Positions 1-64,000 of a stretch of 64,000 bases of DNA are shown here, piece by piece; positions within the stretch are counted from its first letter, which is position 1, and each line of letters opens with the position of its first letter. Position numbers and translations under genes: made by a program. This stretch comes from Cladocopium goreaui (taxonomy: Eukaryota > Sar > Dinophyceae > Suessiales > Symbiodiniaceae): assembly GCA_947184155.2 (NCBI GenBank), contig CAMXCT020003779.1:1004165-1068164 (forward strand), in the 5' to 3' direction. A model generated the notes under the pieces. That model ran no database searches. It was not told the DNA's origin and saw nothing but the letters and a program-made list of their open reading frames with translations.

Positions 1-527
1 GCTGCCTGACGGACCACTCACAGTCAATGGAGACATGGGTGAAGCTTGAGACGGCTTGAACGAGACTGAACGAGGCACCTTTGCTTGCCTCAAACGAGCA
101 AGTTCCGTGGCTTCGGCTATGTCCTCAGCGTTCGGCAGCGACAAACATCCCAAGTTCATCCACGTTGAAGCTGCGCAATGAGCGCTGGCGTGCCCTGACC
201 AAAATGAAGATCTGAGCCAACATTAAAATCACCTGTTACTGCAAGTTTATATAGTTTATGCAAATTGCCCGTGTCTCCGGACCATGGGCCACTTGAAGAA
301 TCCTTTCCGTGTTTCAGCTGCCTGGCGTCAACACTGCGCAGATCTGCGCAGCCAATTCAGATCTTCACAGCCCGTGCCTCGTCGTGAACAACTTCACAGC
401 CGCCTCGTGCGGAGATCGAGATTTACGGAGGTTTCTGGCAGCTCTCATGTTTTTTTCTCTCTGATTCTACGTGTGCATGAAGATGAACGTAAAAAAAAAC
501 CGCTGTCTCTCGTTCTATTCCCTTTTA
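1..527. other. No supported gene
   Basis: No exon is convincing here. A 95-residue open frame at 284-571 has low-complexity composition and runs into the AT repeat, so it is not called. Confidence 0.5.
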
Positions 528-990
528 GTCTATATATATATATACTATCGTATATATTCGTACATTATTAATCATATATTACTATTATTATTCATTATAT
601 TACATAATAAAATATATACACATATATTAGATATATACACGTATATATAATATACATAATTCTACATACATATCTGGGGAGAGAGATAGTACGGATATGA
701 TCTGTGCCGTCCAACGCCTCCAAGGCCTGGAGCCCGCAATGGTCCAATGGGCCAGGTGTCAACCTGGATCCACTGTGTGTGTGTTACACTCTGCTACATC
801 TGGGTAATCTGAAATAATCTGAAAATTATATATATATAAAGATAATTATATATATATAATTATAAATATATTAATATATATATATATATATAATATTAAG
901 ATATATATACACATATATAAATATAAATAAATATAATTATACATATATTAATATAATATATATACATATATGATGCTCCAAAATGCTCCA
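528..990. repeat. AT-rich microsatellite cluster
   Basis: Several (TA)n, (TATA/CATA)n blocks lie at about 528-665 and 820-975, separated by a short unique stretch (about 670-815). Similar short (TA)n(TG)n blocks recur through the window, for example near 1690-1745, 5440-5510, 10160, 16990-17090, 30260-30385, 44940-45015 and 57960-58125. Confidence 0.85.
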
Positions 991-1139
991 TGCCTGGAAA
1001 CATTTTCAACATGTCTCGGTAGCGCTGTGTATCTTCACTGGCATTTCCCAATAATTCACCCAGAACATCGTGTATGTACATGGACAATCAAGAATCAAAA
1101 CCAATGATAAACATTGGTTTAACACCGTTCACGTCAAGA

Positions 1140-2337
1140 AACTCGGGATTGGAGAGACCTGCTGTTCACCCTTGGCATTTGCATCTGAGAGCCTGCAGTG
1201 GCTGCGGGCACTGCAAGGTTTTTCGACAGATTCGCTGTTAAAAAACAGCCAGAAATTCTTGGCCTGCTATGCCAAGAACTTGCTGAAGCATGAACTCCTG
1301 AGTGTGTCGTGTGCTTCGTGGAGAAAAGATCGCATTTAGGGGCAACTTGTGGGTTTGTACACCCCAAGATGGCAATGTTGATAAGATGATAAGTATATAT
1401 ATTATATAAGTATTCACTGGGAATAAAGTAGAACGTGATAGAATGAATGTGACAGAATGTGAGGATAGAATGTGAGGATAAATGGACATTTAGATTTTGA
1501 GATAATCCATTTTCAGACACACCAGCTGCTGCCTTTGTAGCTACTTGTGGAACTTACCTGCCAAGTCATTTCACCGCCTGATCTTCTTGGGGCACATTGA
1601 GTCAGGTTTGAGGCAACTCGGCAACTCCTGAAAATGGACACTTGCATACTCTTTGCACAAAACAACATGCATACACACACGTGTGTATATATATATATGC
1701 ATAATTAATAGTTAATGGTATATATATATAATTATATATATTTGTGCAAAAACATATACTCTATTTATCTCTATTTACTTTCCTGTGAGAACGGATCTTC
1801 CATGAGATCCGGTGTAATTAGTGATGGCATTTGAAACGGCAGATTGGAAGTGCAACTTTGCCAAGTCTCGATGCGTGCAAAGGAGTCTTCCAGGTTACCT
1901 GAAAGGAAAGCAGCATGAAACCAGCGTGACAAGCTGAAGGGCGTCGCTCAGGAAGATCGCTTGAATCTCCAATGCAGCCATGGAATGCCATGGAACCTTC
2001 TGATATCTTTCGTTGCTTTTGAAAAACGAACGTATCCGAAAGTATCCGAAAGTGCTAATGTGCAGGACGGCATCATCTGTTTGCGGCATGTCTAGAATCT
2101 AAAATGATAATGACATTTGTATTCGGCATATTTCTGCATCATATACCTATGAATTCAATCCGGTTTCATGTGACCTGTGCCCATATCCCAACCACCCCAG
2201 TTAAGGCTTGTATTGCTGAGCCCTCGGCTTACGCGGCTGGCCAAGGTCTCATCTGAGCGTTGAGAACGTCCGGTGTCTGGTGAATTCCTGACTTGACTTC
2301 TCCAGTGCGATAGCCTAGGTGAGGGGTGGCAAAACAT
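1140..2337 (-). CDS. Scattered candidate exons, unrecognised gene
   Basis: Three minus-strand stretches read like coding exons but are too short to identify: about 2330-2170 (polar, Ser/Arg-rich), about 2089-1900 (contains S-T-F-G-Y-F-R-I-R and a hydrophobic C-terminal part) and about 1335-1240 (contains Q-Q-V-L-G-I-A-G-Q-E-F). They have the strand of the other exons to their right and could be the 3' part of the same transcript. I do not recognise the product, and the exon limits and frame joins were not resolved. Confidence 0.3.
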
Positions 2338-2489
2338 TTTGCAGGGATACTGTGATACTTAGTGGATTAACTTAGCGGATAGTCACATACTTGGATGATC
2401 ACTTTTGTTGAGCAAAACTGGAAGGATACTGGGATAGTCTTTGCATATCTTTGCATATGTCACAAGACACTCTTTGGAAATGGGACATC

Positions 2490-2888
2490 ACTACCGACAT
2501 TGTGCATGAGTGGACGTGGACCAAGAGTACATTGATTTGCGGCACAATGATTGATCACCAGGCTATCCCATGCACTTTTAGAAACTTCAGAATGGAAGCG
2601 ACTGGATTTTGACTTGGCAACCCTGAAATCAAAGTCTCTCTTGATGCCCACCCATGCCTTTCCGAGATGCTCGGTTGAAGGACTTTCATAGCCGTTGTAG
2701 CCAGGGGCCTCTGGACGGGGAATGGTTTGGGATGCTTGGTACTTTCCGTTCCGGTGAACCATCCCGTCCCAGCTAAGCATCAGACCTGCTCCTGAAAATC
2801 CTGGCGCTGCGGACAAAAATGCAGCATCACGAGAATCTTGGAACATCTTGGTACTTACGAGAAGGCCGAACCTTCTTGTATAAAGCAT
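2490..2888 (-). CDS. Exon of an unrecognised gene
   Basis: A 142-codon minus-strand open frame has even, protein-like composition over most of its length. It contains F-S-G-A-G-L-M-L-S-W-D-G-M, a Pro-rich stretch (I-P-R-P-E-A-P-G-Y) and K-A-W-V-G-I-K-R-D-F-D-F. The balanced residues and absence of repeats suggest a real internal exon rather than chance. No domain is recognised. It may be downstream of the Ser/Arg-rich exons at 3.5-4.5 kb, which have the same strand. Confidence 0.45.
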
Positions 2889-3512
2889 CTTAACGCATGT
2901 TGAGACATGTTGAGACTACATGTTGTAAACAAAACATTGAGATGCATCTGGAGAGTAAATTGGCAGCCAAGATCCTTGCATAGCAGAACAGAACCCAGGG
3001 CCCTAATTCGACAAGTGATGACCACACAAATTGGCAGGTCCAAACCTTGGTACCCTGATGTACCCCCGTCAGCAATGGACAACATCCTAAGGAATTGATT
3101 GGACGGAATCTTTTGTCATCTTTTGTCATCTTTTGTCTCTTTGACCCATCCATACCCATCCTATGCCCATGTTCCCCAGCCTGGACAATGAGACTTCCAC
3201 CACCTTTGGATGGGTCTCTGCGTGGCCAGCTGCTCTCCTGGGCGGGTTCCATTGCGCTGAGAGCCGATGCTTGGAGGAACGGGTGTCACACATTTTGTCA
3301 GCCTGAAGTTGGAGGGTCGCGGATATTCTATACGCCCATGAGATACATGAGATACCAGTTAGTAAGTTGTGGTAAGTGTTTGGTACATGAGGTAATCAAC
3401 GGAGTGCTCCCACCTCGTTCTCCACCAGGGTACGCCCCAAGACTTTCTTCACTTCACCCAATAAACACCGTCACTCATATATAGTCCATCTTTCTGCCTG
3501 CACATGTCTTGC

Positions 3513-4520
3513 CTACTGCAAACAAGCGTCCATGTGTGGCCTTGGCAAACCACGGGCTTTTTGTTGCAGTGCTTGTATCCGAGACTCAAAGGAAGAGATC
3601 ACCTGTGAATCTTCAAATCCTTTCGTGTCTTCACTTGGATTCTTCAAAGTTTCAGAAAATCTCACCTCCGACGGCCCGTCCATTTGGAAGGGGCTATTCT
3701 CAGGGGAAAGGGCGTCCCTAGATCTGTTAGATCTTCGGCTGGAAGGACTCAGCGAAGGATTGGTCCGCTTGGGACTCTTGCTCTCAACGCGTCTGCGTCT
3801 GGAAGGACTTCCATCAATCAATTTATTTCGGCTTCGTTGCCATTCATTTTTGGCCAACTCAGGTGGCTGAGGAGCTTCAAATGTCCTTTCAGTCTGGGAG
3901 ACCTGGGAGACCTGGGAGACCTGGGAGACCTTTGCTTCATCATTCAGCCAATCCTTGGCTGAGTATGGCAGAATGCTCACCAACGCCTTGCTGGGGGACC
4001 GAGATGCAGGCGGACTGCCCCTGGTAGACAGCTTCAAAATGGGACTCTCAGCTCTCTCCACGCGGGCCTTCGTCCCTTCCTGGGATCCACTGTTGTTCCA
4101 AAGGCGACTTCCACTGCTGGGCGTCTCGGTCTGTTGCCGCAATTTCACAAAGCTGCGAGCCAGGCCCTGACCCTCGAGCTGTCTCAACTGACCTGGGTGG
4201 ACTTTGACGCCACACGACGCTACTTCCAATTCATGTTGCTTGTTTGGAATCACAGGGAAATTGTTTATACATTTTAAATTAAACTTAATTAATCTGCAAT
4301 CATTAAGCAATCATATCACATCATTCAAAAAGAGATCAAAAGTCCTAGCCGCTGCTGAGCTGTCTTGAGCGATTTGCCAAACTCTGTGAGGTGCTCCGGC
4401 TCTGAGATCTCTGAGGCGTTGCCGACTTCCAGTCACTCAGCCGTTGGCACAACTTGTCCATGCGGCCCATGAAGACTGAGAGATCGTGATCCGCCATCGC
4501 TTCCATGGTTTCCATGGCTT
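3513..4520 (-). CDS. Ser/Arg-rich, probably disordered protein
   Basis: At least two exons are visible. An upstream exon (about 4520-4350) opens with clustered Met codons, reads M-E-A-M-A-D-H-D-L-S-V-F-M-G-R-M-D-K-L and ends in a Ser/Gln/Arg stretch. The second exon ends at a stop at 3513-3515; a plausible acceptor is the CAG just before G-Q-L-R-Q-L-E-G-Q-G near 4195. The product is rich in Ser, Pro, Arg and Lys (for example S-P-S-R-R-R-R-V-E-S-K-S-P-K-R). It also has a run of V-S-Q triplets encoded by a 9-bp tandem repeat, and a possible C-terminal helix (S-S-F-E-S-R-I-Q-A-L-Q-Q-K-A). Such composition suits a disordered nuclear or cytoskeletal protein, but no domain fixes the function. The exon join is not proven. 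Confidence 0.5.
3894..3930. repeat. 9-bp in-frame tandem repeat
   Basis: About four copies of CTGGGAGAC lie inside the Ser/Arg-rich exon. On the coding strand they give repeated Val-Ser-Gln, so length changes would keep the frame. Confidence 0.85.
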
Positions 4521-4699
4521 CATAGGGGATGGGATGTTAGAAGCTCAACTTCAAGAATCTGAATTTCCTATGTAAGTAAATCGACTATATACCGGTATTG
4601 GCGCAGTAGTGGCTGCATGTGGTAGCGTCTCAGGATTCCTAGAGCAACTTCAAAACTATTGATCATTACTGTATTGTTCATAAATATGTAGGGGCCCAT

Positions 4700-5130
4700 G
4701 ATATACCCATCATATGATATCATATGATATCAGCCATCGCGTCTGTTCTGACAAGGATTTTCCAGGTTTTCCAGGTTTTCCAAGCATAGTTTGACCTTGC
4801 TCCACTGGCCGCGGCAGATTTGACCTGCAGCTGGAGCCTCCGGCATCGTGCAGCACTTGGGAGGGGCCAAGGGGCCAAGTGCTTTCGGATCGGCCAGAAA
4901 CCCAGGAGCCCACTGAGAAAGGGACACCGTTTTTCACCCTGAGGCGAGGACTGAAATTTGCGAATTTGGACCATGCTGTTGGGCAAATGTCATCTTTTTT
5001 CGTGGACTCTTTCAAGCAACAACAGCTTGGTGGCTGTTTGAAAGTGCATGTAACCATGTAAAACCGGGACTTTAGATTCCTAGTCTTGACACCAACCCAG
5101 TGGGCAAATTCTCCGTGAAACTTCACTGGC
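4700..5130 (-). CDS. Possible exon, frame uncertain
   Basis: Three overlapping minus-strand frames are open here, so the coding frame cannot be chosen. A 9-bp repeat (TTTTCCAGG, three copies near 4757-4780) lies inside and would encode a three-residue repeat in any frame. There is no recognised domain. Confidence 0.2.
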
Positions 5131-5669
5131 CCTCCAAAAAAACCACCGGCTTCAGATTCTCCTTCTGGAGACCCCAGCCACAGTGGGACTGCTCGTCTTA
5201 GAGCCGGAAAAATGACCAGTGACTAGTCGCATCGCCTACAGGGCCTACAAGGACTCAGTGTCACTTTCCACATGAAGTGGCTCCAATGGCTCGGCAGTGC
5301 CTGCATAGTGAGAAGTACCAATGCCATGTGGTCTGTGGGAAGCTACCAGAGAACAAAGCAAACAAATTCAGGGTTACATCGCGACACCGTTTCGGCATGT
5401 TTCCCACATCTTCACAGCACCAGTGATTCTAGCAATATATACATTTACATATATATAATTATATACTATATATATATATTATATATTATATATATATATA
5501 TGTGTGTATGTTATCAACCGTAGTTACTACGTTTCTGAACAATACATCTCTTGTGCAGAGTTGAACTGGCAGCTCCAGCGAGGACTTGCTGGACATTCTT
5601 CCTAGAGTCCTAGAGACATCTAGAGACATCCAGAGTCCTTCTTCCTGGCCCGGCTAATTGATAATCTTC

Positions 5670-5754
5670 TATAGTCATCCCCAAATAGATGGAAAAGTAA
5701 ATCACCATCAAATTACTAGGGATATACTGTTCCATCTATTTGGGGATGACTATA
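5670..5754. repeat. Perfect 25-bp inverted repeat (hairpin)
   Basis: Arms 5670-5694 and 5730-5754 are exact reverse complements over 25 bp, separated by a 35-nt loop. The 7-mer TAATCTT occurs just outside each arm (5662-5668 and 5757-5763), resembling a target-site duplication offset by one or two bases. It could be a tiny foldback element. No gene is seen in it. Confidence 0.85.
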
Positions 5755-5770
5755 ATTAATCTTGATACTC

Positions 5771-7264
5771 TCAAATACTTTGTTGCACATCAATCATGAC
5801 CTGTAGCCCGTAGCTCATCCTCCTCGCTGATAGCTTGGAACCTGGGTCAAGGCGTATGAATGAACGCAAGACATGGTGGAGATGAAACCAATCTGAATAT
5901 GACATAAATATGACATAAATATGACATAAACCTACTGGAATGATATTGATAAATGATATTATATTGTGATTGCTGGAGATTGCTGGAATGATTGGACTGG
6001 AAACATCTTTTGTTTGACAGACTGCAGTAGGGATTAGTATGTCTAGACTACTGGTAATTGTAGCACCTGGTTTGCCATCTGCTGGGCACCGCACCCATCA
6101 GGAATAGCACCAACACCTGCAAGATTTTGGGCAGCTGAATCACCGACCATCACTGACCATCACCAACCCTTGACTCAATGACCCTTTTGTTAACTTTTGT
6201 TGGTGCCATATGGTGCCATATGTTCCATGGCCCCGCCTTTGCTGCCGCCAGGCCCTTTGCTGCCCCACTGCAATCTGCCCAGGCGACCCGCAGCCTCACG
6301 CCCGATGTAGACCAGTGGCGCTGATCAAACCCACTAAGACAATTGCGTGCAGAGACAGAATATGACAGAATCATCAGAACATGACAGAATATAATAGCGA
6401 TTCGATTTGACCATCAGAGTTTTTGGTTTTGGTGTGACACAATAATACGACACAATATACAGTATCACATATATCACATGACACAACGCTTCTGCGAATG
6501 TTTCACCATGATTCAACATGCTTCAATGTCACTCCGTTGCCGGTATACCTCTTCCAAGGTCTTGGTGGCACCACGCATCAAATTCTCGTCCTCCTGCGAA
6601 ATTGCACCCAAAAGCACCATAGAAATATCAAACAGATGCATCAAATAAAAGATAAAAATGCATCTGAACTCTGAACAACATGTTCATGTGAAAGATGATG
6701 AAAGTGCTCGAGAGTTCGACATTTTACAAAAGCACCGCAGCTGCCGCAGCTATCTGCCGCCAAATCCAACAGCCCATCTCCTCGCTGCCAAGACTTTGGA
6801 GATCTGAGCCCAACAAAGTGAGAGTTTTCGAAGAATTCTCCGCGCGCAACTTGCTGCCCTGGGGTGGATGGGTCAAGATATGTCAAGATTCTCAGCTATC
6901 AACCTACCCAACCCACCTAACCCACCTAACCCTGGTTTATGAAATGTTTATGATGGTTTAAAACTCAAAATGACCAATTTTCTGGGATTCCAAGCTTGAC
7001 CCATGCCCATATGACTGCACCCTAAGCACTGAATACCAATCTGTATAAGTTTCTTGCACAGGTGTTCTACCGGAGGACAAGGGCAGGGCAGTCTTTCCAA
7101 TCAGAAATTTGTGAACTCTCGGCAGCTGATATTCCTGCAATATCTGCAATTAATTGGGTTCTTCTATCAGCATTTTGTGAGGTGATGTGGAATATCTTGG
7201 TCCTTTTCAAACTGCGCATCAGGACATATGAGGACATCTTTTCACGGTCTTCCTCTTCACCCAA
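5771..7264 (-). CDS. Exons of an unrecognised gene
   Basis: Minus-strand coding-like stretches lie at about 7264-7067 (contains T-Q-L-I-A-D-I-A-G-I-S-A-A-E-S and W-K-D-C-P-A-L), about 6870-6690 (contains G-E-F-F-E-N-S-H-F-V-G-L-R-S-P and a Cys-rich C-G-S-C-G-A-F-V-K-C), and weaker ones at about 6090-6000 and 5850-5771. They share strand and spacing typical of the small exons elsewhere in the window, so one multi-exon gene is likely. The product is not recognised and splice joins were not established. Confidence 0.35.
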
Positions 7265-7374
7265 CTCCGCTAAAATGATGAGGTTTCATCTAATAATATC
7301 CGTCACTTTTCCTAAATCTCTGTGTCCACGGTCATGTGTGGTTAGAGTTAGATAGAGATGAGCCCCTACTCTGA

Positions 7375-7836
7375 TAATCCCTTCCCCCTATTACTAAACC
7401 CCCCACAAATACTAAAAACTAGGGTCCATCTCCCAATTTGGAAAATTTCAGATTGGCCAGTTTGACTTTTAATTGATCCCCTTTAGAAAACAATTTAAAA
7501 ATAAAGCTACCATTTGTGGGTTTTGCCCCCTAATAATAAACACTAGTTGACCCCGGGGTGTTTATTATTAGGGTCCTTCTGACAATTTTTAATTTTTTTA
7601 TATTAGGGCTTTTAATTTATTATTAGGGCCCGCTTCGAAAACCAATTTTTGGCAATATTTTAATTGCATTATAAAATGAAATTTAATTGATTTTGAAATC
7701 GGAAAACATAGTTTTTTATTATTAAGATTTTAATTTATTAATAGGGTTTCCCAATAATAAATATCCCCCTAATAATAAGAACTACCTGAGGTGTTTATCA
7801 TTAGGGGGGGCGTTTAGTATTAGGAGGAAAGGATTA
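7375..7836. mobile_element. MITE-like element with 25-bp terminal inverted repeats
   Basis: The left end (7375-7399) and the reverse complement of the right end (7812-7836) match at 22 of 25 positions; both start TAATCC and end ACTAAAC, followed by a run of C. The 462-bp interior is AT-rich, has no coding frame, and repeats the motif CCCTAATAATA in both orientations. One case is a perfect 16-bp inverted repeat (7528-7543 with 7558-7573). Size, terminal repeats and lack of coding fit a non-autonomous foldback or MITE-type DNA transposon. No clear target-site duplication was found. Confidence 0.65.
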
Positions 7837-7839
7837 GTA

Positions 7840-8620
7840 TGACAAGTAATCTGTGTCCTTATATCACCACATGGAGCCGGAGCGTCAGGAGTGGTTCATC
7901 GAACTGCTCAGCCCTGCCGGACCCTGCCGGGCCCTGCCTGCTTCAGGGAACTGGACGCCCCTCTTGAAGACTTCATCCGGCTCCCAGCGCCTGAAATTCC
8001 GCTCCATCATAGCTGGGAGCCAAGTGGAATTTCAGGTCCAACTCCAACTGACTGCTTACATATTTTTACCATATCAAAATATATCCCAAAAAAAAATCAA
8101 ACAAAATCAAATAGCCATTAGAATAACTAACCATTTGAATTTGAATTGTATTAAGAAAATCACCCTCCATCAGCATCATCTGAGCCCCTCGCGGACTTCC
8201 TCTGGAGCTTTGATGGCCAAGCGATCCTGCGGAATCAGACCTGGAGACAAGGGCTCAAAAAAAAAAAAAACATGGTGGTAAGGGATGGACACTATTTGAA
8301 CATCATCTAGAGCTGGTGGATTATAATGATTATGCGGATTTAGAACCATTTGACTGTCGTTGGCGGAAGTAGCCGCCCGGCGCCTATGCGAGTTTCTAGC
8401 CTCCTGTCAACCGGTTTGGCAGACACTGCCAGCTGTTGAAGCCTCGGTGTGATCTCGGTGTCGAGGGGGTAACATCCCAAAACCATAGGTTTCCCCAACC
8501 AAATTGACGAGTTGGTTGGATTCTGGTCCAAATTCTTCATGTGCCATGGTCTAAACAACCAATGTTGGTGATTTACCGATTTACCATTATTCACCCCGCT
8601 TCTGGGGTGGCCGCCCACAC
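7840..8620. other. No supported gene
   Basis: Open frames at 7853-8281 (plus) and 8340-8618 (minus) have no recognisable features. Short stem-like and A-rich stretches (8080-8105, 8255-8275) are present. I see no convincing exon. Confidence 0.4.
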
Positions 8621-8670
8621 CGCAAATTTATTTCGGTCCGTGAGAGGGGCTAAGGGTGGTTTTCCCCCGT

Positions 8671-9070
8671 GGGGGCTCCCCAAGCTAAGAATTTTAACTT
8701 TCTCCCCCCCGTGGGGGGCTCCCCAAGCTAGGGAATTTTCACTTTTCCCCTCCGTGGGGGCTCCCCAAGCTAGGGAATTTTCACTTTTCCCCCCCGTGGG
8801 GGCTCCCCAAGCTAGGGAATTTTCACTTTTCCCCCCCGTGGGGGCTCCCCAAGCTAGGGAATTTTCACTTTTCCCCCCCGTGGGGGCTCCCCAAGCTAGG
8901 GAATTTTCACTTTCCCCCCCGTGGGGGCTCCCCAAGCTAGGGAATTTTCACTTTTCCCCGCCCACGTGGGGTGCTTCCCAAGCTAGGGAATTTTCACTTT
9001 CCCCGCCGTGACAGCTTCCCAAGCTATGGAATTTTCACTTTTCCCTCCCTTGGAGGCTCTCCAAGCTGCG
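8671..9070. repeat. 42-bp minisatellite
   Basis: About nine units share the core GGGGGCTCCCCAAGCTA followed by GGAATTTTCAC. Starts of the CTCCCC core at 8761, 8803, 8845, 8887 and 8928 give a period of 42, 42, 42 and 41 bp; the outer units are more diverged. Because 42 is a multiple of three, long repetitive frames stay open on both strands, but they are by-products of the repeat. The GGGG-CT-CCCC core is almost self-complementary. Confidence 0.95.
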
Positions 9071-9125
9071 GAATTTCAAATAGCTAGACAATGACGCCTA
9101 GATAGTCCCCCAAATCCCGTGTTCT

Positions 9126-9560
9126 TTGAATGTGTTTCCATGTTTTTGCAATGGTTTCCTTCAAAGCACGGTACTTGACACTTTTGTCGCCATAAAACCG
9201 GTCGAAAACATCATGTTCGACAATGCTTCCAATTCCCTTATCTCCCCAACCGTTGAAAATACTGCTATTTACAGTGTTTTCTTCAATTTTTCCATGTTCC
9301 AATGCCGGTAGCCAACTCCAACATATATATATATATAAGAAATCCTTCCAAAACATTGTTTTTGACAGTGTTTTTCCAATGTTTCCAGTCAAACAGACGG
9401 TAATTTACACGTTTTTTGCCATAAAGGCAGTAAATCCTTCCAAAACATTGCTTTTGACAGTGTTTTTGTAATGTTTCCAGTCAAGCATACGGTAATTTAC
9501 CCGTTTTTTGCTATAACGTCAGTCCAAAACACTTGTTTTTGCAGTGTTTTCAATGCTCTG
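9126..9560. repeat. About 92-bp tandem repeat, degenerate
   Basis: The segment GACAGTGTTTTT...AATGTTTCCAGTCAA recurs at 9364 and 9456 (period 92), with weaker copies on both sides. Each unit holds ACGGTAATTTAC and a T-rich stretch. Short Phe/Val-rich frames here come from the repeat. No gene is supported from here to about 9.9 kb. Confidence 0.75.
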
Positions 9561-9899
9561 GCATCCAAAAACCCTGCAAAATCTTGCTATGTACAATGTT
9601 TTTTTCATTTTTGGCCGTTTTTCCATTGCCGGAAAGCTACCAAAATGATCCAAAATTCCATTTCAATACCCTCTTGCGCTCAGACACCCAAAAATCCTCA
9701 AAAAATGTCGAAAACACCACCGTATTCTGGTCTCGGTGCGAAACCGTTTTTGCCCCCCCCCAGCTAAAGCTGATATAGCGACTGCTATATTAACAAATGT
9801 CATTGAGCATTTAGTGTTGCTGTTTTGCCCCCCAATAAGCACGCCTTCACCGCCAAAGCGGTGTGGGCGGATTTACCAATTTTTTGACCATGGGCGAAC

Positions 9900-10814
9900 A
9901 TCAAACATCTAGGGACCGCATGTTGTAGTCTACGTCATCTTCATCTTCCTCTGCACCAAAGCGGAATTTCCTCACACGGCTCTTGTCCAAAATCTCCCCA
10001 AGCTCGTCCTTAGGCCGTGCAGGGGAAAGGAAGCTGCCATGGTGATGTGATACCCAAAGAAACCATCCCCAATATCATCCGGAATCGGGTGTATATAATG
10101 GTGTATAAACCCTCCAACATTGGAGCTTTACCATGATTTCACGTTTTTTTTCAACCACCTATTATATATATATATCACTGCATTATCACTGCCATGCCAT
10201 ATGCCTTAGGCATGATGCATCAACTCCTCGACTTGGGCTTTCTGAATATGCTGAATGCAAATACATCACTGGGGCTTGCAGTCAAATGTCAGTCTTCTTG
10301 CCGCCATTCTTAATGCCAGGCAGCTCCAGAAAATCGGCCTCAGAGTTTCAACCGCCATCGAGAAGCTGTTGACTTTCTGAACGCTCTCAGCTTGCACCTG
10401 CTATCTCTGCATTCTATCCAATGTATAATATATCCGGAGGCCACTTCTGCAACAGAACGCCCAAATTTGACAAACATTTCAGCAGGGGGTGGGTTCGACT
10501 GGTGGGGCAAGCGTCGTCTGAGAGCGCTTGAAGAGCAGCATCTCTGTAGCTCAAAGCTCCTCCGTAGCCGCCATTCCTTGGCATGGACAGCAACACAACG
10601 ACACACTGCCAAAAGCCAAGAACCCCATACCTGGCTGGGCCCCAAAATGCGTGTGCTTTTCGAAATGTCCCAAGTCGAGAAGCAGGATGTTGTCTACAAG
10701 AACCTGAGTTCCCGATGCAGCCGCTTCCAGATTGTCAGAGTGAGCAAGGGTATGCAGTGTTGGTCCGATGTTGGGTTCTGATGGCAGTAGTAGCATGTAC
10801 CAGTAGTACCGCAC
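9900..10814 (-). CDS. 3' part of an unrecognised gene, several small exons
   Basis: Four coding-like minus-strand pieces line up. About 10775-10625 contains G-P-T-L-H-T-L-A-H-S-D-N-L-E-A-A-A and L-L-L-D-L-G-H-F-E-K. About 10596-10425 contains A-L-S-Y-R-D-A-A-L-Q-A-L and L-G-V-L-L-Q-K-W-P-P-D-I-L. About 10390-10270 contains V-N-S-F-S-M-A-V-E-T-L-R-P-I-F-W. A last exon at about 10035-9900 reads K-D-E-L-G-E-I-L-D-K-S-R-V-R-K-F-R-F-G, then an acidic run, and ends with a stop codon. The acidic C-terminus and stop make this the likely 3' end of the gene. No family is recognised. Confidence 0.45.
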
Positions 10815-10904
10815 AAGGCGGTGGCGGAAGTTTCAAAAATAGGAAACCTATAGGAGAGATTGGTTGTTGTGAATCAGGGATGGCAGAGCGAAGCCACTGA
10901 GAGC

Positions 10905-11075
10905 AGCGCTTTTTCGAAACTCCACATCTCAGCCTCCAAAAGTGGTCCGAACCCCTGGTGTTTTGCACATTTTGACTTCGAAATGTGCTTCGCGCCACAA
11001 CGGCGTGCACTTTTTCGAAACTCGACCTCTGAGCCTCCAAAAGTGGTCCGAACCCCTCTAGGTTGTCTTTTCCCC
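10905..11075. repeat. 94-bp dispersed tandem repeat, locus 1
   Basis: Nearly two units of a repeat containing CCTCCAAAAGTGGTCCGA, then ATTTTGACTTCGAAATG, then GCTTCGCGCCACAACGGCG. The same unit is tandemly arrayed at 38.2-38.55 kb. Inside it, CGCC-ACAAC-GGCG is a short stem-loop, extended outward by GTGC and GCAC. It lies just upstream (minus sense) of the 9.9-10.8 kb exons. Confidence 0.9.
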
Positions 11076-11089
11076 TGGGGTGAAAAATC

Positions 11090-11718
11090 TTAAGGGTTAG
11101 GGTGTGGGTTAAGGGGTTCGGGAGATCCATCTCTCCACCGCAAGGCTGCCGGCCGCCAGATCATTCACCTGCAGCGTTGCGCATGTTGAAGCGGTGACCA
11201 TGTCATATCCTAACGCAGCAAGTTGTTGCCTTTTAATCTGGTGTGTTTTTTTTTGCGATTACCATCCTAGCCCGCCAGCACTTCATGAATGAAGGCACTA
11301 GTGTCTTTGAGCACAGCATGGAAATGGTGTCCTGGTCATCTTATCAATTCAAAAACATCCGGTGAAAGAATTTGCCATATCCAGGGTAATAGCTGATTAT
11401 CACTGGCACCAAAATTAAAGCATTGTAGATATTGCACCACCGCAAGAACCTGGTTTGGGATTTGACGAGTTACGTTGTACTGGTTCAAACACAAAAATGT
11501 GGCTTCTCCAAACATAAATGCAACCCACAAATTCCAACACTACTCGCTATAAAATGCTATCCAAAATTGCCAAAGGGTTTGCATCGTGGCAGATTTTTTG
11601 CCCCATAATTGGCTTTAATCCAGATAACTCGTCTTCAAAGTGTGAACAATTCAGAGTGTTTCCAAATTGCCGGTCTTGTCGGTGCATTTTTTTCCCGGCC
11701 AGCTCAAGCAGGTAGCTC
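11090..11718. other. Intergenic spacer, nothing recognised
   Basis: This lies downstream of the putative methyltransferase stop. A T-rich tract occurs at 11240-11255. No convincing exon, repeat or terminal inverted repeat was found. Confidence 0.4.
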
Positions 11719-14700
11719 TCAGGCGACTTCGTTTTCGCCTTGCAAGGCCAACAACTCCTCTGGCGTCAAAGGATCACTCGAATCCTTCTGGCCCTTAACT
11801 TCCTCGTGAAAGTGCTCGCACAGCAAGTCACTGAGCGACTGCTGGTACAGCGGATGGGAACTTTGGGACAGGCAGCGAATGGCGTGCATGTCGATGACGT
11901 TCTGCAAGAAATTCATGTGGGACTTGTTCTTGCAAATTCCGAGGTACTGCAAGTTGGAACGCATGGCAGCCTTAGCCAAGGCTCCGCTGCCTGCCGTGGC
12001 ATCAATGATGCACTTTGCACCGGTGAGGCCGATGATGGCTTCCCAACAGCTCTCAGTCCTTGGAAATTTCGATGTTCAGAGGGTGTTCCCATCCCCTTCT
12101 AGGAGCTTAAGTTCAAATGAGGATTGGCACAGCGGTTTGATAGAAAAAGAAAATTGGACGAGCAATAAGCATACAGTACATAGGTGAATGATGGTGAATG
12201 CTACTGACCTTTGGCCTATCAGCTGTACCCGTTGTAAAAGCACAGCTGAGGCCAGAACTTTGCTTCCTGCCAGAAGAGTGGAACACCAGCACGGCTCCAC
12301 GCAGCTGGCTTGGCCCCGCTGTTGTTCTTGCCCAAGATTTGCTCCTTTTCGGCTTCCAACATGCGCGGCAAAGATGTCAGCACAGGCAGGTCAACGCCAA
12401 CAAAGCCAGTGTCATAGGTGCTAATCTCATCGCCTCCACTCTTGTCCACAAATTTGTCCTGTTGACAAAAAGTGTTTTTTAAACAGCCAATTTTTTTCTG
12501 CGCATCAAAATATTGTGCAAACCGACTAACTTGAGGGAACCCGTGTGACATATGCAAGCATGGTTGGATGATCTGGCAGCTTTAGCCAGCAGTCCTCGCG
12601 TGGCTTTGTTGACAGCCGCACCCTCGCAACGTTGGACTTCAGGTAGCCAATCTCTTTGGTCACAGAACCTCCGAAAACTCGACGGCCAACCCGAGAAGCT
12701 CCCTTGTAGCTAATCCAAAGCTCCGTGTTGGTGGAGGCGTTCTGCAAAACTTTGAGCTCTTCATCTAGGAACTTCCGGTTGGCCAGTGAGCGGCCATCCC
12801 AGACAAGCACGAAGTCGAACGGCTTGATCGCATTGCTCTGGATGAATTTAAGCAAGTTCTTGGCATCGCCTTTGTCAGTGAGACTTCCAATGGCGCTCCA
12901 AGGCGTCAATTGCTTCTCTTCAAGCAACTCTGTGGACAACACCCACAAACGATGCGACTCGTTCAACTCCCCAGCGAAAGATTTCACTTCCTCTGCCACG
13001 GGCTTGTTCCACAGGGCGTTCAGATCTCCTTCTGTGCGCCCGAAAGCCAAGTTGACGACTTTCTTGCGCAAAGCCTGCGCCTGGCGCCAAATCTCATCTC
13101 TTTCCTTTTGCCGCCGCTCACCTGCCACTTGACAAAACGGAAGCAAAACAAAATCACCTTGCGTATTGTTTTTGAACACTCGAGCCCCTAATTTTCCTAA
13201 TGCAGCTGTCTCAGTGTCTTGATGTGTCTTGGATGATGGTGATGTCTAGTCATTCGTTTTCTTCTGCAGCCATGAGCGTTGTGTGGCAAGGTCTGTGTCA
13301 GGGTCGCTAGACATCCTGGCGAGTGTGCGAACTGTCATCTTGGGCGCTCCAGTCTCAGAAACTTGCACGATCTCTGAAACTTTGCCAAGCTCTGCCAGTG
13401 CTGCCGTCCACTCCTGGTGAAGGTCCAAGTCTTTGAACGAACTCTCTCCGTCATACAAAATCTCCGTCACACCCGGTTTCCTGCGCAGGAAGCAAAAGAA
13501 AATGGTGACGTGAGAATTAGAAACCAAGAATTCATAAGGCTGAATTCACCAGGTTTCTTCTCGAGCAGCAGTTTGGTTCAGCTGAATAAAGAGCTGTCTC
13601 GACAAAACATATCTACTTGAGTACATCTGCACGTAATCTAGATGTTGATGCTGATGGTCGAATCCTGTCGAATCGAAAAAGCTATTTAAAATGGTAAGAT
13701 GATGATAATCCGCTAGCAAGGCAGTGGACAAATAGATTGTATATCAACTTTAGCCGGGACACCTGGTGTGGGACAATGGATATCGATACGAACCCTATTT
13801 GTATTTGGAAAAATGCATATGGTGTCTAAACTGGGAATTTCCGGCCCGCAAAAATTAACCTAGCGGGATTAGTTCAGTCAGCATGTTTTAGGCGAGCTTC
13901 CAGACTATGGAGCACCTGCCCATGCATGCAAATTCCAATTCTGATTTTCAGGTTTGCTGCATCAAATGCGACATGACCTATGCTGGAACCGTATCACAAA
14001 AACCCTTACATGAGCTGACTGTCGCCAGAAAAGCCAAGTAGCTTCGACATTTTGATGAGCGACTCATCGTACTCGTTCAAATACAAAGCCAAGGCCAAGC
14101 CGTACCAACGTTTGCTGGCTCCGGCAAGAAGTGGACCATGATCTTCCTCTGCATCAACTGGGTACAGAGAATGGAAGAGAAGAGGTCTCCGAATGGCTTG
14201 GAGGGCTGCTAGCAAATCCTTGGAAGACTCTACCTGCAACGTTTCCACGACGTGGATCATGTGCTCAAGAAGGAGGTATTTCGACAAGGTCACATGGAAC
14301 CAGCCCCCTGCATCTTTGCCTCCATCCAAGTTCTTCGAGGTGAAGAATGCTGGCTGGGCTTGCTCACGCTTCAATGCCACATAAGCCGCATGAAGCACCC
14401 ACAAAAGGGCATCTTCGATCACCTGGCAGCCCATGCAAAAACTCAAAACCTATAATTTGGGTTCGGTTAAGTTGGGACTTGGGAACAAAATTCGCTATCA
14501 ATCCGTGTGAGTCAGTCACCCCCGGCTTTTGAAAAAGCGATGCCTCTGCAGGCAGTGATGCAGCAATTTGCGACAGACGCACCAACTTCACGTAGCCAGA
14601 ATTGAACACAGCAACTCCGAACTCCTTGTCGATCATTTTCAAGCCTTCCAAGCATTCCGCCGAAAAGCGGCGCATGGCGACAATTCCATTCACCAAAGCC

Positions 14701-15946
14701 TTGCTAGCCTGCGCACCTCGAAAGGAAATGTCCCGTGCCTTGAGAAACTTTTCTTGCTCAGCTGGCTTTTTGCTGGAGAAGGTGCTGAGCAACTGGTTCA
14801 CCTTTGCTGCCCAATGGCTCCAAGTGTCAGTCAACTCACTGGCTGTCTGGTAATCCTCTGAGGCCATGAGGCTGCGTTGCAGCAAATACGTCTTGTCGCC
14901 ACCAGAAACACATGTCAAAGTCACACTCCGCCCACATTGCCAAAGCAACTGGACCGAATCGTTGTCCGAAGCTTGGATGGCGCGGCACATCTTCACCTAG
15001 GTTGCAATTCAAAGCTATAAACGGTAGATGATGAAGTGGTAACCCTGGCGTGTTGCGTCTTTAGACGTCCCATTTCTTCCCTGGTGATGATTTCATGCGA
15101 GTCACCCACCAAGCGGCAACCATGGCGTGTCCAGCGATCACAAAAAGAGTCTTTGGAAAGCTGTTCTGGTCAGGAACGCTACCTTCTGGTAGAAAGCAAT
15201 GGACTGCAAAGGGGAAAAGAATGCGCTGCTTCTGATCGAAATCTTGCGGCACAAAGCGCTTCTCACAAGTGAGAATCTGGTCAAAGCTAGGTGAGTCCAC
15301 GTCAAGGAAACTGTTGTCAAGCGGGTTCAACCAGGTGACGACACCACCTGCTTCATAGAGACCATTCTGCAAGCACGTGGCAGCGTTGCTGGGCCGCCAC
15401 ATCTCTTCTTTGTACCTTAGAAAACAGATACATTCCAATAAGGGACACCCAACCGCGCCCAAATTTTACAAAAACAAACAGACAGCACCCTTTGGCCAGT
15501 CAGGATGCCCGTCTTGCTGCGAAGCCAGGCCAACATCCAAGGGCTCATGCTCATGCAACGGGGTCGCAGCAGACTTTCCGAGGTTCAATTTAAACAGAAG
15601 CTCTGGCAGCTTTGCTTTTACCTGGTCAAGACGCTGACGACAAAAAGAAAGGCTTTCATGTAACGCGTCGAAGACGCTATATAACCGGATAGGGCGGCCA
15701 AGTTGCAAAGGGAATGACTTTACGCAACATACCGAAGCCGTCAGTGGTCTTGGCATCCTCCTCGGACGGCCACTCAACCACACCCACGCTCCCTGATGCT
15801 GCACTCGCAGCGGGCGGCACCAAAGGCTGGACAGGTGTAGGTTGCACATCAGTCTTTGCAGCCTCACCAGTCTTTGCCTTCTTTGCTGCCGCAGCTTGAG
15901 TCTCAGTCTGACTTGCCGTTCTTTTCTCTTTCGGCGGCATGGACAC
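11719..15946 (-). CDS. Multi-exon gene ending in a SAM-dependent methyltransferase motif
   Basis: Likely start near 15946/15940 (M-S-M-P-P-K-E-K-R-T), followed by a Lys/Ala-rich, nuclear-localisation-like N-terminus. Exons resolved by frame and phase: 15415-15106, 14996-14520, 14422-14010, 13480 to about 13250, 13121-12541, 12458-12229 and 12058-11719 (stop). Two 5' exons lie at about 15946-15733 and 15665-15490. The C-terminal exons read G-V-P-L-F-W-Q-E-A-K-F-W, then I-I-D-A-T-A-G-S-G-A-L-A-K-A-A-M and Y-L-G-I-C. D-x-T-x-G-S-G with a following small helix and a second strand is the AdoMet-binding motif I of class-I methyltransferases. Its position near the C-terminus recalls beta-class DNA N-methyltransferases, where this motif follows the catalytic part. 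I see no clear D/N-P-P-Y catalytic motif, so substrate and activity are unproven. The block 13121-12541 (contains D-F-V-L-V-W-D-G-R-S) matches no family I can name. Confidence 0.6.
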
Positions 15947-16110
15947 GCCAGCCAGACCCAGTTAAACCAACAAGTTGCGACGTCTAGGAGACTTTGGGAG
16001 AGCCAAAACCTATGGAAAGTCAAATTATCTTCGATAGAAGTACCTGTGAGAAGGAAAAGGCAACCTTTGAAGCTTGTATGCAAGCAGTCTGGTGGAAAAC
16101 ATTACCATTT

Positions 16111-19100
16111 TCAAGTAGGTGGTACAAACTTGCACCATGACACATGAAGGAGCAACCGACCTGCTTTCTGTTTTTGCTGCACTACCCCTGCAGCTAGTCT
16201 TTCTTGGGACAAGGTTTCAAAGCTGGATGCTCTACCCCTGTCCGAACACACTCCCGAATCTGCTTCGCAGACAGAAAAATGTCTTTCGCTCGTTTCAAAA
16301 CAAGCTGTGGCTGACCCTCTCCGATCTTCCACATCGAGTTAGGCCTCAGACGAGCCGTGACGACGCTTTAACGTACTTAGGAGACCCTTAAAATAAGAGT
16401 TTCAGCAAATGGACCCAATGAAGGGTAGATTTGTTGCGCCGAAGGGTCAAATCCAGCCCCCTTTCAATCATGACAAGTCACAAAGTGACCAATCTCTCCA
16501 TCATCTGCACACTGGAGGGATGCTTCTGCTGGAAGTCAGAAGTGATGGAGAAAAAGCGTTTGGTCCACAGGGCAGGTCTATGTACCTCAGCAGCGCCATT
16601 CCTGGCGAAGACCTCGGCCTCAATGAGCGGCTTGCCCACTGCCACTGCACAAAAGAAGGCGTTGTGAAACCAAGGCCTCAGTTCATATGTGATGGAAGAT
16701 GCATGACAGCCTAGCCCAACAAACGCGAAGCGTGTATAGAAGAGGAAAAGACAGAGTATGGAATACACCTGACGCATATAGATACAGAAGTGACGAAGCA
16801 ATCGGAAGATAGATCGACTTGTTCAGAGAAAACTCACTGATAACATAAAACAAACGCTCACCTGAATAAGCTGATTAGAGGAAAGAAGGGCTCAATCGCT
16901 GAAGCAATGGCAGGACAGATGTACAAAAGAAAAAGATTGGACAAGCACGATGAAGAGAGAGAGAGAGAGAGCGGGGGGGGAGAGAGAAAGAGCGAGAGAC
17001 ACACACACACATATATATAATTATATATATATGTGTGTGTGTCCATCTGCTTTTATGCAAATACGTGTATATATATATGTATATATGTGTGTGTGTTTCC
17101 ACACTAATTAGCTTTTTTGATGTATACATATACATATAATCCAACGAGCCATCCACAAGAGGCAAACTGCAATAGACTCCAAGCGCAAACTACGAATAGA
17201 AGATCTGGTGTGTCACTATATGCGGGCAGGCAAGAAGCAGCACGCTAAAGTGGCAGGTTATATGAATGAGGTCGGTATTGAAAGAAACAAATGCACAAAT
17301 ATGGATGCGAGATACCTCAGGTCGTCGAGCGACGGTTAGAACACTAACTTCCGACCATTGAAAACTCCAGCAGCAGCCAATAAGTCAAGAGAGCAAGCAG
17401 AGGGAAAAACAGAAAGAGGAGCAGTCAGATGGACATCACGGTATAAAGTATAAAGATATAGGATGTAAGATGGCATCAAGATACAAGCCACACTGGAGTT
17501 AGGACAGGCCCTGCCCGACCAAGAGATGATTCATTACTGTTGGAATCTTTGGTCGCGCGCACAAAAATACTGGGGCTAGGACGCCACAGCTTTGGAATCT
17601 GGGACACATCGCAAGGTGCGCCAAGAAGGTATCACCACCAGGTGTGCCCTGCGCACAGATTTGATCAGGTCCACCATGGATATGCCGACCGCCAGCCGGA
17701 TAAAAGTCGTAGAACCATGCTGGGCGCTGTCTCTCAGAGGAGTAGGACACAAATCCAAGACCTGCAAAGAGATCTTGTTGACGTAGAAAAAAGCCTCTGA
17801 AGGCACTTGTCTAGACAGCAGCTGGCAGGTTCGCCGGTTGGCTTGGTAACAGCTCTTCTCTGGATGCAACGACCTTTGCTTTTTCTCCTCGTCCTTTTTC
17901 TCTTTTCGTTTGGCCGCAGAAGCATAAACAGATTCCAAGCTACACTGTGCAGGGTTCTGTTCCCGGGCTCTGTGCTGCGGTAGAGCGTCCCGGGATAAAC
18001 CCAACACAGTCAGCGATTTAGCTGAGACCTGTTTGGAAATGTCACGCACCAGCTTGTCAGTAGCTTGTGCTTGGCAACGCAGAATGCTGACTTCTGTTCC
18101 CTCCTTTTTGGCACGGGCTTTCCCTTTGTCGTTCCGTGTTTTGTACAGCCTGAAGCGGCTGCCAAATGCAGAACGCCAAATGTCAGCCAACTCTAGGCTC
18201 AAGTCAGTAGCTCGCAGCTGCGGCACCTCATCGCCTTCGAAGAAAGACCTATGGCAAAAGTCTTTTTCTTCCTCCGGCCCATCCATGGCGATGTCAAGAA
18301 GCATGCTGACGGTCACGCCGCTATCTTCCAGAGGCCCCAGATGGCAGGCCTGGATTTTGGCAAGCTTTGACAAAGCACGCTCAGCACCAGTGCTTGTGTC
18401 CAGGAAGCCCAAGTAGTATTCTACAAGTGTGGAAAGGGATTGGAACTTGCCAGACTCTGTCACTTTCACCGCAAAATCGGCTGCAAGGGTGCTTTGCCAA
18501 GCTTTTCGGTTGTCCACCTCCTCCCCGCCGCGCAAAGAGTCCTTATAGTCTTCGTGGAGCTGGTGGGCAGCTGCCCACCACTCCCTGCAAGCCGCAGCCC
18601 AATCAGGATGACGAAGGCCAGAACGCAAAAGCCGTTCCAAACGTGCATTGGTAAGCATCTCAAAATTTTTCCAGGCAGCCGCATCCTTCTTTCCATGATG
18701 GAACGACACCAAGTCGAAGACAGCAAAATCCAAAGCAAAGCCTCTGATTTCTGAATCGATTTCAGCCATGGTTGCGTCCACCACTGCGTGCATACTGTAC
18801 ACACACTTCTTGATGTCATTCTTCCTGGTTTCCGGCCACAGCTCATGCACGTGTGGACCATAATGGATTGGAGGACATTCCATGGCTTGCTCACAGATCA
18901 AGCGGGTCACTGTCTGCACACCTTCTGCCTCATCGAAGATGTGGTTTTGAAAGAAAAGCACTTTCAGCCTCCCAACATCGGGCCAGAACACAAGTTAACA
19001 AGTTGACAATTTCAACCCTTTCTTGAAAACTGTCCGGGGCTGAGCTGGCCTGGCCTGTGCAACATTTCTGCTTTCTGCCGATGCGTCTTGGCAGGGTCAT

Positions 19101-22061
19101 GATCTGCTGTGTCGAACTGCCGGAGAAAGCGGAGCATCTCTGAAGAATAGTCGGACGCAATCCCAACAGTGAGCAGGAGGTCAGGGGTCAACCTCTGCAG
19201 CATCTGCTCACACTTCGCCCGGAATGCACGACTTTGGCGGCTGTCCTGGGATTGGATGGCCAAAAGCAAGGCAATCGGAACAATCATCGCGGCAAAGCGC
19301 CTCAAAGGCGCATCCTGGGAGTTCCATCGAACCTGAGAGAAGTTCAAATGCTTCAAGCGACTGTCAAAGGCTTGCGCCAACCCTCGCAGGCTTGTACCTG
19401 AGCCCAGAAGGTGTCAGGTCAGAGAATTGCATGCTTGCTACCTTCCATGCTCATACCTATACAACACATTTAACACTGCCATATTGACAATGATAACCGC
19501 CTTAGTCGAGGCACATCGTTTTGAATTGCCCAGAATTTGCTTCTCCACTCCACAGAATTCATGACTTCCGGTACAAGCCCTCCTGACCCAAAGAGAAGAT
19601 CGCGGACTTCAGCCCACGTCTCTTGTGCCTGACAAGGCCTTTCTGCACACAACCTCCGGGCAAGCATGGAACCATGATTCCCCACCTGTCAGGTTAGGGT
19701 TGATGTTAGATTTTATGTCAGCTGTCCCACCGCCTCCTTCTCCTCGTCCTCCTCCGCCTCCGCCGGACCTCAACTGAAAGCGCTTGATCCCAGCCTTCCC
19801 CCGCCGGACCCGAACAGCAAGCGCAGGATCAGAGTGCTCCCCGCCGGACCTCAACTGCAAGCGCTACATCGCAGTGTTCCCCGCCGGAACCCAACAGCAA
19901 GCTCAGGATCAGAGTGTTCCCCGCCGGACCTCAACTGCAAGCGCTAGATCACAGTGTTCCCCGCCGGACCCGAACAGCAAGCTCAGGATCAGAGTGTTCC
20001 CCGCCGGACCTCAACTGCAAGCGCTAGATCGCAGTAAGCAAGCTCAGGATCAGAGTGTTCCCCTCCGGACTTCAGCTGCAAGCGCTAGAGCGCAGTGTTA
20101 CCCACCGGACCCGAACAGCAACCTCTGGATCAAAATGCTCACCGATAAAACAATGCTGTGAGTCTTGCAATGGGACTTGTACCTGAGGGTTTGTACTAGA
20201 GCACGGAACTCCTCCCCTTCCCTCGACTTCTCTCTTGCCCCCTTCTTGTCCACTTCCCCAACTGAAGAGAATGTCAAAGAGAGAATGCCAGATAGAATGT
20301 CAGAATAGATGTCAGATAGAATGCCAGATAAAATGCCACAATAGATGCCAGATAGAATGCCAAAAAAGATGCCAGAATAGATGCCAGATAGAATGTCAGA
20401 AAGAATGGCAGATAGAATGCGAGGCAAAATGCCAAAATATATGTCAAATATATGTGAGGATATATGGCTTGAAATGCCATGGTGGGGATCACTCGAAGTA
20501 AATAGTAATCAATATGGTTCTCCCTGTAAAAAAATGTGCGGTCACACAACCAACTCTTTGAAGAACTGATCAGAAAGAAAAACCAAGCACATCAGGTGGC
20601 CCATGCCTCGCCTGATCGCATGGCAGTGATCACGGTGTACCAGCGTCAAATTCGGGAATGTCTCGGTCAAGATTCTTCCCGCCTTCTGCGCAGCTGGGCA
20701 TCCATCAGCTGTGAAGTGGCGAAATATCTCCTTCAAGTGGGTGTACACCCAAGGGTCCGCATCACCAAACAATGGGGTAGCTAGCAGCTGCAAGCCGCGG
20801 TCTATGCTATCAGCCATGCGGGCCGCATAGTCATCCTCATGGGCAGCAATTGAAGACTCACCAATCCGAAGGACCTGAACGAGTCCGGCGCCGCAGTTGC
20901 TGTGAAACAGAATCGCTCGGTGATCCTTTTTGTCGTCCACAACGATGGTCATGGTGGTGGCCTGGAGTAAGCAAGCGACCTTCCGGCGACGGACTTGCTC
21001 CCGCAAAACTTTCACAATCTGAGCAACCGCTCGCCTTTTCACTTCCTGCGGCTCGGCTCTCTTCTGACTAATGAAAGCTTCTGTGAAAGTGGTGGCTTCC
21101 ATGCTCTTAAAAGACTGGGAGGACTTCACATACCTCCATACCCGCAAATATTCTTCCAGCTGTGGCACTGCACCGCCAAAGCCGTCACCTTACAGTTCGA
21201 ATATGACAAAAGAACTTGTTGCCACTTGCCACCAGGGATTCTTGGAGCATTTTTTCAATTGCATGTTTCTCTGATTTCGTAAACACTTGGGGTGCTCTAA
21301 AGTAGGAAAAAGGCTTTTATTTTCCATGTCACGTTCAATGGCTGAAGCAGGTGCAGAGCCAATGTGCGCTTGGCCAGGATGGAGGAAACAATGCAAAGCT
21401 GTCCGGTGCACACTGGAGAGGCTATGTTTCCTGAATGTTTGCAAAAAATAAAGATTTCAGCGTGCGGTCTGAAATTTCTACAAACTCTGTCCTTATGGTG
21501 CTCGCTTGCATGCTGCTCATGCTGCAGACTTCGTAGCGGCCCCACTTGGTGTTCAGCCGCCGCTTCAGCTTCTCAGACTGACTGGAGGCACTGCTGGGGC
21601 TACATGAATCGGAAGGGTGCGCCACCAAGCGTGCCAGCATAGATGCGCAAACATCACAGCCAATACCCCAAGAAAGACCAAGCCGCGCGGGCTTCTCATT
21701 GAGCCAAATCATCTGCTTGCTACTGCACAGACGCTATGCTTTGGCGCCAGGACTGCCGATGCACAAGGTATTTGCAACGAGGGCATTTCGAAGCAAAGTG
21801 CTTCGGGTCAGGATGCAACTTCCGGTGCTCCATGTGCCCTTGGGGTTGGTCTCGCCTAAGTAACATGGCGAGCGGCCTGTTCCTTTGCGGCTGGGACCGC
21901 TGAGTTTTGCTCTGCTTTTTCACACCTTGGTGGCTGCCTTTCGCCTGCCATGGTTGTTTCACAAATCGGCAGCTTCCTTCGGCAGGCCCATTGGCCTTGT
22001 GTCTCTTGGTGGTCCCATTTCCGCTGCCGTACAGTTCGTCTAGGCCTCTACCCCTTTTCAT
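16111..22061 (-). CDS. Zinc-finger plus RNase-H-fold (hAT-like) transposase-like protein, multi-exon
   Basis: The start is probably Met at 22061 (M-K-R-G-R-G-L-D-E-L-Y-G), followed by a basic, nuclear-localisation-like stretch and C-P-R-C. The exon ending at 21492 holds W-G-I-G-C-D-V-C-A. It joins exon 21430-21333 to give T-I-R-K-H-S-L-S-S-V-H-R, so C-x2-C with H-x5-H makes a BED/C2H2-like finger. Exon 21188-20612 carries I-V-V-D-D-K-K-D (candidate first catalytic Asp) and F-T-A-D-G-C-P-A-A, then R-D-H-C-H-A-I-R, resembling the D-G-A/N-M and H-C-x-A-H region of hAT transposases. Exon 19653 to about 19500 continues; exons 19397-19055 and 18968-17576 hold the C-terminal helical part, with A-C-H-L-G-P-L-E-D and a Lys/Glu-rich tail. 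More exons lie at about 16730-16480 and 16340-16200. The order of parts fits a DNA-transposon transposase. I assign the hAT relation by pattern only; the third acidic residue is not fixed. Confidence 0.55.
16950..17100. repeat. Composite (GA)n(CA)n(TA)n(TG)n microsatellite
   Basis: A run of GA, then G, CA, TA and TG dinucleotides between the 3' exons of the transposase-like gene, probably intronic. The CA and TG halves make it nearly self-complementary. No coding signal is present from about 16810 to 17490. Confidence 0.85.
19654..20611 (-). other. 958-bp GC-AG intron inside the transposase core
   Basis: The donor is AG|GCGAGG and the acceptor is GGAG|G. Joining them keeps phase (2+1) and gives R-D-H-C-H-A-I-R-L-C-A-E-R-P. 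The intron is about ten times longer than its neighbours (61-144 bp) because it carries a copy of the 0.8-kb dispersed element at 19680-20509. Confidence 0.6.
19680..20509 (-). mobile_element. 0.8-kb dispersed element, copy 1
   Basis: On the minus strand it starts ATTACT.TTACTTCGAGTGATCCCCACC (dot is a variable base). An AT-rich segment, a GGCATTCTATCT-type 12-bp array, a unique purine-rich middle and a GC-rich array of 40-bp monomers follow. It ends TAAAATCTAAC...CCTGACAGGTGGGG. Copies 2 (35150-35941) and 3 (54874-55648) share the same order and ends. CCCCACC at one side and GGTGGGG at the other form a 7-bp inverted repeat. The end CTAAC...TGACAG|G looks like a branch point and 3' splice site. 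It lies within an intron, in the sense direction of the host gene. Confidence 0.7.
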
Positions 22062-22311
22062 TATAGTGGATTGATCCGAAACAGTCTGCGCTCGGCACAT
22101 GGAAAAAATATAGAATCTGCGCTCGGACATGGAAACGCAATCCTTCTGTGGGGCCCGGCAAAGCATTTACAACGAAACTTCCCAACAATTTGGAAACAAG
22201 CGCAGTGAGTGTGAATGAAGGAACATCCTGGCATGCCGCTCTGCTTTGGGACCTGTGTGTCTCACCGTCTCTCGCTGAGCCACTTCTAATGGCTGCATCC
22301 AAACAACCTAC

Positions 22312-23921
22312 CTAGCTGTAGATTTCCGACAGCGAACGTTTGACCCGCTGGACACCCGGTACTCTGGCTTGAGCCTTTGGCTTTCTGTTGCGACACGGGT
22401 GCCGGGACGAACCTGTTTTATCTTTGGCCTTGGCTTTCTTCTTGCTACCGCTCCTTCTACGTGCAACTTTTTGTCCAGCACCCTCTGCGAGAATTAAACG
22501 CGCAGCTTTCCATTGAAAGATCAAAGGGCCAGAGCTATGGTCTACAACTGCAGACTGAGCAACTTTCTTGTTTGAAGTCAACGACATGGCTAACATCATA
22601 GCTAATCCAACAGCCCGCAGATGCATGCCATTGCCAGCCATGGCGTGCAAAGCGGACACTCCAACTGCCCGAGAAGAGCACACTTTGGCTGGCAAGCCGA
22701 GGAGCTTCAACTTCTCTGCCGCCGAAAGCAGGCGTCTAGTGCCACTAGAAACCAGCAGAAGCTTGGAACTGGTTGTCAAACAGGGTACAAATCCCCATCC
22801 AACAGGCATGCGGTCATAGGATTGAGACACATCCAGCACGCATGGAAATTGCTTGCCTCGATTGGCAGCTAGCACCATTTCAACCGCGCTACTTTCCCGG
22901 GGTGTCAAGAACCCGCATGCAGAACCAGAACTGTATGCTGAAGGTGGGAGGCCCAATCCCGGTCGAGCCTCATTGTGCTTCTTCACCCATTTTGCTCCAT
23001 ACCGACTTGCAGATCCTGAACGTGTTGCCTGGGATGCTGGGGCGACTGCCCCTGCATCCAAATAATCTGTCAACTGATTTGCCGGCAAGGATTGCCTGAT
23101 TTCGACCATAGTCTCTGCAAAAAACTTGGCAATGACACCTTTTTCAGAGGTGAGTGCCGCATCTCTGCGAACCATTACAAAATAGATCCGGGGACGTCTA
23201 TGAGGCTCCTGCAATGCCACGGAAGGACATAGAGGAAGCACGCAAAGCAAATAGTCATCCAGCAGGCCAAAGCGTTTGAAGCTTGCCAGAAGCTGACGTT
23301 TGTAATTCATAATGCCGCCGACATTCTCCAAGACAATCCAATCAGGTCGAAGGTGACCAGCTGTTTTCAGGACAGCAAAGAAAACCTTTGCTCTAGGGTC
23401 TCTGAAAGCTCGTCGGACTGTCGATTGCCTGCTGTATGGCTGGCATGGAAATCCAGCCACATAGCCGGTGACATTCTGAGGGAGCGAGGACACGGGCCGA
23501 GCCAGGATGTCCTCAAAGATCACGTTAGCTCGACCGTTCTCTTTCAGCCACTTGCGGACAGATGGATTGCTGTCACTGGCAAACCTTGCCAGGGCTGTGC
23601 GGCACAGAAGCTTACACACCAAAGAAATAGTGATATGAATTGGAACACGCTTGTTTCTGAAATGCAGAAAAATACATAGGCTAAGACAAGATACGGCTGT
23701 TCAAAGGGTATCTCGCATGCTTCGGCTGCAAAAGCTGGGGTATCCAAGCCGCTACAGTCTGTGGCTATCTTCTGCGTGAAGGAAGAAGTCAAGTAAGGCG
23801 TCTGGCCTAAGTTGTGTGGAAGCCATCTGGCACTAGATCGCAGAACAGCTGCTCGCAGCAACCTACACCGGCCATCCGGCGGACCGGTCATTGCCAGTTC
23901 CAGTACTAAGCCAGAGATCAT
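22312..23921 (-). CDS. C5-cytosine DNA methyltransferase, split by one intron
   Basis: It transfers a methyl group from S-adenosylmethionine to carbon 5 of cytosine. Exon 1 (from the first Met at 23921, possibly from further upstream, to 23695) ends with motif I: A-T-D-C-S-G-L-D-T-P. Exon 2 (23584-22312) holds motif IV with the catalytic Cys (G-F-P-C-Q-P-Y-S), motif VI (L-E-N-V-G-G), motif VIII (R-R-P-R-I-Y-F-V) and motif X-like A-G-N-G-M. A Lys/Arg-rich tail follows. Removing the 110-bp GT-AG intron (23585-23694) gives F-E-Q-P-F-A-S-D-S-N-P, which lines up residue for residue with F-E-H-V-F-S-C-D-N-D-P of the second methyltransferase in this window. The spliced frame from Met 23921 is 499 aa. 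An in-frame stop and a CAG acceptor lie just upstream of that Met, so it may be an internal exon of a larger gene with the HMG-box kinase. All core motifs are intact. Confidence 0.85.
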
Positions 23922-24364
23922 TGCGCGAGGAAAACTTTTGGAGTTTGCTTCTGTGAATTACCTCGGTGATTTTTGAAAGACAACCAGGTAATTTTTCTGA
24001 TACATTAATCACCCGAATTCATTCCATATCGAAAAGTGAAAAGGTACGAACTTGTTCCAATTTCTGGGCAACATGTACCTCGCAGACTTTTGAAAGATCA
24101 AGAGGTAATCCACTATCACAGAACGGAACCAGGCCCCACGGCACCTCTCGGATGCTCTGGGCCTTTTGTGAGACATCACGCAGGGCAAAAAGAAATGGAT
24201 TACAAGAACCTTGGAATGCAATTGACAACTAGGATTTCTAAACTGCTGACACGAATCAACTTTTCACGCTATTCCCAAAGCATGTCACATCTGGCCACAA
24301 AGAGAATGCTTTCCCAAGCCTTCTCTGAAATCCTGGTGAAACAAAATTACATGTTCTCAAGTAT

Positions 24365-25858
24365 CTACGCAGGCAAGGTGCGGTGTGCTGGCGCAGCTGC
24401 GCAAGCTGAACGAATCCGGTCCTTCCACAACCCTGCCTCTGACAAACGGCAAGAAAGAATTTCCTGGGGAGTCGGCGCCTTCGCCCGGGCCATCGGCAGA
24501 GGCATTGTGCGGACTTTTGTGACCTGCACGTCTTGACACAACATGCACCATTGGCTCACTGAGTCCTTGATGCTACCCAGCTTGCCCAATGGCCTGAAGA
24601 GGTTCTTTCCGACGCATGCCTCGTACAAGGTGGATCCGGCTGAAAAGATGTCAATGGCCGGCGTCAACAGGGAGCGATCAACCTCATTCACATAGAGCTC
24701 TGGGGGCCTGTAGCCCTCGGTCACGTACATGGAATAGTGTGTGACCTTTTTGTCGCGGAAAGATGTGAACTCCATGAGGCCACAGTCTGTCAGCTTCAAC
24801 GAACGTGTCTCTGACAGCCACAGGAGGTTCCCGGGCTTGATGTCCAGGTGACAAATGTGTCTCGAATGCAGCAGTCTCAAGGCACAGGACAGCTGGCATG
24901 CAAGGAGCTCCATCCTTTCATCTTTGAACAAGTCACATGTCTTGAGAATCTTGTCGAGGGATTGGCCCCCGTGTTCCATAGAATACCATGGGCAAGGCTC
25001 TGCTGCAGGGTCAGATGCAAAGACCGAACAGAAGTAGGTGTGATAGCGATCCCCCAATTCGGACACAAGCAGTTTCAACCAATCCGTTTCTCGCAGCATG
25101 TTTGTCTGACCATGGCGGCCACTGAAGAGCTTCAGCACCACAATTTTCCCTGTGCTTTTGCAAAAGGCTTCATAAGCCTTTCCGTAGGAGCCCTCTCCTA
25201 GTTTTTGCTGCAGCCTAAATGCACCCTGCAAAGCGACAGGTACCTGCTGTGAGTACAGGGGAGCCTTAGCCTCGTCAGTTTGACATGGCATCTGTGGAAG
25301 CTGCTTGCAAAACACACCAGCTGTGGACATCGCAATGTGCTGCTGGCGAACTTCCTCAGCACTTCTGTCTCGATAGGAAGCTTTCTTAGCAGCAGTCAAA
25401 CTCTTCCACTGCGCGGAGACTCTCTTCATTTCTCGCGCATGATCATCTTTTGTGCCCTGACCTTTCTTCAACTTGTAATTTTCAGACAAAAAGATTGCAA
25501 ACGGACGCCTTGCTTTGGGGCAAAGTCCGTCTTTAAGGGCGGCTTTCCTGAGGCCTGGCTGAAATCTCACCGCTGGCTTCGGCAGCTTGGTCTTGCAGGT
25601 GAGCCGATGGGTGACAACCATTTCCCACAAACCTCGAAGGGAAATAACCGCAGCTGCTCACCTGCTTCCAAACCTATACTTGCCAAATGTGAACCTGTAC
25701 AGGACAAAACCCTTGAGCCAGCCGCAATGCTGCCCTGGCACATGGACATTTCCGTGGTATGTTCAAAGCACAGATGCAAGCCACACGACATATCACGAGA
25801 TTGCAACTTTGAAGCAAAATTCATTCTCTCCAGCAGGTCACAGTCTTGCTCGGAGGAA
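24365..25858 (-). CDS. HMG-box plus protein-kinase protein
   Basis: A 5' exon (about 25858-25662, donor CAG|GTGAGC) is followed by a long exon ending near 24365. That frame holds an HMG box at about residues 40-98 (K-A-R-R-P-F-A-I-F-L-S-E-N-Y-K ... S-A-Q-W-K-S-L-T-A-A-K-K), a DNA-binding fold. A protein kinase domain begins near residue 140: the glycine loop G-E-G-S-Y-G, Lys in V-V-L-K-L-F, the catalytic loop H-L-D-I-K-P-G-N, the Mg-binding motif changed from D-F-G to D-C-G, P-P-E in place of A-P-E, and D-I-F-S-A-G. The catalytic Asp, Asn and Lys are present, so activity is possible. The end of the kinase domain is missing from this exon and may be encoded in the exon annotated as methyltransferase N-terminus. 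It is first in the minus-strand block. The start codon is uncertain. Confidence 0.7.
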
Positions 25859-25875
25859 AAATGCCACCATCCATC

Positions 25876-26153
25876 TGATGATGCTGATAATGATAACCGT
25901 GATGCTGATGATGCTGACGATGATGATGGTGATGATGGTGATGATGGTGATGAGGGCGATGATGACGATGACTGCTGACGAGGACGAGGGCTAGGATTGT
26001 GATGATGATGATGATGGTGATGATGAAGAGAAGAAGAACAAGAAGATGATGATTCAATGATTGCGATGGTGACGATAATGAAGGAGAAAATGATGGAGAT
26101 TGTGATCATGATGATGATGATGATGATGATGATGATGCTGTAGATGATGTGGA

Positions 26154-26185
<32 letters not shown>

Positions 26186-26252
26186 ATGATGATGATGATG
26201 ATGGAAAAATGGTGGTGGGGGTAACGATGATGGCCGATGAGGGCGAGGACAT

Positions 26253-26293
<41 letters not shown>

Positions 26294-26398
26294 GTGATGG
26301 TGATGGTGATGGTGATGATGATGATGGTGATGAAAATGCAGATCAATATGATGAAAAAGATCATGGTGATGCTGCGGTTGATGTGGATGTTGGTGATG

Positions 26399-26430
<32 letters not shown>

Positions 26431-26825
26431 GCTGATGATGATGATGATAATAACGACAGTGATGATGATGATGGTGATGCTGAGGATGATGTGGATGTTG
26501 GCCATTGATGATGATGATGATGATGAAGAAGAAGAAGATGATGATCATTAAAATGGTGATGGTAACAATGATGGCTGAAGAGGACAGGGACGATGGCGAT
26601 TGTGATGGTGATGATGATGAAGAATATGATGAGGATGAGAAGTACGATTATGATGGTGATGATGATGATGATGCTGATGATGCTGATGACAATGTGAATG
26701 CCGATATGGGTGACAATGGTGCTGATATTGATGTTGATGCTGGTGTTGGTGTTGTGATGGTCATGATGATGATGATGGTGATGATGATGGTGCTGGTGAT
26801 GATGACGACGACGACGATGTCAAAG
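25876..26825. repeat. About 950-bp GAT-type trinucleotide repeat
   Basis: Imperfect (GAT)n, mixed with GGT, GCT and GAC triplets, is kept almost in register over 950 bp. It leaves open frames of Asp, Met, His or Ile runs on both strands; these are not genes. The plus strand is purine/T and very poor in C. It lies directly upstream (minus sense) of the HMG-box kinase gene. Confidence 0.95.
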
Positions 26826-26848
26826 GCACCAAGTGCCCTTAGAGGTAT

Positions 26849-28822
26849 CTACATCTTTGCACTTAAGCACTGGCAAATAAACATGCGTGCGAGGTAACCT
26901 TCGGACGGTCTGTTAAAATGCCACATGCCCCATCCCTTGCCACAAGGATCAATGTGTTTTAGAAATTCCTGTTTTGCCTCGGTTTCGGCACCTTGCGCGG
27001 CCAAGTTCATGTTTGCCCGCAGCGCATCACATTGGTTCACCCTTCAGACTTTCCTGGAATGTTGTCTTTGACTTGCGCTTAGGTGTTGTGAATTCTCTGA
27101 GCGAAGGCCAACAGTGCTAGCTTACATCCAGGTTGAAGCATGTGTTTGTGTCCAACTTCAAACGAACGTTAACATGCCCCACCCCACCTTAGCCCAACCC
27201 ACCCAACTCAACCCACCGCAGCTACATAGCATGAACAAAGTGTTCAACTTGAAACGGACCTTAATATGCACCACCCGATCCCACCTGACCAGCCTAGCAT
27301 TCCATACGTCGTAAACTTCAGATACACATTTTCAGATGCCCCGCCCCACCATCAGCGTAGCATGCAGCATGTGCTACATGTACAACTTCACGTGGCAAGC
27401 ATCACGTCTTTATTCCGCCCCGCCCCAGCGCTAGCAAAAACATGATGCGGATTGTGATCGCATGGTGGTGATGAGGATGATGGCGGTGAGAAAACCACTT
27501 CTGAGGCATCAAGGGCTGGCAGGGTGAAAGCTCTGGAGCCTTGGCTTCCTGCAACGACAGAGTATTGTTGCAGGCACACTTGGAGAAGGCATCTGCGAAG
27601 GCTACCTGTAAAAAAGGTTTCGCACAAAAATCTCAAAAGGCAAACCAGGTGTCGCTACACACAAATTCACGGGCTCTGTCACAGCCTACGACAAACTAGC
27701 TTCCATCCGTCGAAAAAATATGTTCGCTCTTGAGTTTAGGTCAGTGTGGCAAGCACATGATACCAACTCTGTGTATCCTGCGCCTACAAAAATGACGCAG
27801 CATAGACTCAAGGCAACCTGGCCAGGTAAAAGGGCCGAAGGTTCAGAGGCAGGATGGGTCCATGTAGGCAAAGTTTGAATCGAAACATAGCTAACCCCAA
27901 CTACAACTGCAACATGCTTGCAGAAAGAAAATCACAGGCCTTTCTGACCGACACATAATCGTTTCACGTTGTCTGTTAGGTTTGACACATTCCTGCAGCC
28001 GTTCTTCAGCCTTGAACTTTGTTCATTCTTCAAAAAGACAGTGACTGATCCCAACTCCGATGCAAGCAGTGCCCTTGCAGCAAGACGCCCCGAACAACAA
28101 TGTCAGTTCCTCCGTCTTGAAAAAGTGAGACTGTTACATAGTTCGTATTCTCTCCTGTACAAAGACTGCTTCTAGAATTGTATAAGAGGGCTCGCCCCTC
28201 AGTCACACCAGGCCCAAGAAAAACCACATCATCGCATGGCGGCAGTGCTTGGGGCAAGTCGCATCAGGCTGTAAAGTCACTTCCATTGAACGCATAAACA
28301 TCCAGGACCAAACCAACAACCACCATCCATCTATTCCACTGCCCAGGCCTTGTTGCTATGAATCTGGTTATGCCCGCAGGGCCACAGCGGTCTGACATCT
28401 GCGGAAGGAAATGGGAATGCAAAAACGAAAACGGTTTGCATGCGTAGAATTTATGATCTCTCATTGCATCAAAATCAATATGGCACAACTGCATGCCCAC
28501 AACGTTCTCCTACCGACTCGAAAACTTTGCGCACTCAGGTTTGACACTGCTGTCATTTCCAATGTAGCTCAACCGCAAGAAATATGGCAACGTGTCAGTG
28601 AAAATCAACAGAACTATTTTCCGACTAGGTGTCCTACCAAAGCCTAACAACATCTCTGTCGAAAGGAAGCTGAGGACGACATCAAGTAAAGAATCGCACC
28701 AGGCGGCATCAAAAACATCACGCCAAACATCAAGCAACTTGACACTTCCAGGCAAGCCTGTCCATCTAGTCGCCGGCCCAGCTTTTAGTCTGGATACTAT
28801 GCTTCGAAAAAAGAGAGGTTAA
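26849..28822 (-). CDS. Scattered exons of an unrecognised gene
   Basis: Coding-like minus-strand pieces: about 28800-28510 (contains V-K-L-L-D-V-W-R-D-V-F-D-A-A-W and I-V-L-L-I-F-T-D-T-L-P-Y-F-L-R), about 28430-28264 (contains N-R-W-M-V-V-V-G-L-V-L-D-V-Y-A-F), about 28250-28035 (contains N-Y-V-T-V-S-L-F-Q-D-G-G), about 27620-27470, and about 27030-26895 (contains G-K-G-W-G-M-W-H-F-N-R-P). The last precedes the HMG-box kinase and might be one of its upstream exons, with the GAT repeat in an intron. No domain is recognised and joins are unresolved. Confidence 0.35.
27110..27400. other. Short degenerate duplication, no gene
   Basis: The phrases CATG...CAACTTCAAACGAACGTTAACATGCCCC and CAACTTGAAACGGACCTTAATATGC (shown with gaps) repeat about every 90 bp near 27150, 27240 and 27310, with CCCACC-rich tails. 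It appears to be a decayed tandem repeat. Confidence 0.4.
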
Positions 28823-29089
28823 TTCCGGCCCCCAAGTCTTCAGGAAAGCTGTCTACATTCATCGACATCTATAGCAACACCGTTGAATATAATATAACCA
28901 AAAAACAAATACATATAAGAATAAATTTAGATACATGCAAATATGATTAGGTGTATATCTATTTATCAATCGATCGGTCTTTGTATCTACCTTTCTTTCT
29001 GTCCTTCTATCTGCCTGAAAGGACACCAAATAGAGATATATATATATATGTGTGTGTAATATCTCAATAAGTATGTATCTATATACATA

Positions 29090-30260
29090 CCAAGTCAGTT
29101 TGTTCGCTCGTTCGTTCTTTAGTTGGTTGGTTGGTTACTTTGTTTGGTAGTGATTGAGCTTTACTCAGCTAACTAGTGAATTAGTCTGTTACTGAATTTG
29201 TTGGTTAGTTACTCTGGGTTCTTTGTTTAGCTCCTTAGTTCGATCCTTCGTTAGGTAGTTCCTTCGTCCGTTACTTCGTTAGTTACTCAATCAGTGAGGG
29301 GGTTAGTCAATTATATAATTAGCCAGTTTGTCAGTTAGTTCCTTAGTCAGAAGTTCGTCATTAGTCATTCTTTAGCTATCTATTAGTTAGTGAGTTAATT
29401 ACTTAGTCATTAGGTTGTGAGTTAGTCCGTTAGTCCATTAGTCAGTTAGTTAGTTAGCTAGTTAGTTAGTTAGTTAGCTAGTTCGTTCATGCGTCAACTA
29501 TTTTCGGGCCACTATATTTTGTTAATCACCTATTCCTTGAGTCAGCGAGTTACTTAAAAATTGTTAAGTAGTCTGTTCATGAAACAGATTGAAATAGTTA
29601 AATGTTTTTTGGTTAGTTAGTGAGTTGGCAAGCCGGTCAGTCAGCCACTCCGCAAGTCAGTCAATCAGTTACTTAGTTTTCTCTGTCACTCAGTCAATAA
29701 GCTGGTGCGTAGATAAATCAGTTGGCTGGTTGTTAGTTCGATATGTACTTGATAAGTTACATATTTGAATCTGCTAGTTTTTTTGTTAGGAAGCTAGCTC
29801 GTTATTTGCATAGTTAGTTTGTTTTTAATCAATTCGTCAGTTCGTCAGTTAGCTCCTTCATTAATTTGTTAATTAGTTAGTAAGTGGGTGAGTGGGTGAG
29901 TGAGGTAGTTAAGTAGTTAAATAGTTAGTTGGCTGCTTGGTCAGTTAGCCAATTGGTTTGTTAGATAGCGGCCTCGCTTCTTGGTTGGCTGATGATTCGG
30001 TGAGCTACTTTATTGGCTAGTCGGTTGGTTAGTTAGTTTGCTAGTAGGTTCTTTTTCCCCGATTAGGTACGGGTTTAATTGGGTGGTTCTTTGGCTATTC
30101 ATTTGTTGGTTCGTGAGTTGTTTAGTTCGTTAGTTATTTAGAGAATTAGTTAGGTACTTAGTTGGGTGCTTTTTTAGGTACTTAGGTAGTTAGTAAAGTA
30201 GTTAGATAGGTAGATAGTTAGTTTGCTAGTTGGTTGGTTGGTTGGCGAGTTCATGAGCTA
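29090..30260. repeat. 1.2-kb degenerate GTTA/GTTN tetranucleotide repeat
   Basis: The plus strand is dominated by GTTAGTTA-, GTTCGTTC- and GTTGGTTG-type tetramers broken by point changes and small insertions. The clearest run is 29440-29485. The tract has stops in every frame and no coding. It sits between AT microsatellites at 29040 and 30260. Confidence 0.85.
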
Positions 30261-30385
30261 GTTAATATATATATATATATAGACATGAATATACAAATAA
30301 ACATATACATGTAGACACAATATATACAAATAAATACCATGACTATATATATATATATATACATACATATATATATATATATGGG
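30260..30385. repeat. AT microsatellites
   Basis: Two or three (TA)n runs with CATACA interruptions separate the GTTA-rich tract from the GGTATG repeat. Confidence 0.85.
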
Positions 30386-30619
30386 TATGTCTCAAAATGA
30401 GGAGTGCGGCCCGGGAAGTTTGACTAGGGGGTATGATTCGTGGGTATGATTCGGGGTATGGTTCGGGGTATGGTTCGGGGGTATGGTTCGCGGCCCTTTA
30501 TGTACCTATACTTAGTCCCAAAATCCCAAAAACATCAGAATGTTGCTAATTAATGCTATCTATATCATGCATGGAGTATATGGGTCTCAATGGCCCTGGG
30601 ATCGATTTTGCGTGCAATG

Positions 30620-30805
30620 GTGCTAGTGAAGGGTGTGCTGCACGCTGCAGGGTGCAGCTGTTAGAGTGGCGTGTCCGCTCTGGAGCTGGCTGGTGGTGCT
30701 GCTGCAGGGTGCTGCTTCAAGGTGCTGCAGTCAAAGTGGTGTGTGCGCTTTGGAGTTGGCATGTTGGTGCCATCGCAGGATGCCACTGCAGGGTGCCGTT
30801 CCCGG
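30620..30805. repeat. Degenerate repeat around CTGCAGGGTGC
   Basis: About three imperfect units of roughly 60-75 bp contain CTGCAGGGTGC and GTGTGCGCTTTGGAG or GTGTCCGCTCTGGAG. The overlapping short frames are Cys/Val-rich and not gene-like. Confidence 0.65.
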
Positions 30806-31074
30806 ATTTTTCTCAGAAGCAGCAGGAGGCGTAGTGTAGCCCGTGGCGAATGGTTGCAAAGAAAAAGATTTATGCTCACAAAACACAAGTTCTGATCTTG
30901 CAAATGTACCAAGGTTCAGAATTGGGAAGTTTGAGGTATGATTCGGGTATGATTCGGGTATGATTCGGGGTATGGTTCGGGAACCCATGTTTTTTTGGAA
31001 TTCAGGAAGCTTTGTTGCTTGAGTCTCTTTTTCCCACCGTCAACCTACCACAACTGCTACTTAATAGCAGACAA

Positions 31075-31215
31075 CACAGCAAGCAGCCAGCCACGCAGCC
31101 AGCCAGCCGCAACTAGCCAGCCCTATAGCCAGCCACCCAACCAGCAGCAGCAATTGCCATAGCCACCTAGCCTAGCCAGCCACGCAGCCAGCCACCTAGC
31201 CAGCCAGCCAGCCTC
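31075..31215. repeat. CAGC-based minisatellite
   Basis: Runs of CAGCCAGCCA with CGCAGCCAGCCACC variants over about 140 bp. No gene is seen. Confidence 0.8.
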
Positions 31216-31993
31216 ACCACTCATGTCGTGAAGGTATGTGAAGGCAGCCAGGGATCATCGGATCTGGCCAACACTTGTCAATTGGCTTGTCACGTCCATT
31301 AAAACTAGTGAGGCCATGCAATCCCAAACGATCCCAAAAGAAACATTCATAATCGTGATTTTTGGGGGTATGATTCGCAGGTATGATTCGGGGTATGGTT
31401 CGGGGTATGATTCGTGGGTATGGTTCGCAGAACTCGAACTTCCCACCCTTACTAAAATCTGCACACCTGAAAAAAAGACACAGCCATATATATATATATA
31501 CACACATATATAAATATATATATATACACATGTAAATATCCGTGTGCGAAATTACAATTGTACACAACCGAAGTAACAGTATCTCTTTCACTGGCTGTTC
31601 AGCTGCAGAGGGAGTCGCACAGGACGGGAAAGGCTAAAGCAATGAATGTTTTGGTGTTTTGGCACAGAAACGGACGGCATCGCCTGCTGGCGCTGTCCAT
31701 CTTGATGCTGTGCACAGGGTTTGGCAGACACTACCGCCTTCCCAAGGGTGTAGGCAATCAAAATCCTTCCTGCCAATTAAGCAACACATCTTGATTTATG
31801 TGTGCCGGCGTCCGCTTGCCAGAGCACAATTGAGCTAATTGGAAAAAGACCACATGGCCAATGCCAACATAACCCCCATGAATCCACTGTGCCAGAACAC
31901 GCATCTGTCACGGTCAAATGAAAAGGAAAGTCAACACGCACTGTTCGCACAAGTCTGTCCCTAGCATCAATCTAGAAGTACCACAATTGAAAT

Positions 31994-33359
31994 TCACATC
32001 TTCCCGCGTTGTTGGATGCAAGAAAAACAGGACACAGAGCAATCAAGCCCTGTGTGCTGATCAGTTTGCGTGAATACTGTCACCATGGTTTCCAAATCAA
32101 ATTCTCTGCCCTTGCTTACCTTTTCTAAGACAGCCTCATCTCCACTGCAGGCCGTGCTCAATTTCCATGAGTCAAGGTGGTCTTCTAATCCTCCGTGGTG
32201 TTCTTGCTCACCTTGTCTCAAAAAAACTCATCTCCATTTCCCGCACACTGTCCTTGCTCACCTTCTTCTGTCCTTGCTCACCTTCTTCTGTCCTTGCTCA
32301 CCTTCTTCTGTCCTTGCTCACCTTCTTCTGTCCTTGCTCACCTTCTTCTGTCCTTGCTCACCTTCTTCTGCCCTTGCTCACCTTCTTCTGTCCTTGCTCA
32401 CCTTCTTCTGCCCTTGCTCACCTTCTTCTGTCCTTGCTCACCTTCTTCTGTCCTTGCTCACCTTCTTCTGTCCTTGCTCACCTTCTGTCCTTGATCACCT
32501 GTCCTTGCTCACGCTGTGTCCTTGATCAGCTCCTGTCGTCGATCACCTGTCCTTGCTCAAATGTTCTACTTTTGCTGACTGTCTCGTGTTCTTTGACCTT
32601 TGCAACTGAAAGTCCGAATCCACCAGCGTAAGTCCAAAAAAATCAGATGCTGCGGGCCAAACATGTCGCCAAACAACCTCCACTCGATGGCAGAAGGGCA
32701 GACGGATGAAGGAGTGCCAGGAGGACTAAAGGGAAGACAAAGGCAAAGATGTCTAGCAGGACCAAGCGACAGCAAGAGAAGCAGAAGGGGACAAGAAAGG
32801 CCGCAATTCCAACATGACAAGGGGATGCAATAAGAAAAATGGAAGGACGAGGCAACGCCAAGAGGAGTAAAAGAAAAAAGAAAAGCCGCAATGCCAGGAT
32901 GACAAGGGAAGACCGTTAGAGTTAGAGAACCACGGAAGCCAAGAAAACCAGGAGAAAAGAAGAAGGCCCTAGTGCCTCAAGAAAGGAAAAAGAAAGAGCA
33001 CTATGAGCACCAGGCAACGCCAAGAGGACTTAGCTGGAAAAAAGAAAAAGGCCAGAAAAGGGCGCAGAATCTCCTTCCAATGCCATGACACGAACTTACT
33101 GCAAAATCGATGTCTTCACTGCACTGAACTGTCTCCTTTTTCCCTGTTTTCACAAAAACTGACCACCTTGGTGGGTCCACCTGGCCTTCGTGCTCCAAAC
33201 CGTACACAGAGCAGCGGCGATCCTGTCGTGTGACAAGAATGAATGCAGCTGAAAATTTGTAAAACTCAAATCCTGCTTGCAAAACTAAATCAAAGCCCTT
33301 TCCGGCTTTCACGAAGTTCAGCACCCTCCCGATCGTAACAATAAGAATCAAATTGGTAC
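31994..33359 (-). CDS. Exons of an unrecognised gene
   Basis: The best exon is 33359-33100. It is bounded by an acceptor (GACAG|GTACC) and a strong donor (GCA|GTAAGTTC), and reads V-T-I-G-R-V-L-N-F-V-K-A-G-K, then F-I-L-V-T-R-Q-D-R-R-C and P-P-R-W-S-V-F-V-K-T-G. A second exon, about 32170-32066, reads L-S-T-A-C-S-G-D-E-A-V-L-E-K-V-S. A weaker one is about 32720-32610 (F-G-D-M-F-G-P-Q-H-L-I-F-L-D-L-R). The strand matches neighbours on both sides. The beta-strand-like first exon is not assignable to a family. The 20-bp minisatellite lies in an intron between them. Confidence 0.45.
32251..32480. repeat. 20-bp minisatellite, 11 full copies
   Basis: TCCTTGCTCACCTTCTTCTG repeats without gaps from 32251 to 32470, with only T/C changes at one site in some units, followed by shortened, diverging copies to about 32560. 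The near-identity suggests recent expansion. The plus strand is pyrimidine-rich (few G). Confidence 0.95.
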
Positions 33360-33419
33360 CTGTCTGTGCTTTGAAATTCCGACAGCCATGGGCGATGTGA
33401 TTTGACATGGTTTTGGATC

Positions 33420-35145
33420 CGGGCCTTCAGACCAGCAGCTTTCCAGCAAGCCTACGCCAGGTGACAAGATACCGAGTTGCTTCGGATTGCAATTAGAGCC
33501 AGTAGCGAATTTGAAGCGATTTTTAGACGGCTTCCCTGTATGCGGCATCGCTAAGCCTGAAGCCCATGTCTGCGATGATTTCCCATGTATTCGATGGAAC
33601 CATGTTAAATACGACTGCGTTTCCGGGAGGAAAAGAAATTAAGGTGATCTGCCGCAGGAGAACAAGACGAGGTATACACCAAAAATTGCAAACATTATGG
33701 GTTGAGCGGCACTCCTAAACTGAATGATGTCCATGTAACCCATGGTCGAAATGAGCGATTACATTTCAATCTTGGAAGGCGGTCATTCAGCAATTGAGAA
33801 AGCTTTAAGAAGCAACTCTGCATATTCAACAAGGTGCTTCATGATAGAGGTTGACTATGTTTCATGGTGTTTGATCTTGTCTTCGCTGGGTCAACGCCTG
33901 GGCCCTTGCAGCGCTAGGGCGGCATGCTTTTGGTCAATTTTCAAACAATGTTGTTAGCGAAAACTGTGCTACCGCATTGCCTGCCAAACAAGGCTCGAAA
34001 GAATACTGGAAAAAACCGCAGTCAGAGTCTAGGTGAAGCAGGGGAAAGGGAGAAAACAAAATGGCAAACTTCCAATAAGAAAATAAAGTTGTGTAATGTG
34101 GTATCCGTTCTTTCCGGCCTTTTCCTTCAAAAAGAGTTTGCAGTCCAGTGGTGCTCGAAAATTGAACTAGTTCCAAAGGCTTAGCCATCCTAAAAGTATA
34201 CGATTGTCATCAAAAGCGCGCAGCCAAAATGATGATCTTCTTTCAGCGCACAAACAAATACATAACCTATTAGAGATTGGAGCACCCGAATTTTAACAGA
34301 GGGGTGCTCAACCCATGTACTATAATGTTAGAGATACGTGGCTCCTGGCTACGGTTCAAAACGCCAGCTATGCTGATTCCCATCTCTAGAACGAATTCGG
34401 GTGGCCCTGTCTGATTTGTAAAAAATTGTTGCTGACCCGTAGGTAAATCACAGTACGGTATATGTTTGGCTTTGCCAACTCCCAAAATTTTGCGCAACAA
34501 TCATTGCCCCCGATGGTGATCATCGATCTGGATGGAAAAGTCATGAACATGATGGCTAAAGCTTACTCACCCGGGGAATAACCTCCTATGGTTTTATGAA
34601 TCGCAATTATGATTACTTTGTAACAAGAAATGTCACCCCACCATGGATCGCTGGTCAAAAGCTGTTAAAACCATGGCTAGGGGGTGGGATCGCCTCTTTA
34701 ATAGCATTATCGTTGAACTGGGGCCCATCCAAACAAGGAGGCCCAGAAGTGGAGGACCCAAAAACAATTAAATATCATAGAGTTACACAGCATGAAACAT
34801 GCATTTGGACTACAGTATGTCGCGAACCCCCAGAGTTAAAACCAACTCATACCAGGAGCATTGTGGAAATCCCAATGGCAACTTGTCTTGAAGTACCTGC
34901 ACCTGCCAGCTCATGAGACATGGCCATCTACAAAATATCCAATGCCATTAATTTTGGTTGTCGCTGCAGTATCGGTGGCGACTCATTGCAAAAAAAGATA
35001 TGACATAATACCAAGAATATACTTTGATGGTGCGAGCCACTTTTGTATCTCCGCGCTGACCGTTGTAAGCATGAAAATGTCACCGCCCACGGCTCTGGAT
35101 AAAAGACAAGACAAAAAAAAGTGTTCAAACATAGAAACGTACACA
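33420..35145. other. No confident gene
   Basis: The base composition is more even than in the surrounding repeats. Minus-strand frames at 34500-34270 (contains L-E-M-G-I-S-I-A-G-V-L-N-R) and plus-strand frames at 34596-34916 and 33742-33957 look weakly coding. None has a recognisable domain or splice context, so I leave them unassigned; a decayed gene or transposon is possible. Confidence 0.35.
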
Positions 35146-35149
35146 CATC

Positions 35150-35941
35150 ATTACTCTACTCCGAGTGATCCCCACCATGGCATTTAACGGCATATATGCA
35201 TACATACGCATACATATTTTTGCCATTTTTCTTACATTTTACCTTTCCATGTTACCTTTACATTTTACCTTTTTACATTTTACCTAACATTCTATCTGAC
35301 ATCTATTCCGACATTATATCAATTATATCGGCCATTCTTTCCGGCATTCTCTCTGGCATCTAATTATTCTGGCATTCTATCTGGCATCTATTCTGGCATT
35401 CTATCTGGCATTCTATCTGACATCTATTCTTTCTCTTCAGTTCGGGAAGGGGGCAAGAGAGAAGTCGAAGGAAGGGGAGGAGTTCCGTGCCTTAGTGCAA
35501 ACCCTCAGCTACAAGTCCCATTGCAAGACTAACAGAGTCAGTTTTATCAGGGAAAACTCTGAGGGGACGACTCTGATCCAGAGGTTGCTGTTCGGGCCAG
35601 TCTTGCAGTTGAGGTCCGGCAGGGAACACTCTGATCCTGAGCTTGCTGTTCGGGTCCGGCGGGGAACACTGCGATCTAGCACTTGCAGTTAAACGTTGAG
35701 GCCTCAGCGGGAACACTCTGATCCTGACCTGGCTGCTCGGCGCGGGGAACACTGCGATCTAGCGCTTGCAGTTGAGGCCCGGTGGGGAACACTCTGATCC
35801 TGAGCTTGCTGTTCGGGTCCGGCGGGGAAAACTGTGATCTAGCGCTTGCAGTTGTGAGGCCCGGCGGAGGCGGAGGAGGAGGAGGAGGAGACAACGGGAC
35901 AGCTGACTTAAAATCTAACAACCCTCACCTGACAGATGGGG
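35150..35941 (+). mobile_element. 0.8-kb dispersed element, copy 2
   Basis: It starts ATTACT.TACTCCGAGTGATCCCC (dot is a variable base). The array of GGCATTCTATCTGACATC, the purine-rich middle (GGGGCAAGAGAGAAGTCGA) and inverted-sense 40-bp monomers (GGTCCGGCGGGGAACACT) follow. It ends TAAAATCTAACAACCCTCAC then CTGACAGATGGGG. It matches copy 1 over most of its length in the opposite window orientation. Its terminal ACAGATGGGG has one change from ACAGGTGGGG. Confidence 0.75.
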
Positions 35942-36265
35942 CCAAAAAAAAATAGCAGAAAGAAGTTCACGCAACATCCTGCAAGCCAACAGGAACGAAA
36001 CTGATTACATGCACTGCACTCGTGTCATACATTCGCAGATGGCGGGCAATCCGCACATACAAGAGCAAAGCTACCCAAACGAAGATCAAAAGTGGCGGCT
36101 GCAGAGACACCCATGCGCAGCTATTTTCTGCCACATTCACAAATAAATAGAATAACGCAAACCACAAAGCCAACCAGTCTTCAGCAAGCCTCACCTCCAC
36201 AGCCAACTACACAAGCAAGGCTTGATTTGCCGAACACATTGCATGCGGAAGACACGCCAGCATGT

Positions 36266-37403
36266 CCACACCCTCCAACGCACAGCGGGAACCCTTTGGT
36301 GACCAGATTTCACGGAGACTTGCGCCGAAGGGTCATACATGGTCAACGAAGGGTCCGCAAAGAAAGTTTTTCTTTTCGAGGAACTCTTAACCCTTGTCCG
36401 TCCAAACTGGCCTGTGCAGAACCTAACTTTCAGCCTTCATTCCACGTAGCAGACGCGCTAGAGCGTGTGCATGGACAAGCCTGCCAGAAGGTAACCACAA
36501 CCCCACAAGCCTTGTAAACGTTTACCTGGGCAAACAAACTACATTGCGTACCTGCCTGCACCGCGCACGACGACTCGACGACCATCTACAAGCACCCATG
36601 AGCCCATAGGGACCGAGGTACTCGGGTAGGATAGACCATAGCACAGCGACACGTTGATCCAAATACTAAAAGCCTTCCACTGTACATATGCAGGTACCTG
36701 ACACACGCAGATCGACATGTGAACAAAGACGGGGACAGACACAACGTCAGACCGTCATAGAACAAGCAGATGTCTCCATGCACGCGTGTCATACGTTCGC
36801 ACAAGGGAGGGAATCGTGATATACAAGCGCACAGGTGCCCAAACGCAAATTAAACAACAAGCGGCAGCAGAGACAAACGTACACCAGTGTGTTCCCACAC
36901 AATGAGGAACATACATGGTTTCAGCGAAAAGAGAATTGAGAACCGCGGGCTAACAGGGGCCACAATCTCAATAAGTGTCCTGGAAAACGAAATTCCACAA
37001 CTGCACACGCCTGGCCTTGCCAACACCTCATGCACAAGTGCTCCTCTACATATCGAGCTGCGCTATCGTAAGTACCTCCATGGCTGCCGCGCAGGCCCGG
37101 CATACAGACGTTCAAGGATTGCTTCTGCGCACGTATTTCACCGCATCCCATGAAGATCATAAAGAAGAAAGTTTCAAGAAACCACCCTGTCCCCACACCC
37201 TTCAGCGCACAGCGCGGACCCTTTGGCGACCAAATTTCACGGAGACTTGCGCCGAAGGGTCATACATGGTCAACGAAGGGTCCGCTAAGAAAGTTTTTCT
37301 TTTCAAGGAACTCTTAACCCTTGTCCGTCCAAACTGGCCTGTGCAGAACCTAACTTTCAGCCTTCATTCCACGCAGCAGACGCGCTAGAGCGTGTGCATG
37401 GAC
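36266..37403. repeat. 213-bp direct duplication, 927 bp apart
   Basis: 36266-36477 and 37193-37403 are about 95% alike, including the stretches GGAGACTTGCGCCGAAGGGT and ACCCTTGTCCGTCCAAACTG. Weaker similarity (CCCAAACG ... GGCGGC/GGCAGC ... AGAGACA) precedes both copies, so the original duplication was probably longer. No convincing exon lies within 36.0-38.2 kb; the Thr/His/Lys-rich plus frames here are low-complexity. Confidence 0.85.
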
Positions 37404-38224
37404 CAGTCTGGCAGCAAACTAGTTTACATGGGCAAACAAACTAAACTGCATACCGTTGATCCAAACACAAAATACTTCAACCTGTATACCCAAGCCCCAG
37501 CCATACAAACAAACGCACACTCAGGTGAGCAAACACTGGAGAAAACATCAGCAAACACAACATCATACACTCATAGAAGAAGAAAGCAGGCATACGTCCA
37601 AAGAAGCGGACACAAAAAAAAACACCAATATCCACCCGTACATCCATACATAAAAATGCCCAAGCATCCATACCCATTTATCCATGTATCCATGCGCACA
37701 CCCACACACGCTTACATCCAGGCATCCGTCCAGGCACGCATACGTACGTACATGCAAATAGATTACAACAACAAATGGCCCTACACATACAAATTCACAG
37801 AGAATTACAAGCTCATACGTGTACCTGCCCACCTGCAACCATAGATTCTGGCATTCCTGCAAGCACGCGTTCCAACTCACAAACGAAAATACACAGAAAT
37901 CAACAAACTAGTCAAACATAAAATTAAGAAACAACCACAGCTGCGCAAAAAATGCGATCTTACGAGCAAACAAAAAATACCATATCCTGTGCGCTCCAGG
38001 AATCTTCAGCGCTAACCCCACCGTTCCACATCAAACCCTGCCGAAATTTCTGCTCGGGGACCTGGCCTCTTCCGCGGAGAGCTGGCAGCTCGCCAGCAGC
38101 CGCAGCCAGCGGCAGCGACCCCCAACCGCCAGCAGCGGCGAATCCCCACCGCCAAATACAACCCAGAAAATGAGGGAAAATCTTTAAACACGCAAAACTA
38201 CAACCCAGCCCTAGTGTTTTTAAC

Positions 38225-38560
38225 ATTTTGACTTCGAAATGTGCTTCGCGCCACAACGGCGTGCACTTTTTCGACATCTCAACTTCCAAAAGTGCTCCGA
38301 CCATGGTGTGTTTTGTACATTTTCACTTCGAAATATGCTTCTCGCCACAACGGCGTGCACTTTTTCGACATCTCAACTTCCAAAAGTGGTCCGACATTGG
38401 TGTGCTTTGTACATTTTGACTTCCAAATGTGCTTCGCGCCACAACGGCGTGCACTTTTTCAACATCGCAACGTCCAAAAGTGGTCCGCTCCTCTAGTGTT
38501 TTGTCCATTTTGACTTGGAAATGTGCTTCGCGCCACAACGGCGTGCAATTTTTCATCTCT
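38225..38560. repeat. 94-bp tandem repeat, locus 2, about 3.5 units
   Basis: The ACTTCGAAATG core starts at 38231, 38325, 38419 and 38513, an exact 94-bp spacing. Each unit carries GCTTCGCGCCACAACGGCG and CCAAAAGTGGTCCG. It is the same family as 10.9-11.1 kb. The short frames on both strands are repeat artefacts. Confidence 0.95.
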
Positions 38561-39950
38561 CATCTGGCCAGCTGGCTCCGCACCCGCCGCTTTAGGGAGC
38601 CTACTTTTCGACCCTCCGGAGCCACAAATCATTGGAAAAACACAGTGAATCGCGACTTTCCTATCTTTTCGCGCATCTACCTCTTCTTTCTTCTAATCTT
38701 TCTCTTCTCTCTGCCTCTTCCCTGCTCTGCGTTTCAACTGTCCATATTGTCGGAAGTTTAGCTTCTAAACTTCCTTCGATTAGCTTAGTGACAGTGTAGG
38801 CATCAAATGCCAGAAAATCGTGAATAAACGCAAGCCCGAAAAATATCCAACATAGCCCAAGTAACATCGAGCGCTGATGATGGCAACCCATCCCGAATGG
38901 CTCGAACAATCCGGAACTTCTCCTACAGGCAGCTGAAATGGTGCTGGCATTTCATCAGAAATGCATTGCTTCCCTATGCTTCCTTCAAGTCATGTGGATT
39001 CGTCCTGACAGCAAGATATCCTCAATATGGATGTGACTAGTTCTTACATCTTTACATCCTATAGTGTGCAGTACACTATTTACATGAAGCCACGAGGCAT
39101 CTGAGATATTGCAAAATCCAGTTGCTGCCAAGCTGCATATCCCAAGTTCACACCATTGTTGATCAGGCCTGGTTCTCTCGTGTGAAGCGTCAGGTGCTTT
39201 CAAACAGGCTATATCAAAGATTTCGTCCACCAAGCATCTCAATTGGTTTTTTTCACAGCTCGGTTATTGTTTGCAGGTCAGCTCAGGATATCTGAAAGAA
39301 CTTAGAAACCCTCCTGCTATTGATCCAGCATTTAAGCAGCTCATCAACCGGATCCACCGTTCATCCATGTTTCATTGAAACTGCCAGCAAGGTACGCGCT
39401 TTCTCCTGCTCCAGGAAAATGGGTGGCTTTTGAGCCTCCCTGAGCCAAGGATCTGGTTCAACGATGGCAAGGCTTGGGTTAAGGCTTGATGACAGATGAT
39501 GCCATGATGACAAGTCATGATGGTGATGGTGATGGTTGCAATGGGCCAATGGGGAAAAATGACAGACTTCCACCCTGCTTGAAGCTATAGCAGGGCTAAG
39601 GCCCTCTGCCTCTCGTCATCAGAGTCCTTCAGAAGTGGGCAGTCAGGACTACCAGTGACTACCGCGTCATCGCTCTAAATTGGTGATCGGTGCGGCCTAC
39701 CGGGTCTACCGGTACAAAAGCTCCACTGAGTAGAAACCCAGTGTTCTGCCATCTCATTGGACTAGTTGAAACGGTATGTGCATTCTGTGTTTCTACGATG
39801 GGTTACAATAATGCCCAATAAACCAGGTGGTATAACCCATTCTAATTATTCACGAACCAACCATCATTTACCAACGATATCCCCATATCTTTGATGGTTC
39901 TAACATGTTATAAGTCCCAAAAATGATGACTCGGTCAAGTTAAATCCAAT
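38560..39950. other. No confident gene
   Basis: Short minus frames at 38909-38661, 39242-38985 and 39573-39361 were considered; none has a clear exon context. A short ATG/GTG repeat lies at 39518-39536. Confidence 0.35.
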
Positions 39951-39989
39951 TATGTTACCGGTCAACAGTGGTATTTTGAACGGCTCATG

Positions 39990-41560
39990 TACGTTCCACG
40001 CAGCCAGCACTCTCCTCTTCCGGCGGAAGATCCGGCAAGGGATCTTCTTCAGGGTCATTCTCGAGGCTCCTTCGGCCCAATGGAATGTGAGATGGTGCAG
40101 TCCGGTACCAAATGCTACTCAATGGAGCAATACATAACAATAATGATAAGAGTAAGAATATGAATATTGGCGAATTCTAATGACAAATCATAATGATAAT
40201 AATAATAATGATAACAATAATAATAATTGATATTAAAATCATAATTAATATTAATATCATAATCAATATTAATATCATAATTAATGTCAATGTTGTAATT
40301 AGAACAAGGGTAATTGACAACAATAATATGTATTAACATATTATACTCATCATCGCCAAATGGCCAGAGGCATCCCTGTTGGCCTCAACTCCTTGGAGCG
40401 GCTTGGGAGCCTCGATCCAGTCCTCAGCGAAACAGCATGTTGCTTCGGTATGTTTCAGTGTTGCTTGATGATTTATGATATATGTGATATGTCATGAAAA
40501 ATGTCTGAGATTCGTACTGAGTGTCAAGTGATGAATTTAGCCATGGTATAGATGGCCCATAGAAATAGATGCTTTACCTATTAAAAATGGTGGATCTTTC
40601 CATGGCTATGTAACAAATAACCAGATGGCAGCCTTGGCCCTTGACGGTGTGTGACTGGTTGAGCGATGCGGCGATTTCGTGCCTGGCCCAGGTAGCTGAC
40701 AACATACGCCATCTGTTTTAATGTTGGCGGAAGCCTTCATTTATCAAATATAATTATATATTCATATATTAATATGACTGGCATATATATATTAATATGA
40801 CCAAATATTAATATGACAGTATGACTCAAAAGGCTTCCAACCATCATCATTTTTGCGGACTGTCTCAGCCATTCCTTGAATGCATGGCCTGCATCCGCCC
40901 CTCTGTTCATGAGTGATCCCACACCGGAAGTCGCCTGGCAGCTGCAATTTCTCAATGAGGACACACCACGCGAAGCCAACCCACTGCATATGCCGACTGT
41001 TGATATAAAAGAAATGACTGGTGGCAAGTAATTATAAGTATATTAATGGCCACAATTGCCTCTCAGGATATCTCAGGATTTCAGTTGTATTTATCACGTT
41101 AATCATCATTCATCCTCCAATCCTATATGGTTCTTCCGTGAGTGCTGCCGAGGCCGGCCTTTGACGCATCTCTGGATTGCGTCGTGGAGGAGGATGGGAT
41201 TCGGACTGTTTTTCTCACCGGCACCGTTTGTGAAGAAAGAGGCTCCTGGGGCGTGGAAGGCCCTGCCATGTGCAGCCCATCTGTGGAGTAGAGGATGGAT
41301 TTATATGATACATATAGTTGTGCAATGTTGTGCACATAGATATACTATGCACATAAATATGTGTACTGTAATTACATTATACATGAAATGATTGCTTTCT
41401 CATCCACAAATTGGTGGAACGTATTTCGATTTATGGAATCCGCCATCCTGAGCCCAGCCCATTGGGCTCCTTGGGCACATACTTTGGCACCGGGTTGCCA
41501 TCTTTATCCTCAAAACGTGACAGGCCTCGCGGCCTGAGGGGCCAGCAGAAAATCTGCCAT
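39990..41560 (-). CDS. Exons of an unrecognised gene
   Basis: Minus-strand coding-like pieces: about 41560-41430 (contains G-L-S-R-F-E-D-K-D-G-N-P-V-P-K-Y-V-P-K), about 40985-40835 (contains W-V-G-F-A-W-C-V-L-I-E-K-L-Q-L-P-G-D-F-R) and about 40105-39990 (acidic: L-E-N-D-P-E-E-D-P-L-P-D-L-P-P-E-E-E). They follow the 42-45.5 kb exons in the same direction and may be one transcript. AT-rich repeats (40140-40345 and 41580-41960) separate them. The product is unknown. Confidence 0.35.
40140..40345. repeat. AT-rich repeat
   Basis: AATAAT runs are followed by three or four copies of a unit close to ATCATAATTAATATTAAT. Confidence 0.75.
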
Positions 41561-42014
41561 GGGTCAGATAGTTTTATATAACATATGCAAGTACATACAT
41601 AATCATACATATACATATACCTACACATACGCATACATATACAAATACAAATGCACATACATATACATACATAATACATATAATACACATATGTAATAAT
41701 ATATAAAACACATATGTACTATCTATCTATATACTATCTATGAACTATCTATATACTATCTATATATTTACTATTATTATTGTTATTATTCTTATATAAT
41801 ATGAACTAATATGATATAATATGTCTGAATCATTATTTAAAATAATAAAATACAATAAAATAAAATATTCTTAATATAATACGATATGATATGATATAAT
41901 AATATGTATGTATGATATAATTTTACAACAAACATAATATATATATATATGATTATACGTGCTATAATAACACATTCAACCCACCAAAACGCATGTTTTT
42001 GTATCCAACAAACG

Positions 42015-45000
42015 CTACAAACGACGAATTTGGGGGGCTGTAGTAGTCCAAACGCACCCAAATTTCGACCCTGCGGTGGGGTCCGTTGACAAGAACTGGG
42101 CTTCAAACTTGGTGCCGTTCCCCATGTAGTACTTCACAATATCCTTCGGCAAATGCGACCTCAAAGAGTTGTGAGTCAGCATGTTTTTTCTGCAGCCATA
42201 CATGGGCCATTCTCCCCACGTGAGGGGGACAAATTTAATGTGACTTAGGCCACTGGCAGGGTGGCTGCTGTCAAGTACTGCGGGTCATCTGCATGGTCCT
42301 TGAAGGCAATGAAATGAACCTCAGAAAAACTGGATGCCGCAAAGTCTGCACTGAATGACGCTTCTCACATTCTGGTCAGGAATGTCAGTGTCACCACTGC
42401 TTACCCAAATCAAAAACTAACTACCAAGTTTTTGTTGGGATTTTCCTTGCCGCATGACATGAGGGTCACACCAATTGCCGATCTTGGAGGTCAGTTTGCC
42501 AGTCATCTGGCAGGATGCTCCGGTGAGATGAGTAAAAAACAAATGACTATAAGTGTAATCCTGATTCAATCATAATTCATCATAGTTATAACTATAATCA
42601 TAGTTATAGACTTACTATAAGTTTAAATTAATATAATCATAATTCATCATAATTCAATCTTGTCGATGCTAGACGATGCCCCAGGATTTGGATGTGTGGT
42701 TCACAGACTGCATCTAAATATAAAAAAAAATGGGCAACACTACAGAGCTCAGCATTCCTGTGAGCAATCCATCCTACAAACAGCCGAAACAAACCCAGAA
42801 CCCAAACGCTCATTTCCCGCAAGGGCTGCTTTCCAAAGAACCAGACTGGGTTGATCCGGGTTGTGATTCGGCACCGCACTTTTGACAGTCTTCTGCCCGC
42901 GCGAGGTTCACAAGAAGCAGTTTTCGAAAGCAAGTGTCAGGTTCTTCATTCCAAAAGCCCAGCAAGAAATCAGTCAGAGGATGACCACGCCGGAAGAGCG
43001 TAGAATCTCGAGCCGAAGTCAAGACTTGATACAAACCTGAAGGCTTGTCTAGCTTTCGTAGCTTTGGATGCTTTTCTTGCTCTTGTCTAACCTGTCTAAT
43101 GTCCAAGATCTCAATCCATAGGAGAGGTTCGCCATCTTCCATCATGCAACAGTTTTTCAGAATCACAAATCTTCCAAAGATGGGTTTTGGCACCGACACA
43201 GCTGCTTGACCTCGTGTAAAAAATTGAAAGGTTTGGCGCCGTGGAACTGGCAGAATTTCGCCCTCCGAGGCCAGTTGCCAAATATGAAGGGTACGCTTCT
43301 GAGCTTCCAAATTGGGTGCTTCAACAAAGCACAGCACTCCGCATCTGACAGCCACTGAGCATGGAAGAATACTTGGTTCACCAGTGGATGTGATGGGAGA
43401 CTCCACAAAGATCGGGGATACCATGATATCCTTCACTTGGACTCCATCGGCGTCATGGATCATCTTCGCCACATGCAGCACATGGGCCGTATCCAAAGCT
43501 ACCAGGAGGCCCTCACCAACAGACACCCCAAAGGTGATGAGCGTGATGGTGTCACGTGATGGTAGTGGCAAAAGCGGGATCCACTGTGTCAGCTGGGTGC
43601 CTCACCGTTGAAGGTCCACAGGAAAAATAGAACTAGATATAATTATATCAATAACAATATATATATATTATATTGGGAACTTGTATACGATAGTAATATT
43701 GTAGATCATATCGCGCAGAGATCACATGCAGCTCAAGTATTGGTGGTGGGCAACATCTGTGCCTTTTGTGAAGAAACCTTGGGGAGGAAATGATGTTGCT
43801 CGCATTAGCAATTGCCCCTAATGAAATCTTCTTCGGAGGTCGCTGGTTGAGCCATACCCCAGGACTTTCCAAGAAAACGCTGCGTCAACCCAACAAATCG
43901 GGGGCACCAAGTGCAAGCTCAGTGGCACTCCGGTTCGGTGCGCCAAAAATGTATGCTCCGTCCACCTGGGACAAAGTGTGTTCATCAACTATAACTATCC
44001 ATCCCATCCATCCCATCCTGATCCAAAAATGATCCCAACAAGTCTCCAACAACAGAAATTAAACCAATTTCCCACCCAAAAATGGACAAAATATTAACAC
44101 AATCTCCGTGATGGGCTTCCCATCAGCAACCCACCTTCTTCAGCCCACAAGGCCAGAGTGGAAGCGCCTGAAGATCTTGCCTGGACTGGATGCAGTTTCT
44201 CTTCCTCAGAGATGGAGTTGGGATGGCTGGTACAGTCAGGTCCAAAATATCCCCCACTATAAAATCACCAAGAAAAGAGTGGCGACAGGATTTGGAACAT
44301 GGTTAGAACCCTTAGCACGCAGCAATTTTGAAACCATCCCATCCGTGTCCTGACCACCAATGATGGAAGGTCGCGGTATGATGATGCCAAAATCACCAGA
44401 GTTGGTGTCCCAAACCAATAGCCGCGTTGGCTGCTCCAGCACCAGCTTTCCATCGGCAAGGAACATGTCTGTGGAGGAGAGAAGGTCGGCCTCCACCAAA
44501 TTTGGCAGCAGGTCCTGGGCTGAAGGTGTTGGCACTTGCAAACTGCGTAAAACTATTCCAAAAAGGCCAATGATCAATGGGAAGGCACGAGGTACGAGCA
44601 GTGGCAAAGCCACCCCTCTTTTTTTTCCTTTTTAGTGTGGTTTCAGAATGTTTCAGACTCCAAGTCTTGCAATTCCTGGACATACTCCAAATGCAGGTTT
44701 TATTGAAGCTTTGATCATGCCAAAAGCTGCTCGTCAACTCCAAGAATCCCCAGTCCAAGCGCCGTTGAAATCATAAATGTCAACCTCAGCACGAATCTCA
44801 TCACAGCTGGCGGTCACAAACTTTTCCCCCAAAGGAAAGCAGCTGCTCATCCCAGCAACATCCAGCAATCATTGTACAACTCCCTGGCCCTGGGCAAATA
44901 GTAAATGATAGTCCATGAATACAGAATATAATATATACAGTATATATATATATGTGTGTGGTGAATTGTGGTGATATATATATATATAATTATATATATG

Positions 45001-45542
45001 TATATATATATACAGTATATCCCAAATTCCAAAAAGGAAATGATGCTGAATAGGTTTGGCCACCCTGTCTGACTTTGACAGCAAATAGATCGAGTCTGTT
45101 GCCACCACTGCCCGCAAAGGTTCCACCTGTGCGGTCGCTTCACTTTTCCAGAGGCAGGTCGTAGATGTGCGATTCACATCCTGTTTCCAGCGGTGATCCA
45201 AAGCATGTTGTGCCAAGTCGGCCCAGAAAAACTACGCAATACCACACAGAAAGGGCTCAAACAGGTATAATGGTACTAACGGTTATGGCCTAGGTGGTAA
45301 GCCAGTAAAAATCCGTAAAATACACCAAGACAAATCAAGTGCAGACAAGAGGCGCACAACTGGCAGGACGCTCCGTCATAGCAAAGGATGGACGCGGCTT
45401 CCAAGTCGGGCGTGGGCACAACTAAACTCCACTGCCTTGTTTGCAGAGGGCACATTGAAACATGTTTGACTTTGCCTGTGCCCGACTCGTCGACAGTCAA
45501 AAAGTCACAAGTCCCACAACAGATCAAAACATAGGAAAACAT
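42015..45542 (-). CDS. Multi-exon gene, possibly a beta-propeller protein
   Basis: The largest exon lies within 43571-42850. It has alternating hydrophobic strands with L-H-I-W-Q-L and L-W-I-E-I-L-D-I-R, and ends with C-Q-K-C. Upstream exons at about 45540-45290, 45215-45020 and 44560-44260 hold R-L-L-V-W-D-T-N-S-G-D-F-G-I-I, a WD-repeat-like strand pattern. Downstream exons lie at about 42520-42420 (contains S-K-I-G-N-W-C-D-P-H-V-M-R), 42360-42250 (contains V-H-F-I-A-F-K-D-H-A-D-D-P-Q-Y) and 42190-42020. The repeated hydrophobic-W-D/I pattern suggests blades of a beta-propeller, but this is inference; no canonical G-H ... W-D repeat is complete. Exon joins were not resolved. Confidence 0.4.
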
Positions 45543-45879
45543 ATGAAAACATATGAATGGAGTATCAACTCATGAGGGGACAGTTGTCACAGTGGGCTCC
45601 CAAAATGGAAAGCCCAACGCTCAGCCAATCACTTCAACACTACTGCCACATGCATGAGTCGGACCTCAAAAAGGAAACAACTCTTCTGCTCTGCCAATAC
45701 AAAAAGTGATGTTTTGGACCGATTTTGGTCTATGTGGTCCATCCATATCTATCCATGTCTATCCACTATGCTCCTCAGGGTGCACTGCTTAGTGAGAGAC
45801 ACATCACAAGAACAGTAGAAGGACATTACATGTTTGCCCTGCAGATCTTCCCATCAGCATAAGGATGCACAAGGCAGGT

Positions 45880-46335
45880 TCATATCAATTGGGATTCAGA
45901 GCTGAGGTGCGACTCCAAGTCCCAGGTTGGTGTCTCTCCCAGCTGGAACTCCCGTCGCAGGAACATCTCTTTGCTGAGTCTGTTGTTCTTGGCCAAGTCC
46001 TTCAGATTGCTCGTTGCATGACAGGCCCGCGCCAGGCGTAGGAACCTCCGCCGCCACTCCGACGGATCCGACGGATCCGAAGGGCCGAGCTCCGCCAGTT
46101 CCCCACCGAAGCTGCGGAGGGTTCGAAGACGCCACGAGTCGGACGATGGATGCTGCAACGATGTTGACAGATTGGAGCTGCATGTGCTGAGCCATGAAGA
46201 CCTGTGCACATTGGAGTTGCTGACAAAATCTCGCAACCATCCCATCAGGCCTTGATGTATTATGATGCGAGCTGTCAGAGCATGGTTGAAATAACGGTTA
46301 GATGATCGAAATGCATATTGGTAAATTACAGTCAT
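45880..46335 (-). CDS. Exon, coiled/helical, unrecognised
   Basis: A 151-codon minus-strand frame contains R-D-F-V-S-N-S-N-V-H-R-S-S-W-L, a Ser/Asp/Pro run partly made by a GGATCC/GGATCCGAC duplication, and L-K-D-L-A-K-N-N-R-L-S-K-E-M-F-L. The helical, charged C-terminal part looks coding. There is no domain call. Confidence 0.4.
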   Translation of the reverse strand: MTVIYQYAFRSSNRYFNHALTARIIIHQGLMGWLRDFVSNSNVHRSSWLSTCSSNLSTSLQHPSSDSWRLRTLRSFGGELAELGPSDPSDPSEWRRRFLRLARACHATSNLKDLAKNNRLSKEMFLRREFQLGETPTWDLESHLSSESQLI

Positions 46336-46389
46336 CAGTTAGGAGACTAATTAAGGGGAAACAGTTGTGACTTCTGACTTGTGAATAGG

Positions 46390-46430
46390 GATGAGGACGA
46401 GGACGAGGACGAGGATGAGGATGATGATGG

Positions 46431-46464
<34 letters not shown>

Positions 46465-46516
46465 GGTGATGGTGGTGGTGGTGGTGATGGTGATGGTGAT
46501 GGTGATGATGGTAGTG
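46390..46516. repeat. GAN/GGT trinucleotide repeat
   Basis: GAGGAC, then GATGAT, then GGTGGT and GATGGT triplet runs over about 125 bp. It resembles the 26-kb tract on a small scale; the Asp/Gly and His/Pro frames are artefacts. Confidence 0.9.
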
Positions 46517-46799
46517 TTGACATGATTGATACAATCATCGTGCAAAAATGCGTTCTGATATCTGCGTTCAGGCATCATATCTAAGTGCCGGACAATGATC
46601 TGGTGGGAATAAACCAGAAAATGGTCGAATGCCTCAGCCGCATTCAGCTGCACCAGTCACTGCTGGTCACCGGTCACAGGTCAACAGGATCATGTCTTGC
46701 AAATCTTAGCCACCGACACGCAACTTGGCAAAGCAGTGATGGACTGGTGCATGGCTACCAAGTGCTTTTACTCAAGGGCGAGTCTCGGGCGAGTGATCA

Positions 46800-49738
46800 T
46801 TGTGATGTTCACTGATGTTCAGGTTTGGGTCAGCATGGTGCCCTCCGGCCCCAGCAAAAGGTGCAGTAAGGAATTTACATGAATTTACATGAATTTCATT
46901 GAATTTACATGAATTTACAGTATACTTGATGAGTTCCCACCAATGATTCTTCCAACATCTTCTAACCGTTTTTCACACCATGTTCTGACGAGCCGAATGC
47001 AGCCATGCAGGCCAGAAGCTTAGCAGCGCCAACGCCCGTATTACACCCTACGCATCTCTCATCATTCCCGGCACATAAACAATCTTAAACATACTGAAAC
47101 GATCTGAAATGAATTCTACACTTTGAAACAGCCTTGGATTTTTTTTCACTCCCCTTACCAATCCCATGGATCCCAACCAAAATTTGATGACTGTGACTGT
47201 GTTTATCCATGTTAACCCATAACAATAACAAAGCTGGGTCATCTACCAGCTGCATATTCTGCAGGTTCACTGGGTTCTCAACTGTGCCAGCCAAATGGAC
47301 GAGTGTACTTCCAGATCTTCCAGAGTGAACGACCCAAAACCACGGAGCAAAACCGCTTGCAAAAACCTTCGCTCGCTCTCATCATGTCTTGTCGAAGAAC
47401 ATCAGAAGTGGATCTATGATCAACTCCATGTCATCTCCCTAAATATCTCCAAATATCCCCAAACATCTCATCTCATACCATCCATACCATCCACCTTCCG
47501 GCTCGGCGCTCTTCAAGATCGCTGGAATATCCTTCGCCAACTCGCGGAGGAACTTGAACTCCTGGCCGTCCAACCGGCAGCTCTCCGTTCCCTCGTTGCA
47601 AGGCCGCAGGGCTTCAAACATGGCAGAATGTTGCAGAATATCATCGTCATGTATCAGGTATCATCAGATATCATCAAATGTCATCAGGTATAATTTTGCA
47701 ATAATTTTGTTGCCTCATATTATAATTCTTGAAAACCATGCTGCAACATGCTGCAACCGTCCGTGGCCACGCCGATGCCAACGAAAATGATGGACAGAGG
47801 AATATCCAAACAGTTCCTGCCACGGCCATGGCATCCTGGTGAAATTTGTGTAAAAATTGATGGTACTTGATTCTACATCATCTTTCGCTCCGCATCTCGC
47901 AAAGCCCTGTAAAATTGCTATATATTGCTATGCAAAATTTGAGGATGGGGACCAGGAATAAACATTGGCACGTACAGCTCTCCTAAAAATCCTGCGACAT
48001 CCACGTTGAGCCCACACTTATTTTCCATGTTCACATTCACTTTGTACCCCAGCCTGATCTGCCGGACCACTTCTTCCTGATCCTGATGTACTCAGAAACT
48101 CATGGCATCTCATGGCTAAAGACTGTTTTTACATGTTTTTTACAACAAGACAAGGTGTTTCAATGGCAATGGCGTGGCATGGTTTGCCTTCTACCAGATT
48201 CTATCATGGCATGTCAATTTTGTAGTGTGCAAACAGATGCACTCTGCTTCGGCGCCATTTCGGCCAAAACAATTCCAAAACTAGGCTTGCCCAAAAATGC
48301 GAGACATTACGAGACACAAAACTCACAAGACATCAGGAAAATGATGAAACATGATGAACAAATGCACCTGGCAACGGCTCTTTTGACGCCCACTCACGCC
48401 AGTCTAATCCTCGTTTGGAGGTGTCCATCCTGGTGCCATGCTTTGGACACCGAGGCAGCGAAGCCTCCCAAACCGGGCGGCCTCACTGCTTCATGCCTGG
48501 CAGCTATTGGCAGCTCACACAAGACAAACTTCCAGGATCTTCGAAGATTTTTGGAAGGGAATGGTTTGAATGGTTCACAGAACTTTTGAGCAAGTCAGGG
48601 AACAGATATGAACTGGTATGAATATTCCCTACTAGTACAACTTCAAAAGATTCAAAAGTCTTGGGCATGACTGCATGACCATGCATGACCCAGAGATTCC
48701 AATCAAAATATGCTATGGATTGCTATGGCATTACTGGTGTGTACGTCAATGGTCTATCATTTTGAGATATTTTGAGGTCCCATACAGGTGAGATAAAATG
48801 ATCGTAGGAGACTGTCTAGGGAGACTGTCTCGTGGTCGCAGCATGTCGCACCTCTGATTGCTGCAACTCCACTCCTGATGCAACAAGGGGCCGGTCTGCG
48901 AAGGATGCATTGATCATCGACTCGCCCAACCTGCGCAGACAAAAATCTAATAGTCATGGAAGGGCTTCACATTCTGTGCGGTGCGGATCCAGCATTGTTT
49001 GTTGGTCTTATTGGCACTCCAAAGTAATTATCCCCTTTTTGACCGGCGCCACTCCGCACTTTTCCTTCCAGACTCGCGGAACTATAGATGCAGAGATTCT
49101 CGGATTTGGCGCCGCAGTGGTGCCATGTCACATTTACTGGGATGCGGCCCGTTCTTCTGGAGCCACGCGACACCCTAACACTGATCATAGAGACATTAAC
49201 TGAAAGTGCCAGTTCGGCACAGTCCACATTTCCTAGAAAAAACGAGAGAAACCACTGGCGATGACTATCGACGTTTTTTGTTAGTGAGCCAGGCAGCATT
49301 TTTGCAGCACCAACATGCATTCCGAACAAAACACACTGACACAAAACATACAAAAACAATCAAAAACATGACAAATAGGCTGGAGTTTCAACAAGAACTG
49401 CAGTGATCTGGACTAAGTTTAGCAACTAGCAACTCATATATCAACTCCCTTAGCCTCACTAACCCCTCACGGCTTGTCATCTTGGCGGCAGCCAGCATGT
49501 GAAGCAGGCGTCCTTGACAAACTGAGATGCTCGATGAATCACAGCTGATCACTGGCTGCCATCGAAATGGCAAGGCTTCGCAGATGCATTCCAGCAGCTG
49601 CCCCTGCGATCCATTCAATTCCCCTTTCCACAAAAAAAACACGGAAACTACAGCGGCGCTGCTAGTCAAGGCTGATTCATCCAGAATTTTTGCAAACACA
49701 TACTGACAGCTTTGATTTCTTGATGAAAAAAGTGCCAT
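46800..49738 (-). CDS. Multi-exon unrecognised gene
   Basis: Minus-strand pieces that read as coding, 5' to 3': about 49738-49420 (contains S-V-C-Q-G-R-L-L-H-M-L-A-A-A-K-M and L-R-E-L-I-Y-E-L-L), about 49230-48980 (contains V-N-V-S-M-I-S-V-R-V-S and G-R-I-P-V-N-V-T-W), about 48950-48800, about 48550-48410 (contains W-K-F-V-L-C-E-L-P-I-A-A-R), about 48085-47970 (contains V-V-R-Q-I-R-L-G-Y-K-V-N-V-N-M), about 47620-47500 (contains K-F-L-R-E-L-A-K-D-I-P-A-I-L-K) and about 47290-47220. The 49.2-kb piece looks like a beta-sandwich. It lies just downstream of the second methyltransferase. I cannot name the product. Confidence 0.4.
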
Positions 49739-49867
49739 CGGTTTGATCTGTTTGTACCTTTTTAAGAGCTACTGAGAAGGCTTCGCTGCAGCCTCACTAG
49801 CATCCCCTGCCACTGTGTTCCAAGATATTCCAAGTCTCAGTGACCACATGTTGTCACCGCTGACCGC

Positions 49868-51082
49868 TCATGCTGCGCGACGCTTCTTGCTGCCAGCAGC
49901 GCGAGAAGCACAGGAAGCTTGACGTTTCGGAGCCTCCTTGACCTTCAGTGCGACCTTTTTCACCTCGTTGACTCTGCGAGGCCAAGTTGGATCTGAGGTT
50001 CTTTGCAGCCATCTATCTTGCAGCACCATGGACTTGGGCACCAAGCCTGCAACGGGCAACAAATGGATGAAGAGCCGTTCCAGGATGTTTTGGCTCATGG
50101 CATTCCCAATCTGAGCACCTAGGACCTTGTCAGACACCACCTGCTCGAAGCATCGCTCCATGCCCTGCAAGCGCAACATCTCATCCACAGTCATCCGGCG
50201 ACCCCTTGAAGAGATCCAAAAGCCGGAGGGTCTAGACTTGGTCATACACATGACCCGATCTTCCATGTAGGATCGAAACTTGGGACTGGCATCGATGTCA
50301 ATCAAAAAGGTTCGACACAGCGGGTTCTGCTTGGCTTTGTGCAACGCATCCATCACCTCCTTGACGCCCTTGTAGGGTGTGGTTGGATAACTTGGTGGCA
50401 ATGTATTCATTGTTGGCTTCCTTTCTGCTTCTTCCAGCAAGGGCTCGATGCTGATCAAGGGCAGCTTCTCTGGCCATGGAAAGCTCTGGAAGTCTTTTGG
50501 CAGTGCCGTCTTCAACACTCCAACGATGTAGACTCGTGGCCGACTTTGTGGCACGCCATGCTCCTGGGTATCCAGGACCTTCCAATCCACATGGTAAGCC
50601 CCACGGTTCATGGTGATCAAGGTGTTCATGATCAGCTCCCAAGTGCGGCCCTTGTCATTGGAGAGGATGCGCTTCACGTTCTCCAGGATGTACATTCGTG
50701 GCTGCTTCTTTTGGATGTAGTCAGCACACCCAAAGAACACTGTGCCACGGGCATCCTCCAGTCCACGCCCTTTCCCTGCACCACTGAATGGTTGGCACGG
50801 AAATCCAGCCACGTACAGGTCGGCGCATGGGACCTCTGCACTGCCATTGTCTCGGGCCATGAGATCGTCGAAGAACTGGACCTGTGGATAGTTGGCCAGA
50901 ATCTGCTTCTTGACGTGAGGGTCATTGTCGCAACTGAAGACGTGCTCAAAGTCCACATTGAGGCGTTTCAATGCCATCAAGGGCGTCTCCATGCCACTGC
51001 AGTCGGTGGCCACTCGCAGAGGTCTCTCCAAGGGCGCCATGAATGCCATGGGTTCAGCACGTGCAGCACAACTGAAAGCCAC
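49868..51082 (-). CDS. C5-cytosine DNA methyltransferase, uninterrupted
   Basis: A single open frame of 404 aa with all core motifs in order: I, A-T-D-C-S-G-M-E-T-P (residues about 25-34); IV with the catalytic Cys, G-F-P-C-Q-P-F-S (about 94); VI, L-E-N-V-K (about 131); VIII, Q-S-R-P-R-V-Y-I-V-G; IX, R-G-R-R-M-T-V-D-E-M-L-R-L-Q-G; X, G-A-Q-I-G-N-A-M-S. The C-terminus is basic (K-K-R-R-A-A), suiting a nuclear signal. There is no BAH, RFT or helicase domain, so it is a compact catalytic protein. The start codon at 51082 leaves only about 20 residues before motif I. It lacks introns, unlike the methyltransferase at 22.3-23.9 kb, which may mean retroposition or mobile-element origin; no transposase or reverse transcriptase adjoins it. 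The closest known types are dinoflagellate DNMTs with the D-C-S-G motif. Confidence 0.93.
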   Translation of the reverse strand: MAFSCAARAEPMAFMAPLERPLRVATDCSGMETPLMALKRLNVDFEHVFSCDNDPHVKKQILANYPQVQFFDDLMARDNGSAEVPCADLYVAGFPCQPFSGAGKGRGLEDARGTVFFGCADYIQKKQPRMYILENVKRILSNDKGRTWELIMNTLITMNRGAYHVDWKVLDTQEHGVPQSRPRVYIVGVLKTALPKDFQSFPWPEKLPLISIEPLLEEAERKPTMNTLPPSYPTTPYKGVKEVMDALHKAKQNPLCRTFLIDIDASPKFRSYMEDRVMCMTKSRPSGFWISSRGRRMTVDEMLRLQGMERCFEQVVSDKVLGAQIGNAMSQNILERLFIHLLPVAGLVPKSMVLQDRWLQRTSDPTWPRRVNEVKKVALKVKEAPKRQASCASRAAGSKKRRAA

Positions 51083-51889
51083 AAAAACGGCTGTAATTCG
51101 CCCAGTTCATGCCCAATTCTACATATTCTACCAATAGCAACGGCCATCAGCAACACAAACTTCATAGTCCACAAACAACTGGGCAAAGCTTTGGTCACTC
51201 AATTAGACAGTGTTACCTTGCTGTGTCCAAACCATTGCGCTAGGCTCAAAAGTTTGCCCCAAGAACCCCAAGAGAAATAAGAGAACAACAGCAAATGACA
51301 ACGACAGCATAGGAAAACAACATCATCTGCTTGGCACTGTCGCATAAACGCGCTTGCATTAATGTTCAGCCACACAACTATTCTTTCACCTGGAGCTCAT
51401 TTCAAACGACATACATGGACACCTTTGACTTCTGATTCTGATGACTTCGGATGACTCCGTTCTCAGTAGTCCCTGGCAAAACCGACACCCCGTTGTGCGA
51501 TGCCTCTGATGCATCTCTCCGTGATGCGCTTGATCCTGTTCCAGAATAATGCCCTCGGTTGACAGGATGAAGATCCCAAGTAATTACATGGGGGAAAAAT
51601 ACGTTCTTCCTTGACTAGTGACTACTAAGAGGCTATACCAACATATGCCAGCGGCTATCCTTGCCCAACAACTGATCATCACAGTACCTTTAGGGTGCGG
51701 CAGGCCAGTGCCAGGCAACTGATTTGCGGTGTTGCGTCAAGAAGATAAGCTTCAGAAGGACTCCGCTAATGGTAAAGTACATCCTGAGTCCGAATCGAGG
51801 GAAGTTCAGTTGAGACCTGCGATGCAAGAGCAATTCAACCAGGTCTGTCTCTTGAGACCTATAATTACATTGATGTACTGGAAGAATCT

Positions 51890-54800
51890 GGAAGATGCTT
51901 GAGTTTCAGCATCTTGAAAGAGAGAAGATGCGCAAAGCCGGTGACCAAACTTGCTGGAGGTCGTGCTGCTGAGATTCTCCACACTGGCAGCTGTTCCAAC
52001 GGTACGGAACAACCTGAATGCACTCGAGAACTTCTCTTCTTCATGTTCCGCATCCTGCCGTGCGACCCCAAGCAGGTTGGAGACTGGGATGTCTTGATCG
52101 TCTTGGTGGTTGCTTCTTTTTGCATATTCATCCATTGGAGGCTTATCGCGTTGCACATCCTTGCACCGTATCTGGAAGACTGGAATTTATATCACCTCTC
52201 CACTAAAGATCCTTACCACATCTTACCACTGCATGGTATTTTCGTAGTTTCCCACATATTAATATAAATATTCCAAATCAGACTGGCAAGCTGCGGTGAC
52301 TGTGAAAGTCTTCATGACCCAGCTATGGAGATTGGAGGCCGAACCCCACCTGAAAAGCAGAGCGATTTCCTTCGCCAACTCTGATGGAGCTGTACCTCAG
52401 CTTTGGCAAACTCAAAAATGGCCTTGGGCGTGCGTTGTGTGCCTTAGGTAGTCAATTGAAGTCTTAGAACAACGTAGAACAACTTTGAACCCTTGATGCG
52501 GAGACTTCTGCGCTGTAATGCAAAGGGCTCATGAAATGAGATGTCCTGCGAGCACCATGGAGCACCACCAATTCACATCAATTCACCAATTCAAGAAATC
52601 AAGCCATCGTGAGCCATCATGGGCCATCATGGGCCATCATGGGCCATCATGGGCCATCATGGGCTATAATGGGCTATAATGTGCTAAGGTGGTTTACCGA
52701 TGTTTACCGTAGGTTTGGTTTTTTGTGTCCTTCTGTTCCTGAGAATTGGAGTAACACTGGGGATCACTGGGGTCAACCATGCAAATCTGCCAACCGACAA
52801 ACCCCCCAAACTCAAAAGTCGATCTGGAAAGCCAACAGATTCTGCAAACAAAATGTCATAAGCTGCCGGCGTTCTTTTCATGTTCATTCCCATGCGATTT
52901 GTATATGTTTGACCTTAAACATTCTTACACTTTATGTGTGAACAGTCTGGATATCATAGGTTGTTGGCAGCTGGACCCTGCACTTCTCGTGACGAGGCGC
53001 TCCTTCCATCTGCCTTTTAACTCACGGCAGGTGTCTTGGTCGAAGTGAATGCCCTGGAAAGGTTCAACGAAAATTCACTGCAGCTTCATCATTCTTTGTC
53101 CCTTTGTATGGAAGAGGCGCATACAATCCTCACAATCCTCTTCCGTGCTCTGCACACTCTACTGACAAACTGTGCCCATCAGTGGTTTCAATATTCAACA
53201 TGTCCAAATGCACAAATCCATAAGAATCCACTATACTCAAGCATAAAGCATATTTTTCAATCAATTTCAATCACTTTCAATCATCCACACCTTTTTCTGC
53301 TCCGTGATGTTTGCAGCTAAGGACCTTAGTTCCAGGCCATGGGTCACCTTCCACCGTTGATCCGTTGGTTTTCGCCAAGGTACTCCAGGTGATGCGGCAG
53401 AGCGCAGATCTGCTTGCCCTCCACGAATGGCTTCATACATCGCAGCTCCTTGTCACAGGTGACCTGCAGCCCCCTCTGCGCGTTGTAGTCTGCGTTGAGG
53501 CCGGGATAACTGCAGCATTGGGGTAGGTCCTGAGTTGACTCATTGTATCTGATTGTTGACTCATAGATGACTCATAGTTGACTCTAGTTGTGACATGTTT
53601 TGACAATCTCGCAAGGTGTTTCAGAAAATGTTGCAAACATCCAGAAAACTGAACTGATAGATTGACAGCATTGAAATGTGTAAATCACGTTCCCATATCA
53701 TCTAGGTCCAAAATAATGAACCTCCCATATTCCACCAAGTTTGCAGTCTGAGCTGCAGATGAGGTCTCGCAATCCTCCGCGGTCCTGTGGAACCATGTCT
53801 AGGGGGACATCAGAGACACCTGGTATCATCTCACAATAAAACATCGATGGTATGCCGGTATGCTTCTCCAATCAAAAGCTATGAAAAGCTCATGACTCAT
53901 GACAGGCCAAGCTGCTGAAAGATTGCAAACATGGAACCTGCATACCTGAGCCGAGCAGGAAATTAAGTCACCAATTGGGGAATGGGTATCAGAATGCCTT
54001 TCAGATGACCCACCTGCGACATGTTTCAACCGTCCCATTCCAATCGCATTTTGTCCCAGCAGCACGAACGCAAACCAAAGGCAGTATTTGTTCCTGATCA
54101 AAAGCTGACTCTGGCACTTCTGGTGTCGGGGTGTTTGGTGGTCTTTGTGCATCGCTAGCACGAACGCGAATGATCAGGAGCCAAAGCTGAAACACGACTC
54201 TGCCAGCTTTGAGAACGTAGACGACTTCAGTATATGATCTAATATGATATCTAATATGATATCACATGCATTCATATGCATTCATATGCATTCATATGCA
54301 TTCATATGCATGGTTTCAGTGCTCAAAGAACATCAAAGAACTTGAGATGCCTTTGCACATCCCAAAGGAACAGCACAAATTGTTCCAACGGGTCCTGAAC
54401 TTGCCCGGCCCATCACGCAACGGTGGCTGTTTCCAGGAGTAGAAAGCGAAGGTCGCCAACCCACAGGGCCCCAAGAGCTGTAAAGCTTCAACTAGGACGC
54501 TTTTCCACACGCCTCAGGTAATTAGTGATGATTAGTGATGATCGATCGTGCCATATGCTGCTGGGGATGGGGCCAAATGTGATATCTAAAAAAGCTGGAC
54601 TTTGTTTCCACATGTTGAACAGAGGAACAACGGTAAGAGCATCAGCAATGTGCCTTACCTTCCTGAAATGGTTGTTTTGCACCGGAAAACTCCCATTCAC
54701 ATGGCAATGTCCACCCTGATCCATCCTCATTCTGCGTTGCAGGAATTGATTGACATTTGGATTCAAAACCCAACATCTCCATCTTTTGATAAACTAGGGG

Positions 54801-55886
54801 AAAATGGTGGAAAATGGTGGAAAATGGTGGAAAATGGTGGAAAATGGTGGAAAATTGGTACAAGATGGTATGAATTACTTTACTTCGTGTGATCCCCACC
54901 ATGACATTTATACATTTTGTTACTGGCAAATCTTCTGGCATTCTATCTGACATATTTTCTGGCATTCGATCTGGCATTCTATCTGGCATATCTTCTGGCA
55001 TTCTACCTGGCATATCTTCTGGCAGATGTTCTGGCATATCTTCTGGCATATCTTCTGGCATATGTTCTGGCATATCTTCTGGCATTCCATTTGGCATTCT
55101 ATCTGGCATATCTTCTGGCATATTATCTGGCAAATCTTCTGGCATTCCATCTGGCATTCTATCTAGCATATCTTCTGGCATATTATCTGGCAAATCTGCT
55201 GGAATTCTATCTGGCAAACATTCTGGCATTCTGGCTATCGGGCATACCTTCTGGCATTCTATCTGGCATATCTTCTAACATTCTATCTGGCATATCTTCT
55301 GGCACTCTCTGTGGCATATCTTTTGGCGTGGATACTCGCGGTTCCGGCAGGTCGCGGTTGAGGTCCGGCAGGGAACACTGGGCGTGGATGGTCGGGGTTG
55401 AGGTCCGGCAGGGAACACTGGGCGGGGATACCCGCGGTTGAGGTCCGGCAGGGAACACTGGCGGTGATGGTCGTGGTTGAGGTCCGGCAGGGAACACTGG
55501 GCGTGGATGGTCGTGGTTGAGGTCCGACAGAGACCACTGTGCGTCGAGGGTCGCGGTTGAGCAGGAGGAGGAGGAGAGGAGAGGAGGAGAGGAGAGGAGG
55601 AGCAGGCAACTGACATAAAATCTAACAACCCTCACCTGGCAGGTGGGGAAAAACTGGTACTTTCGTGGATTCCATGGATTGGACCATTTTCACCGCCGAA
55701 TCTACGAAAGTGAAGGAGGGTCCAGTGGGTCCAGTGGCCAACTTGCAGCGGGGACATTAGGATCATTGGATCATTGGGGACCTCGACAGCCCCGGCATCA
55801 ACTATGGTCAACAAGAAATATTGCCCTGTGCCCTGTGCCATGGCCTTCACAAAACATTGCAAGCAATATGAACCAATCAGAACCAA
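51890..55886 (-). CDS. Scattered exons, probably 3' part of a large gene
   Basis: Coding-like minus-strand pieces: about 55870-55660 (contains A-Q-G-T-G-Q-Y-F-L-L-T-I-V-D-A-G), about 54690-54550 (contains A-L-T-V-V-P-L-F-N-M-W-K-Q-S-P), about 54500-54330 (contains L-L-G-P-C-G-L-A-T-F-A-F-Y-S-W-K), about 54190-54010 (contains I-L-P-L-V-C-V-R-A-A-G-T-K) and about 52150-51890 (polar, contains F-S-S-A-F-R-L-F-R-T-V-G). The same strand and spacing as the membrane-protein exons to the right suggest one transcript, but this is not shown. The region 52.2-53.8 kb between them has no clear exon. Confidence 0.35.
52612..52680. repeat. 10-bp tandem repeat
   Basis: CCATCATGGG is repeated about five times, followed by two CTATAATGGG variants. 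Confidence 0.9.
54235..54312. repeat. 10-bp tandem repeat
   Basis: ATTCATATGC is repeated about five times at 54268-54312, after two ATATGATATCTA-type copies. Confidence 0.85.
54798..54856. repeat. 10-bp tandem repeat
   Basis: GGAAAATGGT is repeated about six times immediately next to the start of copy 3 of the 0.8-kb dispersed element. Confidence 0.9.
54874..55648 (+). mobile_element. 0.8-kb dispersed element, copy 3
   Basis: It starts ATTACTTTACTTCGTGTGATCCCC, written here as ATTACTTTACTTCG then TGTGATCCCC. A long array of the 12-bp unit TCTTCTGGCATA (about 54940-55320) follows, then monomers with GAGGTCCGGCAGGGAACACT, a GGAGGAGGA run, and the end TAAAATCTAACAACCCTCAC then CTGGCAGGTGGGG. 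The purine-rich middle of copies 1 and 2 is missing and the GC-rich monomers differ (GGGCGTGGATGGTCG), so it is a distinct subtype. The Met-Pro-Glu-Asp repeat frame on the minus strand is an artefact of the 12-bp unit. Confidence 0.75.
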
Positions 55887-55971
55887 TCACCGCCTGACTC
55901 CCATCAAGATCATGAATCATCAAGCTATCATCAAGTTGCAAGAAGGTACATCTGGGTACATCTGAGAGAAT

Positions 55972-58900
55972 CTAGGTACTGACTCTATGCCCCAAGCTTT
56001 CCAAGGCAAGTCTCGGGCGGCTTCCATCCTTGGCCACCAATGTTGCAGGTAAGTTTGTTGCTTTTCTTTGCGAGGAGGTTGCTCTCTCTTGCTTCAGGAA
56101 GCTTCTGTGGCAACAATGACCAAATCTAAACATTAACATAGTATACAGTCGCATAAGTTATTGAAGTAGAAAACACCATGTCAATATAATGTCAACGCAT
56201 GCATGGTGTATGCTCGAGCTTCTCAAAGATGCGATTGACATTGAAGAACACTGCCAGGGACACAGTTGCAACCATGAGCGTGGAATCATAATCCTTGGAG
56301 GGCAAAGCCTGCTGAGAAACTTCTGGAATCAAGTCTGAAAGTCAGGTTGAGCTCAGTCTGCTTTTTTGCACGCCCTGCCACCAGCGTTTGGAATAGGCTA
56401 CATGCAGTTTGAAATGTTCCAAACACGACAGTTTGTTTTCTTTCTCCCTCGATATATCGTTGTGTTGTTGCCTTTTTGTTACCGTCGGGTCACCCCTACA
56501 TGTTACATCATGTAAATGCAGCCAGATCAGGGAATATCATGAGATCGTTTCCACAAACACCCCAATGAGCATAACTTCACAACTGTCCCAGTTGCGCTTG
56601 CTGGGGTGGATGGATTGATGATTGAAGGGTGCTTCACCACGAGTTGGCCAACTCTTGCAACAGGCGGAGGTCCTGTTACTCTCTCCTGTATTCCCACTGG
56701 CTATGACAGGAAAAACATGGACAAACAATGCCAAGCATCCATCTCGATGTCAAAGTCTCTATCCGTGGCCCTTCCCACAAAGCTTGTAATCAGCAGAAAT
56801 AAGCCACCCAAGAATGGCAGGAGGAATTCAAACCACGGCCACACAGCATCGAGGGCATTAGCGAAGCTCGAGAGGCAGTCCACATTGTGGTTGTGGTCTT
56901 CCCGATTTAAGGCACAAAGCACAATGACGACGAGCAGCACCGACAGACTGGGCGGCAAAAATTATGCGGCTGGAATCCAGTTAGGGGACATCAGAACCAC
57001 GACGCGGGAGCCAGTGGTATTTTGCTGCAGGAAGCTGACCCCAATCATTTAGGGATGTTAAAGCAGAGTGCAACATGTTGGCCGAGACCTTCGAATGATG
57101 AGCATGTCATACATAAAGGAATATAGCCGGCCATATAAAAGATGGAAGTGGTATATGGTGGTATATGAAGTCCAAGCTTCATATGCTTCATCATACTCCA
57201 TCCACCAGCTACCCTGACCAAATCCGACCAGCCTTGGTAAAAACTTGAAGAAAAACACGTCGAAGTGCATGTCTGGTGTTCGTCGCACATGCTCAGAATG
57301 GCCTAACAGCACGGCACCCAACATGACCTTGGCGAGCGAGGACAGCGAGGACGGCGAGCACAGCTAGGAGCTCACCCTCAGGTTGTCACATCCTGTCAGA
57401 AACCTTTCAAGAATCCTGCAGGAATTCCAGGAATTCTTCGATCATCTCAATAGTGAGCAGTAAAGGAAAACGATTGAAACAGCATCGGCTCACGCACACA
57501 ATGAACAGATATGAAAAGAAGATAAAAGAAGGGGGGCATCGTGACGTGAGCTGCTTGTCAAAAACCGTCACTGACCACAATGAGGTTGCTGGCAAACGGG
57601 CGGATTGTTCACATGCTAAGAGATTCACCTTTGCAAAAATCCAGTTTGGACCGTCTGGGATTACCTGAATCATATACCCTGACAGCAAACCGACATTGGC
57701 ACACCGTCAAATGAATAGTTTTCTCCCACGGCTATTGAAGGTCCATCCACCCAAGCACTGCATCACACAGAACAGCAAGGTGCAAGTGAAACTGTTTCAA
57801 GACTCCATAAAAATTCCACAAGAATGACATGAATCTCTTGGGCTTCTTTGTACTGCCTAGTTTATTAGTTTAACATCATCCTATGTGAAATATCACATAA
57901 CGCTGTTAAAGTATATCTGTGGGTGTTGGTGCGTACATTGGTGTATGTATTTATCTGGCATATATACACACACACCCCTTAAAAAATATTATGATGCATC
58001 CACATTATATTATACTATATTATATTATATTATACTATATTATATTATATTATATTATATATGTATATACATAATCACATGCATAATTGTATATAAATAC
58101 ATGTATATATATATATATATTAAATCAAACTATTTATTCAATAACTTGTATTCACCGACGCTATCCCTGCAGGAGGTGCCCAAGTCTTTCCAGCTCCAGA
58201 TCACCGGTCACCACCAAAGGGGCTGTAGAATGCGTAATGAAAACTTGTCCCAGCGCCGCCATCCCTCGAAAGAAGGGACTCATCTTGTTATAGCCCCAAG
58301 CCTTCACCACAGGGACACGGGTGACACTAGGAATCACCACGAACAAAAAGTCACAAATGCGGGATCAACTCAACCAAGAAGCAGCTGCGTAGACGTAGCG
58401 ATCATCTTGAGTTGTGAAAAAATTCATTGCCCAGAGCACTATAAACAGCGAAAGAACAGCTGTGAATTCAGTTCGATGTTCGGGACTGGCCACGATGTGA
58501 AACTCCAACGTTGTGCATAAGAAGCCGGTCATCAAAACGGCAGTGTAGATGTAGAGGAAAGCATCCACAGAGATCAACAATCCATAAGTTGGATCGTTCC
58601 AGTTGGTGAAGAGCCGTTCATCTTCGAATTGGTGCTTACGTGCTTCAAATTTTTGGACCCAGAGGTATACAGTAAAGACAATGCTACAAGGAAACACCAG
58701 AAACATTGCGAGGTAGTCTGGAAAGAAGGAGCTCAACCACCGGGGAGAGTAGTTTGTCCTGGGCCACGCGAGGCCACGCGAGGCCATGTGGGTTATTGTG
58801 GGATGGGTCAAAGCCCAGCAACTGGCAGGAACCGGGAATTGGAGATGGCAACTCTGGGAGAGACAAACGGACAGAAAGGACTAAAAAGGATCAAAACATG

Positions 58901-60081
58901 AACAAAAAGGAAGAAATTGCACATATCACTTGGGTCAAATGTCTTTGAATTGCAAAGTCGCCTTAAGGAATGGTTGAACATGGCTCAACAGTAAAGTATG
59001 CAAAGGAGGCCTGTGGTATGAGGCAACAGTCAACAAAGGATGCTGCAAGCAAGGCACCGCCAAAAACAGCATCTGGAATGGAATGAAGTCGGGTCATGTC
59101 GGTTCTATTTTCTTATTACATCTTATATTACTTCCTTGCACCCTCTTACAATGATTACAGTTGAAAGTTGAAAAAAATGTTGGGTGCTGAGCATCTACAA
59201 AACAGATAAAAAACAAGGGCTGCTGAGTCTGCCCAGACACCCCAAAAAGCACTTGCGAATCCGGTTGACCAGTCCAGCACCCTCCATCTCTCTCACGCCT
59301 GCGGTTCTGTAACGCTCAAGGTCTTCTGCTCCCTGTGTCAGGTTCGTAGTGTCAACGGTGCAAGTCAGGCAAGTCATAAACTGAAAATCAACCATTGAAG
59401 CCAAGCATTCTCAAACACTTACAGTAAGTTTAATTGCACTTAAACACATTTAAACACATAAGACTCGTAAGACATGACCAATGACCACGGTTTCTAAACC
59501 CAGTTGGTCAGTTTGTCTGGGTCATTGCCCCACAACCATTAACTCTACCAGGCCTGCATCATCAGGGGCCCGCACAGATGGGTCAGCAGGAATAGCTCCA
59601 ATATCCTCTTAATAATGAGCACATAGACCATGTGCTGTCCACCTAGGTCAACTGTTGGTGAAACAAAATTTCCCTGGGAAGACAGCAACGTGAAGAATCA
59701 CGGCAGCCTGCTAGCCACAAAAAGACTCCACACTGGAGGGCAATCAAAGGCCACATATGCAGCACCACCATGTTGCTATATACTTACAATATGTTAGCGT
59801 GAAACATATTCCGCATCGAATTGCGCCTGCTGATCGCTTAAAATCACTGGGACTGCCAGGACCGTAGCTGCGATGATTTCGTAGTATCTCCACACTCTCG
59901 CAGTTTTTGCAATCAGTTTGGAAGGCTCTCTCGGTATTGCTCCATCAGATAAATCAAATGTTCTTATACGACACGTTACAACACAATCAAAGTGGAACAT
60001 GATTGAACCGTGCGCCAACAAAATTTCTTGCCACTGATCTTCGACATCCGAGCTGTCATCACACAGATCGTTCCCAGTCAA
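55972..60081 (-). CDS. Multi-pass membrane protein, multi-exon, unrecognised
   Basis: Minus-strand exons, 5' to 3': about 60081-59800 (contains W-R-Y-Y-E-I-I-A-A-T-V-L-A-V-P-V-I-L), about 59400-59210, about 58750-58375 (three hydrophobic stretches: L-A-M-F-L-V-F-P-C-S-I-V-F-T-V-Y-L-W; I-Y-T-A-V-L-M-T-G-F-L-C-T-T; T-A-V-L-S-L-F-I-V-L-W-A-M-N-F-F), about 58340-58170, about 57680-57520, about 57300-57200, about 56950-56720 (two more: V-L-L-V-V-I-V-L-C-A-L; F-L-G-G-L-F-L-L-I-T-S-F-V-G), about 56330-56200 (contains M-V-A-T-V-S-L-A-V-F-F-N-V-N-R-I-F) and about 56050-55975. At least six membrane segments indicate an integral membrane protein; no transporter or channel signature is clear. A (TA)n block at 57960-58125 lies between exons. 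Confidence 0.45.
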
Positions 60082-60489
60082 GTCATGGTCACCTTTTAAT
60101 GTTTTTCAACGCTACTTGGGGCAGCGGTGTATATCAGAAACAAACACACCACCCAGATGGCATTGAGATCTTTGAGGTATCTCAAACCAAATTTCAACTC
60201 TTTTGAAATGCGTCTGAAGTATGTTGAACTCCTAGAGACATAGTCCCAGGAGTTGATGCTGGCAGCATTTTGAATCTGTCTCTTTTGATTCTGAGGGTCT
60301 CACACGCTGGTTCTTTTTGTTTCATCTCGCGGGTGTCCTCACAGCCAAAAATGCGTAAAACAAATCCAGTGTGCTCAGCGTGCTGTTGCCATGCGAAAGT
60401 CCCATCTAGAAAAAAAACAGAGGGTCGCCTAATGTCATATATGTCATACTAGTATAGTTTGTCAGTATAAATATAATATATATAAGTAT

Positions 60490-63062
60490 ACATATGTGTG
60501 CGTTGTGTGTGTTGTGTGTTGTTGTGTTTTGTATTTGATTGTTTGGTGTTTGGTGTTCTGTGTTGTGTGTTTTGTGTTGTGTCTTGTGTTTTGTGTTATG
60601 TGTTTAGTGTTTTGTGTTGTGTTGCGTTGTGTATTGTAATTTTTTGTTTTGTGTTTTGTTGTCTTGTGTTGTGTAGTGTTTTGTAATTTGTGATTTGTGT
60701 TCTGTGGTGTTTTGTGGTGTTGTGACATGTCGTGTCGTGTGGTGTGGTTTAGTGAAGTCTGGTGTGTTGTGTTGTTTTGTGGCGTGGTGTGGTGTGTTGT
60801 GGTGCGGTGTGTTGTGGTGTTTTGTGTTGTGGTCTGGTGTGTCGTGTTGTGTGTTGTGTTGTGCTGTGGTGTGTTGTGGTGTGTTGTCGTGTGTTGTGGT
60901 GTGTTGTCGTGTGTTGTGGTGTGTTGTCGTGTGTTGTCGCGTGTTGTGGTGTGTGGTGTGTGGTGTGTGGTGTGTGGTGTGTGGTGTGTGGTGTGTGGTG
61001 TGTGGTGTGTGGTGTGTGGTGTGTGGTGTGTGGTGTGTGGTGTGTGGTGTGTGGTGTGTGGTGTGTGGTGTGTGGTGTGTGGTGTGTGGTGTGTGGTGTG
61101 GCTTGTGGCTTGTGGCTTGTGGCTTGTGGCTTGTGGCTACTGTTGTGCGTTGTGTGGTATGTGGTATGTGGTGTGTCGTGTGTTGTGTGTTGTGTGTTGT
61201 TCGTGTGTGTGCGTGTGCGTGTGCGTGTGTGTGTGCGTGTGCGTGTGCGTGTGCTGTGTCTTGTGTCTTGTGTATTGTGTATTGTGTACTGTGTATTGTG
61301 TATTGTGTATTGTGTGCTGTGTGTGTTGTGTGTTATGTGTTATGTGTTATGTGCTGTGCGCTGTGTGTTGTCTTGTGTGTGTTGTCTTGTGTGTGTTGTC
61401 TTGTGTGTGTTGTCTTGTGTGTGTTGTCTTGTGTGTGTTGTCTTGTGTGTTGTCTTGTGTGTTGTCTTGTGTGTTGTCTTGTGTGTTGTCTTGTGTGTTG
61501 TCTTGTGTGTTGTCTTGTCTGTTGTCTTGTGTGTTGTGTGCTGTGTGCTGCGTGATGCGTTTTGTGTTTTGTGTTTGTGTTTTGTGTTGCGTTGTGTTGT
61601 GTTGTATTGTGGTTTAAGGTGGTGTGTGTGTGCGTGTTGTGTGTGATGTGGTGTGTTGTTTGGTGTGTTGTGGTTGTGTGTTGCGTCTGTGCTGTGTGTT
61701 GTGTGATGTGTGTTGCGTGTTGTGTTGTGTGTTGTGTTGTGTGTTGTGTGATGTGTTGTGTTGTGTGATGTCTTGTGTCTTGTGTCTTGTGTCTTGCGTG
61801 TTATGTGTTTATGTGTTTATGTGTTTGTGTGTTGTGTCTTGTGTCTTGTGTGTTGTGTGATGTGTTTTGCGCGTTGTGTGCTGTGTGCTGTGTGTTGTGT
61901 GTGTGTGTTGTGTGTTGTGTTGTGTGTTGTGTGTTGTGTGGTGTGTGGTGTGTGCTGTGTGCTGTGTCTTGTGTGTTCTGTGTTCTGTGTTGCGTTGTGT
62001 CTTGTAGCTTGTGTCTTGTAGCTTTTTTCTTGCAGCTTGTGTCTTGTAGTTTGTGTCTTGTAGCTTGTGTCTTGTAGCTTCTGTCTTGTATCTCGTGTCT
62101 TTTGTCTTGTGTGTTGTCTCTTGTGCGTTGTGTCTTGCGTATTGTGTCTTGCGTGTTGTATCTTGTGTGTTGTGTCTTGTGTGTTGTGTCTTGTGTGTTG
62201 TGGTGTGCTGTTTTGTGGTGTGTTGTGTTGTGTTGTGCTTTAATGAGGTGTGGTGTGTTGCGCGTCGTGTGTCGTGCGGCGCGTGTCGCGTGTCGTTTGT
62301 TGTGTGTGTGTGTGTTGTGTTGTGTGGTGTGTGCTGTGCTGTGTTGTGTTGTGTTGTGTTGTGTGTGTTGTTTGTTGTTTGTTTGTTGTCTGTTGTGGTT
62401 GTGCGTTGTGCGTTGTGCGTTGTGCGTTGTGCGTCCTGGGTTGTGTGTTGTGTGTGTGTGTTGTGTGCTGTGTCTCGTGTGTTCTGTTTTCTGTGTTCTG
62501 TGTTCTGTGTTGTGATGTGTTGCGTTGTGGTTTCAGGAAGTGGGGTGTGTTGTGTGGTGTGGTGTGTTGTGTGTGTGCTGTGTGTTGTGTGATGTGTGAT
62601 GTGTTGTGTTGTGTGTGTTGTGTGTGTGTGTGTTGTGTGTTGTGTTGTGTTGTGTTGTGTTGTGTTGTGTTGTGTTGTGTTATGTTGTGTGGTGTGGTGT
62701 GGTGTGGTGTTGTGTTGTGTTGCGTTGCGTTGCGTTGGGTTGGGTTGGGTTGGGTTGTGTTGTGTTGTTTTGTGTTGTGGTGTGGTGTGGTGTGGTGTGT
62801 GTTGTGTTGTGTTGTGTTGTGTTGTGCTGTGCTGTGCTGTGCTGCGCTGTGCTGTGCTGTGTTTTGTTGTGTTGTGTTGTGTTGTGTTGTGCTGTGTTGT
62901 GCTGTGCTGTGCTGTGTTTGTGTTTGTGTTTGTGTTTGCGTTGCGTTGCGTTGCGGTTGCGGTTGCGGTTGCCGTTGCCGTTGCCGTTGCGTTGCGTTGT
63001 GTTGTGTTGTGTGTTGTGCGTTGTGCGTTGTGTGTTGTGTGTTGTGTGATTGTGTGATTGTG
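60490..63062. repeat. 2.5-kb G/T-only repeat tract
   Basis: The plus strand is almost only G and T, with occasional C and rare A. Sub-blocks differ in unit: TGTGTGG (7 bp) at about 60953-61098; GTGCGT at 61205-61255; TGTATTG at 61265-61315; TTGTCTTGTGTG at 61370-61530; CTTGTAG at 62000-62090; TTGTG (5 bp) at 62640-62690 and 62810-62900; GGTTGC at 62950-62990. Overlapping Cys/Val or Thr/His/Gln frames of up to 446 codons on both strands are artefacts. It may lie in an intron of the membrane-protein gene. Confidence 0.95.
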
Positions 63063-63359
63063 TGATTGTATTTGTACTTGTTGCGCATCTTCGAGTCCCT
63101 TCTCAAAATGTTTAATTTCTGCGTCCCTGTCCACTCGCAGTTTCAACACGGTGTGGGGCCTTTGAGAATATGAACGTCTCCGAGGACATGGTCAGGATGG
63201 CATAGCCTAGGCGATCTTAGCGCTCCCCTCCGGTGATGCAATGTTGATCCCTGTTGGCACCCTTTCATGCCACCCACTTGCCTGCAGATCCTATGTTTTG
63301 GTAGCAACTTGCCAAAAGACTGGGTGAGACTGCTTGGACTCATTGATCATGTCGAGGCA

Positions 63360-63475
63360 CAAAAGAGGAAGACGGCGATCAACCAAATCCCCAGCGCCCC
63401 AAAGAAACGTTCAGCAATCCTCAAACACCCAGAAGCAGCAAGTGGTAAAGGACACCTGGATGCAGGCAATCAGCA
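63360..63475 (-). CDS. Possible exon with a membrane segment
   Basis: After a CAG acceptor-like site the minus strand reads L-R-I-A-E-R-F-F-G-A-L-G-I-W-L-I-A-V-F-L-F-C-A, a plausible transmembrane helix. It is on the same strand as the membrane-protein exons beginning at 60.1 kb and could be a 5' exon, with the G/T tract in the intron between. The opposite-strand frame 63267-63803 is less convincing. Confidence 0.35.
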
Positions 63476-63804
63476 CCTCTTGCCTTCATCTCTGAGTTCG
63501 ATCATTGCCAAGGGGCCCCGGAGAATAAGTGCACAGCCTCTGCCGGGGAGGTTCCCGCAATTTCAGAAACCTGACGGCGGATCATCGCTCCGAAGCTCGT
63601 TGAAAAAACTACGCCATGCTATCAAATCAATGGTACTTTCAGGATCCCACAATGGAGGTACTGTACCATGTAAGGCCATATTTTCTGGGGATATCCCCTT
63701 ATGTAGGCCTTATATAGGCCTTACATATGGTGGTAGGTACCTCGAATTTAGGTTCCTGAAATGGCCGCTGATCAAATGCTATGCCCATCTCAAGTGGATA
63801 TGAG

Positions 63805-64000
63805 CCGCGCATCATCAGGTCGCCTGTGCAAGCCCAGAACAACACAATATCACCAAAGCGCAGTTAGATACAGTATAAGTATGGTATAAGTAGATGGCTC
63901 CATTCACACTAATCTGGGCTAATCTGGTCACACGGACCCTTTTCTTTACTAGTCGGGAGAAATTTAGAATTCAAACTTCCGACAAGATGGACAGCAGCAG
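63805..64000. other. Window end, nothing recognised
   Basis: Only short TATAAGTA-type repeats (63870-63890) are seen. No exon could be supported. Confidence 0.4.

Follow-up and report, generated by a model that had tools for sequence, protein, structure and literature searches.

A transposase-like gene linked to a C5 DNA methyltransferase and an HMG-box kinase in Cladocopium goreaui, and its relatives in a ~29-kb element with defined ends

On the minus strand of the Cladocopium goreaui DNA analyzed here (64,000 nucleotides, referred to as the window), genes for a protein kinase, a C5 DNA methyltransferase, a transposase-like protein, and a protein with a class I AdoMet motif are consecutive, and the question raised by this locus is whether they are neighboring host genes or the contents of a mobile element. 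A preliminary description of the sequence had placed four minus-strand coding units between positions 11719 and 25858, all of which are present, and had proposed a large DNA transposon, to be recognized by joint recurrence of the genes in the same order and by common ends, terminal inverted repeats, and target-site duplications. The chosen reading frame had the top codon-usage score in all 12 exons tested (five genes including a second methyltransferase; leave-one-gene-out). Shared strand and order alone say little, because the coding signal of the window is mostly on the minus strand and unidirectional gene clusters are common in dinoflagellates (PMC7245778).

The kinase gene (24365..25657, minus strand) consists of one exon with a probable start at 25621. 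Its reading frame contains an HMG box at about residues 48-107 and a Ser/Thr protein kinase domain at residues 148-374; the kinase assignment is firm (PF00069, E 5e-28), and the HMG box has an E value of 9e-4 but lies under its gathering score. The C5-cytosine DNA methyltransferase gene (22312..23957, minus strand) has at least two exons, a main exon at ~23586-22312 and a motif I exon ending at ~23696. The open reading frame 23700-22312 matches PF00145 (E 5.9e-19), and motif I (TDCSGLDTP) lies in frame in the upstream exon at ~23770-23730. We joined the motif I exon to the main exon by eye across a GC-AG intron; the automatic exon model chose another junction and fused the methyltransferase with the kinase. 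In the standard naming of C5 methyltransferase motifs, motifs I, IV, VI, and VIII are present together with the PF00145 match, in agreement with the earlier view of a complete enzyme. A second C5 methyltransferase gene of the window (51106-49871) stands without the companion genes; 1230 phage records match this second methyltransferase, and none match the first.

The transposase-like gene (17749..21733, minus strand; split into two in the exon model) has exons at ~21733-21502, 21188-20544, 19390-19031, and 18968-17749, the last encoding a C-terminal helical part with TGAERALSKL. Tandem arrays of 40-bp and 12-bp repeats (19680..20437) lie inside an intron. The finger and D...D-G core noted previously were found as a Cys-x2-Cys pair in the first of these exons and VVDD and TADG in the second, and the aspartates of both motifs are fully conserved when five other loci, of three types, are aligned with this gene. 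The protein lacks a convincing counterpart in Pfam or the PDB and is assigned to no known superfamily. Fold predictions, made for two exons, reached a pLDDT of 41 and were not used.

The class I AdoMet-motif gene (11719..15940, minus strand) comprises about nine exons, likewise split into two models. Its product begins with MPPKEKR and has a single motif-I-like stretch, DATAGSGALAKAA, near the C terminus. A match to PF01555 has an E value of only 0.063, and the joined protein has no Pfam match. Motif IV of amino-type DNA methyltransferases, [DNS]PP[YFW], is absent. Hence its identity as a methyltransferase is unproven.

Recurrence was examined within the 1.17-Gb assembly from which the window derives. 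The transposase core has relatives at seven other places, and its exons are collinear in other loci. At six of the seven, the same strand has a methyltransferase match ~2.8 kb farther downstream; at the seventh, on contig C115, this position is occupied by 5 kb of N, and an HMG-kinase follows 12.9 kb downstream. The window C5 methyltransferase matches 98 places in the genome. A same-strand methyltransferase was found within 20 kb of 21 of the 44 HMG-kinase places, where 0.07 would be expected in total (0.0015 per place); the other 23 have none nearby among the 98 matches. On the basis of these own-genome searches, the reading of the locus as an ordinary host-gene cluster was dropped.

Contig C6055 has all four gene families within a single unit of 28.8 kb, here called type A. 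A near-identical copy (C2205/C811, two contig ends that each carry half of the element and were treated as one locus) and a third copy (C5349) have unrelated flanks. In C6055 and C811, one unit contains the transposase, methyltransferase, class I gene, and kinase. The type A arrangement is unknown gene X, transposase, C5 methyltransferase, unknown genes, class I-motif gene, HMG-box kinase. The element methyltransferase and kinase match PF00145 (E 5.2e-18) and PF00069 (E 1.3e-28), respectively, and the HMG box (E 2.4e-3) is again under its cut-off. The window kinase is 31% identical to its homologue inside the element over 402 aa (E 1.6e-49). Five of eight class I exon queries match C6055 and C811 in collinear order, weakly (E 7e-6 to 0.003 each); with a class I exon as the genome query, three other weak places were returned, the elements not among them. 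Some of the similar contigs may be assembly duplicates.

Type A begins with CTGCCTTGGCAATTC at the left and terminates with GAAATGCCAACATAG at the right, and homology between copies breaks off at single bases at both ends. Among 23 matches to the left end, 10 extend over almost the whole query; of 15 to the right end, 10 include 253 or more of the 301 query bases. These two sets pair ten to ten, with spans of 1.6-29.7 kb. The pairs represent three full-length copies and seven shorter ones (1.6-11.1 kb) with the same ends, the latter identified mainly by their paired ends. The left terminus recurs 12 times with differing flanking DNA, identical over the first 15 bases in 10 cases and slightly altered in two. 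Eight of the ten pairs are bordered by an identical 4-bp direct repeat (TTAA, GATA, TATC, TTTA, TGAT, TGTA, GTTA, and ATGA), which is absent from the pairs on C2107 and C195; GATA and TATC carry little proof since both lie within tandem repeats. The empty site of the C6055 insertion, gaataTTAAactccc, is seen in four of six neighboring tandem units, and the other two differ by one or two bases. TTGGCAWTTC is common to both ends, five bases in, and may form a short, weak inverted repeat, with an alignment score reached by 230 of 2000 shuffles.

By its bounded ends in unrelated flanks, fixed 4-bp duplication, and shorter derivatives, type A is very probably a class II DNA transposon, of an apparently undescribed kind. 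The transposon proposed in the preliminary description is therefore right for the gene set, which recurs in bounded units with sharp ends and duplications; the inverted repeat is weak, the gene order differs from that in the window, and the window copy itself lacks recognizable ends. The four genes very probably make up the core of a family of large DNA transposons that move by cut-and-paste, with type A, at ~29 kb and with 4-bp duplications, as its best-defined subfamily.

In the window, type A ends were looked for and not found, matches to the terminal TTGGCAWTTC are no more frequent than by chance, and neither of the element flanking genes X and Y has a match. A search for hAT-style ends around the genes gave none, with at most a few above shuffles under loose settings. 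The order is kinase, methyltransferase, transposase, class I gene, with the methyltransferase upstream of the transposase, and the proteins are 24-43% identical to those of the element over matched stretches. No spliced-leader relic (at up to three mismatches) and no Rfam (gathering score) or tRNA matches were found, and searches of viral contigs and prokaryote genomes for relatives confirmed nothing. Judged from sequence, the unit looks like a lone, diverged member of the family that includes type A, rearranged but with open frames. Since the same four genes sit in a bounded ~29-kb element elsewhere in the genome, it resembles an old relative of a large DNA transposon.

Whether this copy is now a domesticated or dead host locus, the immobile remains of an ancient insertion whose genes serve the host, is in our judgment evenly poised, and such a fate is compatible with the family explanation. 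The window unit is single copy (the highest scoring other methyltransferase is 30% identical over 401 aa), with open frames, many introns, no ends, and a rearranged order, as domestication would have it; however, a young low-copy element would equally have open frames. Alternatively, segmental duplication may have copied a cluster of ordinary host genes. Unidirectional clusters are normal in dinoflagellates (PMC7245778), the genes have introns, and long stretches of homology connect some contigs (C428/C3668), but for type A duplication is contradicted by the left terminus shared among 12 sites with differing flanks, the 4-bp duplications, the shorter copies, and the visible empty site. This reading remains applicable only to copies lacking identified ends and is very improbable.

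Large viruses can carry genes for kinases and methyltransferases, which together with the size of ~29 kb could suggest an integrated virus or Polinton-like element. In 73 open reading frames of the C6055 element (selected by length and complexity), sequence models detected no domain of a capsid protein, a polymerase (including type B DNA polymerase), an integrase, or a packaging ATPase. The division of genes into several exons, the 4-bp duplications, and the existence of shorter copies likewise argue against a viral origin, which we consider very improbable. That the methyltransferase belongs to a LINE or DIRS retrotransposon with chance neighbors, given the abundance of methyltransferases of this origin in Symbiodinium (PMC5890265), is hardly credible, as the recurrent transposase-methyltransferase-kinase linkage and the defined ends contradict it and a domain scan found no reverse transcriptase, in line with the preliminary description, in 113 selected minus-strand open reading frames of the window or in the 73 of the element.

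Under the transposon explanation, the transposase-like protein, the sole recombinase candidate seen, would bind the ends and catalyze transposition through DDE (RNase H-like) chemistry. The methyltransferase may mark the element's own DNA, whether to adjust silencing and the binding of transposase or to ready the DNA after excision. The HMG box could bend the ends into a synaptic complex, the attached kinase might regulate this complex or host factors, and the class I product may bind AdoMet even with no recognizable amino-methyltransferase motif IV. The window would then be an old, single-copy, rearranged family member with its frames still open. The ratio of observed to expected CpG is 0.51 in the C6055 element versus 0.60 in its flanks, at most weak backing for self-methylation; at 11-26 kb of the window it is 0.67 versus 0.63 in the rest, and the window copy gives no such support. 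It is about an even call whether these are members of a new dinoflagellate superfamily of ~29-kb, intron-containing DNA transposons that have a transposase outside known superfamilies, generate 4-bp duplications, write their own marks and control their own transposition complex through conserved methyltransferase, AdoMet-motif, and HMG-kinase cargo, and have spread related sets through the genome, supplying loci like that of the window.

Type A would be a concrete origin for part of the methyltransferase repertoire of dinoflagellates, which is large and diverse, and with it self-methylation by a mobile element becomes a testable question. It also bears on annotation, since transposon cargo may be among the multi-exon genes seen in the gene arrays of dinoflagellates.

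Among known systems, piggyBac targets TTAA only and was rejected as a candidate, as just one of eight different duplications is TTAA. By eye, the transposase resembles that of hAT elements in its zinc-finger-like Cys pair, its D-D core followed by a His motif, and a C-terminal (T/S)xxER(A/N)LxxL stretch; unlike the hAT superfamily, type A is far larger, has duplications of 4 bp rather than 5-8 bp (PMC12730594), and, like the window, encodes no protein matching the Pfam hAT transposase models. DNA transposons encoding a methyltransferase are mentioned for marine viruses (PMC5890265), and by that mention they share the pairing of transposon and methyltransferase, in a viral host. The fungal TET/JBP-carrying DNA transposons (hAT7, KDZ, EnSpm, Plavaka, and others; Kojima 2025, PMC12730594) are likewise DNA transposons with a captured DNA-modification enzyme, but their cargo is a dioxygenase, their hosts are fungi, and their hAT members make 7-bp duplications, whereas a methyltransferase and a kinase are carried here in a dinoflagellate. 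SymbioLINE-Dnmt and SymbioDIRS-Dnmt3 (de Mendoza et al. 2018, PMC5890265) are dinoflagellate mobile elements with a C5 DNA methyltransferase and many copies, as here, but are retrotransposons that move by reverse transcription. Capture of cytosine methyltransferases by dinoflagellate mobile elements was described there for retrotransposons; with its DDE-like transposase, 4-bp duplications, introns, class I-motif gene, and HMG-box kinase beside the methyltransferase, the DNA transposon reported here represents a second route.

Four multi-exon genes lie in succession on the minus strand of the window (25657-11719), as the preliminary description had claimed, with the kinase seen as one long exon. 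Two of them are identified unambiguously by Pfam, the HMG-box kinase (minus strand; PF00069, E 5e-28) and the C5 DNA methyltransferase (minus strand; PF00145, E 5.9e-19); the HMG box of the kinase scores below the Pfam gathering score. No Pfam model matched the transposase-like and class-I proteins, even with exons joined. The class-I gene has a single class-I AdoMet motif, and motif IV is absent from its protein. In a leave-one-gene-out analysis of codon usage, the chosen frame was top-scoring in 12 of 12 exons tested. Intron borders in a simple gene model were mostly GT-AG with some GC-AG, and GA-AG in its doubtful parts; this model merges the kinase with the methyltransferase and splits the transposase-like and class-I genes, and its exon limits are approximate.

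Four same-strand genes alone prove nothing, because the coding signal of the window is mostly on the minus strand, dinoflagellate genes can form unidirectional clusters (about 40% of genes in Polarella, PMC7245778), dinoflagellate methyltransferases are very numerous, most of those in Symbiodinium being described as within retrotransposons (PMC5890265), and a second methyltransferase stands alone in the window. This second C5 DNA methyltransferase (49871-51106, minus strand) is encoded by a single long ORF (PF00145, E 1.9e-49). It shares 24% identity with the first and is close to HhaI from bacteria; neither a transposase nor a kinase nor a class-I gene turned up next to it. A pair of 40-bp and 12-bp minisatellites occurs twice in the window in opposite orientations, at 19680-20437 in an intron of the transposase-like gene and at 35270-35941, with a related array at 54923-55561. 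Further coding-like segments at 42248-44520 (minus strand), without a Pfam match, are perhaps another multi-exon gene.

Recurrence was examined in the window's own assembly (1.166 Gb, 6202 contigs, cited here by C-numbers), where the window occupies C3779:1004165-1068164. The window transposase core matches seven other places at 30-39% identity, and the transposase exons are collinear across these loci. Six of the seven have a same-strand methyltransferase match about 2.8 kb downstream; at the seventh, C115, the expected methyltransferase position falls inside 5 kb of N, and an HMG-kinase lies 12.9 kb downstream. Aspartates D85, D86, D89, D162 and D187 are kept in an alignment of six cores (the window and five loci of three types). 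The proposal that the four genes form a unit, possibly a large DNA transposon, gains from C6055 and C811, which hold all four in the order transposase, methyltransferase, class-I gene and HMG-kinase. The window kinase matches this unit with E 1.6e-49; five of eight class-I exon queries give collinear matches, all of them weak (E 7e-6 to 0.003), and the last class-I exon matches the modelled element protein with E 6e-12. The gene model of C6055 places all four families on one strand, together with further genes of no assigned function. Pfam confirms the element methyltransferase and kinase, the element HMG box (E 2.4e-3) being below cut-off.

Two additional genes, X (upstream) and Y (downstream of the methyltransferase), are common to three diverged element types (C811-like, C428-like and C115) at about 35-65% amino-acid identity. 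Gene X, which lies upstream of the transposase (ERALVAKKGSSTCVLAMRL; 2701-5072 of the stretch L025, with counterparts on those of C428 and C115), has no convincing Pfam family match. In type A, the best-defined subfamily, motif IV of the methyltransferase (2436-4061 of the stretch L026) reads GFSCKPFS rather than the usual GFPCQPFS, with the catalytic cysteine retained. A dispersed tandem repeat of about 95-100 bp (frame VHAVVARSTF) lies beside or within several transposon loci, including the C428 and C2205 stretches, and occurs in the window at 10884-11123 and 37963-38692.

The window methyltransferase matched 98 places; the highest-scoring apart from the window itself was 30% identical over 401 amino acids, and none exceeded 58%, short stretches included. 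The element HMG-kinase as query gave 118 matches. We counted 44 distinct kinase places at an E value of 2.7e-20 or lower (45 rows less one second fragment) and 88 methyltransferase places (98 minus 10 second fragments). At 21 of the 44 kinase places, window included, a methyltransferase on the same strand is no more than 20 kb away, against a chance expectation of 0.0015 per place, or about 0.07 in all; these 21 are not all independent, since some contigs may duplicate one locus. The other 23 have no such neighbour. The kinase is 3.0-18.8 kb downstream of the methyltransferase in 20 linked places; only in the window does it lie upstream. Apart from the window, the seven best methyltransferase loci (L002-L008) share 41-51% identity with the element methyltransferase, and within the short flank read the transposase C terminus lies directly upstream in L003, L005 and L006, and not in the other four. 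Among the 98 methyltransferase matches, many ORFs of 382-430 amino acids have identical scores (C164, C1101, C5755, C797, C502 and others), as though they were almost identical copies; they may belong to the type known from the published retrotransposons.

Alignment of type A loci revealed common ends. C811 is 99.6% identical to C6055 along 21.4 kb, and C2205 matches it along 6.8 kb at 99.7% and 11.2 kb at 99.4%; both alignments break off at a single base, with unrelated flanks outside. The C6055 unit is 28,809 bp long. A left-end probe (300 bp) found 23 places, 10 nearly full length, two with the first 97-103 bases only and 11 short; the first 15 bases are identical in 10 of the 12 left ends, C2107 and C5349 differing slightly. 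A right-end probe (301 bp) found 15 places, 10 of them covering at least 253 bases. Each of ten left ends pairs with one of ten right ends, giving three full-length and seven shorter copies. Full-length copies are C6055, C2205 with C811 (treated as one locus because of a 10.7-kb overlap, at 99.87%, between the two contig ends), and C5349 (29.7 kb, sharing long stretches of 93-97% identity with the others); the shorter, of 1.6-11.1 kb, are in C110, C2107, C4438, C4657, C3669, C113 and C195. In 5-kb windows at the predicted full-length positions, the right end was found in C5349 and was absent in C3669, C113, C4657 and C195, which fits shorter copies. The two extra left ends (C4179:198813 and C398:196748), for which the right-end probe found no partner, are read as truncated or solo ends.

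With the element start read as CTGCC and its end as CATAG, identical 4-bp repeats flank eight of the ten end pairs: TTAA (C6055), GATA (C2205/C811), TATC (C5349), TTTA (C110), TGAT (C4438), TGTA (C4657), GTTA (C3669) and ATGA (C113). No 4-bp duplication was found at C2107 or C195. GATA and TATC count little because they lie within tandem repeats of the same letters; the strong duplications are TTAA and the five from shorter copies. The scripted search covered duplications of at least 5 bp, and the 4-bp readings in C6055, C2205/C811 and C5349 were made by eye from the flanks. The C6055 insertion sits in a tandem repeat, and the exact empty site, gaataTTAAactccc, is present in four of six neighbouring units, the remaining two being one or two bases off. 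Among the terminal features sought, common ends and duplications hold for type A; the inverted repeat is weak. Its common core, TTGGCAWTTC, lies five bases inside each end, and 230 of 2000 shuffled versions of the 40-base ends score at least as high.

Window and type A proteins share 24-43% identity over matched stretches, and the window gene order is permuted relative to type A. Neither gene X nor gene Y is matched in the window, no element ends were found around the window genes, and the main exons of these genes are open. Our reading is that the window unit is an old member, present in a single copy, which either can still move or has become domesticated.

The unit was described as having no reverse transcriptase, and the ORFs scanned agree with this: domains of a reverse transcriptase, a capsid protein or a polymerase were found neither in 113 selected ORFs on the window's minus strand nor in 73 selected ORFs (67 + 6) from the C6055 element, whose hits were all weak and unrelated. 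The transposase-like protein, with its N-terminal Cys pair and conserved aspartates, is the sole candidate recombinase seen and would catalyze a cut-and-paste DDE reaction; its fold predictions were too poor for use. By eye, its C-terminal ER-containing stretch resembles the hAT dimerization region. The element was not classed as hAT, since its duplications are of 4 bp and no hAT model matches. The methyltransferase could mark the element's DNA, the HMG box could bend its ends, and the kinase could regulate the transposition complex.

We rate the element as belonging to the cargo-bearing DNA transposons, a known kind, and there is a fair chance that its transposase defines a new superfamily. 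Within the titles and abstract openings of the open literature, outside which most subscription papers lie, we found no report of a dinoflagellate DNA transposon with a methyltransferase and a kinase. PMC5890265 mentions methyltransferase-bearing DNA transposons from marine viruses. The nearest published ideas are the Symbiodinium retrotransposons with methyltransferases (PMC5890265), from which the present element differs in that no reverse transcriptase was found among the ORFs scanned, and the fungal DNA transposons with TET/JBP dioxygenases (PMC12730594).
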